Assembly (NCBI GenBank): GCA_021234155.1
Contig: JAJEKV010000004.1
Span: 310,001 to 374,000 of the forward strand
From: Isoetes taiwanensis
Lineage: Eukaryota; Streptophyta; Lycopodiopsida; Isoetales; Isoetaceae
Length of the DNA: 64,000 nucleotides
Direction of reading: 5' to 3'
The translations under genes were made by a program, and so were the position numbers. The notes under the pieces were generated by a model. It searched no databases. It had not been told where the DNA came from and worked only from the letters and a program-made list of their open reading frames with translations. Of this stretch, positions 1-64,000 are shown piece after piece; position 1 is the stretch's first letter, and each line of letters begins with the position of its first letter.

Positions 1-790
1 GAACTCTAATTCCTTTTGTGATCAATTTAGAGATTTCTATTCTAATCTGCCCTGAGTTCAGGATTCCAATTCAATGAAGCACTTCTACTCCAATTTAAAA
101 GCTTCTAAAGCTTAGATCAAATGCTGGTCTTCCAAAATTCACAAAGAGAAACTGCAGGAAAAAAAATGCCTTAATTCAACAAGTGAGAGATATGATATCA
201 GAATTGCTCTTCATACTGATCCTTTTAACTCTATTCTGCATAGCAAAAAGGAAGATTTGGAAAGGAAAATCAAACTCATAGAAGAGATTGAAGCCAAAGG
301 TGCAGCCATTAGATGCAATCAAATATGCTAATGATATGGATTCCGGATCTACTAATTTCTTTAACAAAGTTGCCAAATCAAGGCAAACTAAAAATTCTAT
401 AATTGAAGCCAAAGACAGTTCTGGAAATATTCTCAGGAAACCAAATGACATATCAGTTTTTTTCTCCTCAAGCTATTCAAATCTTTTTGCTGATAACAAC
501 ACAAGAGATGCTAATGATTCTGCTAAGGCAAATAATTTCCATAATCTTATTGATAGAATCATCCCATCTGTCTCTCCTGTGATTGATAATAATATGGTAC
601 AAACTCTTACTATTGATGAAATCTATGGTATTCTTAAAAGCTTCAAACATGGAAGATTCCTTGGTCCAGATGGTTTTCCCCTTGAATTCTATTTGCATTT
701 CTGGGATATTATGAAGCATGATTTTATGGCTTTATTAAAGGGTTTTGGTCTTTTGGTTACCTTCATACCTAGATTACTATGTCACCAATA
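1..790 (+). pseudogene. LINE (L1-type) ORF2 fragment, linker and start of reverse transcriptase
   Basis: The translation shows the region between endonuclease and reverse transcriptase (around ERKIKLIEEIEAKGAAIR, with a frameshift near 310). It is followed by DSSGNILRKPNDISVFFSSSY and the RT entry motif GPDGFPLEFYLHFWDI at about 660-710. GPDGFPxEFYxxFW is diagnostic of plant L1-type LINEs. The fragment is cut by the window edge on the left and degrades before a TC microsatellite on the right. No intact reading frame spans it, so it is a dead fragment. Confidence 0.85.
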
Positions 791-806
791 ATTTAGCATT
801 CATTTG

Positions 807-810
<4 letters not shown>

Positions 811-870
<60 letters not shown>

Positions 871-945
871 CCCTCCTCTCCCTCCCTCCTCTCCTCTCTC
901 CTCTCTCTTTCTCTCTTTTTTTTTTCTCTTTTTTTGGGTTGCAGG
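811..945. repeat. (TC)29 microsatellite and polypyrimidine tract
   Basis: A perfect TC run occupies 811-868, followed by about 75 bases of C/T-only sequence ending in GGGTTGCAGG. The ending resembles a 3' splice acceptor, but no gene uses it visibly. Long serine/leucine or arginine/glutamate reading frames over it are artefacts of the repeat. Confidence 0.95.
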
Positions 946-967
946 GGCCCTCCCTGCCCTCCCTCCG

Positions 968-1227
968 CCATGCGGCGGCCGTAAGAGGCGAGAGGATGCA
1001 AGTGTTATCCGGAATCACTGGGCGTAAAAAGCGTCGTGTGGTGGCCGCAAGTCCGCCCAAATCAAATCAAATCTCAGGGCTCAACCCTGGACAGGCGGTG
1101 GAAACTACCAAGCTGGAGTACGGTAGGGGCAGAGAGAATTCCCGGTGGAGCGGTGAAATGCGTAGAGATCGGAAAGAATACCAACAAAACAACGGCGAAA
1201 GCATTCTGCTGGGCCGACACTGACACT
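968..1227 (+). pseudogene. Nuclear insertion of plastid 16S rRNA (NUPT fragment)
   Basis: The segment reads like the central part of plastid 16S rRNA. It runs from a damaged 530-loop region (GGCGGCCGTAAG) through GGATGCAAGTGTTATCCGGA, the GGGCTCAACCCTGGACAGG helix, and GTGAAATGCGTAGAGATCGG to GGGCCGACACTGACACT. This corresponds roughly to E. coli positions 515-745. Small changes are present, for example an insertion near ACCAACAAAACAACGG and divergence around 1,030-1,065, so it is not functional. It is flanked by a polypyrimidine tract and by a dispersed nuclear repeat, so it is a short isolated transfer. Confidence 0.88.
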
Positions 1228-1402
1228 CCCTTGCTTATGTGGTTTTTTGGCATATTCCTAGTATATGCTAGCATATATCTAGAATGTGTCAAAAACTGCT
1301 CCAAACTTGCTGTAACCTGTAAATTGTCGGTCGTCCCTGTCGCTAGGCGATCGCTGTGCAAATTGGCTAACCGGCATTGCCATGCTGCAAATCTTTCCCA
1401 GT
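1228..1402 (+). repeat. Dispersed repeat family R1, copy 1 (partial)
   Basis: It shares the order GTGGTTTTTTGGCATATTCC, a palindrome-rich GCATAT...ATATGC stretch, AAAACTGCTCCA, a CTGTAAATTG-like block and a GCTGCAAAT end with 19,163-19,395 and 21,308-21,545. Copy 1 lacks the GGGTTGCCCCTAGG head of the other two and abuts the plastid rRNA insertion. No coding potential is seen. Confidence 0.7.
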
Positions 1403-1711
1403 AAATCTATTCCAGAGGGGACAATAAAATCTCTGTGATGATTAAGAGCAAGGCTTCAGCTCTGTAGTTTCTTGTTAAGTCCTAGTTTTTGCCCCATTTT
1501 TTGCAGGTGGCGCATATTTGATTCTTAAAACAAGATGTTGCTCGTTCTGATCATCAGAGGAGATGGTGAGAAGATATGGTGACAACTCGACCACACAAGC
1601 TTCTGGGCAATGACCTTCTAGTAAGCGTTTCATTGGCTATGTCAAGTCCTTCTTGTTTTCTCGCTTATACATATTAAACTTAGGTACTGCATCTAAGGCT
1701 TAAGCATTCCA

Positions 1712-3255
1712 TTGGCTATGTCAATTGCTTCTTCTTTGCGGATACATGCTAGATTAGATACTGCATTTGCATTTGGCACTGGAACCATAAACATCGGCGA
1801 GCTTGATCTTCAACAGGTTAGTACGTTCCAAGTGGTGTGGAAAAGCTTTGAAGGGATTCAGATGGACAGGGAGCAAGATTGCATGTTAACATCACAGAAG
1901 AATTTCATTGTATATGATACTATTTACAGCCAAACTCTATAATCAATCCAGGAAATGATGTTGTTGTAAGGAAGGAAAGGCAAAATTCAGGGTCTTCAGC
2001 AGTAGCAAATCAGTGGATTTTCAATTCATTTGGAGCAGCCAAACTTGGGATTGAAAACAAAGCAACCTTGGTTTTTGCTGGCTGTATGTTGTCCCCCAAG
2101 GTTATGGCCCTTTGGGATACCTTGTTATACAAACTCAAGATAAGCCTGACCTTGACCAGGTATTAGTATGTGCTAAAAATGACTTTACTGCTCATGTTGT
2201 TATTGAACAACCCATCTGGTCTACAAATAACAAAAAATTGTCCTTCTATTCTTGGATCCTCAAACCCCTTAATATTGGCACTGAATGTAGTGGAGTAAGC
2301 ACATACATGATTGTCAGTAATAGATTGAGCACAGTGACTAATGTACTCGTTGCCATGTTGGCAAATACCAACTTCAGGTATGACGCAATGCCTAGTTTGG
2401 ATCAAATTCCATGCTCTTGCAAATCAATATGGACCTACCCTTTTTTTCATCTAGATGAGACATATTTTCCATCTTCTGTTGATTGGTTCTTTGAAGCTGG
2501 TGCTCTATTCTGTTTTAAAGCCTCATGTTGATGGTTTAAATTTGCTTCAAGAAGGTACTAATGATGGACAATATTGGATTGACGTGCCAAATGTTGATTC
2601 TGTCGATGCGATTAAGCGTGGAAAATTATCAGTTGCCAAGTCATACTTGCATTTGAAACCAATGTATAGGGAAACCATCATAGATCTCCTTTTCAATGGA
2701 TCTAGAACAATACGTCTTGGTAAAATTGGGCAACATGTTGAGGATTCAGAACACTTCCACGGTTTAATAAATTTAATGCATAGCTTTTGGGAGTTTATTA
2801 CTCTCAACATAGTGGGGGAATTTGAGTAAGGCCTTCTGAAATTGAGGATGTTAATTAAGCTCATATACTCTTCTAAGCATGGGCATGCAAGTTATCCACA
2901 TGAAGATAATAACCTTCAGGTTGCTGCAAAACATGGTATTGGAATCATAAATGACGCTTCTCAAAGTGACTTCCTTATGAAAACAAGTTCCCAAGTACGA
3001 AATTACATACCCTGAGTATCTCCATAAGTTGGGGGTTGAGGAAGCACCGTCTGAACCAACATAGTTGCAGTATACGAGAGAATGGGAGCCCAAAATTTAA
3101 TATAACTCAAGAACTGAGATCAACAAAGTTGTAAGGTTCCTTCCGAGAAAGGTTAGAGAATCATTAGAGGATTTGCTTGACAAGTTATTAAGAAAAGAGG
3201 GGCCTACTGGTCCTAAAGAAAAGAATAATTGACTTGGAGATGAGAGATCTCGTCC
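1712..3255 (+). pseudogene. Vps62/DUF946 family pseudogene
   Basis: Translated pieces follow the order of plant Vps62 (DUF946) proteins: FAFGTGTINIGELDLQQV with VWKSFEG; then GYLVIQTQDKPDLDQV; DETYFPSSVDWFFEAGAL; EGTNDGQYWIDVP; GKIGQHVEDSEHFHGLI; SSKHGHASYPHEDN; and RKEGPTGPKEKNN near 3,190-3,230. The family is typically about 550 residues, and this relic covers most of it. The usual GEGATFFxPxxIPEGFFCLGHY region is missing or frameshifted, and at least four frameshifts or stops interrupt it. Function of the intact family is poorly defined, so none is claimed. Confidence 0.82.
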
Positions 3256-5213
3256 ATCTATTGGCATATCATGAATTGAACAAATAAGATGTTTATTTAA
3301 GTAAGGGCTACTTCAGATGAATGACTTACTTCTGATACAAAAACATCCCAGGCATAGACTTAAGTGTGTGCATGGTAAGGGATAATTTGTCACGTGATTA
3401 ACTTCAAGAACTCGTTGTTTTCACAATGTTGTTGGTGCTTATAAAAGCTTTTCTTAGTGATTGGGCACTTCTAAGAATGTAATATCAAAGTGACTGAAAT
3501 ATAGTAGATGGACTGTGACTACTATTGCTCGTGTGCAAATCTGCAGAGCAAAGCTTATGCCTGTGTTTATATTTATGCTAGCACACACTTATTAAACGAC
3601 ATCTTCTTCTTCTATTAAGATACAATAGAATGGGATGCGTTTTCCATTAGTATATTTTAAGTGATTACGATAATTATTGCCATTGAATTCCTCCTTTTCA
3701 TATATCAAATTGAATGGATGGTTTCTCCACTTTGTCAAGTCTAAAATTCAAAAGTTACAAATTCAAGTGATTCTCATAAAGTGTTGTGCATGGAAAGGAT
3801 CTCAAATTTCCTAAAACAGATTGAAAAATACATTATTAAGGCATTGTACTTTCAAGCAATCAAATTGAAGGGCAGAATGGTCTCCAAAGTCATACTAATA
3901 GCTTGTTGGAAGTGTGTATTTGTATAGAACAAACATATGCAATGTTTTTTTCACAATTTCTGAAGCATGCCTGAACTCCATCTATTGAGCTAGTTTCGCA
4001 AGGTAGTTTTCTTACAATATTGAATTATATTAAGAATGAGTACCTGTAATGATGATATCTTTTTTGCTCCACCATTTTGGATTTCCTTTCCAATGGGTTA
4101 TGTTTGCAGGCTTTGGTATTCTTTGATCGGTTGGGCAAAAGAAAAAGGGGGGGGGGGGAGGAAATAATAGTTCAGAAATATTGTATGCCCTAAACGACAT
4201 GAGAATTTGAAGAATATTCTTCAATGTGACCTGAGAGTCCAAACAATATTTCCAATAACCATCAAACAAGGGTTTATCACTTTGGACAACCAAAAACAAC
4301 CACCAACAACCAATCCACAACGATCAACTGCCTCAATTAACATGAAACGACAAAACAAAGAACATGCAAACACACTCTACGGGCCACTGGAGGGCAACCC
4401 CTGCTTTTTTTTTTTTTTTTTTTTTTTTTTTTTGGGGGGTTCTAAGCCACTTTAAACACACACCATTCTTGAAAAGATTCGTTGCATACCTCTTAGATTA
4501 TATATCATTCCATATATAAAGCAAAGATTCATTTTTGTTCTTAAAAATAAGAGGTAATTTTTTCCGGGCCGAAGCGCGTGCGGCTCGACACGTATGCACC
4601 CATTGCATTTTCAAATTGAAAAAAAAAAAAAAAAAAACTAGGGATGCCACGTTTTTGTTCTTATCCGATTTGAATCAATCTCCTCCGATCCAATCTCCTT
4701 CTCGCTCTCCACTTCCTCTCGCCCCATTCCGAGAGATTCACTCCTCACACAAAGCTGGCCATGGCGGTGCTTGGAAACAAAAGTGATCTTTATTTGCATG
4801 GAACTGGGAATGTTTTTATTGCCGGATTTTGATGAGCGGAGTTATTTTTTGATCATTTTTTCGGGATTGAGCTATGGGTTATCTCAAATTGAGTTTGTTG
4901 GATTGTTTATGTTGTGCGGAGGGATGCGATGGGTGGGTTCGTGGCTTCAACGGCAAATAATAAAAGTAAAAGGATGCGGATATTAACTGTCACACACGGA
5001 GATGGATTTGATGCGGTAAACAAGGCAAAAGATGCAAAGTGGAGGCCCAAAGGTCCTCGGGCGTAGTTTTTCTTGCGCAGATTTGCTTCGCCTCGATTAC
5101 CACAATTTTGTGGGCCTGGTTGATATATAAACCCAATTCGCCCTCTCAATTTTTAGCAACAGATTCGAGCAAATGATTTTTTCGCAGATTGGATGGCCTC
5201 ATTTAGGGAAGTA
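3256..5213. other. No gene seen; homopolymer runs
   Basis: AT-rich sequence without a convincing gene. It contains a G run at about 4,147-4,159, a 29-base T run at 4,405-4,433 next to a GGAGGGCAACCCC block shared with two other loci, and an A run at about 4,620-4,637. A short frame starting near 4,760 has no recognisable domain. Confidence 0.6.
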
Positions 5214-5350
5214 AAAAGGGAGCGCAGAGATGGCAAAATTTCCCAAGCTTCCAGAGTAGGAAATCTGCCTCTTCCAACAATGAGGATCAGCTTATTCAAT
5301 TATTTGCCTCAAAGGGCTTCAATATGACAGATATAGTGGCTTTGATCGGT
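5214..5350 (+). pseudogene. Class III peroxidase, single exon relic
   Basis: The translation reads RRDGKISQASRVGNLPLP, then NNEDQLIQLFASKGFNMTD and IVALIG, ending at a GTAAGG donor-like site. It matches the class III (secretory plant) peroxidase segment GRRDG...LPxP...QLIxxFxxKGxxxxDxVALSG. In the family an intron commonly lies just before the AHTIG motif, which is where this exon ends. A one-base shift is needed at LPLP/NNED. No upstream or downstream peroxidase exon, and no distal or proximal haem histidine, is found nearby. Confidence 0.75.
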
Positions 5351-5500
5351 AAGGCTACAAAAGAGATAAGAAGCTTGATTTTGCAAGGAGCCATAGAAAC
5401 TCCGGCAGAGGTATTTGTGATCTGCCCCTAAATCTTTTGATTTGCAGCCGAAGTTCTTCAATGGATGTGCTAGTGGTTTTCACGGGCTGGTCTGGTGTTT

Positions 5501-5765
5501 TCACTTGGAGCCAGCGAAACAGAGCCGCTTTCTAGAAAGCTTGCCTTTGCCAAGGCCAAGAAGACCTGCTGCACCGGTAAAAAGCCCTTGATTATTATGC
5601 CCACAAGCTATGGCAACACTCGGCACAGAGCTTGATCCAAAAACAAGCATTTCTATTGAAAACTCCCCCACTGTGAAAGATCCATCTCCATATGAGACCT
5701 GATACAAATACTGGTTCCGGCAGCATCCTCTGATCTAGAGCTCTTGATAGAGTGATGTGCCACGG
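5501..5765 (-). pseudogene. Nepenthesin/CND41-like A1 aspartic protease fragment
   Basis: The minus-strand translation reads CRNQYLYQVSYGDGSFTVGE, then FSIEMLVFGSSSVPSVAIACGHNNQGLF and TGAAGLLGLGKGKLS. This is the segment after the first catalytic Asp in plant nepenthesin-like proteases (YGDGSFTxGDFSTETL ... GCGHNNxGLFxGAAGLLGLG). Both catalytic DTGS/DSGT motifs are absent, so it is a fragment. It faces the peroxidase relic about 150 bp away. Confidence 0.8.
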
Positions 5766-6403
5766 CAGAGGTTTATGACGACGACTAAACCCATTGCTGC
5801 TTGTGTCTTTGTAGTAGCCTTAGGCTACCGCTATATATGAGAAAAAACAGATCCTTCTTCTACAACTTCTTCTATCCACAACAAATTGTTCTCAGAGCTA
5901 GCCTTGGTGTAGCCAAAGACTAATTCAACTATATTAATGATAGGATATTAATCGGGGAATGAACAAAGAAAACGTCAAGATGAGGAATGAATAAATGTAG
6001 TAACTTTAGTTCAAAGGCATAGGCATTGATTCTTAGTTCAAAGCAATGGAAAAAACCATTGGAATTGAGCAAACTCCTCCTACATATGGAGCCTCGCAAA
6101 AGAATAGCACAAGTGTGTTGAATCTCGATGTTGCTAATTTTGGGCTTTGTGTCCGGTTTTGACGGCTTTTAGCATTCATAGTCTCATTATCTCAAGTATG
6201 GTACTACGATTGTACGGTTTCCAGGTGGTGGCGTGACCGGTAGTGGCATTGGCTATACCGTGATGGTGGAAATACAAATACGGCTGAATATCTATTTTTG
6301 AATGCAATTGCCATGGTTTACTCCTTTGTCCTGTGCAATTGTAGGTTGCAAGAGCGATAGTATTTTGCCAAAAGTTTTAATGGTGGCGTGATGTAGTAAG
6401 GCT

Positions 6404-6520
6404 AGAATTTAGAATTTAGAATTTAGACATTTAGACATTTCAATTTAGATTTAGACATTTCAATTTTAGATTTAGATTTAGACATTTCAATTTAGACATT
6501 TAGATTTGAATTTAGACATT
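6404..6520. repeat. Imperfect tandem repeat of (GA)ATTTAGACATTT
   Basis: Repeated units TTAGAATTTAGA and TTTAGACATTTCAA are arrayed for about 115 bp. They resemble neither telomeric TTTAGGG nor a coding repeat. The surrounding 5,770-7,260 holds no gene I can support. Confidence 0.8.
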
Positions 6521-7260
6521 CCGTAAAGGCTAAAAGTTTTTCGCAAAAAGTTATTGGCTAGATATGTAGCTTTTGAACCTCTTGATTTATGTGGCATGGT
6601 TACACTTTCTAGCTTATATTCAGAGCATAGAGCATGCATCCTCAAATTTAATAACTAATATCCATGTTGAAGAAGAAAATTGTGAATGGGTATATGCCTA
6701 TATTTTAGAAACCTTTTTAGAAACCCGGATGGCAAATGTCCATCCATTACTTGTGGATGGGCAATCTTTATGCACTTCTTGAGGTGAGCTTGTTAAAGTC
6801 TTTTGTTTTGTCGATCTAATCTAGTTATGGTTTAAATTTATTCTTGAGGAAAAGCGATTCAAAACCGTTTTTGTGCATCTTAAAGTCTAGGGATGGGCTT
6901 TTGTTATGAACGTAAAACTTCATCTTCAAACCTTGTCACCTTTTGTTGTCGTACTAATAATGTATTATTGTTACGCCTTTTGAGACCCTTAGATCCATAG
7001 TCAACAAAATACATTTACATGAAGCCTTGAGGCTCGAGTTCATCCACATAATGCTTCAATTCCGAAATTTGCTTTTGAAGCTCCCAACACTCTTGAAGAT
7101 ATTTCCCTAAGACTGTTGTTTGCAATGAAAGAAATTTAAGATCATCAAACCAATTTGGAAAACGTCATGCGTTGAAGAATAGAAGACAATATCTAAAGGA
7201 ACAACAAAATGAGACCCTTTGGGAGAAAACATTGCATTGCAAAATATGCTTTTAAAATAT

Positions 7261-7333
7261 TGGCCCCAGCGAGTTTCGAACTCGCGACCTTTTGCGTGTA
7301 AAGCAAACGTGATAACCACTACACCATGGGACC
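7261..7333 (-). tRNA. tRNA-Val(UAC), nuclear
   Basis: The reverse complement folds as a complete 73-nt cloverleaf. The acceptor stem is GGTCCCA paired with TGGGGCC plus discriminator A (one T-G pair). The D-arm is near TGTAGTGGTTATCA. The anticodon stem TTTGC/GCAAA encloses loop TTTACAC with anticodon TAC. The T-arm is GCGAGTTCGAAACTCGC. The box B consensus GGTTCGAAACC is largely present as GAGTTCGAAACTC, with a plausible box A. CCA is not encoded, as expected for a nuclear gene. It lies about 300 bp from the 3' end of the polyamine transporter gene on the same strand. Confidence 0.93.
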
Positions 7334-7634
7334 AGATGTTAAGAATTTAAATTTAATTTCTAATAAAACTGAATATTGCACTTGAAAATGAAGTTGAATT
7401 GGCTTCGAAAAGATGCATGCGGGGCAGCAAGCAGCGAGGGTTTATAAAACAATTATTTTTCTTGCACTAGAATGAATCACCTGATTCCTTTTTCTTCTGA
7501 TATTGCTGTTTGAATATGTGCCCAGGGGCTCTTATACAACAGCTCCATGTGGCCAGCGTACATTACAGATTTTGTTTTACACGGCAGTGATAATAATATT
7601 TCCATTATTATTCTACACATTTTTGGGTACATCT

Positions 7635-9062
7635 TTAGGCATCTTCAATATGCAGCAATGTCGATTTGCAGTTATCCTCCTCTGCTATTTCCTGGCGCTG
7701 ATCATCAAGGATGGTTGATCGTCCATCTGCAACAAACTCTAACCATTTGTTCTTTTTTACATATTGGATCCCAGGATACAAAAGCACACCAATAACAACC
7801 ACCAAAGCACTGACAGCAATAGTTTTCAATGATGCAATGCACATGACTGCAATGAGCAACAAAGAAGGAGGGGTGCACATAATCATGATCCCAAAGGTTT
7901 TAAGAGGAACACTGTAAGGACGAGGGAGTTCGGGCATTTTGATGCGCAGCCAGATGAAAGCTGCATATTCCATAAGCATACCAAGACTATAGAGAAAATT
8001 CACAAACTCAATGATTTCCTGAAAATTCATCCAGGAAAGGAGCAGCACACCAGTGGCAGAAAAAAGGATGGCCCATGTTGGAGTGCCATATGATGACCTT
8101 CTTGCAATAAAATGTGGCAGCATACCCATTTCTCCCATGCCATGGAGCTGGAATGCATCACCACTCATCTCTGCTTCGAATAACCCTATATTTGAAATGG
8201 CTGCTGCTACTTGTATCCACCACTTCAGCCATAGTCCTCCTATTACTAGCCCTACATTAGAAAAATATCCATCTTCCCAGTCACCCCTGACTAGCTCCAT
8301 AGCTCCAGTCCCTGCTAACAGAGGAATAAAATAGGATACTATTACCAGGAGCACTGCATATAACAATGCCTTTGGAAAGTTCTCCTTTGGTTTCTCTACT
8401 TCCCCTGCCAATGTGCTTGCTTTGTCCCAGAAGTTCAAGTTCCAAAATAGAGTATTTAAATATTTTGTCCAGTCTACATTTTTCATGTCAACTACAAACC
8501 ATCTGCTTGGTTTAGTTTTCGGTATTGCAAGAATGCCTAGTACAAGAAATGGAATTAGAGAGAAAATACCCAAGATTATGGCAGTGTAGCCTACTACGGT
8601 CAGACCGCAATAGTTCAAGTATGTAAGCACAAAGGTTATGACTGAAAGTGCAGCAATTCTGAGGGGACCAGTAGAGAAAACTGGAAACGAATATTTTAGG
8701 TAATCAAGGAAGAGAACTGGGTAAAGGGCATTGTCAATGACTCCACTAAGCCATTTCCAAAAGCCCTGCTGAAATCCCCAGAATGGACCAAATGCTGCAG
8801 ATATCCATGTGACATAGCCTCCATTATCTGGAAATGCAGTAGCCAATTCGGCTGTTATCAACGCTTCTGGTACACTCCAGATAAAAGGAAAAATGAGGAA
8901 ACCAAGAAGGGCAAGTAGTGGCCCTCCTGCCTTTACAGAATCCTCTATACCAAATGGACCTCCTGAAACATCATAAAATATTAATGCAACTAATGCATAT
9001 ACAGATAACTTCGAGCTCTTCCCATTTCCTTCAGAACTTTGAGGCCAAAAGGCCTCTCCCAT
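7635..9062 (-). CDS. Polyamine uptake transporter (LAT/PUT family, APC superfamily)
   Basis: An intact single-exon coding region of 475 residues. The family (plant LAT/PUT, including RMV1/PUT3) moves spermidine, putrescine and paraquat with protons across plasma, Golgi or plastid membranes. Visible signatures are the N-terminal YDVSGGPFGIEDSVKAGGPL, PEALITAELATAFPDNGGYV, FWNLNFWDKASTLAGEVEKP, SNIGLFEAEMSGDAFQLHGM, LPHFIARRSSYGTPTWAIL, and a hydrophobic pattern compatible with about 12 membrane segments. The hydrophilic tail (ADGRSTILDDQ...) is cytosolic by family topology. Length is close to usual (about 480-530). The ATG at 9,062 is preceded by a spliced 5' leader. No frameshift or missing motif was seen. 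Exact substrate and membrane are inferred from the family only. Confidence 0.95.
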   Translation of the reverse strand: MGEAFWPQSSEGNGKSSKLSVYALVALIFYDVSGGPFGIEDSVKAGGPLLALLGFLIFPFIWSVPEALITAELATAFPDNGGYVTWISAAFGPFWGFQQGFWKWLSGVIDNALYPVLFLDYLKYSFPVFSTGPLRIAALSVITFVLTYLNYCGLTVVGYTAIILGIFSLIPFLVLGILAIPKTKPSRWFVVDMKNVDWTKYLNTLFWNLNFWDKASTLAGEVEKPKENFPKALLYAVLLVIVSYFIPLLAGTGAMELVRGDWEDGYFSNVGLVIGGLWLKWWIQVAAAISNIGLFEAEMSGDAFQLHGMGEMGMLPHFIARRSSYGTPTWAILFSATGVLLLSWMNFQEIIEFVNFLYSLGMLMEYAAFIWLRIKMPELPRPYSVPLKTFGIMIMCTPPSLLLIAVMCIASLKTIAVSALVVVIGVLLYPGIQYVKKNKWLEFVADGRSTILDDQRQEIAEEDNCKSTLLHIEDA

Positions 9063-9144
9063 CCAGACTGTTTACACTCTTGATGTGCAAGAGAATCAAG
9101 ATGGCAGAAGCAGGATGATAGTCATAATATTATCATTTGACAAC

Positions 9145-9665
9145 CTGCAAGGCAACATCACATTTTAGTTTATGTTCAACTTAAGTAGCTTAACTAACTT
9201 TCACAGTCTAGCATGTCTCAATATCATAGCGTCTATGTTACATGTAACCAGCTTGAAAACTCCCAAACTCAGATGTCTACGATACCTAGTATATCGAACA
9301 AGATAAGCCCTAGATTGAGATTGAGAAGAAAATTCAGATTCAGAAGGAAACGGGGGCACAATATTAGTCTCTCAGTTAGGAAAACAAATTGGGGAAACCA
9401 TCACTCCTACGTTGGCTATAGAGTATGGAAATGATGGACAACTTGCTAGAAAACAATAAGCTAACTTAGAAACCAAAAATTAGAAGAATGAAAGGTAACT
9501 TATGATATCTTACGAATTAATCCTGATTGTTCTAGTAATCCTGCCTTATAGATCTCAGGATAACAATTTTAAAAGCAGCTACAACTGGGAAGGAAGGCCA
9601 ATTCTAATCTGAGCTGATAGTAATGGACGAAACAATTACAGATAGACTACTGAATGAAATCTTAC
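9145..9665 (-). other. Predicted intron in the 5' UTR of the polyamine transporter gene
   Basis: On the minus strand a donor CTGA|GTAAGATTTC lies at 9,666/9,665 and an acceptor TTGCAG|GTTGTC at 9,145/9,144, 82 bases before the start codon. The 521-bp interval has no coding signal and is AT-rich. Leader introns are common in plant genes. Position is inferred from splice consensus only. Confidence 0.5.
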
Positions 9666-9823
9666 TCAGAGATTGATCGCTGCAGGCCCGGCCTTGGTTG
9701 AGCTGTGCCGCTGTAGCAATTGAGCTTGTTAAATTTCCTCCTTTGTCTTTGTCAAACTAAATTTGTTGCTTAGCTGGATTGGTCGCAAAGGCAACCCAAA
9801 GGCGTAGCCAAGTAAAGGCTTTT

Positions 9824-9833
9824 TTATTTATAT
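9824..9833 (-). promoter_or_regulatory. Candidate TATA box of the polyamine transporter gene
   Basis: The minus strand reads TATAAATAAA at 9,833-9,824, placing a start near 9,800 and a leader exon of about 135 nt before the predicted donor at 9,665. It is the only good TATA match in the right place. No transcript support is available. Confidence 0.4.
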
Positions 9834-10329
9834 TATTATTGGGCCACGTCTTTTAAATCAACAACCGGTAGGTAACAAGCTCAAAGAACAACTAACTAGC
9901 AAGCAATGGCTTGGCGCAGGTGTTACATATGATTGTTTTTGGGGCAGGTGTTACATATGATTGTTTATGGTTTTTTGGCATGGATAAGTATGCCAAACTG
10001 TATAACGATGACCCCAACTACCACACTTATATGCGGTGTGGTGGCGGTGGTACGATCGCACCACGATGGAAGAGAGAAATCAAATGCATGTAAGGGGGTC
10101 GCTTTGGATGGGCTAGCACATCTATGATGTGCCGACGCACCCAGAATGTGCAAAAGGAGGCGGAAGCGGTCCCATGATGCTTACACCTTGACTGCTCGCT
10201 TTGCAATGCCAAAGAAAGAGCAAAGAAAAATTGCAAAACCAAGCGGCTGCATGGAGGCGATGGCACCAACGTCTGGCGCAGGTCGGAGGTTGTGCTGCAA
10301 GATTTCTTTGCAAGGAAGTAGTAGGCGCG

Positions 10330-10515
10330 TGGAGGTGATGGTTGTAGCTAAACTTCTTTGTTGCGGGATTGATGAAAATTTGATTTGTATTACAAGGCAG
10401 AAGAGTCCAAGGGTTGTGGCCTTAGATTTGGGCGAGAAGAAATGGCAGTGGCTTCCGCAGGACCCTTTATTTCTCAATCACATGAACATGCTTTTCATTG
10501 GAGTTGCCTAGGAGT
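10330..10515 (+). pseudogene. Possible F-box/kelch-type relic
   Basis: The frame includes LICITRQKSPRVVALDLGEK and KWQWLPQDPLF, resembling the kelch-side pattern of plant F-box proteins (value, then 'W.WLP'). No F-box and no further kelch repeat can be traced across the following stops. The call rests on pattern only. The neighbourhood 9,870-10,900 holds no other support. Confidence 0.25.
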
Positions 10516-10905
10516 CGAAGCCTCATCTTCTGCAGCCCTCTGCTGCTATAGCGAGACCTCCAAATTTCCAAATTTGTACATTTAATGCTTTTGAGAAAAG
10601 GATATTGTAGACTTAGACTCCAGCAATGATTGTGTTCTGCCCAGTTGCCCATTTCTTGCAGGTCATCTCCATTTGAATCTCGTGATGCATCCGGCGAATG
10701 ATACTTAGAACCATTTTTTAGCTCCACTCTCGGACCAATTTTTGTGTTTATTTGACAACATGGGCGATTTGTGTTTCGTAAACCACCAGGGAGCCAAAAT
10801 TCCTGGATTTTGCCTTCATTGTTTAAAACAGGTAATTTTGGGGTTGTAGGTTTCAGGCGGCGCCGCTTACAACACCGCCACAAGTAGATTAAAATTTTGT
10901 GTCAA

Positions 10906-11640
10906 AATTGAATGCCTCAATTAAACAACAGATTAAACCATGGCTTCCTTGATGGCCTTAGGGACTCCAAACGGAAGAGCTTGTCACACAAAGAAGCTTC
11001 TCGCTGGTAATGCCAGATTGCCAGCCATAACGCAGCTATGCCTCTCCGTCATAACCTTCTTCCTCCACAAGAAGCACCAGTATATCTTTTGGGTCTTCAG
11101 TTTCCTGCATCTCGTTTCTGTCTATGGCTGAAGGAGGTAAACCCAGAAAAAATTTAGACCATGATGATCCATGATGAAATGAACGATTGCAACCTACTGC
11201 AACCTTGCAACAGAGGCTGAAACTCGACCAATGAAGCCAGAAACTCGATCAATGATGCCAGAAAGTCGACCAAAGCAAGACAGTTGAGGATGAAGGTAAT
11301 ACTTCACGATCTCCTACAGGAAAGATAGATATTGGTTAGTAACAAGCAAATAGGAAAGCAATAACATAAAGGAGGCGGTTCCCTAGCCGAAAACTTGCCT
11401 GCAACAAACAAAACAAGACTTGATCTTTAAAGAAAAGCTCGGCAGGGGGAAAAAATCGATCTAAAACAAGCTCCAGATACAAGCAGCTCCAAAAAGTTGT
11501 CAAATCGTCAAGCGCCTCGACGGAATGACGGAGCGCCATCGCCAAAGCTCTGGAGCTCCGCCATGGCCGAGAAAGAAAGAAGGTAAAAAAAAAAAAGGTC
11601 TCGGAAAAAAAAAATTTAACATTCCGCCAGGTGGCCGGAA
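10906..11640. other. No supported gene
   Basis: A 63-codon frame at 10,940-11,131 (starting MASLMALGTPNGRA) has a plausible start context but no recognised domain or continuation. The rest is non-coding, with a diverged copy of GGCGGTTCCCTAGC at about 11,383 that recurs in the hairpin ending at 11,755. Confidence 0.4.
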
Positions 11641-11644
11641 TTTT

Positions 11645-11755
11645 GGCTCCCTGGTGGGTTTACGTGAGGGAGCCGCCTGGTTCTCGGGGTTTCCGGCGGG
11701 AAACCGCCGCCGCTGCCGGTTTCCCGCAGGAAACCCCTCGTACCAGGCGGTTCCC
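11645..11755. repeat. GC-rich double hairpin
   Basis: GGCTCCCT at 11,645-11,652 pairs with AGGGAGCC at 11,667-11,674. Overlapping it, 11,668-11,706 is a near-perfect inverted copy of 11,717-11,755 (GGGAGCCGCCTGG... against ...CCAGGCGGTTCCC, with GGGGTTTCC/GGAAACCCC inside). The loop is only about 10 nt, so the RNA or single-stranded DNA would fold strongly. Confidence 0.85.
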
Positions 11756-12590
11756 TAGCACATAATTTTCTTTAAGCCATTGTGGTGTTGCTTTTTTAGC
11801 AGGAGGTTCAAACCCCTGGGCTATTTAGCTAATTGTAGGGATTGCTAATTGCAAAAACAACCATCTGTCAGGTAGCTCACTTTGATTATAGGCAGGTCCA
11901 ATGCAAGCAGATACACAGGGAGGGCTCGCAAAGGTATTCGCTTGTTGTCATTTGAGAAATTGTTCATGCAAAGTTCATGGGTGAGGGCTCGCAAAGGTAG
12001 TTATTTGAGAAATTGTTCATGTCTCTATTGTAGCAGACGCTTCTTCATCATATGCAGTTTGATCCCATGTTTTGTACCAAATTGTCACATGTTATCTAAT
12101 CATGCTCTTCACTTGTACTGCATGACTATTTGTTCAATGAATTTAATTCTATTGATGTGAAGTTCTTGGATTTGATGTATATTGTAGTAGAATTTCCTTT
12201 CTGATATGCATTCCACAGCCCCATATCAAATCTTGTTGCGGGAGATAGGTTTTTTGCCATTTAGAGGGCGGCCCTTGATCACCACATCGTCACTTTCAGA
12301 AGGCAATCACTATGGACAATGCTGGTCTCCTCGACCTGGCTTATACCATAGAAATGGGGCCACAACGCCTCAAGGCCTGCTGGAAGGAAAAGCAAGCTCA
12401 GTGGCTCGCAGGTGCATACAGGTGTAAACAGAGGCAGATCGCCATAGCTTGATGTTGTACTATGATGCTTGCTTTCGCAGCAAGCTCTGGGATGCCAGTG
12501 CTCTTGAACAGTCAAGACAACATATTACGAACGCCACATAAACTCCACATTGGAACAGGTTCTGTAACACTATCTCCATATCCATCTGCC
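11756..12590. other. No supported gene; possibly LINE-derived
   Basis: Short frames only. The stretch 12,240-12,590 may be the decayed part of the LINE whose 3' zinc finger follows, but I can name no motif in it. Confidence 0.35.
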
Positions 12591-12595
12591 TATGA

Positions 12596-12900
12596 AAAGG
12601 CACAGACTCATTGCCTCGATTTGCACAAGTGCACACAGAATTGAGACAGTCAGATGGCTTGGGGAGCCACATTAGGATAGGCTTTGTTGATGCTATCAAA
12701 TGGAAGCCATTGAGGATGAATGCCATGCCCTCTAGAGCTGTCCAACGTATGATCAAATTCGGGCATGCTATACTGAGTTGGTCAGGCATGGCCAACAGCT
12801 ATATGCGAAGCATGGTTCAGTACGAATGCTAGGACCATACCTTCATGAGGTCATGGAGGTGTGGGATCAACTATGTCCTCAGACACTCACCTGGCTTGTA
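12596..12900 (+). pseudogene. LINE 3' end, C-terminal zinc-finger relic
   Basis: Translation gives RHRLIASICTSAHRIETVRW, LGEPH, then a degraded C-x-C region and EAIEDECHAL*SCPTYDQI. This matches the C-terminal zf-RVT module of plant LINEs (ETGRW ... CxxC ... VEDExHxLxxCPxY). Three in-frame stops are present. It is similar in layout to the better preserved copy at 42,464-43,321 on the other strand. Confidence 0.65.
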
Positions 12901-13736
12901 TATATATTTCATGATATGTATATTTGTTGACAACACCCTTATTATTGCCATGGTTTTTCCCTAATCCTTTCAGGGCGAGCTTGGTTCGGGAAATTCCCCA
13001 GAATAAGGGCAAGCTATCGTACAAAATTGAAAAAGGTATTGTTAGCAAAAAATTAGGCGGATTCACTCCCGACAAAAAAAAACAACTTTTTAGGAAAAGG
13101 GACGTGGGACATTTCAAGTGGCGGAAATCTTACAACACCTTTTTTTCTTTATCGAAATTCTCACGAGATGCCAATTTTGATTTTTAAGTTTTGCCTAGGG
13201 TTTTTTTTTTTAGGGTTCATTTTTGTCTACTTATGGAGGACGGCGCTAACAGGGGGGCCGCTGCTGCTCCTCCGTCTAAGATGACCTCAGTAGCTCTGCA
13301 TCTCTCTTTGCTTTCCAATTCTTCTATCATGGCGGGCGGCTTGCAGGTGCAGCAGGAGAAGGAAGGAGGAAGAATCGATTTAAGAATAGTTGCTGGCTGG
13401 AGCCAATGGCATTCTCAAAATCTAGAAAGCGCCACTACACCATTTAGTGAGAGCAGCATTGTCAAGCTATCTAGCACAAGTTTTACATACTGGGTGGATG
13501 CTGATGCTCTTATTAGATGATGTTCTGATGCATTTCAGCAACAAAACATGCAATACATTATTTCATTTTGTTATTGCTTCCTATGACCAACAGCAGGTAA
13601 TCTTAGAAGGTCAAAATGTGTATGCATTGTGGTCTACCATTGCCATCGATTTCTAGAATTTACGCTGCTGCTAAAGAAGAGACAAGGTCTATTTTTTACC
13701 CTCTTAGGCCCGTTTTTCTTCTTATAGATTTGATGC
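12901..13736. other. Unassigned; one short frame
   Basis: A frame from ATG 13,233 (MEDGANRGAAAAPPSK...) runs to 13,520 without a recognised domain. It could be a first exon of the transposase relic further right, but no splice link can be shown. Confidence 0.3.
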
Positions 13737-15816
13737 AATGGCTTCCAACATTAAAGAAGACGCCTCTGATTTTGTTAAGTCTTATATTGATGTACCTTAT
13801 TTGCTACTGCAGTGAGAGGAACAGATTGATTTTGTAAGGGAAATCTCAAGTTTTAATATGAGATGAGCAACTCATCATGTTCTTCTAGAAATAGCATCGA
13901 TCCGAGCCATCGGATCGCCATTCTGGGAAGGGACGAGCTCCTATATAAGGCTATTTCCTCTTTCGGACCGGTTATCGGCGTCTTCTCACAGCAGCTCTTC
14001 TTCTCAGCAGTACCTTATTCTCCATTCTTTGAAACCATGCAGGGGAGGGGCTTCTCCCTGCTTGGATTGACCAATTTGGCGTTTCTTTCATGCTGTGGCA
14101 TGTCCTTTCTCGGCCTTGCCTCTTCTTTAGCCATAATCCTTTGACCTTCGTCCTCGATCCCGTTTTGATAAGGAAGTTCTCTTCTATTCGAGAGGTTTTT
14201 GTCGTTTTCATGCGAGCCCCATTCTAGAATCCCATAGATCCGAGCCCTCGGATCGAAATTCTAGAATGGGGCGAGCATGCATGTCTTGCATGCATGCATG
14301 CGGTGAATGCCTTCTCTGGTTGGGGGATCGCTATATTAGGCGAGGTTCTTCATCAACGTCTCATCGGCGCTTCCTCTTCTCTCTCAGCAGTACCTTATTC
14401 TCTATTCTTTGAAACCCACCCTCCTCCCCTTAAATGTTTAATGTATTTGTCGCCTGGCACGCGTGACCAGCCCCTCTATTTGAAGAGGTTTTTGTTTTAT
14501 TGTCGCGTGGCATGCGTGATCAGCCCCTCCACTTTGGGAGGTTTGTTTTGTCACATTTTTTCTAGTGTTGGTGATGTGCAGGTACAGGTTGGCAAGCGGC
14601 AGCAGCTTCGACTTCTCCATTCGTGGGATTTGGGAGCGAATTTTCAGCCTTACATTTGTCCAAGCCCCTTGCCGAAGGCTTATCACTAGGGTTTTTCCTC
14701 GAAAACCCGAAAGGGCGGGTTTTTTAATCCCGGTTATGAGCTTTCGGCAGGTACACAAACCAAACATCTATTAGCATTGTATTTCATGGGGTCCAAGTTA
14801 TATAATTGGACATTCCCTTTATTTTTCTTCGTGGGTAGTTTGCATGTGTGCGGCTACCCACTATCCACCATTGTAGAAAATCTGCTGAGATGAATGAGAA
14901 GCCTATCGGCTGGTTTTGTGTCTCTTGCGAGTCCTTTCCCAGAATATCTTATTTTGGACCAGAAATATTTATTGGTTTTTCTTTTATTGTTTATTTCTAT
15001 ATTCTGCTACATTGTATAAAGTGTACCCATGTTTATTACATGTGAAGAAGCAACAAAATATCAAGTCGTAATAGAAGGAGGTGAGCAACTTGTGTTTTCA
15101 TAGGTCATGCCATTGCTTAATGCCTTGTTCTGGTCGGGACTCTCTTTAAAAGTTGGACCATAAATGTTATTGGTATTTCTTCCATTGTTTTTTTTCCCTC
15201 TATTCTGCCACATTTTATATTAGTGTATACATGGGCAGGTGACATAGCAGCGATTTTGCAAGGGAATTCTCAAGAATTAATAAGAGAAGGTGAGCAACTC
15301 GTGTTATTTCAGTCTTGCCATTTGCTTTACAATATAAATGCCCTGTTCTGGACCCTTTTTAAAAGCTTTGAGAAGGGTACACTAATATTTGTGTGCTTCT
15401 GAGATATGGGCACACGGTATAAGTTTTGGATTGAGTAGGAAATTTATGATTGTTAAGAATGAAAATCATTACACCTAATCTATACGTGTAAACTCTAAAA
15501 TGACGGTTGTACCCATCACAGAGTTATGGGCATTAATTTATTTGCTCTACTATCACTTGAGCTCACGAGTTTTATCTTTGGGAAATGGTCATCTCATCTA
15601 TTTATTTGCAAGTTTTTGAAATGTGCGCTTATTAGTACAAGCCTTGAAACAAATTTATGATTAGAATTCTTTGCATTTCTAGACCATGCTAAATTTTAAA
15701 TGACTGTTGTACTAATGAAGTACCTATTTATATTGATATTTTATATTGATGTACCCTTTTTTTACTGCAGACAGGATCAAATCGAATTTGCAATTCAAAG
15801 TTTTAATAGGAGGTGA
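13737..15816 (+). repeat. Four diverged copies of an exon-like unit
   Basis: A block of acceptor-like sequence (TTACTGCAG or AGCAG), about 45-55 bases, then AGGTGAGC(AAC) recurs at about 13,774-13,866, 15,046-15,072 (partial), 15,221-15,299 and 15,745-15,816. The shared core is GATTTTGTAAGGGAA..TCAAG and TTTTAATAGGAGGTGAGC. The first and fourth copies are both preceded by TATATTGATGTACC. They look like repeated exons with their splice sites, lying upstream of the hAT relic. The element at 13,894-14,905 is inserted among them. Confidence 0.55.
13894..14905 (+). mobile_element. Promoter-bearing tandem element, locus 1
   Basis: Two tandem units start with the palindrome GATCCGAnnnnTCGGATC at 13,899-13,916 and 14,237-14,254, followed by (C)CATTCTAGAATGG or a variant and by GAGCATGCATG in the second unit. 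Unit 1 carries CTATATAAGG, then a pyrimidine-rich leader ending in AGCAGTACCTTATTCTC. Unit 2 repeats this leader, then a long unique part with CGAAAACCCGAAAGGGCGGG, and ends near CGGCTACCCACTATCCACCA. The same order occurs at 41,361-42,362. No protein domain is visible, so it is non-autonomous or a transcription unit of unknown type. Confidence 0.6.
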
Positions 15817-16016
15817 GCCAATGTTCTTTTAGATCAGTTGTTTTACAATCTGAATGCTCTATTTTAAATTTGTGATCATTTCTTGAAAAAGTTTCTAGAT
15901 TTAATTGTATGCATCTTGTTGCTTTATTGAAATGCATACTAAAAATAATCGTTTATATATCATTTAGGCATATATACTTATCAACATATGTTATGTACTT
16001 CCTTTAGATAAATCCA

Positions 16017-17428
16017 ATGGCGCCTCGAAAGAAGAGATCACGTTTTGGAGCTCGAAAGGATAAGAACCAAACATCTATTCTAGGTAAGGAAGACTTAGCC
16101 TACACAATGTTTGCTCAGTTGGTGCATCTTCGTAGGGTTTCTAAGGTTGATGTGCCGCTATTATACAATGATGATAAAGCCTATAGTGATTTTGTGAAGT
16201 GCATCTCTGAAACATTGGAGCAGAAGTTATTTGAGAAGATTAGGCAAAGCTCTTGGTTTGGTGTAATGGCTGCCGAGTCAACTGATGTAAGTGTTACACA
16301 ACACCTAATTCTTTATGTTGCATATTTAGAAGACTTTCAGCTCAAGAATCATTCTTAGGTATATTGAGCTTGACAGCTGCAGATGCAAAACCAATAACAA
16401 GTGCCATAGTTGATAGACTCAAGGAAGATGGCAAGTTAGATTTGCACAAAATGCTAGACTTTGGATCAGACGGTGCTGCTGTAATGATTGGTTGTAGGAC
16501 CGGAGTTTCAACTAGATTGAAGGAACAGCAACGTTTCATGACTTCTATCCATTGTGTTGCACATAGAACCATATGTGTCTCAACAATTGGCAAGCACCCA
16601 AGATCTGGATGGATTTTTAACTGATAGTAAAGGGTACCCTATAATTCCAGATTATGGCAACCCTGAAGGACACCTTGCTGCCCTTAGAGGGGCTGCAAAA
16701 GGGGATATGTACCGAAGTATTGAGATGAAGAGGAGTATTCATGGCAGCGATTTGATAGAGGCTGTTGACTTCCAATTAGATTTCTCTAGGCATGTTTTGG
16801 AAGCTCTAGATGAGAGATTTCAAGAACATGAGATCCTCTCGTGTTTCGAAATTTTTTCACCAGCACATATGCCAAATAGTGCAAAAGAACTCAAAGATTT
16901 TGGGCAGCAAGAGGTAAATCATTTAATGAAATTTTATGGAGAGTCTCAATATGTTGGAGGGATAAAATTTGATAGCATTGTCTCACAAGACAAGTTCAGA
17001 TTTGGGTTTAGAAAATTTAAGATTCAAGCAAGTACGGAATGGAAAGGTAAGAACTTTTTAGATACTTGAACAATAATCCTCTCCCAAAAGATGTTGAGGG
17101 AGGATAAGTATGTTGAATTAACAAAGCTGGCAAGAATTGCTATGGTTCAATGTTGAAGCACAACAATATGTGAAAGAGGTTTTAGTCAAATGAACCATAT
17201 CAAAGACAAGTATAGGAATAAGTTGAAGACAGGAGCAACTGATGCTTTAATGAGAGTCTCAATTGAAGGTCCAAGGATGGAAGAACTTGAAGAATTTGAT
17301 TTTGAAAAAGCAATCAAATTTTGGAAATCTAGTAAGAAATTTAGACACATTTTTTTATCAGCCAACATAGAGAGCATATGGAAATATTGCTTCATCCTCA
17401 ACTGCTTCTGACGATGAACTTGAGTAAT
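16017..17428 (+). pseudogene. hAT-superfamily transposase pseudogene (DUF4371/ZNF862-like)
   Basis: The first frame starts MAPRKKRSRFGARKDK and holds AAESTDVSVTQHLILYVAYL, the usual 'DESTDVS' block of DUF4371-type hAT proteins. The next frame gives DFGSDGAAVMIGCRTGVSTR and SIHCVAHR. The end gives RGFSQMNHIKDKYRNKLKTG, LMRVSIEGP and FDFEKAIKFW, the hAT C-terminal dimerisation region. Frame changes at about 16,355, 16,600 and 17,070, and stops around 17,090-17,180, kill it. Terminal inverted repeats were not located. Confidence 0.82.
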
Positions 17429-17684
17429 GTGGTGTTATTTGATGATTTTTGTGTATACATTACAAGTTGTTGCTGCTGCAACTATTTTGCTATGAAAGAT
17501 AAACATGTTTCTCTTATTTCTTCGCTGCATTAATATACTTTACATTGAATATGTATTCTGATGTGTGGATCAGATTTTATGTTTCAATTTTGCTTGTTGG
17601 TTTGTAATTTATAAGAAAATATAGGCAAGATTTTAAATTGTAGGAAATTAGCTTGTTGGTTTTAAAATTAGAGCAAATTATAGG

Positions 17685-17756
17685 CAGAAATTGAGAATTA
17701 ATAGGTTGCTCTACAAAGTACAGAAATTGAGAATTAACAGGTTGCTCTACAAAGTA
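17685..17756. repeat. Two tandem 36-bp units
   Basis: CAGAAATTGAGAATTAA(T/C)A followed by GGTTGCTCTACAAAGTA occurs twice in direct succession with a single difference. Confidence 0.95.
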
Positions 17757-17794
17757 CAGGAAATTTTCCTTTAGTAGTCTAAAAATTTCCCGAA

Positions 17795-17983
17795 CCAAGA
17801 GGGCAAGGGTTTTTCCACCTGGACAGTAATAAGTCTGTTGTGCTCTTTTATTGGATCCCATAGGCCGATTGATCTCCGTGGACGATAAAAACCATCTTAT
17901 TCTATCCTATTCTATTCTATTCTATTCTATTCTATTCTATTCTATTCTATTCTATTCTATTCTATTCTATTCTATTCTATTCT
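17795..17983 (+). repeat. SINE-like repeat with (TATTC)n tail, copy 1
   Basis: The core GGGCAAGGGTTTTTCC is followed by TTGGATCCCATAGGCCGATT, then TCTCCGTGGACGATAAAA and a (TATTC)n tail at about 17,898-17,983. The same 3' end (CTCCGTGGACG(A/T)TAAAA plus TATTC repeats) occurs at 22,835-22,975 and, inverted, at about 42,776-42,825. A short pentanucleotide tail is typical of LINE-mobilised SINEs or LINE 3' ends. Confidence 0.7.
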
Positions 17984-17989
17984 GATGTA

Positions 17990-19162
17990 TTTTATTCCAT
18001 TCTATTCTACTATATTCTATTCTATTCTTACTGTATCATTGACTTCCATACCATGGTCACCAAATCATTGAGTAACGTGGAAATAGCAGTTTGACTCCAC
18101 CTTAATTTTGGTGGAACGGCCGTGCTTGCTAGATATGGAATATGCTTTGGTAGATTATTTGGACCAAATGCCTAGATCAGACGAGCATATAGGATAGACA
18201 AGTATTTGATAGAAGGAAGAATTGTGAACTTGATGTATCTAGTGCGTGATCCTCCTCGTGTTTTGCCATGAAACATATAAAGCTAATGTAGTTCTTTTAA
18301 AGATCGTGTCATGTAATATTAACATAGATATACGAGAGAATGGAATAGTCTTCTATCTCAATTGAAAGCAAGACGATTTTGGAATTAAATTCCAAAGGGA
18401 GTTGCATGTTAGACACTCATCTAAGCATAAATAAGTGTTTAAATTTCTTATTTCAAAACAAGTATTTTCTTGCATATACCCTCTAATACTATGGCAATTC
18501 CAATGGGTCTGCCAATGGAGTTAGTAAAGATGTATGACTTTATCATCTTGGTCTGGTTTAAGATAATAATTTCTTGTGTAATTCCTGCTCCATAGGTCTT
18601 TGCCCTTTCATCATGGGACTAGATTATAAGAACAAACGAAAATATAATTTTGATGTTGTGGCATTGCATAGGTTATTTCATACATAGAAATGCTCAAAGC
18701 TATTGCATATATAGAATACTCAATCTATGTCCTATCATAGAAACATTTCCCCTCATAAACTTGGATTGTCCATTAGGATAGACCTACATTCTATATTGAG
18801 GGCTTGTCATGATGAATGGTTTTGCTATGAGGCTTTTAGTTTGCTCTATGTGTCGTAGATGTTGTTGTCCATGAAAAGGCCAATTGGTATGTTGTCAAGG
18901 AAGGTATGAGATTTTTATTGAGCCATGCCTAGCATGCATGTCAACCAAATATTATATAGAAGAAATTTTCTTTGAAGTCTAATTTGTGCAATTCTAATAT
19001 AAATTTTACCTTTATATAATTCTCCGACTAGGTTGCAGATCCTCAAGGCTCGCCCCCCTGTAGACTCTCAATGTCTATTGGCCCTTTATAGAGTCCAAAT
19101 GTCCAGACAAAATATACCTAATTGCCCTTCCAGACACACAAGCATATATAAAAAGGGAATGC
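17990..19162. other. No gene seen
   Basis: AT-rich sequence with many stops in all frames and no recognised domain, RNA or long repeat. Confidence 0.6.
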
Positions 19163-19395
19163 AAGGCTATTATTTTTGGGTTGCCCCTAGGGAGGCAAAC
19201 CTTGGCTTAGGTGGGTTTTTGGCATATTTCAAGAATATGCTGGTATATGCCTGAGATATTCCAAAAACTGCTCCACACCTGCTATTCTCCTTAAACTGGT
19301 GGTCATCCTCGTTATTGTGTGAGGCTGGTTTTACCCTGTAACCGGATGCTGGTATGGCCGATGCTGATGGGTTTTGCAGCTTTCTGTTATTTCTT
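19163..19395 (+). repeat. Dispersed repeat family R1, copy 2
   Basis: It starts TTTTTGGGTTGCCCCTAGGG, continues with GGCAAACC..GG..TAGGTGGGTTTTTGG, the ATATGC-rich hairpin block and CCAAAAACTGCTCCACACCTG, and ends near GCTGATGGGTTTTGCAG. It aligns along its whole length with copy 3 at 21,308-21,545 and its 3' two thirds with copy 1 at 1,228-1,402. Confidence 0.8.
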
Positions 19396-21307
19396 AGTGC
19401 TAAGCTTTCCTCCTGTTTTATGAAGCACATGAGATTCATGGTCTGAAAATCAATTTGGCAGTGGAATGATCTATATATATATTTGAAGGTCGACTCTCTC
19501 CCCCTACAATAATCTCATCCTCCGGCTAAGGAAAATAGAAATCCCCTTGAAAAATCGTCCTTCAGTCCTCCGATCTGACATGGTTTTTATTTACGAGGTG
19601 ATTTGCTTGCAAGGAAGACATAAGTTCAAGACAGAGTATGGGACTGCTTGCTCAAAAAATGCATAAGCAAAAAGGTGGTTAGGTATTGAAGCTACAAGGT
19701 CGACCAGCTATGGTAGCAGGTAAGAAACAAGGTCTGGGTATCAAACAATCTTAATCACTTTTCCAAAACCTTCTTTGCATTTTCCAGTTCTTCTCCCTCC
19801 ACTCCAAGATTTCAAAGTAATTAGAGTATATGTATATAATTTGATGCTATTGAACTTCTTCATGGCGTTCCAGTTCGAGGTAGCATCTTCTTCACTTTGG
19901 CCTCCAGACACAAACATAACATGTTCAACAACTAGAGTTGTTTTATGTAATGCTAAAAGGTAGCAATTTTCTCAGGCCAAGCTCTAGGTCCTTCTGTTCC
20001 TCTAGCTACCATGTGTGATTTTAAAAGAGTTCCATATATAGTACCAATACAATATTATCGATTTTAGAGTCTCCATTTAGATGAGACAGATATCTAGGGG
20101 CTGTGGATATGGTAGGTAAATCTTTGGTATAGCATAACTGGCTGTTCGCTCCATCTTAAAACTGTGTGAAGCTCTAGAAAAGCACTTATATTATGCTCTG
20201 CAGATAATAATGCAATCACTTCATAAGTTAATGCATGAATGTATCCGAAAGTTCTGGACAATTTGGATTTGGTACTTATTAGTCAGGTACATTATTGATA
20301 ATTAAATGAACGAGGATTAGAAATAATGGCTATAGAACTGTGGGGTTTTTTACGTCGAGTTATTGCAGGTTGACACAATAGAGGAACAAGCATGAATATC
20401 TGCAGAGCACAAGCTAGGTGTGGCTAAGGGTTGTCTAGGTTTCTATTATTTGCTCATGGGACCTGGCTACTTGTTTAATGTAGTTCTAAGATGCAGGGGC
20501 TAAGTGGGAATTGCGGCCATGGAGTAGCCAAGGACATGATGCTGGTCGTGTCAGTACGCTACAGTTAAGTACATGGATAACATGCTTTCTTTTTGAGCTT
20601 CTTAGGACATTAAATAACTCAGAGGTGCTAAAAGCAATTGTTGACGATTCATAGATCCTTCATAGGGCAACCACAATTGGAGATATAGTTCCTTTTCCTA
20701 ATGTCTTTTATTGTTTTTTAGAAATAAGTTTTGTTGTTCTTAGCATAATAAGAAGTTTGTGAGTATGCGGGCAAGTCTTTTCAATAGTAGGGTATTTGTG
20801 TGTCATTATAGCTTTTGTATGTGCAGATGTTTTATTGTTACTGTTATGAGTTTAAAGCCATGGGAGGTTTTGTTTGTTTACCTCAACATGCCCTGGGCTT
20901 TGACAAGGTGCAAATCATCAATGTTCTAATGAAAGGCAGAAATGCTTCTGCTAGGTGGATTTTAAATACATAAACTTTATATTGCCATGAGAAAGCTATG
21001 TTGGCATAAGAAGGAAAACAAGTTTAGTTTAAAATCTTTGTAGTGCATCATCTATTTCAGAACTCTGTCATGACTATGATTGCTACTAGTTTGACTTTAT
21101 TTTAGGTAATTGAGGCTCTTTGGATGTTGTGATTGCATTTCCTGCTAGAGCAGCTCCCGCAGCCCTGCTTTAGGTGAGATTTCTTTCACATCCAAAAGCC
21201 AGCCCTCTGGAAGGAAGACCAGCTAAAGTTAGGCTTAAAACTAAGTGCTAGAAGATTAATAGCTTCTTGAAAGTTAAAAGGAAAAACACCTATAGGACAC
21301 TTGGTTG
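19396..21307. other. No gene seen
   Basis: No frame, RNA or repeat that I can name. A 62-codon frame at 19,775-19,963 is unremarkable. Confidence 0.55.
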
Positions 21308-21545
21308 TCTAAAATAATTATCTTTTTGGGTTGCCCCTAGGGGGGCAAACCCTCGGTTATGTGGGTTTGTGGCATATCCTAGGTATATGCTAGAATATAC
21401 CTAGGATATGCTGTGGCTGCTCCAAACCATCTGTTCCCTGTTCCCTGTAAATTGGCGGTTTGGTGTGTTCTGAATCACAGACGTTCTAACTGGGTAACTG
21501 GCAGGGCAAATCGAAGCTGCAATCTGATGCTGGGCCACTAGTCTT
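21308..21545 (+). repeat. Dispersed repeat family R1, copy 3, with perfect inverted repeat
   Basis: It opens with GGGTTGCCCCTAGGGGGGCA, itself a partial palindrome. It then carries a perfect 16-bp inverted repeat: GCATATCCTAGGTATA at 21,372-21,387 against its reverse complement at 21,396-21,411, with an 8-nt loop. The tail aligns with copies 1 and 2 (GGCTGCTCCA, CCCTGTAAATTGGCGGT, GATGCTGG). No open frame or Pol III box was confidently found. Confidence 0.85.
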
Positions 21546-21744
21546 GCACTGGATGGTGATCGTCGTGAGAGTGCAAGCCTCAACCTCAATGTGTGCCTAT
21601 GGGGGCGCCGTCTTTGCCATACACACTCAACGATTTTATCCGCATAAGATTACTTGGCGTGCCATCTTCAAATTTGATTATCGTTTTTTCGTTTGATTCA
21701 AATTATCTGTAGTTTAGCTCATGTTGGTCTCCGAGATTCTTGTA

Positions 21745-22110
21745 ACTATTTTCTGCCAAGTAAAGAAAAAAGATACTGGGGAAGAATTTGCTTTGAAGGT
21801 TCAGATAGAGCATCGGGCTATACCCCCAAGAAACATCAACTGGATTTGCAAGTCTTGGATTCTCTTCATCATGTCAGACTGACTATGCGGAAGGGAAACG
21901 CACCACCATAGATACCGGAGATATGTACGCCCTTGAGGTCTCTTTCCCCCACACATGATCCTTGCTTGTCCTCGGAGTTGATATTCATGGCGTCGGGGTA
22001 CAAAATGGAGGGAGCACTTTATCAACAATTCCCCTACAGAATCTGATTACCTTTCTGATCCTTTCAGAGTTCTTTATGGCCTTGGTATAGATCTTGAATT
22101 TGAATAGAAA
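21745..22110 (+). other. Unassigned exon-like fragments
   Basis: Short stretches read like coding sequence: CQVKKKDTGEEFALKVQIEH at about 21,750-21,810 resembles the ATP-lysine strand of a protein kinase, and ESDYLSDPFRVLYGLGIDLE at about 22,040-22,100 is unassigned. They may be upstream exons of the next relic or unrelated debris. Neither is long enough to name. Confidence 0.25.
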
Positions 22111-22407
22111 TGGATCTGTTTATTTGGTATCTGGCTTTAATTTAAATAATACAAAATCAGCTTGAAGACTAATATGTGGTTGATGGTCAGGTTTATATGG
22201 AGAACTAGTGGTTGCAGGCAGTGCCATGTGCACCTTTAAAGGCGTGGATTGCTGGGGCAGATTCCAGTTATGCACTGATGTTGTAATGATTGGGTTGGGA
22301 TATCTTTCCCCCCAAATCATGCTACTAATTCTTGATGTGAGTAAATATGGGCAAAATGAGTTTTCTGGGCCATGAGGTACCTTGTATAAACATCTGAATT
22401 TGATCAG

Positions 22408-23190
22408 GATGAGGTTGTGAAGAATTGGCCACCTGCAAGGGCCTTGAGAGATGTCAAAGATGAGAAGCACATAGACTTTTTTTATGGCATGGGATCATGG
22501 CAGGTATTTAAGTAACTTAAAATTGTTTCAATACAAAACAAAGCATGAACATCATCTGTTTTCTTGGCAGTTTTTCCTTGTAGTCATAGCAAGGGCTTTG
22601 GCTGAAGAGTTATTTTCCAGAGTTGCAATCCAGGTTTGAAATGCAAATAAATTATATGCAACAATAGCGTACTAAATCTATGTATATAAATTGTTAATTC
22701 GTGTAATTTGTTCATTTAGGATGGACTAGCTCATGATATACAAATGAGTGCTACTGGACTGGAAGAGACAAAACAAGGTCTCTTGAGCCCTCAGTAGTCA
22801 TTATCTCCGCTTGTCTAGTATCATCATTACTGCAAAGGTTTTTCCTTTGAAAACCTTTCGAGGCAAGGGTTTTTTAATCCTAGTAATAATGATTGTACTA
22901 GCCCATTGTATGGGTCCCATGACCTATTGGTCTCCGTGGACGTTAAAAAATTTATTCTATTCTATTCTATTCTTCATTAGTAAGTAATTTTTGTCTGTAG
23001 ATAGAGATTTATCCAAACTGCTATAATCTTGCATGTATGATGCAGACTTCAATGCTGCCTTTATTTCTACCCTTTGCTCAGACATTTTGCAGCTATTTTG
23101 CCAACTGCTTTGACTGGTTCTATGTACTATATGCTATCATCTCCTCGAGATACTAGAGCTTGTAGATATTTTTTGGTTTATTTCATTTGG
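22408..23190 (+). pseudogene. CPBP (ABI/CAAX-like) intramembrane protease, partial gene or pseudogene
   Basis: Exons with consensus splice sites can be traced. Exon 22,408-22,503 (WPPARALRDVKDEKHIDFF) ends in GTATTT. Exon 22,570-22,632 (ARALAEELFSRVAIQ) carries the CPBP motif EExxxR. Exon 22,719-22,777 encodes DGLAHDIQMSATGLEE. The exon from 23,046 encodes SMLPLFLPFAQTF and, after a one-base shift, AAILPTALTGSMYYMLSSPR. The order matches plant CPBP proteases of the At5g60750 type, thylakoid or envelope membrane proteins of unclear substrate. A SINE-like repeat sits in the third intron. Phase mismatch and the frameshift suggest a pseudogene. Confidence 0.7.
22835..22975 (+). repeat. SINE-like repeat with (TATTC)n tail, copy 2
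   Basis: The block CAAAGGTTTTTCCTTTGAAA then AAGGGTTTTTTAATCC, CCCATTGTATGGGTCCCATG, TCTCCGTGGACGTTAAAA and a short TATTC tail. The first half resembles the GGGTTTTTCC...TTTTTTAATCCC block of the tandem elements at 14,690-14,745 and 42,104-42,155. It is inserted in an intron of the CPBP relic. Confidence 0.65.
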
Positions 23191-23980
23191 TTTCTTCATT
23201 AGTCGTAGTTTGCATTGAATGAGAACCATGTCGGTTGGAGTCTTTGGAACACTGTTTAAACTGCTCAGAGAATATGGTTGCTTGATTCGCATTTTTTATT
23301 TTACCTTTTATCATGAGTTTATCTTAGTTAGAAATTATGATATTTTCTGACTTATTGTCACTAAAGACCAGCATGAGTCCAGTATTGATGTCGATGCCCT
23401 TGGTATAGTTCATGGAATCAACGTTCTGCTTATTCCCAGATCTGTGCAAGCATCTTATGCAGTATCTAAGAATGGTGGCATTGTTAAGGCAATGTTTTCT
23501 TGAAGGAGCTTCAAAGTTTGATCCTATGGTTTCAGCAGATCAGATTGATTTGGACCTCAATAGACCTTTTTTAATCAAACCTTGCAACATCTTACTTTGC
23601 GGGGGCTCCAGGTCTGGCACCAGCATGGCTGAGCTTGTAGTGAATCTACATTCTTTGCTTGGAATTTAGCAAGGCTTGTAAATAAATACTAAGCAACTCC
23701 ATGCCCCTTGTGGTAGTGAAGCTTTGCTCATGTATTATGCCATTTTTGAGTACCAAGCTAAAGAAAGTCTCTACATTACTGTAAGAAAGTTTGGCAAGGT
23801 TCATTATTATTGCGAATTTTATAGGTAACGAAAATAAATATGATGTTGCTGTGGTAATTTCTCTATAGTCAATATGGACAGTAAGAGTGGCAGTGTATTA
23901 GAGGCATAAGTCTTTGATATAATCCATTTCAACGTGTAGTATTGTGGACCTCAATGATTGCAGTATATTTAGCATCACAA
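23191..23980. other. Unassigned; one 85-codon frame
   Basis: A frame at 23,412-23,669 includes VSADQIDLDLNRPFLIKPCN and looks coding-like, but no domain is recognised. It has no partner exons that I can link. Confidence 0.3.
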
Positions 23981-23984
23981 AGCC

Positions 23985-24600
23985 ATAGAAGTTGTTGAGC
24001 TCTTTCAACAAATGTAACAGAAAGTTATGCTTCCAGACAAGGCTACTTGTGTTAGCGCCTTGGATGCCTGTGTGAATCTTGCTGCCCTAACAAAGGGCAC
24101 CATCATCAGTCTCTATATCACTCTGAATAGATCTGATTTTGATGGTTGTGGACACAACCGTTATGAGCATGTATGGCAATTGTGATCATCTAAACAAAGC
24201 ACATAAGAAGTTTGATGAGATGCCCAAATGAAATCTTGTCACAAGGAATGCCATGATTGCAGCTTATGCTCACAATATTTTGCCAGCTTGCAGCCATGTA
24301 GGGTTGGTTGATGATGGTCATTATTATTTCCAGGTTATGAGAAATGACCACGGAATTAGACCAACTTTGGAGCATTGTAGTTGCATGATTGACCTACTTG
24401 CAAGAACAGGGTATCTAAATGATGCAGAGGGGTGGGTATGTGATATGCATTGCCTCCTAATACTATGATGTGGGCTGCTTGTTAAATTCATCATGATATT
24501 GACAGAGCCAAGCATATTACAAAACAAGTATAGAGCTACATCCAGAGAATGCTGCTCCATATATACAGTTAGTGCAGTGAAGGATATGAAGATGATATGC
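23985..24600 (+). pseudogene. PLS-class pentatricopeptide repeat (PPR) pseudogene
   Basis: Across three frames the translation reads VMLPDKATCVSALDACVNLA, then HKKFDEMPK, NLVTRNAMIAAYAHN, CSHVGLVDDGHYYFQVM, HGIRPTLEHCSCMIDLLART and GYLNDAEGWV. This is the standard C-terminal order of PLS PPR proteins just before the E/DYW domain. Such proteins bind organelle RNA and guide C-to-U editing. Several stops and a missing stretch between AYAHN and the CSHVG repeat show it is dead. Confidence 0.85.
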
Positions 24601-24668
24601 ACGAATAGTTCGAACTTAAGGTGAGCTTTGTGCATTTCCATTTATTTCCAGACGATGTGATATCTATT

Positions 24669-25304
24669 AAGAAATCGAGCATGTTAATTGGTTTGTTTCT
24701 TGCAGCTATTCTCCCGAGGCTTCTAGTTTGTATCTTGAAGAATGCCAAGTTTAACAAGACAAGAAGACGATGCATTTTTCCCTTCGCTTATTCCTGTCTG
24801 CAGAAACATAGACAATCAATTAGCCTGTTGATAGCACACACTATATGAGTCATGTATCCTTTTAATTTTTTGCAGAAGATGACAACTTAGAGCAAGGAAT
24901 TGTCAGAAGTACTGCTAAGAGGTCATAAATCTATCACGCCATACAGTTGCATATTCTTTGGCATCCATTCAGAAATCGAGCATGTTAATTGGTTTGTTTC
25001 GTGTAGCTAATCTTAAAGGTAACTGCTCTGTACAGTATCCTTTTGTGCAATATCCCAAGGCTTCTAATTTGTATCTTAAAGAATGCCAAGTTTAACAAGA
25101 TAAGAAGACGATGCATTTTCCCCTTCACTTGTTCCTTTCTGCAGAAACATAGCCAATCAATTAGCCTGTTGATAGCACACACTATATGAGTCATGTATCC
25201 TTCTAATTTTTTGCAGAAGATGACAATTTAGAGCAACGTATTGTTAGAAGTACTGCTAAGAGGTCATAGATCTATCATGCCATACAATTGCATATTTTTT
25301 GGCT
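24669..25304. repeat. Direct duplication of a ~300-bp segment
   Basis: 24,669-24,961 and 24,971-25,304 share long near-identical blocks, starting GAAATCGAGCATGTTAATTG, then GAATGCCAAGTTTAACAAGA, CAATCAATTAGCCTGTTGAT and AGTACTGCTAAGAGGTCATA. Copy 2 has an insertion of about 40 bp after GTGTAGCTAATC. Confidence 0.9.
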
Positions 25305-25540
25305 AGGTATATGGACCACCACTCAAAGTAATATGCAAACTCGTATCTATTTTTTGTATATTCTCTTTGATAGATCAACCAAACATTGCATTGGTAGTGT
25401 TGTTTAAAGCAGTAGCAAGTCCTTAGAGGTCTTTTCATTCTTTCTTACAGATGCTAGTGTCCCGACTCATTTCTATAGTGTGTAATTTCTATAGATGTAA
25501 TTTCATCTTTTCCATCATGCACATTTTTTTATAGAACATT

Positions 25541-26128
25541 GTTTGGGGTCTGGGTTCGGGAACGCCTGCAAGACAGCCCTCTGTGAGGACCCTTGGATCT
25601 AACAGGAGAATCCGGGGGACTATGTCACGCGGGATTTGCAAGAAAAGAACAAGAAGAAGAAAACAGAACAAAAGAGAACAATGAGAGGAAAATGATAAGC
25701 TTCCTTGATATCAATGATGAACATACATGAGCTCTCGCAATCGAGAGAAGACTGAAGAGAGACAAGACTCAAAACTCATCTAAAAATCATGTGCTAGCTC
25801 TACTCATATATATAGTACAATGGCCTTTGGCCCAATATAGACACTCGGACTGATCTCGGTGCCGACTCCTGGAAGGAGGCCCGATTTGCAGGAATGCCGG
25901 GCGGTGCCTCTTGAAGTGCCTAGAATCACGCCGCCGGCGACGCTGGCGGTGACGGGTCATCACTTGTCGTGGGCCTCTTGGTATCGAGACCCGTGCTTTG
26001 ATGCGGGTTCCGGCCGCTTGGTCTTCGCTGACCTTGGACGAATGACTCGCGGCCTGCCTGGATCCTTGAGCTTGACCTGGTCCGTCAGATGCATGAATAG
26101 TCCCGCACTGTGAGGCACGGGACTAACA
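25541..26128 (-). repeat. 3' LTR (588 bp)
   Basis: On the plus strand it runs TGTTTGGGGTCTGG...GGACTAACA. The minus strand carries a TATATATA box around 25,806-25,815. The first 320 bases appear identical to the other LTR. The last 250 differ at many sites, nearly all of them CAG/CTG in the other copy. Confidence 0.95.
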
Positions 26129-26140
26129 CTCCCCCCCACC
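26129..26140 (-). other. Polypurine tract
   Basis: The minus strand reads GGTGGGGGGGAG directly before the 3' LTR start TGTTAGTCC. It is the expected primer site for plus-strand DNA synthesis. Confidence 0.9.
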
Positions 26141-26518
26141 AAACGACACTCAGAGTGAAGAAAAGGAGGAAGTGTTTCTGAGGGCGGGAAGCCATCAGTC
26201 TGAAAGTGATCCTCACGGGAGTGAGGACGGCCACCATTATGGTAAGTGCTAATGAGATTCTGGCGTATTTGAAGAGCAGTAGGAGTGTTGAGCCCAAGGG
26301 CAGGATCGGCGTCAATGAGAAATTGAGAGCGCACCATGTCTTCAAGGGCAGCATGGGCTTCAGAAGAAACAAATTGGCACTCCATGAGTAGGCAGGTCTG
26401 GAGACCGAAGGCACTGACGCTGGCATTCGGATTACAGTGAAAGATGGGACGCTGCCATTTAAAGAGTCGACCTGGGGATGCATTTGAGAGCAGCACGTAA
26501 AACCGCTTGACGGCAGAA

Positions 26519-29105
26519 TCAAGGATCGGGTGAGGTGGCTGCATTCTGCAAGAAGGTGTCAAGACCATGCAGGGCATCAGCAGGGCATTGCCAACCACGC
26601 TCATTGGGAATATAGATCCAATTGGTAGTGTTATCAAGGGTGGCACCATCCTCCCAATTGGAGCGGCGAACAAAACGGGGATCCCACCGGAGATCCGTCG
26701 AGATCTGAGGTGGAGTCCATCCAGCATGACCATCCATGACCTTGGTCCAAAAGGGGAGACGCCAATCAGAGGTCAAGAACCTGGGGCGTGGAGGAACACC
26801 CAGGGAAGCATAGGGAGAGGGGATCATGCCCGTGGGCGTGGGCTGCTGAGCCTGCTCCCTGAATTCTCGGACAAGAGCCGGATCTAGAGCTTTGCACCAA
26901 TGGTCCCAAACGTAAGGTGGAGTCGAGAATTTCTGTGGAGGGCTATCCCAACCCGTGGGGACTGTCTTGCTATCCAGGAGAGCTCGCAGTTGATTGTATC
27001 CTGCCAGGTGCTGCATATAAACTTGTGCAAAGGGAAGATCCTCGGGATGTCCCAGATACTTCCTTATCTGTTGCAGCGCTTCAGCTTGCCAGAGAGGCAA
27101 ATGATGAGCAAGCTCAGGCATGTACTCTTGATGAAGAGCGTGTGTCTGATCATGATTAGCCAGATAGGGATTGTTATCCAAAAGCAACCATTGAAGTGTG
27201 GGATCACCCTGAAAGTTCTGATGTGGCCCATCTCGGAATTTGTCCTGTGTATCAGCCAGATAGAAATCATGAAAAATGTACGCCATTGGCTGAACAACTC
27301 TGAAGGTGATCATATCCGGATCGTCACAGTGAATGAGATCAAAGACTAAAAGGGCGCAGAATAAACCTTTGTCTTCAACAGAGAGGTCTGGCCAGATCCG
27401 AAGAAAATCTGCAGTGCGCAGGGGAACATCAACTGGACCATCAGCCCCATGCCACTTCAGAAGAAAGAGGTGGCGACGGGCAACCACATAATCCAGATAA
27501 CTGGAAGGAACAGGGAAGTCAACAGGCAGGTTGCTAGCTATGGTAACATAGCCGTCAAGTTTGGTCTGAGCCTCATCAGCAGACTGAATAGCTTGCTGTA
27601 GCTGTTGTTCGAGGTCACGGATCTCCTTTTCTAACGTAGCATGGATCGGTCACGGACCCATTTTCGGAAGTCGTGACATGTGAGGAGGATTGCCCAGGAG
27701 CATTGAGTCGAAGCACGGCAATCTCAGCGTCATCAAGAATTTTCTGTTTCTGAACCTCCGTAAGCTGTTCTTGGAGAGATGTGAGCTGAGAGGTCAAAGA
27801 GGCAATTTGAGCGTCACGTGCTGTAAGGTCTTGTGCTTGAATGTTGTAATTCCGAGAGAGGTCTGTATACAGCGTGTTGAGTTTGGCAATATCTTTATCT
27901 TTGGCAACCAAAAGAGTCTCTCGTGCCTTGACCTGCTCCAATAATTCTTGAATGGTGGTCTGCAATTGTGTCTGCTGATCGGCAAGCTGAGTAATCTGAT
28001 TTTGGGCAGCCTTGAGATCTTCACGAGCCTGTAAAAAGACTTCGTGCTTGTCTTGAAGCTGGGTCTCCAGAGTATTCACTTGCGTGGTAGCGGTTTGAGG
28101 GTCACGGTGAACTGCGTCGGAGACCTCCAGGGCCGTTTGAACCCCATGCATGAGAGCTTCTTGGGATTCTTGTAACTTGAGAGCAGCAGCTTGAGCATCC
28201 TGCTGATATTGATACAAAAGCTGGCGAGGGTGCGGAGGCAGAGGGGCCTGCTGTTGCCGTGTTTGTAATGTTTGGGAGATATGATGAGAACTGGAGGGCC
28301 TCGTTTCTGTAGAGGAAGAGGAGACAGTGACATGCGTGGTGTTATGCTGGACATGACCAGAAGAAGAAGGGCGTGAAGTGCCAACTGGTTGATTTTGAGG
28401 AAGGGAATGAAAGGACTGTTGAGTGGAAGCATGAGAATGAGGAGGGGAGGGAGGAAAGTAATGACGAATGATGGCTTGAAGATGGCCTCCCACGGAAACT
28501 TCAGAGATAGAAGTGGCAGCCCGAAGACGGTCAACTTCTTGGAGAAGACGGTAGAACAACAATTGGGGCCAATCAATGTGGTGGTTGGAGCGAGTAGCAG
28601 TGACCACTATATTATAGAAAGGCTTATTGATATGGGTGTTCTTGATAGAATACCCAAGGAACTTGCGCCACAGAAACTTAACAAAGGTTTCATGGGGCTT
28701 GTCAATATTTGTCAGGCGATGCACGTTTGCATGATAAGCAGGAGCACCAAACTCAGTGACATCTAGATCCTGTATGGCAGACCAAGATAAACAAGGGGTT
28801 TGCAAAGGGATATGGAATACCTCAGAAATTAGGTGCTGGGTCAGTGAAATGGTGGTGCCATCGACCACTGTAGTGTATCCATTCGGGCTGTTGACGATGT
28901 GAGCGATGAACTGCTTCAACTGGTCTGGATTTGGAGCCGGAAGTTCCATTTGTGAAAATTCGTAAAGCTTCTGGCGTTCTGCGACTTCACGATTCGGGCC
29001 AACAAGGGCTTCACGGAAAGTGGGCGTCAAGAAGGATACTGACTCGAAAAGAGCCGGTTCCCTGGGAGCAGAAGCTTGAAGTGTAGGAAATTTTGGGGCA
29101 GCCAT
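26519..29105 (-). pseudogene. Extra ORF of the Gypsy element (unknown protein, coiled-coil middle)
   Basis: It lies between integrase and the PPT, on the gag-pol strand. The first part (start at 29,105, MAAPKFPTLQASAPREPALF, in a good GCCATGGC context) has about 230 residues with a globular look (VVDGTTISLTQHLISEVFHI), a Ser/Pro/Gln-rich linker, and a heptad-rich coiled coil of about 170 residues. A one-base shift near 27,640 moves the frame into a second part of over 320 residues (RRHLFLLKWHGADGPVDVPL ... HYVWDHW-like region ... DALHGLDTFLQNAA). No fusion peptide, membrane anchor or signal peptide is seen, so it is not an obvious envelope. It may resemble 'putative plant transposon protein' domains (unverified). 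Confidence 0.7.
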
Positions 29106-30239
29106 GGCAAAGAGCTTCAGAAAAGAACGGTGATGCAAAGGCGGAGAGCGGAGAACGGAGGGGCTAAGGACTAAGGCGCAGAGAATGAAAAGGTTTAGGT
29201 TATAAATGGAGGCGAAGGGGTATGATGAGGGCGAAACTGTAACCGTTGATGGTGCCAGGTGTCTAAAGATGCCAAGGAGGGGATTGAGAGGCAAAAAATT
29301 TGGCTAAGTCCCCGAACAACAAAGGGAGAAGCAATGAACGGTAGAGATGAGGCGTGAGAGAATGATCGGATGTGACAGGTGGCCAAAGGACACACATTAA
29401 TATGCGACGGGTATGAAAAGAAGGAATGGCATTTAATGCTGGCAACTCAAGGTGGGATATCATTAAAACGAAGGTGTCAGAAGGTACCATGGCTAGATAT
29501 GCGGCGGGAGAAAAGATTCCCCATTTAGTAACAGCCTTGCATTGCAACCACGTTGGCGAATTTTTTGATTGGTCCACGTCGACAGGGAGTTCCTCGGTTG
29601 GCTATATAAGAGAAGCAGAGATTGAAGCGGAGACACCCGATGGCGCTCAGTATGTCTGCTGCTGGTTTCCATGACAAATGCACTATGCCTTCCAACTGCC
29701 TGGAGTGGATTACGTGCAAAATGGATTGTCTGGACCTCTGGCGGTGCCACAATCATTGGCATTGCTATGGGCGTGGTGGTGTCTTTGGCATGGCTGAGCA
29801 TGCCGATCCCCACACCAACGGGATGGAGGTGATTACGCACTGCTATTTGGGACCACGAGCACAACCGGTACCACATCCCTGCGTATCACCTCTGCTCCGA
29901 ACCCGGAGTAGAGGGTGTTCTCCTTAGGACTTAGTAGATAGGGCTCGAGCCCGTTTTTTGTATATAGGGCAGTGCCCATAGCGGAAATATTTGGGCATTG
30001 CCCACATTTTGTAAAAATGCCACCTATAATATAAATATGCATTTGGTTTAGTCACTATCTGTTGTGTTTTGTATGAAGGCTGCGTCGCGTTTGTTGATTT
30101 TCACTTTACGTGGTATGAAATGTTTTTGAAAGCCATTAACCGATGTAGGTAATGGAGTGCCATCTAATTCAGCCATTTGGAAAACGCTAGGTCGAACCAC
30201 TTGAGCAATTTGATAAGGGCCAAGCTATCGAAACTTGAG
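29106..30239. other. Spacer between pol and the extra ORF
   Basis: No domain is seen. Only weak TATA-like sequences occur near 29,200 (TTATAAATGG on the plus strand, TTTATAACC on the minus strand). An internal promoter or splice acceptor for the extra ORF would have to lie here. Confidence 0.4.
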
Positions 30240-31240
30240 TTTACAGGAAAATTTTTGTCCGAGAATCATAAAGAAGAACCAAATCTCCTTCCTTGAATGT
30301 TTTTGTCTTCAAAGCGTTTGTCATGTAAAGATTTTTGCAACCGTTGTCCATGAAGAACACGAATATAAGCATCCCTTCTAAGTTCATCCAACTGTTCCAA
30401 TTGATAAACCCTTTCTTTGAGTGCGGGCGGATTATGGGCGTGCTTGGTTGAAAAGCGGAGAGTTGGGAGAATGTACTCAAAAGGCATGAGAGCTTCTTGA
30501 CCATAAACCAATTTGAAAGGAGTGTGACCCGGTAGCTATTTTGAAACAAGTATTGTAAGCCCAAAGAACGATTAGGAAGTTTGTTTTGCGGTCGGTCACG
30601 AGCGAAGCGTCCGCATTTTTCTTGAGAATGGTGACGAGTTTTGTTGGTGCTTTCAGCCAAACCGTTCCCTTGAGGATAGTAAGGTGTGCTCTTGTGATGA
30701 TGTATCAGGAGATAATCCGTCAGTTCCTTGATGGTATGATTGATAAAATGGACACCCGATCATCGACCAGCTCAGGTGGGGCAGCCGAATCGCGTGATGA
30801 TTTGTTGATAGATGACCTTGGGCGTGCTTGTCGCGGTGTTGTGCGGAAGTGCGCAAGCTTCCGCCCATTTGGTAAGCGTAGTCGGTGAGAACAGAATGTA
30901 GCGAACGCGGGTGTGCCGCCAGCGGGAGGATCGATGGGTCCCACAAAATCCATTCCCCATTTCTCGGAAGTGGCGTGGCGGACGGCGTCAAGGGAAGCGT
31001 CCGCGGGCGTGGGGCCGTCCAATGGGCCGGCAAGCGTCCCACGTCTTGGCGCGGCGTGGCGTCTTTGAAGAGCGTGGGCCAAAAATAACCAGCAAGAAGG
31101 ATTTTGCGTGCCGTGGTGTCACCATGAAAATGACCACCACCTAGCCCTTCATGGGCTTCTCGAACAATATCTGGGACCTCATGAGGGAGAACACAGCGTC
31201 GAAGGATGGTATCCTTACCCTTTTTGTAAAGATGGCCTGC
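30240..31240 (-). pseudogene. Gypsy integrase
   Basis: The N-terminal zinc-binding part is partly kept (REAHEGLGGGHFHGDTTARK, GYFWPTLFKD). The catalytic D,D,E triad is recognisable across frames: KWGMDFVGPI, then VDDR with HFINHTIKELTDY, then YPQGNGLAESTNKT. The following LVYGQEALMPFEY block is the common end of the core domain. At least three frame changes occur. The enzyme would insert the DNA copy into the genome. Confidence 0.85.
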
Positions 31241-32932
31241 AACCATGGTGTAGTCACGGACCTCGCGGAGAAATTGATGTCGACGGGATTGTCGCTTGGC
31301 TGGAGAGAGCGTGGCATCCTCGGGTGGAAGAGCGCCTGTGAGGAGATACTGCTGAAAGTCATGAAACCAATGAGGTGTTGCCGTGACCAGAAAGAGTTGA
31401 GCGTCAGGAAAGGCGTCTGAGACTCCAGTGGAGGGATCATCTGTGTGGATGCGTGAAAGATAATCCGGGACAACATGAGATTTGCCGGCCTTGTGAACAA
31501 TTTCAAAAGGTGCAAATTCTTGCAGAAGGAGGACCCAACGAGCAATGCGGCCCGTGGGCGTGGATTTGTTGATCAAATAAAGAAGTGCTTGGTGGTCAAC
31601 AAAGAATTTGATCTGACTGCCCAAAAGATAGTGACGGAAGCGTTGGACGCAGAAAATTAAACCCAAGGCTTCTCGCTCTGTGGCAGAGTAGTTGCGCTCA
31701 GCAGAATTGAGTTTCCGGCTGGCGTAGCGGTTTGGTTTGTCAGTGTGCGCATCATATTCTTGAGAAAGAACAGCTCCAATAGCAAAGGCCGAGACATCGA
31801 CATGAACATGAAAGGGCTTGTCCCATTGAGGAGGAACAAGAACCGGGGCATGAGTAAGCAAGAGCTTCAACTGTTGGAAGCGACATCCGTTTGGGAATTC
31901 CAAGCCCAGGTGGATTCATCACCCGTGAGTTTATGAATGGGATCTGCAATGGCGAGCCCAGGGGAATGAAAGTGGAGTAATAATTGACCTTACCCAAGAA
32001 GGGCGTGTTTCCTTGATATTGGCTGGTGCTTGAGCCTTGAGCACCACGGCTGATTTTGGCGAGGATTCGTGGTGATACCGCTTTTTTGACCACATGTCCC
32101 AAGAGAACACGAAGTGGCGCAAAAGGTGCATTTTTCGGGATTGAGACTAATGCGGACTCATCACATTTCTGAAAGAGCGAGTTCAATTTATCCAAATGGT
32201 CAGCCATGGGGCTGTAGGCGAGAGAAGTCATCTTGAAAAATTTGCAAGAAGGGATTTTCCTTCATAAAATCATGAAAAAGCGAGAGCATGATACGTTGAA
32301 GCGTGGATGGAGAGTTTGATAATCCAAAAGGAACCACCTTGTAGGCAAAAAAGTGCCCCTTACGGGGTGGTGAAAGTAGTCTTGAGTTGATCAGATTCGT
32401 TGATTGAGATCCGATTGTAGCGAGAAAAACCATCCATGAAGTACATCTCATGTCCGGCAACCTCTTCAGAACACAGTGCGTGAAGGGAAGTGGAAAATGA
32501 TCACGCTCGGGTGCTTTGATTGAGTTTTCGGTAGTCCCGCAAAAGCGGATCTTACCATTGTGTTTGAGTGCAATGACAATGGGGCTCACCCATTGAATGT
32601 TTGACCTCATAGATCAAACCCGCAGCAAGGAGTTTGTCGATTTACGCCTTGGACGCGATCCACGGTGGTGGGGTTGAGCGATGCATCTTGTCGTTGCTAG
32701 GCTGGGCGTGCATCAGACTTGGTAGGAATAGTGAGTTCCCCCAAGGTTTTGTTGATCCCCGAAGATCTCTGTAGCTCCAGGCGAAAATGTGTTTGAACTT
32801 TTTGAAGAGCGTGACGGCCCTGTTACGATAGGGTGTCGGAAGATTTGCAGCAATTCGGACAGGCTGATTGTTGCCTACGTCCACAATCTCGACTTGGGAG
32901 TGAATATGGGGATAACTTCCGTGTCTGGACAA
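31241..32932 (-). pseudogene. Gypsy reverse transcriptase and RNase H
   Basis: RT: QWVSPIVIALKHNGKIRFC, FAYKVVPFGLSNSPSTLQRI and FLQIFQDDF, where FQDD replaces the usual YVDD/YLDD. Then HLDKLNSLFQKC, LLGHVVKK, and FLGKVNYYSTFI from connection and thumb. RNase H: FHVHVDVSAFAIGAVLSQ, YSATEREALGLIFCVQRFRH, IKFFVDHQALLYLI and VVPDYLSR, giving the D-E-D-D acid set. Several frameshifts separate the pieces. Confidence 0.9.
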
Positions 32933-33153
32933 TATGAGCAGGAGGTTGAAGCATAACGGGATCGTGGCACTCTGCGTGGTGAAAAAGAGGTTCTTTGAGT
33001 GTCATCAAGCGGAGGTTGCTTCATAACGGCGTGTACATCTACGAGAGTGGCGGGGAGGTTCAGCATCTGAAAAGTGATCAACACGTTGGATTCGATTGCA
33101 AGGAGCCAGGTAAGGGTCAAGCAAAGCAGCCACAGCCTGGTCCTGATCAAGAG

Positions 33154-33900
33154 TCATTTCTCCCCAAGGATCAGCATATTCGGGGTAGGATGATGAGAGG
33201 CGCACTTCTTGGTGGAGCTGAACTTGATAGATATTACGGGCTTCCTCGGAATCGGTGTCGAGAGAGAGGGTTCAGCATTATCGACGGAAATGATTTTGCC
33301 TGTTTCCAAGTCCATGGTGGCATTGAGGTGACCATCGTGATGACTAAGCGATCCGTGGCCCGATAATGGATACTCTTGGCCCGGGCGGAGAAAAGGTCGG
33401 CCGACCAACATTTCATAATCACACGGATCTTCTCCAGCCTTCCAAACACCAAATTCCAAGGGGAATCCGAGATCACCAATGTTGATGTGAAGAAGAGGCG
33501 TGGCCTTGAGGTCTCGTGATATGGCCATTGGCCAATTTGATGTCATATGGGGCCGCGATAGAGTTGTTTGATGCCCATTTGTTTGGCGGAGTTTATCCGT
33601 GATGAGATTGACCGCGCTACCTCCGTCAATTTGAACATGATTGACTTGTTGATTGCCCAGTGGCATGTACCGTGGGAGTAGAGGTAGCAACAGCCCCAAC
33701 CAAAGCGGTCGGGAGTGGTGGCGGTCCTTGAGAGCAGGACAGAGTTTCAAAATTGTGGCCAAACTTAAAGGAATTTTAATTTTGGCTAGCTCCTCTTGGA
33801 GTTCCAAAGGCACATGAGAAAAAGGATCTGCTGGATCCACGGGTCTTTGGAGTGCGTGGTAATGAAGCAAAGCAACTTCTTTGAGTAGGTCAACCTCGGC
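33154..33900 (-). pseudogene. Gypsy aspartic protease (retropepsin)
   Basis: QIDGGSAVNLITDKL carries the catalytic Asp as DGGS, a variant known in plant Gypsy elements in place of DTGS/DSGS. YEMLVGRPFL matches the ILGR flap-side motif. A preceding stretch (LHYHALQRPVDPADPFSHV) links to gag. Confidence 0.8.
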
Positions 33901-33969
33901 GGCTATATTTGGATAGGTGCGAGGCGTGGAGGTTGAGGCGTGGAAGGTGCTTCTTGTCTTTGTTGAGCT

Positions 33970-35945
33970 CTAGCGGTGGCATGGACGGCCTTTAGCAGCT
34001 TGCATGAGGTTCAAAATGCTTTGGCGAACTTTAGGCATAACATGCGGCATGAGTTTCTCCAAGTCAGGTGCAAAGTGAACCTTTTTTTCTTCTTCATGAG
34101 GAATGGTGTCGGCGTCAAAGGCGGGTTGCGTGCCATTAGGAATAATGGTTAAGGGGCGTGGCATACACAGTGGCGTGAAACCAAACCAACCCAATTTGAT
34201 GGCTGGGCCGGGAGGATTAAGAGCCTGAAAAATTTCTTCCGTGCTTGTTGATCCATCCGAGGTTGATTGGCGGGGAGCTGGTTGATAGCGTGATTGCCGA
34301 GGCGCCAGGTGGCTTCGAAGAACGGGGCGCGGGCCTTGTTTGCCATTAGCAATCGAGTTGGTAAGCCGTGAGGCGGACCGATGTGGTCCGATTTGTGCCG
34401 GGAAGTTGCTTTTGAACTTGTGGAAGTTGAGGACACGCCGTGTGGTGGTATGACCCCATTCGTGGATGTGTGATAACAGCTTCGAAGGATCAAAAGGAGG
34501 GCGTGTGTTGGGTCCCCGTTGTTGCTCTATTTTGATAGAGTTGATTGGGTTGCGCTGCGATGGTGGTGGCTGATATTGCGATTGGTGCTGAGGTATGGTT
34601 TGCACTTGATAAACCATCTTGTTGCGGAAAGGTGTAGGATGGGTGCGAGTGCACTCTTCCGTGGCATGATTGCACATGTTGCATCTTTTACAATGAGGCG
34701 GGCCATTGGTGGAGTTGCACTCATTCGCCAAGTGGCCTTGATATTTGCAGATATGGCACCAGATCCGATCAAGGCTGGATTGGCGTGTTGAGGTTGAATG
34801 TCACGGGAACCATGATGGGTGGAATGAAAGGGAGCTCTGAAGAGCCACGCCACGAGGAAACATTGATTGAAAGTGATTGACAAGATCGATAGCCCCGCTC
34901 CAAAGTCTTGGCGCAGTATTGATCATGAGTCGATAGCGGAGGAAGTCCTTGGAGAAACAGACCAAGATCCGGCTCGTGTGGGGGTACTCCTTGAGTTTCC
35001 GAGCGTAATGTGAAGTCGATCTGCAAAATCCCTGGCAGACTCCGTGGGCTCTTGTTGAAGGTCATTGAGTTGCTTGAGATGAAGCTGATCATCATCCGTG
35101 GTCCCATAGTGAGAAAGAAAAGCAGTTCTCATTTCTGACCAATCTTGTTTCCAGTGGCTTTTGTTGGACATGAGCCATTGATGAGGGGAGCCACGCAGCG
35201 TTGTGGAAAAGATGTGGAATTTCAGTTGAGGTTGCGCATGACCATTCAGGACAGCCAGAGCCTCAAATTCTTCCATGTGGGCCTGAGCACTTTGGTCTAA
35301 GGGTTTGCCTTTCGTGTTGCCAAAGGTAGGATAAGTCAGCTTAAGGGTCTGAAAGGTAGAGGTAAAAGTGCTGGGCTGGACAGGAACATGATAGTGAGGA
35401 TATTGAGGTGGAGTTGGCGGTGGCATGGTGCCTGAAAGACCCTGATGAAGGGGTTGCTGAGGTGGAGGTACTGGAGGTGCCTGATCATTGGTTTTGAGGT
35501 CGGTAAGGTTGTAAACAGGAAGAGTGGTGGGAAATGTAGGGAAGGGAAATTCCTGGGGAGGAGCAAAAGAGACATGTGGATATCCCTGTCCACCCGTAGG
35601 AGATGATGGTTGTGAAGGCAGAGGCGTATGGCCAGAAGACTGATGGATGAAGGCATGTTCTGGGGTATGAAAGTAAGGTTGTGCAGGTTGAGCCGGATAG
35701 GGCTCCTGATAGTGATGAGGAGACTGAGGCTGTGAGCAATGTTTGCACGCTTGAGGCGGAGAATTTGGACGAGACATGACACGAGGGGTGGGTGGCGCCG
35801 ACTGAGCCCTAGACCGAATGTGGCCTCCCTCAATGTCATAAGCAGATCCATACATGTCACGAACAGCTTCCCTTCGATGATGGCGCTCCAAGCGAGACGC
35901 CGTCTGGGAAAGAAGTTCTTCTGGCGTGAAGTTTCGGACAGACAT
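33970..35945 (-). pseudogene. Gypsy gag with two CCHC zinc knuckles
   Basis: Starts at 35,945 (MSVRNFTPEELLSQTASRLE) just after the PBS. A Pro/Gln/His-rich region of about 180 residues follows. The retrotrans_gag domain shows HMEEFEALAVLNGHAQ, STTLRGSPHQWL, FLSHYGTTDDDQLHLKQLND and ESARDFADRL. After a frame change, two CX2CX4HX4C knuckles follow at about 34,670-34,760: CHICKYQGHLANEC and CKRCNMCNHATEEC. Gag would form the particle and bind the RNA. Confidence 0.85.
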
Positions 35946-35970
35946 TGCGACAGAAGAAAGGAAAATCGAA

Positions 35971-35991
35971 TCAGACCCGGCAGCGGCGACA
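35971..35991 (-). other. Primer binding site, tRNA-Asp-like
   Basis: One base after the 5' LTR the minus strand reads TGTCGCCGCTGCCGGGTCTG. This is close to the complement of a plant tRNA-Asp 3' end (TGGCGCCGTTGCCGGGGATC), with mismatches at positions 3 and 9. It is the likely primer site, but the tRNA assignment is not certain. Confidence 0.55.
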
Positions 35992-35992
35992 G

Positions 35993-36583
35993 TGTTTGGG
36001 GTCTGGGTTCGGGAACGCCTGCAAGACAGCCCTCTGTGAGGACCCTTGGATCTAACAGGAGAATCCGGGGGACTATGTCACGCGGGATTTGCAAGAAAAG
36101 AACAAGAAGAAGAAAACAGAACAAAAGAGAACAATGAGAGGAAAATGATAAGCTTCCTTGATATCAATGATGAACATACATGAGCTCTCGCAATCGAGAG
36201 AAGACTGAAGAGAGACAAGACTCAAAACTCATCTAAAAATCATGTGCTAGCTCTACTCATATATATAGTACAATGGCCTTTGGCCCAATATAGACACTCG
36301 GACTGATCTCGGTGCCGACTCCTGGAAGGAGGCCTGATTTGCAGGAATGCTGGCGGTGCCTCTTGAAGTGCCTAGAATCACGCTGGCGCTGACGCGGGCG
36401 GTGACGGGTCATCACTTGTCGCGGCGCCTCTTGGTAGCAGACCCAGGCTTTGACTGCGTGGTCTGCTGCTTGGTCTTCTGCTGGGCCTTGGACGACTGAC
36501 CCGTGCCTGTCTGTGGATCCTTGAGCTTGACCTGGTCCGTCGTATGCATGAATAGTCCTGTACCAGGAGGCACAGGACTAACA
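35993..36583 (-). repeat. 5' LTR (591 bp)
   Basis: Same ends and TATA-like TATATATAT (about 36,259-36,268) as the left LTR. It is flanked at 36,584 by AACAT, matching 25,536-25,540. Compared with the left copy, the first 320 bases look identical and the remainder differ mostly at CAG/CTG. Confidence 0.95.
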
Positions 36584-36588
36584 AACAT

Positions 36589-38244
36589 GAGACTAAGTTT
36601 CATTCAGTTGGCCTTGCTCAATTTCATTTAGGTGATCGGTACAAAGGCTATCATTTCTCCTCTGTACTTGAGATGCAGACCGAGGAAAGGAGATGAATAC
36701 TAGCTTGCCATTTTTGAAAGACTTTCAGACATGGACCAAGCATTTAAAAGAATTTGTTATACGTTCTTCTTTGGCAACTTAGTTATAGATTTCTTGATGG
36801 GTCGCCACATATCATAATGTGATTATACTTCATCCATTTCCCTCATTTGCCCAAAGTTGTAATGCTAATATCTATAGGAACTGCATTTTAGAACCTAGGA
36901 TTGACATAACACATTGCAGATGAATTAGTCAAATGTAAACAATCAAGTATGTTGCAGAACTCCTTACAAGGACTAGACATTACTCAATCTGCAAGGTTGT
37001 GGCAGATTCGTTGCCAATCCAAATGTATTAGCTGATGTGGACTACCAACAATGGTATAGAGCCATGCACACCTGTAATGGAATTCCTTGCTCTCATGCCT
37101 ATATTACCAGTTGTTTTCTTGTCTAATAATGTCTAGTCCACAGCCTCTATAAAAAAACACTGCATAAGGCTGTGAAACGAACGAGAGTGCTCAATGGGAC
37201 AATAGAGGCGCAATTTGCAATGTGAAGCAGCTTTTCTTCAGTCCCTGGTATTGGGGCTCTAAACATTGTACAAGCTTAAACATTTTTATGCTTAGCAGGA
37301 ATGCTAATGTATCGAAAGGAATACGTGGATTTCACTAGAATACTGCTAATGTATCGAAAGAAATAAGTGGATTTCACTAGAATACTGATTTGAAAAATGA
37401 CCATTCAAACAGATTTTGCAATTCAGGTAGGAACATGTTGGAAATGCTCATAACTCAGATGATATGGGCAGTTCCTAGAGATCTAGCATTCAGGGGACGT
37501 AGTCTTAACATATTTCTTACCTACGTGACAATTACAAAACAAACAACTCATGGAGTGATGAAACCTGAACAAACCCACTCTCTACGGAAACCATGAAAAC
37601 ACGTTCTCGTCCCAAGAGAGGGCAACCCCTCATGCGCAGCACCTTGTTAGAATTAGTTTACATACTCGAACCATAAACATGGAACCTACACATTTTGCAT
37701 GTAAATATGGGTTAAGAGCATATGCGGTATGTTGGCTTAAATATAGACTGTATCAGACTGGCTTCCACTTGAACCCATAAGTTTGGATGCTTTCTTGGTC
37801 TAGAAGTTGGTTCTATCTGAGAGATCCCAGTTAATATAGCAAGCTTACAAGATTATTGAAATAATATATGATGCATAGCTATAGGTTCACCTTGCTACAG
37901 TCAGCTAGGTTGCTCGAAAACTACAAAAGGCTGGCTTGGCAAAGGACTTAATATCCTTGTATGTCTTGCAAGATTGCAATCCATATCTTCAATCTAAAAG
38001 GTTCCACCTTTCTTTTTCATTGCTACATGATTTCCATGGATATCTATATTCTTGTCTTCTGGGACTGTAACTTCTTATCAGGAACACAACTTCTAGGGGG
38101 TGCATAGAGTCAGATTTCGAGATGATTGCAGATTCTCTTTATATAGCAGTGAAAGTTACTCGTGCTATCCAAAAAGAGAAGAAAAAATTGATCATCAAGG
38201 GGACTTGAGCAGGGAATAAATTACTAATCGCGTGTTTCTTATTA
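36589..38244. other. No gene seen
   Basis: AT-rich. It has a short direct duplication of AATGTATCGAAAG(G/A)AATA at about 37,309-37,380, and a block GAGGGCAACCCCTCATGCGC at 37,618-37,637 shared with two other loci. Confidence 0.55.
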
Positions 38245-38814
38245 GCCAGAATGACTTTAGCTAAACTTGCTCGATATTAATCTCAAAACTTTCTGTGGTT
38301 TAGCTAAACTCTACACATTTTTCCTCTCATACTTTATAGCGCTTAACTAAACTAACCCAAACATCATTCCAAAAATTTCTATGGTGTGGCCAACAGAAAA
38401 TATTACGCTAAATTACTATACTTTTTTTCAATTGTTTCCACTTATTTTAGTCATTTTCTTTGTGAAAACATTCTAAAATAATGCTAATTAGCAAACTCTA
38501 GGACTCAAATTAATTCATAATGCTACAAACTAAACTACTAATTATATATTTCATATAAACTAGAATGATGTTAGCTAAACTAGCCCGAAATTCATTCTAA
38601 AAGTTTCTATGGTTTAGCTAAACAATATAAAATTTCACTCTCTTACTTTCTAACATTTGGCTAAAGAGCTCCAGGGTTGGTGCAATCCCGAAAAAAGTTA
38701 AGCTAAAATTATTATTTTTTTTCCAAATTTTTCCATTTACTTTAGACAATTTTTTTTGAAAATGTGCTAAAAAATCGCCAAAAGCTAGGTTTAGCACTTA
38801 AATTATTCCATGGA
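38245..38814. repeat. Two diverged direct repeats of ~300 bp
   Basis: 38,245-38,545 and 38,557-38,814 share the order AGAATGA.(T)TTAGCTAAACT, TTTCTATGGTTTAGCTAAAC, TTACTTTCTAACATTTGGCT and AAAATTATTATTTTTTTTCC. No coding potential. Confidence 0.7.
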
Positions 38815-39339
38815 TTTGAGAAGGCCCTTTTAAACAGTAAAGAAATTGCAGAGTTGATGATGGAGGTGGATACACCAGAATTTGGTGTGATTTGGTGTGA
38901 CATCTTGAATATTTAGGTTTCTTTTGATCGCTCAGTTATGTAGAATTATGAACTCTGAAGATCCTTTCTAAACATTGAGGAAATAAGGTAAAGGACCATT
39001 CTCAAAGGGGATTTAGGAGTCATGATTAGACTTCTTCGGGTCTTTTTTGGCAAAAATTTGGTGGTCAATCTTTGTAAATTTAAGGACTTGAAGAGCAATT
39101 ACAATGAACATACCAAAGACAAATCATGGCTGTTGATTGAGTCGTATATAGCAAGTATTTGTGTGGCTTTAACAAAAATACAATACTAATTTGTGTACTA
39201 GTTGCACATCATAATTGCAGGATTTGCCAAATGACAGTGCTTGGATGGCATTTACATCCTAGAATATCAAAGGAAAAGAGAACTGGAAGCTTAGCTTAGA
39301 AACCTTCATACATGCTAAGGCTGACCTTTCCCACCTCGT

Positions 39340-39840
39340 GTTTGAAACAACATATGCACTAGGAATAATGGAGAAGTTTTATCATGCTGGATGGATACTG
39401 TCCATGTAAATACATTATGATGTTGAATTTTTTCAAATACTTCACGAAATTTATTGAAACTGCCACAATCTTGACAACTGTTATTCCAGGAACATCATCG
39501 GACTCTGAGGCATTACCAAGGATGATGTCATGAACAAACTTACCTTCTTCAAGATTGCCAAGGCTGCCACATGCATTTATAATGGTAGCAAATGTAATTC
39601 TGTCTGCTTTTTCTCCTCCTAGCATTTCCTTGATGGTTCCATTGCTTCTCCATATTGCTAGACACATTACAGACATCTACCAACCACATCTACTATACAT
39701 CTTAAGAAGTGCAGTCTTGACAAACATATCATTTTTAAGATAATTGATGTTATACCAACTATGAGTAAAGCTGGCTTCACTCAAAGCTCCAACTCTAGAA
39801 CATACATTGATAACTGTAAACACGACATTGATGCTGCATA
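39340..39840 (-). pseudogene. PPR gene relic
   Basis: The minus strand gives HSWYNINYLKNDMFVKTALL, KMYSRCG, then KADRITFATIINACGSLGNL and EEGKFVHDIILGNASESDD, which follow the P and L repeat pattern of PLS-class PPR proteins (VTFxxxLNACxxLxxLEEGKxVH). Frameshifts and loss of both ends make it a fragment. Confidence 0.8.
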
Positions 39841-40738
39841 TTCTAAAGTTTGTTTAATGATCCGCATGGTAATGTTTTTGCCTATTGCATGAAGAAACCA
39901 TTAATGTCCATATCATTTCATCTATGTAGCTATTTGTTTAATTGTTTGCTTTGCTTTGCTTCTCTTGACCCCTTGAATCAGCATTAGGATTGCAAATGTA
40001 TAAAGGATGTATTTTCTCTTATAGCTCCCACTTTACTAATTTTGCATCCTTAGAATAAATACATGTTTGTAAACATCATAACAATAGAATCTTATCAATA
40101 CTTTGAGAAAATCTCAATTGGTATGATGTCATATGTTTGCCTTCTGTGCAATGTTCAACTTTTATTTATTTTACATTTGGTGAGCTAAATTACGATAGAG
40201 AGTACAAAAGTTATACACAGGGTTTGAGACCTTTGGGTTGTGCAATAAGTTAAATGGTTTGTAAGATTGATTCAGGTACAATATAGAGGTAAATTAGATA
40301 GGAATTGGGCTTACATACATTCGTAAACAGGAAGTGAGACATAATATGGCTATGACTATCAAAATAATGCACAATATAACAATTCTTGAACTGTCACAAG
40401 GGATGGTAAAGAGAAATGTTCGCGGCGGCTTTCTTGTATAAATAAGGTTTTTAGGATGTACACCCTAATCCCATTCATCCATTGAAAAGGGAAGCAGTTG
40501 AGATGCTGCCACTTCATGATGGGGCATGCATGGGGGCATGCACCATGTCTCTAAACCGTTGGATCAAGAGGGAAGTGAAATCCTGGCCGTCAAATGTGCC
40601 TAGGATGATGTTAGGAAGGTGCAGGATTTGGGGCTTTTGATCTCGGCCTTCTGTACATTTAGGGCTTTCATTTTGGCCGTTCATTTAAAGAGGATGACCT
40701 ATTAACATTAGTTGGTGAGGTGGCAATGTACTACATAA
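39841..40738. other. No gene seen
   Basis: No gene, RNA or repeat that I can support. Confidence 0.5.
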
Positions 40739-40878
40739 TTTTCGTCTGGAGGCCATTTACGTGATGTAATTGCTGAGACAGCTCCGCCAGGCGGAGGGCG
40801 AGCATCAGAGCTACGAGGCCTCCGCCAAAGCTGGCGGCGCCGCCAAAGCAATTTGCCACGTAAATGCCTCCAGACAAA
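40739..40878. repeat. MITE-like hairpin, ~140 bp
   Basis: The ends form imperfect inverted repeats of about 35 bp (TCGTCTGGAGGCCATTTACG and AATTGCT, against AGCAATT and CACGTAAATGCCTCCAGACA). Inside are smaller GC-rich palindromes (CTCCGCCAGGCGGAG, CCGCCAAAGCTGGCGG). No clear target duplication was found. No coding sequence. Confidence 0.75.
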
Positions 40879-41360
40879 AAATATGGGATGTAATATTCAT
40901 TTTGGTTTGGATTTGGCCGGTCTGGAGTAGGTATGGTGCTGTTAGTCTAAGAAATGATATGCCAAGCAGCACGATCGTACTCCAAATCATGCACTCATCG
41001 TCTACAAACTCCAAATCCATGCCGAGCACCAAAGATCTCTTCAAGCCAATCCTCATAAAGTCATGGTATCAAGTACTCTATTGCTTTGAAATAGCAGTTT
41101 TGATTGATTTTAAAAACATGACTTTTAAGTATGATTTAAGCCATTCACCCTCCGGCCATGGAGGGCAACCCTCTGTGCGTAGCACCTTGTTTATTTTATT
41201 TTTTGATGAAAGGGGACTTTAGCTACTCAATAAAAAGTAGTTTAATGTTTGTCAAGGTAAGGATACCTTTGATGTTATTTATTTAGGAAGAACAACAACC
41301 GAAATTTTGCATTAAAAGGAAACCAAGGCCCTTGGCCAATGAAATAATAATAATAATAAT

Positions 41361-42362
41361 CCCATCGATCCGAGACATCGGATCGCCATTCTAGAATGGG
41401 ACGAGCATGCATGTTTTGCATGCATGCGGGCGGCGCATGCCCGTTCTGGTTGGGACTTCGCTATTTTAAGGCGTTTACGCCCGACTTCTCATCGGCTTCC
41501 TCTTCTCTCTCGGTGATACCTTATTCTCTTTGAATTGTCAAAAGGCGGGGGGGGGCTTCTTCCACTGGTTTGGCTAATTTGGCGTTTCTTTCATCTTTGT
41601 CCGTTCTCGGCCTTTAGCCTTCATCGTGACCTTCGTCCCTCGATCCTAGTTTGTTAAGGAAGTCCTTTGGTATTCGGGCGGTTTGTTGGTTTCATGCGAG
41701 TCCCATTCTAGAATCCCATCGATCCGAGACATCGGATCGCCATTCTAGAATGGGACGAGCATGCATGTTTTGCATGCGCGCATGGGCGCATGCCCGGATC
41801 TGGTTGGGACCGCTATTTTAGGGGCGTTTACGCCCCGACTTCTCATCGGCTTCCTCTTCTCTCTCGAGTACCTTATTCTCTTTGAACCCACCCCCCCCCT
41901 TCTTTGTTATTGTATTTTTATCGTAGTGCAGCGCAGAATCACCCCTCCACTCTGGGAGGTTTGGTTTGTCTTGTTGTTTTGTTGGTGATGTGCAGGTACA
42001 GGTTAGCGAGCGACATCTGTTTCGACTTTTCCATTCGTGGGTTTTGGGAGCGATTTTTATGCCTTACTTTGTCCAAGCCCCTTGCCGAAGGCTTATCACT
42101 AGGGTTTTTCCTCGAAAACCCGAAAGGGCGGGGTTTTTTAATCCCGGTGATAAGTTTTCGGCAGGTACACTAGCCCAGTCTCTATTAGCATTGTATTTTG
42201 TTGGGGTCCAAATGATATAATTGGATTTTCCCTTTATTTTTTATGGGTAGTTCGCATGTGTGCGGCTACCCACTATCCACCATTGTAGAAAATCTGTTGA
42301 GATGAATGAGAAGCAAGTCTAAGTCGGGCGGTTTGTTGGTTTCATGCGAGTCCCATTCTAGA
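41361..42362 (+). mobile_element. Promoter-bearing tandem element, locus 2
   Basis: It follows an (AAT)n run. Two units begin 354 bp apart (41,361 and 41,715) with CCCATCGATCCGAGACATCG, the 14-bp palindrome CCATTCTAGAATGG and GAGCATGCATG. Each continues to GGCGTTTACGCC, TCTCATCGGCTTCCTCTTCT and CTTATTCTCTTTGAA. A 36-bp stretch (GGGCGGTTTGTTGGTTTCAT and on to GAGTCCCATTCTAGAAT) ends both unit 1 (about 41,677) and unit 2 (about 42,326). Unit 2 also has the GGGTTTTTCCTCGAAAACCC block and the CGGCTACCCACTATCCACCA end seen at 13,894-14,905. Confidence 0.65.
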
Positions 42363-42463
42363 ATTTATTAATCATGTCCGGTTGGGCCATGAAGGTCATG
42401 GAGCAAGTTGTACAACTATTTGAGTTTGACAAACAAATTGCAGTGTGTTTCAACCGCTTTGAG

Positions 42464-43321
42464 TTAGGAACCTAGTACAAGAGGGTCTATATCTAGCAAA
42501 GAAGAGGATTTTTGTGCCACAATATTGAACTTCAGGCAAATCTCTGAGTAAGTTGGGCAATGTAAGAGTGTGTGACTCTCATCTTCAACATCTTGTTGGT
42601 CACAAAATTGACATGTTCTCAATTCCCTGGGAACGCCAATCCACCTTCCTGTCTCAACACCAAGATGTTGTGAGCTAGTCTGGTATCTAGCTATAAACTG
42701 CTTCAAGTGTTTGGGTCTTGATCGAAGATAATCTTGGTCTGAATATATTAGCATGGGATTTACTTCAAACACATAAATAGAATAGAATAGAATATGATTT
42801 TATCGTCCACGGAAAGCACATGCATGTACCTTTATTGGTCCAGAGTCTCTCTATGGCATTCTTTTTATTAGGTCGTGTGCTCCAAGTGCAAAATCCGGCC
42901 AATTTTCCCTGGTAACACCCCATCGACCAGCCCATTGGAGGAGGTCGTTGTACCATCCAGCATTCTTAGATTGACGCAAAGCTTGTTTGGCTACCATTTA
43001 GAGGGCTGCTGAAGTATCTTATTAACAAAATTGATAGATTGGAATAGGGCTTCCACTTCTAGAGGTAACAGACCAGCCTCGGCAAGCATAATTGCCATAG
43101 TGTACCTGATATTTCACACCTAATTCCTCTCCGAGGAAGGTTTTCAATACTACTTCAATCTGATTCCATTGCCTGCTTGTAGCAATAGATCCCCAAATGG
43201 AAGAGCCATAAAAGACAACCGTCTGCACAAATGTCTTGAATAACAGTTTTTTCAACCCCCAACCATTGAGTGAGGCTTTATTACATCTCAAGAGCTTACT
43301 ATACAGAGTGCCCCCAGACAA
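42464..43321 (-). pseudogene. LINE 3' half, C-terminal domain and zinc finger
   Basis: The minus strand gives SLNGWGLKKLLFKTFVQTVV, FYGSSIWGSI, then after a frame change HLGVETGRWIGVPRELRTCQ and FCDQQDVEDESHTLLHCPTY. The CX2CX9HX4C finger is the zf-RVT module at the end of plant LINE ORF2. A short (TATTC)n tract and the SINE-like 3' end on the same strand lie at about 42,776-42,825, interrupting the element. Confidence 0.85.
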
Positions 43322-43560
43322 GTTGGAGACTTAGATGATACAATTGAGGAAAGGGAGTTTCTTAGAATGTCTAGTGATCTAGAGACTAATCGTCCGGGAG
43401 ATTTACTGCTTGAACTTGGAACAGCATGCGCATTAAAAAAAAAAATTAATGGCACAAATGAATACCCCTGCTCGGGTGTCTCCACATATATATACATATA
43501 GGTTCCAACTAGTGAATTACCTAATGGCCGCTAGCGAAAATTCAATATCCTCTTTTCACA
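43315..43560 (+). other. Exon-like fragment shared with the 63.5-kb region
   Basis: An open stretch reads RQVGDLDDTIEEREFLRMSS and DLETNRPGDLLLELGTACAL. About 45 bp of it recur at 63,525-63,570. Not recognised. It touches the 5' side of the inverted LINE piece. Confidence 0.3.
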
Positions 43561-43815
43561 TTGGTTGACAAGCTACCTGAATCAAACCATGCACCACTAT
43601 ACTTTGACATCCAAGGGCAATTGAATGCCGACGAATTGTGTGAGCACAGGAGGCAGAGGAGAAGGCTGGAGTACGATAAAGGCGAGCCTTACCAAAAGCT
43701 TTTAGGTGAGATGTTGGTCAATGTATTTTGGTCACGGAATGCCGAGGAAGATTCAATGATCTTTGCAAACACCATTCTTGCAGCTACCCATAAGACTTTT
43801 GGTCTTACCAAATAA
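43561..43815 (+). pseudogene. LINE endonuclease C-terminus and linker fragment
   Basis: LPESNHAPLYFDIQGQ resembles the SDHxPLxFxx end of LINE endonucleases. It is followed by RRLEYDKGEPYQKLLGEMLV and FANTILAATHKTFG, as in the linker before RT. It faces away from the LINE 3' half at 42,464-43,321, so the two are separate or rearranged pieces. Confidence 0.55.
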
Positions 43816-44077
43816 AAGAGTCAGTGCAAGCCATGTAATAGCTAGTGGGACATGGAATAACCATCATTCAATTAAATTGGGATTATGTCTTGATTTTGGG
43901 ACAAATTTCATATTGCAAGTTTTTTAGTAACTTGATAAAAGTCACAATATGTTAACATAGAAATCACACACCTTAATATAAATTTACACCTTAACTTCAA
44001 ATTACAAAATCATATATCATGAAACTCAAATAGTACACAACTTTTATTAAATGTGATTGATACATAGTAACTATTTT

Positions 44078-47030
44078 TCATTTTTCCACCAGCATCCCCA
44101 AGGATATGAGAACCTTATTCCTTACATCCTGAGGTATTGTAACTCTCGCTGTTTTACTAGGAATAGTTTTTGGAGTCCACGAGTACAATACGGTTTCAAT
44201 GTCTAGCCAAAGATCAGGATCACTAGGATTTCTCCTCCACCTCTTTGTCCAACAATCTGAATATCTTTCTTTATCGGTGACATTACTCAACTGATGTACT
44301 GGACACCACCATTCCACGCGCACCTACCTTCTTCTTTGCAAATATCCGAGATAGTGTATCCCAACCACATTGGATAGGTCTCTAGATCTGCTGGTTTTAC
44401 TACTACAAATTGGTGGCACTCCACGTCAGTAGAAGGTTCATAACAATCCATGCCTAGATATTTTGGCCTATCCTTCTTAGGACCAACATAGTGTTTATCA
44501 GATTGAGGATGAGCATATGCCTTCACAATGCTACTAATAGTACCATCATCTTCGTTAGCACCAGCTAATGTTTTCCACTTACTTTTAGGGAACCACCCTT
44601 CTTTCAGCTCTTCTGAGGATGTGTCTACCTCATCCAACAAGTTGATCACCTTCTTCCAATAATCTATCAATGCACGATTAGTCTCATCTGAATTAGTTTG
44701 CCAATGCTTGATGTAGTCATTGATGCCATCCTTAGTCAATCCCAATTGCTTGACTTCTTGGTTGGTTTTAGAGCTTTTGGTTGACGGGGAGGTATCATAG
44801 GCTTGCCATTTGCATCCCTGTGCCAAATTTCTGCCCCACCTCTCCACTTCTCCTCTGAAGGTCTCATTTTCCATTGCATGATTGGAATCCCTTCTCTCAC
44901 CCAAAAAGTGAATTGAAGAGGTCTAGAATGACCTTCCATGTCGAGAGCATACCCATCCACAAAACTCTTTCAATCAGGCACTTCTTCTATGATAGATCCT
45001 ATAGGAGATGGATTTGTACATCCATGAAATATTTCCAATAGCCTGGGAAAGTTGGTAACTGTCTGCTGTCTCAATACATGACTATATGTTCCAAACAATG
45101 CATCCACATCATGTCCGGACATTAGGAACCTCAAATTGACTCTTTCAAAAATACCCACAGCTGTTAAGTAGGATAGGAAAGAAAACATCCACCTGTTCTT
45201 ATTTTGACCAGCACAATTATCTAGTTGCAAGAGGAGCTTTCTGGGCAAATCTTGAGGTTTAGCACGAGATATTGAAGCTCCAACATGTTCATTAGGTCCA
45301 TTCCTCCTAAACCTTGCCTTGCTAAACTTTTCAATACTATTAGGGGTTCCATCCAACAATGCACTATGTAGTGCCTGGCTAGCTGTAGGATCCTGTAGGT
45401 GACCATTGTAACCCTTCTCATAGTTTCTTAAACACCTCATGATACTCCCAATGTGAAAATCTGGACCATCACTCCACAACTCTAAACTGAAATGGCCATA
45501 ATAGGTCTGAGACTGCCCATGCAATATTACCCTTTGTCATTGAAAATGCAAAGGGTATGATCTTCCACATGACTTAGGAATGTACTTGAATTGTGGAAGA
45601 CAAGTCTTACATTGGTCCATTTTATCATGTATAATACATAGATAGTTATTAGGTTCCATTGCGTGAGATAAGGTCCTCCACATCCAATAAGTTGATCTAC
45701 ATGATAGTTGATCCATCATATGGTCCTTCATATGTTCCCTTATCTTTGCCCTTAGACTTGGTTGCACAGTCTTATCTAGTGTCTCCTTGACTTAGCACAT
45801 AAATTGCACTTGGCAAAGTTGTTTGAAGTTGCTATGGTCACATGCTTGAAATGCTTATTCCATAGCCTACTAAAACTGGTTTGGGATATAGAGGCCACTC
45901 CAAGTTCCCGAAGTAATGCATTTATTTCCTCTAATATGCTCTTCTGGGTACAATGGGATGGCAATCTCTTTTCAACAATAACTCTACCCTGTTCATCCTT
46001 CTTACTCTTATGTGGCATGTTTTCTGCATTGAAATCCACATATCTTTCAAATATTTCCTTTGTAGCTATAGTTCTTGAGGTAGGCCTTACCAAGGCCGGT
46101 GTTCCCGTGCAATGCAATTTTACTATCATTTTCATGTCTCTTTTGCCAGTTGTGCCAAGAAGAGGTTGGAATTCCATGTATAGCCATCCATGCTTTTGAA
46201 CATATCCACTTTCCATTCAATGGGAATCTTTTCTTCTTTGATCTTTCATCCTGAATTGCATAGCCAAATATGGTGTACATGAAATTCCTCCTGCTATCAC
46301 ACTTATGTTCCTGATATGTAGCTCTTGCTACCACCATCTCCTCTATTGTGAACATTCTGTCTGAGGAGGCCCAACAACATTCACTTCCTCTAACCTTCAT
46401 CGGGGCTTGGGGAGAACAATCATAATCTGACTTGCATCTTTTGGTGGGATAATGCTTGAAAGTTGGAAGTGGCCTCTTGCTACACTGTGTGAACATTATT
46501 GACAATGGTTCTACATCTATAGGAAACATGTAGTTCCCCTCCAGTTTAATACTGTCCCTAGGCCATGCAACAATAGTTGGAACCTCTAGTTGCTTCACAC
46601 AAGCAAGGCATTCTTGTTTGCCTGAACCCTTTTCCTTCCAATTATCATATAATTTTGAGATTGCCACGCCTAACCTGTCCTCCCCTAATCTTTCATCATT
46701 CACTGCATTGATAGGATCTGCTAGAACAATAATCCCTTCTCCTACTGCCTCTCTGTTGCATGCATGCAGGATCTTGACCTTTTCGTTTTTCCAATCGACC
46801 CGAGTATAAAATACAATTTCCTTTCCTTTGGCATCATCCTTTTCATTTGAGGTCTTTTCCTTTCCTTTGCCATCATCAACATCATTTGGAGTCTTTTCCT
46901 TTCCTTTGCCATCATCAACATCATTTGAGATATTTTCCTTTCCTTGGCCATCATGTTCATTAGTTGGGGATTTTTCCTTGCCTTGATCAGCATCATTGGA
47001 GGCTTTTTTTTTTAGCATTTTGCATGCCAT
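44078..47030 (-). pseudogene. DUF7869-type transposase-like gene, disrupted
   Basis: The first frame has a Lys/Asp-rich N-terminus with several NDVDDGKGKEK repeats. It then has a conserved part (SDYDCSPQAPMKVRGSECCW, KWICSKAWMAIHGIPTSSWH, ALHGNTGLGKAYLKN). After a frame change come ISQTSFSRLWNKHFKHVTIA and KCNLCAKSR, then LQLDNCAGQNKNRWMFSFLS and FLMSGHDVDALFG. This order matches plant and oomycete DUF7869 proteins, whose LDNxxxxNKN and FLxxGHTxxDxD motifs look like part of a DDE/RNase H-like core. About 980 residues in all, with at least three frame changes. Function as transposase is inference. Terminal repeats were not found. Confidence 0.65.
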
Positions 47031-47045
47031 TGACCTAGAATGCAT

Positions 47046-48850
47046 AAAAACATATAGTAAGTTAGCATATCCAAATAACTTCTCACTAACATGTTCATAA
47101 ATGAAAGCCTCATATGTCTTATTCTATTTGATCATTCTATTTATATAATGGGATTCCCCAAGTTATTTTCCTCAACATTATATATAAATAAAACCCTCTA
47201 CTTATAACCTTCTAACTTGTATCCTATAATAACCTTAGAAACAACTTTTAAGGTTATTATAGGTTAGCAGTTTTAAGGTTAAGAAGTTTATTGTTTCTCG
47301 AAATTTTAAGGTTGGAAAGTTATTGTAGGTTAAAAGTTTTAAGGTTAGAAGTTCTAATTCATGAACTTTTAAACTTATAATTTAACTATTAACTTAAAAC
47401 TAGCATATAAACTTATAACTCATAACTTTTAAATTTAATAACCCCTAAAACAATTAACCCTTAAAACAATTGTCCTTAAAACAATTAACCCTTGTAATAA
47501 ATTTTCGCGGAAGTTATAATGGTGCGGTACGAAATTTTAAAAGCAGTTATTATTTCAAGTTAGCATTCCTTTTCAAACTTTTCTCTCACACTTTCGAACT
47601 TTTCTAATTCCAGGCGCTTCTGCTTCCAATTCCAGGCATTCCAGGCGCTTATGCTTCCAATTTCGACTTCCAATTTTGGCTTCCAATTTCTCGGCTTTCG
47701 GCTTTCTCGGCTTCTATCTGCTTCTCGGCTTCAATCTATCTTTCTCGGCATCTATCTTTCTCTCTTCAATCTATCTGCTGCATGACCTAAGGAGGAGATA
47801 ATATTATCTTATCTTCTATCTTTCTCGGCTTCAATCTGCTTCTCGGCTTCTATCTGCTTCAATCTGCTTCAATCTATTTTTATCTGCGCTTTCGAGCTTT
47901 TCGAGCTTTCTGCTTTTGGGTTTTCGGCTCAAAGGCTTTTCTGCTCGAAGGTTTCTACAAAGCATTCGGCTAAAGGTTTTGGCTCTCTACAATCTCTCTG
48001 GTTTTTTGGCTTCGGCTTGGAATAGCAAAGTTTTCTGGTTTTTTGGTTTTGTGTTAAAGGTTCTCGGCTTCTCGGTTTCCAAATTATCTGCTATTGCTTC
48101 TTCTCGGCTTCTTAAGGCTCAAATCATCTGCTATTGGCTTCTTGTCGGCTTCTTAAGGCTCAAATCATCTGCTATTGGCTTCTTCTCGGCTCAAATCAAC
48201 TAGGTTAGTATTTCACATTTCTTTACTTAAAGTCATTTATCTTATTCTTGTTTTTATTCTAGTATTTGAATGTTACGTTTCTCTGCTTTTATCTGTTCTT
48301 TATCTATTATATGAGCTTGAGGGCTTAATGAAGGGAGTGCTTATTGGCTTAGACTTTTAGATGCATCACCCCTAACGCCCTAGCACCTTCATATATAGAT
48401 CTATTGCTAATAAACATGTTCTATTGCTTATATGATCTTGCTCTCTGCTCTTGCTCTATGATCTTGCCTATATGATCTTGCTCTATGATCTATCTGCTCT
48501 ATGCTCTATGATCTATGATCTATCTGCTCTATGATCTTGCCTATATGATCTTGCTCTATGATCTATCTGCTCTACGATCTTGCTTATATGATTTTGATGT
48601 ATCTGCTCTTATTCTATTTCACTAGCTCTTCTTCTATCTGCTCTAAATAATGAACTAAATAAGGAGTTCTAAACACTGAACTAAATAATGAACTAAACAA
48701 GGAGTTCTAAACAATGAACTAAAACAATGAAGTAAATAATGAACTAAATAATGAACCAAACTAAATAACGCTCTATGAGTTCTTATTCTGCTCTATTTGC
48801 TCTTAGATTTGCTCTATCTATTCCCATGGCTCTATAGAATGATATGTTAG
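47046..48850. other. Low-complexity region, no gene supported
   Basis: It holds TTTTAAGGTTA-type repeats (47,220-47,350), TCTCGGCTTC/TATCTGCTTC repeats (47,680-48,190), CTCTATGATCTTGCCTATAT repeats (48,420-48,600) and AATAATGAACTAAA repeats (48,640-48,760). A 95-codon frame at 47,916-48,203 is built from these repeats and is unlikely to be real. Confidence 0.7.
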
Positions 48851-48858
48851 AATTGGCG

Positions 48859-48966
48859 AAATCGCGCTTGGCGCATTTCTAGTCCGGCTTTATATAAATC
48901 GCGCCCAGCGTGTGCGGTGCGATGTAAAAAAAAAAAACACTATAGTAAACGCGCCTGGCACGTTTT
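48859..48966. repeat. Three copies of the CGCG palindrome family (left edge)
   Basis: Diverged copies of the 21-nt palindrome (half-site AAATCGCGCC) lie at about 48,859-48,879, 48,896-48,924 and 48,947-48,966. These are the first occurrences going rightward, and none was noticed further left. Confidence 0.7.
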
Positions 48967-49051
48967 GAATTTTGCATACGTAGAATCGCTTTCTGGGGAT
49001 AGGAATATCATTTGCTAATTAGTTAATTTCTCTCGTTCTAGTGCATTACAC

Positions 49052-49432
49052 ATGGCTGCTTCTAGTTCAAATATACTTCCTCACGGACTGGCCATCAACA
49101 TTTGGACCCTGTACAAGATACTACTTAATTGTCTTTGTTCAAAACATTCACGAGAGAGAGTTGGACAAGCCGGTTGGCCGATGCATGTATCGGGGCCATG
49201 GGAATGCTATCATCGCATCACTGGACATATTCGGCTCCTCATGCTCTTAGTAAGGCTCATGCCCACAAATAAATACCAGGATTTGATTAGGAGTATCAAG
49301 GATCGATACAACACTCTGATTTGGAGACTCGACATTCGCAGGGAAGAAGAGGATGCTGTCATATCACAGTGGTCCAGGTGGCACTTTACTCGGTATTGGG
49401 CCGATGAAGTGGGCCTTTGCGACATTTTGTAG
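49052..49432 (+). CDS. Small unassigned gene, 126 residues
   Basis: Starts ATG at 49,052 in ACACATGGCT context, 12 bases after an acceptor-like TCTAG. The protein (MAASSSNILPHGLAINIWTL ... HIRLLMLLVRLM ... SQWSRWHFTRYW ... EVGLCDIL) has no domain I recognise. It contains a Trp/Arg-rich C-terminal part and no signal peptide. Palindromes of the CGCG family sit on both sides (48,947-48,966 and 49,468-49,487) but not inside. An overlapping frame starting 11 bases upstream is judged a shadow. Confidence 0.4.
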   Translation: MAASSSNILPHGLAINIWTLYKILLNCLCSKHSRERVGQAGWPMHVSGPWECYHRITGHIRLLMLLVRLMPTNKYQDLIRSIKDRYNTLIWRLDIRREEEDAVISQWSRWHFTRYWADEVGLCDIL

Positions 49433-49467
49433 AGATATGTAGAGCAAGCTATGTTAGTTCAAAAAGA

Positions 49468-49546
49468 ACTCGCGCCTGGCGCATTTTCACAATGTACATA
49501 TATATCTTTTGAATATAAATACAATCTCGCGCCTGGCGCAATTTTG
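49468..49546. repeat. Two CGCG palindromes
   Basis: CTCGCGCCTGGCGCATTTT at about 49,468-49,487 and TCTCGCGCCTGGCGCAATTT at about 49,525-49,545, separated by about 38 bp. Both keep the CGCGCCTGGCGC core. Confidence 0.85.
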
Positions 49547-49610
49547 CAGCTTAAACTTTTATGTGACGCTTATTTTATTATGCTTTTTTATTATATGCAA
49601 TGTCGAAAAC

Positions 49611-49730
49611 ATTGAATCCTTTGATGCCCTCCAGCCAGTATGACCAACCCCAAGAAACTACACATTCTCATTAATGTGTAGTTTCATGGGGTTGATATGA
49701 CTGGCTAAAGAACATCAAAGAATTCAAAAT
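49611..49730. other. Imperfect ~118-nt hairpin, miRNA-precursor-like or small MITE
   Basis: The arms 49,611-49,666 and 49,673-49,728 are inverted copies with few mismatches, and the loop is 6 nt (CTCATT). The inner stem is exact for 9 bp (CTACACATT/AATGTGTAG) and continues as CCAACCCCAAGAAA against TTTCATGGGGTTGATA, then CAGCCAGTATGA against ATATGACTGGCTA and CTTTGATG against CATCAAAG. Length and scattered mismatches suit a plant miRNA precursor. The mature strand could be TGTGTAGTTTCATGGGGTTG. A decaying foldback transposon is equally possible. Confidence 0.55.
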
Positions 49731-49802
49731 TCACAACATCACGCAGATGTTATGATATATATTTTTTTTTTTTTGAATATCCAAATAAACATACCTTTTA
49801 GG

Positions 49803-50259
49803 ACGTTCTTTTGGCCATGCTACAAAATGTGCCCACGCCACCAACCAACCTGTATCGCCACGGGGTGTCTTCGTGGAAGAGCCTCATCTTCATAATTGCA
49901 GTTTATAATGGAAATCTTACAGAAACTGTTTCCAAGAGGAACACCATGACACATAGAACTTGGATTCAGATCTTCGATTTTACATAAGCCTACTCGGCGC
50001 TTCAAGTTTCTTTGTTAAAAGATAGCATTCTTCTCCCATTAATCGATAAAGAAACAGAATGCATTGGGAAAAATAGAGGACGAAAAATAGAGAACAATAA
50101 TGCATTGGGAAACATAGAGAATGCATTCGGAATGGAATCACACTCACCATAGTTCAGCAGACATCGATTGATCTTGGGATTGAAGGCGGCTCGATCGATC
50201 CTAAGCGATCTTGGGCGCTCTGATAGTAGGTGGCCGATTAGGTGGTAGTAGATTGCCAC
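49803..50259 (-). pseudogene. Leftward small gene, unit 1 copy
   Basis: First exon at 50,259-50,150 (MAIYYHLIGHLLSERPRSLR ... NRCLLNYG) ends in a good donor GTGAGTGTG. A second exon covers about 50,015-49,817 (RVGLCKIEDLNPSSMCHGVP, EDEALPRRHPVAIQVGWW). The acceptor region is altered relative to unit 2 (TTATCGA for TTATCAG). No domain recognised. It shares its upstream region with the large rightward gene. Confidence 0.4.
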
Positions 50260-50944
50260 ATATGCGTTTCTTGAAAATAATAATTAATTGTTATCTTGAA
50301 ATTGCACTAAAAAGAAAAACACAATTTAAATTTGCAAATGAGCCGAGACGGACGGTTAATTAAGGCGGTATAAATTGAAAAGGACGTGAATTTGAATTTA
50401 CGGTTGTAAATCTGACGGCCTAGATTATGAACGCATACATATAAGTTTAAACCAAAACCACAGTCTCATATTATCCACACTTGCAGTTCTATGGCGTCTA
50501 GAGGATCTGGCAGCCGCGGCCGAGGCGCAGGTAGAGGTGGGCGACATGCCAAAGCACAAATCCAAAGCCTGGAGTTTGCTGAACAAGCGAAAAGCACAAA
50601 TCCAACAAGCGCCTCAGGTATGAATCAGTGTTTTTGTTCTGTAATTGATTTCTGTGTCCCTCTTTTTGTTAGGTTTTTAGGATTTTTTCTGTAATAATAG
50701 AGTTATTATCCGATAAGAAGCATATGTCCTCTAATATTTGAGTTCATATGTCCTAAAAATGTCTTAATGTGTGCATGTTGTTTTTTCTTTTAATGATGTA
50801 TGTGCTGTTTCAATCTTGTATACTTAGCTGAACGGTATTCAGTAGCTAGTTGTGTTTTTTATAGTTAGTTGTGTCCTCTGATGAAGATTCGACTCTTTAA
50901 GTTGTATTTTTATAGTTAGTTGTGTCCGAGCATTTTGATTAGGA

Positions 50945-51137
50945 CAAAACGCCCTAAGCCGGGCGCATTTAATTAGTCATTACATTAGTTTCTTTATCTT
51001 TGAGGTCACTTCTAAAGCGCGCCAAGCGCGTATTTGTTGCATTTTGACTGGGACAAAACGCGCCTGGCGCCTGGCCCCAATAAACTAAATGAACTTGCTG
51101 TGTATTCGTTTTCAAATCGCGCCAAGCGCGTTTTTGT
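50945..51137. repeat. Four CGCG palindromes in intron 1 of the unit 1 gene
   Basis: Copies at about 50,947-50,970, 51,016-51,036, 51,056-51,076 and 51,116-51,137, in the same places as in unit 2. The first reads GCCCTAAGCCGGGCGC where unit 2 has GCCCCTGGCGC, again a change at CTGG. Confidence 0.8.
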
Positions 51138-52334
51138 TGCATATGTTTCGACAAAGATATATTTTAGCATTAAAAGATTAACCCATGTGCTTTGTAATTT
51201 CGGGATCACAAAAGACAAGCAAAAAGAGGGAGGACCAAGCAAGGCGAGACCTCCTGATCGAAAAAAAAGCAAAGGACGAGATGAAGATGTTCTTGTATGC
51301 ACCCGCAACATGTATTGACGTTAGAAGATACATCCGGAATAATAAAGGCTCGTAGAACCTCCATGTCCGTAAGAAGATCTTATAGAGGGGAGAATGGTAT
51401 GTGGAGATATTCAAAACTGGTGGGAAGCGAGACCTCATATTCATGTCAAGGGTAAGAGAGACCGGTCAAATAAAGCGGGGGAATTCTTATTACATGCTAA
51501 GTGCGTGATCGATTCTTTCGCTCGTGCTAGTTGAAGTGGGCCAAAAACATAAGAAGAGCCTAAAGAAGATCAATCGATGCAGTGCTAGCTCTTTTAAAGA
51601 GACTGCATTAAGATCAGACGACATGGCCGATAACCTCTTCAAATTTGGCTTGACAGTTGGCGAGCCATTGACTCCTAAAAGAATATGCGAGGGGCTTACA
51701 GCTGTTCGACGAGCCATTAGCACGAGGCCCTCAGGTAGTGTCTACTTACAGGCAGTGAAGGATAAGGAAGAAGAAAGCTCTAAAGGCAGGGAAACCACAG
51801 AAGCGACAGCAGGCCTTACAAGTGACGATGACAAGGCCAGGCAGTTAGAGGCGATGAGCAAGCTCAAAAAATATGCTGACAAGTATCCACTGGGCCTGAA
51901 CTTCACCCATCCAGTCCATGTGGATAGGCTTTTCAGGTCCACTAAAGCCATTTATATCGGCAGAAGGTATGACAAGCAGCACTCCTTGGAGATAGTGAAC
52001 AACATGATCGAAAATCCAGGGCAAGTGCCAATGCCTGCAGATGTAGTGTCGTACGATACCAGAATGAGGAAGGTAATCATGTGGAGTGTTGGAGGACTTC
52101 ATCGAGAATCGACATACATTTTATGATAATAGATGGCCAAGATTCAATAGAGGCCCGAAGGTTACGATCAAGAAGGCACAAAGATCTTGGGCATCGGTTG
52201 TTCTATAAGTCGTGATTCGTCGAAACTACGGTTCCGAGCGGCTCAACAACACCTGCCGAGCTAGCCGAAATAAGCGCACTCCTGAATGACATGGGAAAAA
52301 CATTCTTATACAAAAGGTAATTCTCTTCCCTTAG

Positions 52335-52722
52335 GTTTCGCCAGATCTGCGCAAAGCGCCAGCGATTTCATATTAAAGCAAATCAGCGCCAGCGCGATTT
52401 TGCCTACTCTAAAGAACAAAGGCTTTCGGAATGGTAGTCGTTTCTCCTCAAACAAGCAAATCGCGCCCGCCGAAGATTTTCATATTAGAATGTTAACGCC
52501 CATCGCGGGATTTGCCTACCCTCGGGAGAAAAGGCTATCCGCCTAATAGCCAAGTCTCATCGCTAGGCAATTCTCGACGCCGATTTGCATTCTAATATGA
52601 AATCGCCAGCGCCGATTTATTTGTTTGATGAGGAACGACTACCAATCGAGGAAGCGCTTTAGAGTAGGCAAATCGCTACCGATGATTTGCTTTAATATGA
52701 AATCGCCAGCGCCGATTTTTAA
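52335..52722. repeat. Intronic foldback, unit 1 copy (corrupted)
   Basis: Corresponds to the 391-bp foldback of unit 2. The palindromic cores are shortened or altered (for example GCGCCAGCGCG or CGCCAGCGCCG in place of CGCGCCAGGCGCG), while the spacers (CATATTA, CCTACTCTAAAGAACAAAGG, CTAATATGAAATCG) are kept. Confidence 0.8.
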
Positions 52723-55700
52723 ACTAGAAGGATTTATTTCATTCACGATTATGAAGCTAAGAATGTTACTCCTTGCAGTCCCTATATAGAGCAACTTCGG
52801 CATGCTCGGAACCTGTGGATTCAATATGGGAAGCCAATGCCAACCAGACAGGACCAGTCCAAAAGAGCTGAATTCAAGTTGCTGGAGAGGACACTTAGTC
52901 GACGATAATACAGACAAAACCAAGAGCACCGGATCAAAGAAAAAAAGGAGATGAAAAGGGTGATGCTTCCAGGAACCAACTGCGCCCAAGGATGCCTGCA
53001 AGATAGTATTTGCTTCAGATCCATTATGGGAGAAATGGAATGAATTCTGGGATGCCTACGTTGAGAAGAAGTTGCCAGATTCACAAGGAAGATTTCCTCC
53101 TGTTGACACATCAATTTTTGATATACATATACTTGAGAGATGAGGAAGGCTCATGGATTGGGACGCATCAAGATCTGATCTCGATTCCGGACAGGTTAAT
53201 TAGAAAGGAAATTCTTTACAAGAAAACCCCGGCAACAAAGGCTATGGAATCATTTGAAGATGCACGCCGACGAGCTGAAAAATATTAGAGTGCTCAAGGA
53301 GGCAGGTTGGTGAGGAATTACAAAGGCTTTACGGAGAGTGGTGGTTTGTCGGAGTTAGGACTCATGCAAAAGTATAACGTCTCCAACGACGACCTAAAGA
53401 AGTATGTATTTTGGTCCAAGGACTTTGTCAAGCAGCCAGGTTGAAGAACGTTGCAAAGATCGATTGGGCTTCACACTAAAGTTACGTCCGACTTGAAACG
53501 AAAAGTCGCGATGGTGAAGCAGACTCCGAGACGGAATCCACTTTTTTTTATCAAGTGTCCACTGGTTTCAAGTGTGCCTTGCCAGAAGTGGGTGCAGGTC
53601 CCCATCATATCACACTCTTTGTCCTTGATAGCCGAGGCACCGGATGGTCGCTTTGATGACTATAATACGTTCTTCAACATACGCAATGGTTTCACCATGG
53701 AGATGAACTACACAATTGTCACTATATGTCCCTCCGACATAATGCATATGCTTTAAGTGCTGCAAATGACCTTGAATGCGTGAAAGTCATCCGACAGGCG
53801 ATCCTCATAGATGAAAACAGGGACAGTGACTTCAGCACAGAAGTAAAATTTCTCATGTGCTTATAATTATGATAGCCATGATGGATGGTAAGGAATATGA
53901 AAGGCTCAAGGGAAAACCAGATGGAGACAAGCTAGCATGGCGTGTTATCCGGTTAGATGAACGATATCTGCGTAAACGTCTTCTATCCGGAGCAAGAAGA
54001 CAAGGGAAGGGTGTCAAGGTCGTGGAAGAGTTAGAGGAAGAAGAGGAAGAAGAGGATGAAACGAGGATTCACCCAATTCTTGTGGGCCACATTAAGTATG
54101 AGCTCCTAACTTCACATAAGGGTAAGCTAAACAAGAACGGGTTCTCTATGGACCTTCCCAAGATCTCATTGAAGCATTTTATCCATTGGGAACAACTTTG
54201 GGAACTTCACGTTGGAGGTTACATCGATAGAGAAGCTTTGAAGTCGCAAGGAAATGTCGGGAGCGCCCTCCGATGATCTCGCCAAAAATTTCTTGGACCT
54301 CTTCTTTGAGAAAGTACTAGAGGAAGCACCTAGGGGACCAATCGGCAAAGGTAAAAACAAAGCTTCTAGCTCTAAGGTCGAAATACCCGCAGATTTTCTT
54401 AAGGAACGGAGAATATGAGAAAGCTATTCGTTGGCCACAACATCATGGATGAAACCAAGAGCAGCCCGGATCACCAAGTACCTATCAACATCCCCGCGGA
54501 ACATCCTTGGCCCCAAAAAATATAAAACAGGATGAAGATAACAAGGATGATGATAATAACAATAATGATGATGAAGAAGACTCCAAATCAAAAACACTAG
54601 CCAAGTTAGCGTAAAGAGTAATGAACTATCAAGCATAGTTCACACCGCATGCATCTCAATCGATGTGGTTGGTGCTTCTATCGTAATAGGAGACAACTCG
54701 AATAAGGATGCAACGGAAGAAGACACCACGGGGAATGAAGAAGAAAGGTATCGTAACAATGTTCTTTTTTGATATCCATGCATTTTACAAACTACAAGCA
54801 TATAGAAATCATACCGGTGCGATTTAGAGTTTCCTAGAGATCATATTTTTAAATTATATTGACATGCATCATTCATGAAATCTACCGACGCTAGCGTTGC
54901 TTTTCCATTTCTTTATCTCATACGTTATTGTTCTCCTTACGTAAATGATTTGGCTTCCCCAAAAGTACCGGTCTTTGATTTGAATGGTGTGCTATGTAGA
55001 ACGTTACCTAAAGCAACGCTTTGAAAAGTCATGGTATGCGCAACAACCATTTGAGACACATTACCAAATATGTTTACCCGCCCTTTATCCGGAAGGAGAT
55101 GTTGGACCAGGCCTTCACCGCTTTTGTTATTTTAATTTGGTCATCTATGGAGCATAGAAATATCTGAGGATGTTTAAAAAGTAGTGTCCGAAGCTAAATA
55201 GAGATTACGCCCATCTGGGATCAAAGCAAATGTGCTTCATTCACAAACCCTAAAGAACCGACAGTAAAAAGATATTTGTGAAAATGCTTCATGCTAACAT
55301 GATGGATGCCCTAGGTGTTGAGGATAAGGAAGGCATGATCATGGTGGATGATGACACTCTAAAGTGTTGCTTCAATCAGTCCACGTCATTGAATCCGCCA
55401 TCCTATTATCCCAAGATTTTGACAAAGATGACTTCTGCTTCGCTTTGTTAGTATCTTGCACCTAAATAGCTTAGGAAAAACGGTTGAAGAGATACAAACA
55501 CTATACCAAGATCTTGATTGGACGGGGGAAATTGACAGGACCTTGAGAAAATCGTTCTAGAAAGGGAACTTTTTGATATATATGTATACAGAAATACACT
55601 TTCCAAAAAGTTTTGAATATGAAATATACTTCAACCTCATTGATTATATATTGTGTGTTCTTATATTAGCATTATTGGTTACGTATACGTATTGTTTTTT

Positions 55701-56149
55701 TTTTTTTATATTGTAATGTGTATAGTTTGCTATACTTGCAATAATTTGTATGTATATCTGAAGTCAATAATTTAGGTGTGTATAAATAGGTATGCATAAA
55801 TTGGCAAACCATAAACCCGGGTCATATACACTTATTATTATGGCACATTCTATTACGCAAGGTGAACCATACGGACCTCTGCGAGTCTTGAGCTAGAAAA
55901 GCAGAACTTGAGTGGCAGTGTCGTTGCTATGAATCCGTCGCTTATCCTGATAGTCCCTTTGATGTTGTAATCCATCTTATGGAGATCCGGAGCATGGTTT
56001 TGTTCATGATCGGCCGGGATCTCGAGAGGGCCGCTGCGGCGCTGTCGACAGAAATGAATGGATTAGTTTTAAGTTTATGTTCTATAGCAATACGTAACAT
56101 AAACATACCTTTTTCGGGACGTTCTTTTGGCCATGCTACAAATGTGCCC

Positions 56150-56566
56150 TTTCCACCAATTCAGATCGCCACCGGGTGTCTTCGTGGAAGAGCCTCATCT
56201 TCATAATTGCGTTTATAATGGAAATCTTACGTAAAACGTTTCCAAGAGGAACACCATGACACATAGAACTTGGATTCAGATCTTCGATTTTACATAAGCC
56301 TACTCGGCGCTTCAAGTTTGCTGTTAAAAGATAGCATTCTTCTCCGACACTGATAAAGAAACAGAATGCATTGGGAAAAATAGAGGACGAAAAATAGAGA
56401 ACAATAATGCATTGGGAAACATAGAGAATGCATTCGGAATGGAATCACACTCACCATAGTTCAGCAGACATCGATTGATCTTGGGATTGAAGGCGGCTCG
56501 ATCGATCCTAAGCGATCTTGGGCGCTCTGATAGTAGGTGGCCGATTAGGTGGTAGTAGATTGCCAC
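56150..56566 (-). CDS. Leftward small gene, unit 2 copy
   Basis: Exon 1 is 56,566 to about 56,457 (MAIYYHLIGHLLSERPRSLR, DRAAFNPKINRCLLNYG) and ends in donor GTGAGTGTG. After an intron with acceptor TTTCTTTATCAG at about 56,350, exon 2 carries CKIEDLNPSSMCHGVPLG and related sequence. The last part near 56,150-56,230 is altered relative to unit 1. About 110-120 residues, no domain recognised. It is divergent from the large gene, with about 230 bp between start codons. Confidence 0.4.
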
Positions 56567-56675
56567 ATATGCGTTTCTTGAAAATAATAATTAATTGTTA
56601 TCTTGAAATTGCACTAAAAAGAAAAACACAATTTAAATTTGCAAATGAGCCGGGACGGACGGTTAATTAAGGCGG

Positions 56676-56683
56676 TATAAATT
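56676..56683 (+). promoter_or_regulatory. Candidate TATA box of the large rightward gene
   Basis: TATAAATT lies 114 bases before the ATG at 56,797 and is conserved in unit 1. A leader of about 85 nt would follow. Confidence 0.45.
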
Positions 56684-56796
56684 GAAAAGGACGTGAATTT
56701 GAATTCTGATTTGTAAACTCGGCGGCCTAGATTATGAACGATACATATAAGTTTAAACCAAAACCACGATCTCATATTATCCGCACTTGCAGTTCT

Positions 56797-59700
56797 ATGG
56801 CGTCTAGAGGATCTGGCAGCCGCGGCCGAGGCGCAGGTAGAGGTGGGCGACAGGCCAAAGCACAAATCCAAAGCCTGGAGTTTGCTGAACAAGCGGAAAG
56901 CACAAATCCAACAAGCGCCTCAGGTATGAATCAGTGTTTTTGTTCTGTAATTGATTTCTGTGTCCCTCTTTTTGTTAGGTTTTTAGGATTTTTTCTGTAA
57001 TAATAGAGTTATTATCCGATAAGAAGCATATGTCCTCTAATATTTGAGTTCATATGTCCTAAAAATGTCTTAATGTGTGCATGTTGTTTTTTCTTTTAAT
57101 GCTGTATGTGCTGTTTCAATCTTGTATACTTAGCTGAAAGGTATTCAGTAGCTAGTTGTGTTTTTTATAGTTAGTTGTGTCCTCTGATGAAGATTCGACT
57201 CTTTAAGTTGTATTTTTTATAGTTAGTTGTGTCCTGAGCATTTTGATTCGGACAAAACGCCCCTGGCGCAGTTTAATTAGTCATTACATTAGTTTCTTTA
57301 TCTTTGAGGTCACTTCTAAAGCGCGCCAAGCGCGTATTTGTTGCATTTTGACTGGGACAAAACGCGCCTGGCGCCTGGCCCCAATAAACTAAATGAACTT
57401 GCTGTGTATTCGTTTTCAAATCGCGCCAAGCGCGTTTTTGTTGCATATGTTTCGACAGCATATATTTTAGCATTAAAAGATTAACCCATGTGCTGTAATT
57501 TCACAGGATCACAAAAGACAAGCAAAAGAGGGAGGACCAAGCAAGGCGAGACCTCTACAGTCCAGAAAAAGCAAAGGACAGATGAAGATGTTACTGTTAC
57601 ATACCTGCAACATGTATTGACGTTAGAAGATACATCTGGAATAATAAAGGCTCAGGTAGAACCTCCATGTCCAGAAGAAGATCTTATAGAGGGGTCAGAA
57701 TGGTATGTGGAGATATTCAAAACTGGTGGGAAGCAGACCTCATATTCATGTCAAGGGTAAGAGAGACTGGTCAAATAAAGAAGCAGGGAATTCTTATTAC
57801 ATGCGAAGTACAGGACGATTCTTTCTGTTCTGTGCTAGTTGAAGTGGGCCAAAAACATAAGAAGAGCCTAAAGAAGATCAATCGATGCAGTGCTAGCTCT
57901 TTTAAAGAGACTGCATTAAGATCAGACGACATGGCCGATAACCTCTTCAAATTTGGCTTGACAGTTGGCGAGCCATTGACTCCTAAAAGAATATGCGAGG
58001 GGCTTACAGCTGTTCGACGAGCCATTAGCACGAGGCCCTCAGGTAGTGTCTACTTACAGGCAGTGAAGGATAAGGAAGAAGAAAGCTCTAAAGGCATGGA
58101 AACCACAGAAGCGACAGTAGGCCTTACAAGTGACGATGACAAGGCCAGGCAGTTAGAGGCGACGAGCAAGCTCAAAAAATATGCTGACAAGTATCCACTG
58201 GGCCTGAACTTCACCCATCCAGTCCATGTGGATAGGCTTTTCAAGTCCACTAAAGCCATTTATATCGGCAGAAGGTATGACAAGCAGCACTCCTTGGAGA
58301 TAGTGAACAACATGATCGAAAATCCAGGGCAAGTGCCAATGCCTGCAGATGTAGTGTCGTACGATACCAGAACGAGGAAGGTAATCATGTGGAGCAAGCT
58401 GGAGGACTTCATCGAGAATCCTGACATACATTTTATGATAATAGATGGCCAGCATTCAATAGAGGCCCAGAAGGTTCTGATCAAGAAGGCACAGCATACT
58501 GGGCATCAGTTGTTCTATAAGCTGTATTCTGTCAGAAACTGCCGGTTCCTGAGCGGCTCAACAACACCTGCCGAGCTAGCCGAAATAAGCGCACTCCTGA
58601 ATGACATGGGAAAAACATTCTTATACAAAAGGTAATTCTCTTCCCTTAGGTTTCGTTTTCGTATTTGCAAATCGCGCCAGGCGCGATTTCATATTAGAAA
58701 GCAAATCGCGCCAGGCGCGATTTGCCTACTCTAAAGAACAAAGGCTTCCTGGAATGGTAGCCGTTTCTCCTCAAACAAGCAAATCGCGCCTCGCAAGATT
58801 TCATATTAGAATGCTAAACGCCCCACGCGGGATTTGCCTACCCTCAGGAGAAAAGGCTATCCGTCTAATAGCCAAGTCTCATCAGGCTAGGCAATTCTCG
58901 CGTGACGCGATTTGCATTCTAATATGAAATCGCGCCAGGCGCGATTTACTTGTTTGATGAGGAACGGCTACCAATCGAGGAAGCGTTTTCTCTTTAGAGT
59001 AGGCAAATCGCGCCTGGCACGATTTGCTTTCTAATATGAAATCGCGCCAGGCGCGATTTTAAACTAGAAGGATTTATTTCATTCACGATTATGAAGCTAA
59101 GAATGTTACTCCTTGCAGTCCCTATATAGAGCAACTTCGGCATGCTCGGAACCTGTGGATTCAATATGGGAAGCCAATGCCAACCAGACAGGACCAGTCC
59201 AAAAGCGTTGAATTCAAGTTGCTGGAGAGGACACTTAGTCAGACGATAATACAGGACAAAACCAAGAGCACCAGATCAAAGAAAAAAAAAGGAGATGAAA
59301 AGGGTGATGCTTCCGAGGAACCAACTGTGCCCAAGGATGCCTGCAAGATAGTATTTGCTTCAGATCCATTATGGGAGAAATGGAATGAATTCTGGGATGC
59401 CTACGTTGAGAAGAAGTTGCCAGATTCACAAGGAAGATTTCCTCCTGTTGACACATCAATTTTTGATATACATATAACAGAGATGAGGAAGGCTCATGGA
59501 TTGGACGATCAAGATCTGATCTCAGTTCTGGACAGGTTAATTAGAAAGGAAATTCTTTACAAGAAAACCTCGGCAACAAAGGCTATGGAATCATTTGAAG
59601 ATGTACGCGACGAGCTGAAAAATATTAGAGTGCTCAAGGAGGCAGTTGGTGAGGAATTACAAAGGCTTACAGGAGAGTGGTCGTTGTCGGAGTTAGGACT

Positions 59701-61923
59701 CATGCAAAAGTATAACGTCTCCAACGACGACCTAAAGAAGTATGTATTTTGGTCCAAGGACTTTGTCAAGCAGCAGAAGTTGAAGAACGTTGCAAAGATC
59801 AGTGGGCTTCACACTAAAGTTACGTCCGACTTGAAACGAAAAGTCGCGATGGTGAAGCAGACTCCGAGACGGAATCCACTTTTTTTTATCAAGTGTCCAC
59901 TGGTTTCAAGTGTGCCTTGCCAGAAGTGGGTGCAGGTCCCCATCATATCACACTCTTTGTCCTTGATAGCCGAGGCACCAGATGGTCGCTTGATGACTAT
60001 AATACGTTCTTCAACATACGCAATGGTTTCACCATGGAGATGAACTACACAATTGTCACTATATGTCCCTCCGACATAATGCATATGCTTTAAGTGCTGC
60101 AAATGACCTTGAATGCGTGAAAGTCATCCGACAGGCGATCCTCATAGATGAAAACAGGGACAGTGACTTCAGCACAGCAAGTAAAATTTCTCATGTGCTT
60201 ATAATTATGATAGCCATGATGGATGGTAAGGAATATGAAAGGCTCAAGGGAAAACCAGATGGAGACAAGCTAGCATGGCAGTGCTATCAGTTAGATGAAC
60301 GCATAATGCGAAACGTCTTCTATCTGGAGCAAGAAGACAAGGGGAAGGGTGTCAAGGTCGTGGAAGAGTTAGAGGAAGAAGAGGAAGAAGAGGATGAAAA
60401 CGAGGACGACCCAATTCTTGTGGGCCACATTAAGTATGAGCTCCTAACTTCACATAAGGGTAAGCTAAACAAGAACGGGTTCTCTATGGACCTTTCCCAG
60501 TATCTCATTGAAGCATTTTATCCATTGGGAACAACTTGCTGGGAACTTCATGTTGGAGGTTACATCGATAGAGAAGCTTTGAAGTCAGCAAGGAAATGTC
60601 AGAGCGTCGTCTCCGATGATCTCGCCAAAAATTTCTTGGACCTCTTCTTTGAGAAAGTACTAGAGGAAGCACCTAGGGGACCAATCGGCAGTGCAAAAAA
60701 CAAAGCTTCTAGCTCTAAGGCCGAAATACCTGCAGATTTTCTTAAGGAACGGGAGAATATGAGAAAGCTATTCGTTGGCCACAACATCATGGATGAAACC
60801 GAAGAGCAGCCAGATCACCAAGTACCTATCAACATCCCTGTGAACATCCTTGGCCCTGAAAATATAAAACAGGATGAAGATAACAAGGATGATGATAATA
60901 ACAATAATGATGATGAAGAAGACTCCAAATCTGAAAACACTAGCCAAGTTAGCGTAAAGAGTAATGAACTATCAAGCATAGTTCACACTGTACAGATCTC
61001 AACTGATGTGGTTGGTGCTTCTATCAGACCGGAGACAACTCAGAATAAGGATGCAACGGAAGAAGACACCACGGGGAATGAAGAAGAAAGGTATCGTAAC
61101 AATGTTCCTTTTTTTGATATCCATGCATTTTACAAACTACAAGCATATAGAAATCGCGCCTGGTGCGATTTAGAGTTTCCTAGAGATCATATTTTTAAAT
61201 TATATTGACATGCATCATTCATGAAATCGCGCCTGACGCGTTTTCGTTTTCCATTTCTTTTATCTCATACGTTATTGTTCTCCTTACAGAAATGATTTGG
61301 CTTCCCCAAAAGTACTGGTCTTTGATTTGAATGGTGTGCTATGTAGAACGTTACCTAAAGCAACGTTTGAAAAGTCATGGTATGCGCAACAACCATTTGA
61401 GACACGTACCAAATATGTTTACCCGCGCCCTTATCTGAAGGAGATGTTGGACCAGGCCTTCAGTCTGTTTCGTTGTGCAATTTGGTCATCTATGGAGCAT
61501 AGAAATATACAGGATGTTTAAAAAGTAGTGTCTGAGCTAAATAGAGATTGGGCGTCCATCTGGGATCAAAGCAAATGTGCTTCATTCACAAACCCTAAAG
61601 AACCGACAGGTAAAAAGATATTTGTGAAATGCTTGCGCAACATGATGGATGCCCTAGGTGTTGAGGATAAGGAAGGCATGATCATGGTGGATGATGACGC
61701 TCTAAAGTGTTGCTTCAATCAGTCACAGTCATTGAATCCGCCATCCTATTATCCTGAAGATTTTGACAAAGATGACTTCCTGCTTCGCTTTGTTAGTATC
61801 TTGCACGAAATAGCTTCAGGAAAAACGGTTGAAGAGATACAAACACTATACCCGCATCTTGATCGGACAGGGGAAATTGACAGGGACCTTGAGAAAATCG
61901 TTCTAGAAAGGGAACTTTTTTGA
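56797..61923 (+). CDS. Large gene: RG-rich start, DGQHS motif, acidic region, FCP1/HAD domain (reading frame interrupted)
   Basis: Exons join in phase: 56,797-56,923; 57,507-58,631; 59,119-61,090; 61,290-61,923. Order: RG-rich tail (MASRGSGSRGRGAGRGG), a globular part with FTHPVHVDRLFKSTKAIYIG and FMIIDGQHSIEAQKVLI, a lysine-rich and helical part, AGPHHITLFVLDSRGTRWSL, an Asp/Glu/Asn-rich stretch, and a C-terminal HAD domain (VLVFDLNGVLCR, YVYPRPYLKEML, RCAIWSSMEHRNI, MIMVDDDALKCCF). DGQHS resembles the DGQHR motif of ParB/DGQHR-like proteins. The HAD part resembles FCP1/NIF phosphatases, but the second Asp of DxDx(T/V) is Asn. Interruptions: extra G at 57,755-57,758, T8 run at 59,880-59,887, a shift near 60,070, and TAA at 61,519; all are also in unit 1. 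About 1,300 residues. Function unknown. Confidence 0.6.
57253..57441. repeat. Four CGCG palindromes in intron 1
   Basis: Copies at about 57,255-57,275, 57,319-57,339, 57,359-57,379 and 57,419-57,440, all with a core like CGCGCC(A/T)(G/A)GCGCG. The intron spans 56,924-57,506 (GTATGAATC ... TTTCACAG). Confidence 0.85.
58669..59059. repeat. 391-bp foldback made of eight 21-nt palindromes
   Basis: Inside intron 58,632-59,118. Palindromes at 58,669-58,689, 58,703-58,723, 58,781-58,801 and 58,816-58,835 are mirrored by 58,893-58,913, 58,927-58,947, 59,005-59,025 and 59,039-59,059. The spacers are also inverted copies (CATATTAGAAAGC, GCCTACTCTAAAG, GAATGGTAGCCGTT, GGCTAT/ATAGCC). The loop is 7 nt at 58,861-58,867 and the symmetry centre is 58,864. 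It would fold as one long hairpin in the pre-mRNA. Confidence 0.95.
61153..61246. repeat. Two CGCG palindromes in the last intron
   Basis: AAATCGCGCCTGGTGCGATTT at about 61,153-61,173 (one change from perfect) and AAATCGCGCCTGACGCGTTTT at about 61,225-61,245. The intron is 61,091-61,289 (GTATCGTAAC ... CTCCTTACAG). Confidence 0.85.
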
Positions 61924-62459
61924 TATATATGTATACAGGAAATACACTTTCCAAAAAGTTTTGAATATGAAATATACTTTACACCAACCTCATTCGAATT
62001 ATATATTGTGTTCTTATATTAGCATTATTGGTTCTGTGTACGTATTGTTTTTTTATATTATATGTATGGTTTGCTATACTTGCAATAATTTGTATGTATA
62101 TACCGTCAATAATTTAGGTGTGTATAAATAGGTATGCATGAAATTGGCAAACCATCGGCCGGTCTCATATACGCTTGTTATTATGGCACATTCTATTACC
62201 CGCAAGATGAACCATGCGGACCTCTGCGCAGTGCCGCATGAAGCTAGAAACAGAACTTCGGGGATCGGCTTGATGTCGCTATGAATCCCGTCCGCTTCTA
62301 TCCTGATCCCTTTGATGTTGTAATCCATCTTATATGGAATCCAGAGCATGGTTTGTTCATGATCGACAGGATCTCAGGACCGCCTGCAGCGCCTGTCGAC
62401 AATGAATCGGATTAGTTTTTTAAGTTTATGTTCTATTATCATGCGTTATTTATGCCAAG

Positions 62460-62482
62460 AAAATCGCGCCACACGCGATTTG
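62460..62482. repeat. CGCG palindrome beyond unit 2 (right edge)
   Basis: AAATCGCGCCACACGCGATTT at about 62,460-62,480, with two central changes. It is the last copy seen going right. Confidence 0.8.
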
Positions 62483-62825
62483 AACCACGAAAATCTCTGT
62501 TTTGTAGCAACTTGCTTGCTGTTATTTATTCGTAAAGCACTACAGTTTCAATGTTTAGATTTCGTTGACGTCCGTGATGGTACGAATTAATAAGCAATTT
62601 CCTACTTTTTATATTGCCAACATTCTGTCATAATATGGGTCATTTGCATCGAATATTTGAATGCCTTTGCATTTCAACATAAAATGCATCTTCCTAGCCC
62701 GAAAATGAACTCAGTGCAAAAGTGTGGTTAATTCAATATAATGGTCAATAAAAGGCTTATACGGCACGATTTTGGAATAGACATAATCCCAATTTAATTG
62801 AATGATGGTTGAATGTTCTGAGGCC
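62483..62825. other. No gene seen
   Basis: AT-rich, with short frames only. Confidence 0.55.
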
Positions 62826-63520
62826 AGATTGATGCTACCACGTAATTGCTAAACCTAAGTGGTATAGGTCCCTGATCAGACAGAAGAAGAGGCAATATTT
62901 CAGGCACAGAAGCATGCACGATAAGCTACGTACAAATCCAAAAATCTTTTGGAACTCTATTTTGAACACACGATCTCAAATATCTTTGGACCTAAATGCT
63001 TGAATCCACTTTGTCAGAGATATTTATAGCTTCCCAGATGCAGAAAACATGCTTCCAGTGGATAATTTGCAAGACATCTTCTATGTACAAGATGTAACAA
63101 AAGCCCTAAGACACTTGGCGAATGGAAAATCAGAGGACTTATAAGGCTTGAGCGTTGAGCTCCTAAATGGAGCGGGAAGAGAGCTAAGCAAAATCTAACG
63201 AACTTGCTCAATGAATATGTAAAGGCTGGTCTGCCACGGGTTTGGAAATAGAATCGTGTTCATCCCATATGCAAAAGTAGTGATAAGAACAATGTTAGTA
63301 ATTACATGATGATTCTGATTGGGAGTGTCTTCATCAAACTGCATGGGTCTTTGCTAGAAAGAAAACTGTGTTTATGGGCAGAAGACAATGGTAAGAGATC
63401 AGTATACCAAGCACATTAGACCATGCTTTGGCACTCATAGTGCTATTTGAGCAAGCATGCGACCCTCGGAATGCATTGCATCTTGCTTTCATAGACTTTA
63501 CAAAAGCTTTCACAGTTGAA
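62826..63520 (+). pseudogene. LINE linker and reverse transcriptase relic
   Basis: Translation across frames gives RQKKRQYFRHRSMHDKLRTN, PKIFWNSIL, then DVTKALRHLANGKSEDL, GLSVELLNGAGRE, and near the end NALHLAFIDFTKAF-like sequence. This is the linker, RT entry (NGKS.D..G.SxELL) and RT palm (AFIDFTKAF) order of plant LINEs. Many stops. Confidence 0.75.
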
Positions 63521-64000
63521 GAAGGGGAGTTTCTTAGACAGGTTGGAGAACTTGGATGATACAGTTGAGGAAAGGGAATTTACAGGTTGGAGAACAACCA
63601 AGTTCCTCGCTAGACAAATCATAACCGCAACAGCTACAACTGTTTCACAACCAACCGATGTCACGTTTTATACATTTACAGTTTTTACATCTTTATTTAG
63701 AATGGGCTTAAAGGACTTAATTGTACAAGCAATCAGATTATTATGATTTTCCATGAATATTCAAAAATACCTGACAAAAAGTCCTCGGCATATTGGCCCT
63801 AGTTTGCTATTGTAATCAATGAAACAAAGCAAGTTTAAGACATGCCAAGGAAATGTGTAGGAAATATGCAAAGCTTTTTTCGAGACAGGCATAATGTCGA
63901 AGTAAGAGCTCCATAGCATTTTGGGACCGCCAGATCATCCGAGCTGCTCCCTGGGATACACAAAAGTGCCAGAAAGGGTTGGATATACAGATCCGACAAA
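63521..64000. other. Unassigned; exon-like fragment at its start
   Basis: 63,525-63,570 (DRLENLDDTVEEREF) repeats the fragment at 43,315-43,360. The remainder to the window end shows no recognisable feature. Confidence 0.35.

Follow-up and report, generated by a model that had tools for sequence, protein, structure and literature searches.

The 64,000-nt stretch of Isoetes taiwanensis DNA analysed here (the window) carries a cut-and-paste DNA transposon with terminal inverted repeats (TIRs), a transposase-like gene and an accessory gene, here called the DGQHS gene (Table 1). About 6.3 kb of its 18,952 bp is an internal tandem duplication, and the first intron of the accessory gene is largely filled by a foldback of short palindromes.

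Table 1. Features of the element in the window (positions in nt from the start of the window)
Feature	Position	Strand	Basis or detail
Whole TIR DNA transposon	43859..62810	.	TIR and target site duplication GAAT on both sides; 18,952 bp
Left 32-bp TIR	43859..43890	+	Inverted-repeat comparison
Transposase-like ORF, DUF7869 (PF25273)	44970..45536	-	E 2.1e-25
Palindrome cluster between divergent transposase-side and DGQHS genes	48859..49544	.	48859, 48946, 49467, 49524
Intron 1 of tandem-duplicate gene copy (copy A), same foldback	52317..52778	+	Palindromes damaged by small indels
Palindrome cluster 5' of DGQHS gene	57254..57438	.	57254, 57318, 57418
Exon 1, DGQHS gene, FMIIDGQHS motif	57931..58631	+	ORF, ATG position
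Intron 1, DGQHS gene, GT-AG, frame preserved	58632..59118	+	Same intron in other copies
Foldback, eight palindromic units	58662..59066	+	Inverted-repeat and fold analysis
Palindrome unit 1, AAATCGCGCC-A-GGCGCGATTT	58669..58689	.	Pattern matches
Following exon(s), DGQHS gene	59119..61090	+	ORFs; frame change near 60003-60043 in window copy
Intron 2, DGQHS gene	61091..61289	+	Borders and frame junction worked out from sequence
NIF/FCP1-like HAD phosphatase exon	61290..61923	+	PF03031 match, ORFs
Palindrome near right end of element	62461..62481	.	Pattern matches
Right 32-bp TIR, identical to left (32/32 bp)	62779..62810	-	Inverted-repeat comparison

What moves is the entire TIR element, of which the DGQHS gene is the second gene. 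The same TIR was found at the left end of three other copies (C1018, C1031 and C1065) and at the right end of C1018 (1 mismatch), C1031, C1063 and C1067; the fetched part of C1065 yielded no right TIR. Target site duplications are GAAT in the window, TCAA/TCAA in C1018 and AGGG with one extra base in C1031, so that all three copies with both ends recovered have one, imperfect in one case. On the transposase side, a Pfam scan of three ORFs returned DUF7869, a family without a function name in Pfam, and no MULE domain; the DUF7869 ORF contains the string LDNCAGQNKN. Our literature searches found no paper on DUF7869 and none on Isoetes DNA transposons with TIRs. Copy A, the tandem duplicate, differs from copy B by small indels clustered in the palindromes and exons. 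The genome is described as an ONT assembly with gap filling (PMC8566536), and much of the indel variation in copy A and in similarly indel-rich copies is probably unpolished sequence; we have treated it as such. Copy A was left out of the arm-change, flip and CpG totals given below and was included in the tree.

The protein encoded by the DGQHS gene is under purifying selection: in exon 1, dN/dS (NG86) is 0.063-0.095 at dS 1.3-1.7 against three copies 77-80% alike, from a genome search in which 150 of 4,983 candidates were scored. The two halves of the HAD exon match PF03031 (E 1.1e-7 and 2.5e-5), and the window copy has an in-frame stop at 61519-61521 within this exon. Pfam and NCBIfam gave no usable match to the DGQHS protein and recognised no DNA-binding domain, and two AlphaFold predictions of its structure were poor (pLDDT 39 and 43). 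The similar DGQHR motif is linked to DndB, and the GmrS domain, related to DGQHR, is linked to the ParB/Srx fold (PMC4619093).

The foldback occupies 405 of the 487 nt of intron 1. As the initial annotation had proposed, it lies inside an intron of the gene joining the DGQHS and HAD parts, and the borders given there hold: the intron begins with GT at 58632 and ends with AG at 59118, and the reading frame joins across it (...TFLYK/S/PYIEQ). The mirrored 391-bp structure described there was also found, with arms of 199 nt each (58662-58860 and 58868-59066) around a 7-nt loop (58861-58867) centred at 58864. To call it near-perfect was generous, since arm complementarity is 86% in the window copy, and the inverted matches of the remaining full copies listed range from 75% to 93%. 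Likewise, the eight palindromes stand where they had been placed (starts at 58669, 58703, 58781, 58815, 58893, 58927, 59005 and 59039) but are not equal copies of one 21-nt unit: only four are exact (58669, 58703, 58927 and 59039), the unit at 59005 has 1 mismatch with the centre ignored, and three are degenerate (58781, 58815 and 58893, with 3, 5 and 4 mismatches, respectively). Within the arms there is a direct periodicity of 112 nt, its four 80-nt copies being 100, 81, 60 and 61% alike. The palindrome pairs are separated by 57-nt segments that are relatives of each other; the first and central segments reach 0.65 in direct comparison (maximum of 500 shuffles, 0.63), and the first and third reach 0.86 when inverted. 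A chance origin of the palindrome set is excluded: at up to 3 mismatches the window has 23 matches, with palindromic sites scored once per strand, whereas 100 dinucleotide shuffles averaged 0.00. The predicted potential to form a hairpin was borne out when the intron was folded as RNA (-304.5 kcal/mol against -133.6 +/- 6.8 in 100 shuffles, z = -25). An assembly inversion, named at the outset as a finding that would overturn the structure, does not account for it: the coding frame is continuous on both sides, and the same structure occurs in the diverged duplicate (52317-52778) and in copies on other scaffolds.

The palindromes are not confined to the foldback. All 22 near-matches in the window lie inside the element (43859-62810), and none of them overlaps coding sequence, which makes up 8,266 of 18,952 nt as mapped. 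The sites lie in the stretch separating the divergent genes, on the 5' side of the accessory gene (in the tandem-duplicate copy at 51014 and 51114), in introns 1 and 2 (the latter at 61151-61171 and 61224-61244) and near the right end. The 1.66-Gb genome holds 623 exact copies of the palindrome and none of a reversed control. We retrieved 16 stretches surrounding exact copies, choosing those at the top of the match list rather than a random set, and 15 belong to this transposon lineage. A search of viral contigs with the palindrome pattern gave 0 matches.

A diverged family, C939, has the DGQHS intron at the same position, with 52% protein identity, and carries another palindrome. We found 14 sites of ACGCGCA-N-TGCGCGT (up to 2 mismatches) in the same introns and upstream region of C939 and 0 sites of the first core; conversely, the window element has 12 first-core sites and 0 of ACGCGCA-N-TGCGCGT. 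Cross-matches between the two cores were absent at 1 mismatch; allowing 2 mismatches gave one each in L013 and L015. Since two cores were compared, it is from a single contrast that protein and motif are seen to change together. The second core, CACGCGCANTGCGCGTG, has 33 exact copies in the genome (reversed control, 0), and four of five loci fetched around it are copies of the DGQHS gene, one of them nearly C939 again; first-type sites at up to 1 mismatch occur in 0 of the five. Foldbacks recur in this set. Intron 1 of C1066 contains one with a total length of about 228 nt, 89% complementarity and 2+2 second-type palindromes; this intron shares no match longer than 13 nt with the window intron and folds at -221.8 kcal/mol (z about -24, 60 mononucleotide shuffles). 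A self-inverted match spanning at least 60 nt is present in 15 of 16 introns of the diverged set, C939 included, against 0 of 80 mononucleotide shuffles. In the diverged intron L091, by contrast, two palindromes are accompanied by a self-inverted match of only 23 nt, and a long foldback is therefore dispensable. In intron 2 of another family, modules are spaced at 42 bp.

Comparison of foldback copies, for which 40 of 356 genome candidates were scored, showed that the structure has been flipped. Taking the majority of 21 of 39 copies as reference and dropping palindrome-centre pairs before counting, 8 of the 39 copies have the reversed state at 4-10 of 20 asymmetric arm pairs; the other 31 have it at one at most. 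The consensus of L030 and L049 is 94% like the main one when inverted and 89% when direct; for the other flipped group the contrast is less clear (93% and 91%). Across copies, palindromes and foldback spacers are equally divergent (0.081 and 0.084), and the palindromes of intron 2 are not better conserved per base (0.047 and 0.056, against 0.035-0.044 in their neighbours). In 20 copies hand-picked from the 39 for few indels, CpG change is 0.051 in palindromes, compared with 0.132 at other intronic CpGs (one-sided permutation p 0.005) and 0.083 at exon CpGs (p 0.027); over all copies the contrast is smaller (palindromes 0.088, exons 0.096, foldback spacers 0.130), and conversion between the arms could be an alternative cause of it. 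The one long open frame read as a possible empty site, C1007 (L104), is judged by eye to be an internal deletion that runs from the last part of exon 1 across the intron and over much of exon 2.

What could have produced such a structure? The suggestion that it is a foldback transposon assembled by repeated insertions finds no support at its borders, where the best flank repeat is 5 nt, the commonest maximum at 300 random places as well. Among the 38 other copies retrieved, exon 1 is adjacent in 37 and the sequence continues into exon 2 in 36, the one copy without demonstrated exon 1 contact (L047) being interrupted inside the foldback, and L030 and L049 ending 9 nt into exon 2. We also regard it as extremely unlikely that the foldback is an introner, a mobile sequence that created the intron; it does look like an element and fills most of the intron, but a separate target duplication is absent, none of the 40 scored candidates is free-standing, and copies 52-80% alike in protein share the intron position while its filling differs. 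A role as RNA, starting from the Dicer substrate suggested in the initial annotation, in which the transcribed intron would form a dsRNA of about 190 bp that is diced to 21-24-nt siRNAs and silences or auto-regulates the element, so that the hairpin itself is selected, seems unlikely to us, although the folds are very stable in both the window and C1066 and diverged copies again have foldbacks in this intron. From a hairpin alone one would not expect its core to occur also 5' of the gene, in intron 2 and near the right end, or all clusters of a diverged family to have another core. Rfam gave 15 matches to the hairpin at E <= 1, all under the gathering score (the best, MIR7486, 36.1 bits against 67). 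Compensatory evolution of the stem was not convincing either: among arm changes in the 39 copies, 163 cells are two-sided (68 of them Watson-Crick) and 877 one-sided, and because many of the two-sided changes are inversions of the inner segment, we make no claim of selection on pairing.

The idea that hairpin-prone palindromes propagate themselves in non-coding DNA free of constraint, through slippage during replication and through template switching, with no protein to read them, would explain the repeated modules (the 112-nt period and the 42-bp spacing), the concentration of inversion and small indels in palindromes and their unexceptional conservation per base. We nevertheless consider such a neutral by-product doubtful, because clusters kilobases apart have one core per element and another in the diverged family, because nearly all sampled sites fall within this transposon lineage and because in the copies with few indels the CpGs of palindromes change relatively little. 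Binding by the transposase at subterminal-repeat-like sites needed for transposition, as at the TNPA sites of CACTA elements, would fit the one site about 325-350 bp from the right end and the half-site close to the right TIR in C1018, C1031, C1063 and C1067. It is a very unlikely explanation, however, since most sites are internal and no near-match occurs in the left ~4.9 kb of C1018, C1031 and C1065.

We give about an even chance to a different reading, drawn from the sequence comparisons: that the palindromes are binding sites of an element-encoded protein, that they change together with it and that they have been multiplied by duplication and inversion. The putative sites, AAATCGCGCCNGGCGCGATTT, would be read by a dimeric protein of the element, for which the DGQHS/HAD accessory protein is the first candidate, and binding may serve to regulate or de-silence the element's own genes. 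The density of sites would have risen through the tandem copying of a module that contains a palindrome and through inverted duplication, probably in that order, and the foldback would be a by-product of the inverted duplication. Once formed, the arms may have recombined with each other, flipping the inner segment.

The reading of the palindromes as protein-read sites best resembles the VANC/VANDAL system, the sequence-specific anti-silencing system of Arabidopsis (PMC5735166, PMC10398659). VANDAL motif arrays co-evolve with a transposon-encoded protein; they occupy accessory-gene introns and sequence upstream of the transposase gene (PMC5735166). Both systems have an accessory gene beside the transposase gene, a short motif dense in the non-coding DNA of the element, including both of those locations, different motifs in related families (here, the two cores compared) and arrays that come and go as repeats form. 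The differences are also clear: in the Isoetes element, we found no Mutator-like or VANC domain, target duplications are 4 bp where those of MULEs are 9 bp, and the motif is a 15-21-bp palindrome arranged as a foldback, whereas the VANDAL motif has 9 bases arrayed in one orientation. In the anti-silencing system the protein binds its motif and removes DNA methylation; the predicted Isoetes protein, a putative counterpart, has DGQHS and NIF-phosphatase parts. Among foldback-type elements, which also include FB, FARE and SoFT, Drosophila Galileo has long, internally repetitive inverted repeats; the Isoetes foldback likewise has long inverted arms, each a series of shorter repeats, flanking a short centre, but it is an intron without termini or target duplication of its own, and it is the surrounding TIR element that moves. 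CACTA/Spm elements carry subterminal TNPA sites, at which an accessory protein reads a repeated motif. The Isoetes element likewise has many copies of a short motif specific to it, with a putative reader, but its sites are mostly internal (in introns and between the two genes). A TIR element with 4-bp target duplications recalls Sola and other DNA transposons with duplications of this length, Sola2 having a 4-bp duplication (PMC3627910); membership would be tentative, the Isoetes transposase side having been identified as DUF7869 alone. The initial annotation's statement that no plant element of this design has been described stands for the exact layout in the literature searched, in which we also found no related paper on anti-silencing with palindromic sites, but not for motif arrays as such, which have been described for VANDAL elements (PMC5735166). 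Tentatively, this lycophyte DUF7869 TIR element might represent a second, independently evolved sequence-specific anti-silencing system, in which a DGQHS protein, possibly of ParB fold and fused to an NIF/FCP1-type phosphatase, reads a family-specific palindrome whose sites have multiplied, in the element's own introns, into nested palindromes and foldbacks, and in which binding keeps CpGs unmethylated or polymerase active.

Should the palindromes prove to be binding sites that co-evolve with their protein, the reading of an element's own motif arrays by its accessory protein would be a recurrent strategy rather than a peculiarity of Arabidopsis Mutator elements, one that extends outside seed plants and to another type of transposon. 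With two families that differ in core and have diverged proteins, a joint change of specificity in a protein and its dispersed sites becomes directly testable, and the flipped foldbacks preserve, in natural copies, the traces of arm-to-arm recombination in a long palindrome.

The foldback in intron 1 of the DGQHS gene is confirmed and is no artefact; its formation by chance is excluded. The initial annotation described the sequence correctly in outline, and the intronic location holds: the borders GT (58632) and AG (59118) unite two open frames (...GKTFLYK/S/PYIEQLRH...). The foldback takes up 405 of the 487 nt of the intron. What had been called eight copies of one palindrome are indeed eight units, but not equal ones: 4 are exact, 1 has a single mismatch and 3 are degenerate. 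The arms also hold a direct repeat of 112 nt, and the 57-nt segments separating palindrome pairs are relatives of each other, so that both module duplication and inverted duplication are part of the history, their order being inferred.

Searching the genome with intron 1 (40 of 356 candidates scored), we found the entire intron, both ends included, at many places. Of 38 other fetched copies, 37 adjoin exon 1 (the exception, L047, is broken within the foldback) and 36 continue into exon 2 (L030 and L049 end 9 nt into it); the repeated unit is far larger than the intron. In copies C1018 and C1031 the homology is bounded by 32-bp terminal inverted repeats, giving elements of 12,669 and 12,573 bp that are flanked by TCAA on both sides and by AGGG with one extra base, respectively. 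The window element is a complete transposon of this kind, with a 4-bp target duplication and a transposase-like ORF on its minus strand (DUF7869, E 2.1e-25), and a tandem duplication of about 6.3 kb brings its length to 18,952 bp. The earlier interpretation as a foldback transposon thus gives way to that of an intronic cluster of element-specific palindromes within a large DNA transposon. In the first copy of the duplication, small indels occur in clusters, many inside palindromes, and look like unpolished long-read sequence. Separately, L017 (after position 7926) and L049 leave exon 2 at the same junction, 9 nt from its start (window 59127), and go on into sequence that they share (a match of 270 nt, 91% alike, a short pre-junction stretch included), which would represent a derived subfamily or a shared insertion.

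Features of the window and its transposon
Feature	Position	Strand	Description
Terminal inverted repeats of the element	43859-43890 and 62779-62810		GAAT flanking both sides
Foldback arms	58662-58860 / 58868-59066		199 nt each, 86% complementary, 7-nt loop
Intron 2 of DGQHS gene	61091-61289		holds palindrome sites; borders worked out
NIF/FCP1-type HAD phosphatase	61290-61923	+	joined to transposon DGQHS gene; split by stop in window copy
Tandem duplication	50695-56085 and 57001-62436		6.3 kb, 92.8% identity
Acidic-repeat ORF	46047-47123	-	tandem ~13-aa repeats (NDVDDGKGKEKT-like), beside transposase-like ORFs; no match in Pfam search
Further inverted repeat	49600-49739		67-nt arms, 78% complementary, 6-nt loop; in intergenic palindrome region
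GC-rich inverted repeat	11667-11756		40-nt arms, 88% complementary, 10-nt spacer; outside element
Ty3-like retrotransposon ORFs	25960-36163	-	broken; recognised by eye
Open frame, 478 aa	7635-9071	-	resembles plant amino-acid/polyamine transporter, judged by eye

All 22 palindrome sites in the window (at most 5 mismatches, centre ignored) lie inside the element, and the other 45 kb has none even at up to 6 mismatches. They occupy the space between the two divergent genes, the region 5' of the DGQHS gene, its introns 1 and 2, and the vicinity of the right end. Coding sequence, which as mapped makes up 8,266 of 18,952 nt, does not overlap with any of the 22; this count, computed for the window element alone, is the same with slightly shifted borders. 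Other elements carry 15 (C1018), 18 (C1031) and 15 (C1065) sites; for C1065, as for C1063 and C1067, position inside the element was judged against one boundary only. The exact pattern occurs 623 times in the genome and its reversed control never. Sixteen stretches were fetched around exact sites at the head of this list: a direct match to the element is seen in 11, four others resemble one of those 11 (L082, which starts within the terminal repeat) at 94-97%, and one (L085) is without assignment. In a related family (L087, L074, L077, L083), palindromes stand at 42-bp spacing in the intron preceding the HAD exon, two or three units according to the copy, pointing to tandem gain or loss of sites.

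A genome search with the exon-1 protein (150 of 4,983 candidates scored, 100% down to 53% identity) led to more distant relatives, and we read the intron region in 17 copies selected mostly for divergence. Intron 1 is at the identical place in 16 of them, L104 having lost it by internal deletion. A self-inverted match of at least 60 nt is present in 15 of the 16 introns and in 0 of 80 mononucleotide shuffles; the L091 intron has two palindromes and a match of just 23 nt. First-type palindromes, at up to 4 mismatches, are absent from three introns (L097, L102, L103). L103 is the C939 copy (exon 1 52% identical), which carries 14 sites of a second core, ACGCGCA-N-TGCGCGT, at corresponding places: in an upstream cluster, 5' of the gene, in intron 1, and between and after later exons. 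The window element has 12 first-core and zero second-core sites (at most 2 mismatches), and L013 and L015 each have a single second-core match at 2 mismatches and zero at 1. The genome contains 33 copies of CACGCGCANTGCGCGTG and 0 of its reversed control; four of five loci fetched around it are copies of the DGQHS gene (the exception is L123), exon 1 of one of the four, L122, is 91-98% identical to C939, and first-type sites at 1 mismatch are absent from all five. In C1066, whose exon 1 is 67% identical to C939, intron 1 holds a foldback of its own (about 228 nt in total, 89% complementary, 2+2 second-type palindromes) with no match longer than 13 nt to the window intron. The two foldbacks being unrelated in sequence, the design recurs with different sequence. 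Our strongest result, a single two-core contrast, is that intron position and palindrome habit are kept while both half-sites differ, consistently in clusters kilobases apart.

The most economical reading of these sequences is that the palindromes would be binding sites of a dimeric protein encoded by the element itself. A selected RNA hairpin, the Dicer substrate envisaged in the initial annotation, would account for the recurring foldbacks but leaves the dispersed sites and their common core unexplained, and we consider it quite unlikely. If hairpin-prone DNA spread neutrally, this would account for the repeat dynamics, but the family-specific, nearly unmixed cores would be left unexplained, and we find it unlikely. 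Transposase sites are very improbable, given that no palindrome lies in the left ~4.9 kb of C1018, C1031 or C1065.

Twenty arm positions mismatched in the main subfamily were scored in each copy as forward, reversed or paired: the reversed state occurs at 4-10 positions, as runs toward the centre, in 8 of the 39 copies, and at most once in the remaining 31. In L030 and L049, the loop and inner arms show the main form in reverse complement, and their consensus fits the main consensus better when inverted (94%) than when direct (89%); the remaining six flipped copies have a different loop and are less clear (93% versus 91%). On the exon tree, where L030 and L049 are represented by half the columns, the reversed state is found at several points and takes 4 changes, of which well-supported branches require at least 2. 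Either the arms thus recombine inside the element, or flipped forms pass from copy to copy. Beyond flipping, no convincing compensatory change was found in the arms of the 39 copies. Evidence for constraint on the palindromes is mixed. In 20 picked low-indel copies, CpG difference is lower in palindromes (0.051, 64 sites) than in exons (0.083, 70 sites) or elsewhere in the intron (0.132, 18 sites), but the contrast is smaller with all copies (0.088, against 0.130 in foldback spacers and 0.096 in exons); the palindromes as a whole diverge as much as spacers, and those of intron 2 are no better conserved than neighbouring sequence.

For the putative palindrome binder, the DGQHS gene product is the natural candidate. 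The gene, on the plus strand, has FMIIDGQHS in exon 1, followed by a long second part and, at the C terminus, an HAD phosphatase with a possible tie to the polymerase CTD. Judged from codon comparisons, this foldback-carrying gene is under purifying selection: NG86 dN/dS is 0.06-0.10 against three copies 77-80% alike, at dS of 1.3-1.7, near saturation, with values of 0.17 and 0.21 for two further pairs; in three more, dS was not computable. The DGQHS motif is similar to the DGQHR motif, which PMC4619093 assigns to the DndB superfamily and compares with a ParB/sulfiredoxin-like domain. Profile searches of Pfam and NCBIfam with the protein gave no match, and two structure predictions were both of poor quality.

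Among described systems the closest is VANC/VANDAL, in which a transposon-encoded protein binds a motif dense in the non-coding parts of its own element, including the VANC and VANB introns and the region upstream of VANA; different families have different motifs, which evolve by the formation of repeats (PMC5735166; PMC10398659). The Isoetes element agrees with it in where the motif is placed, in the formation of repeats and in motifs specific to each family, but differs in transposase type, palindromic motif and foldback arrangement. It resembles VANC/VANDAL in anatomy and is no member, and binding and demethylation would be putative here. Co-evolving putative binding sites are a reading of the Isoetes palindromes that is grounded in this anatomy.
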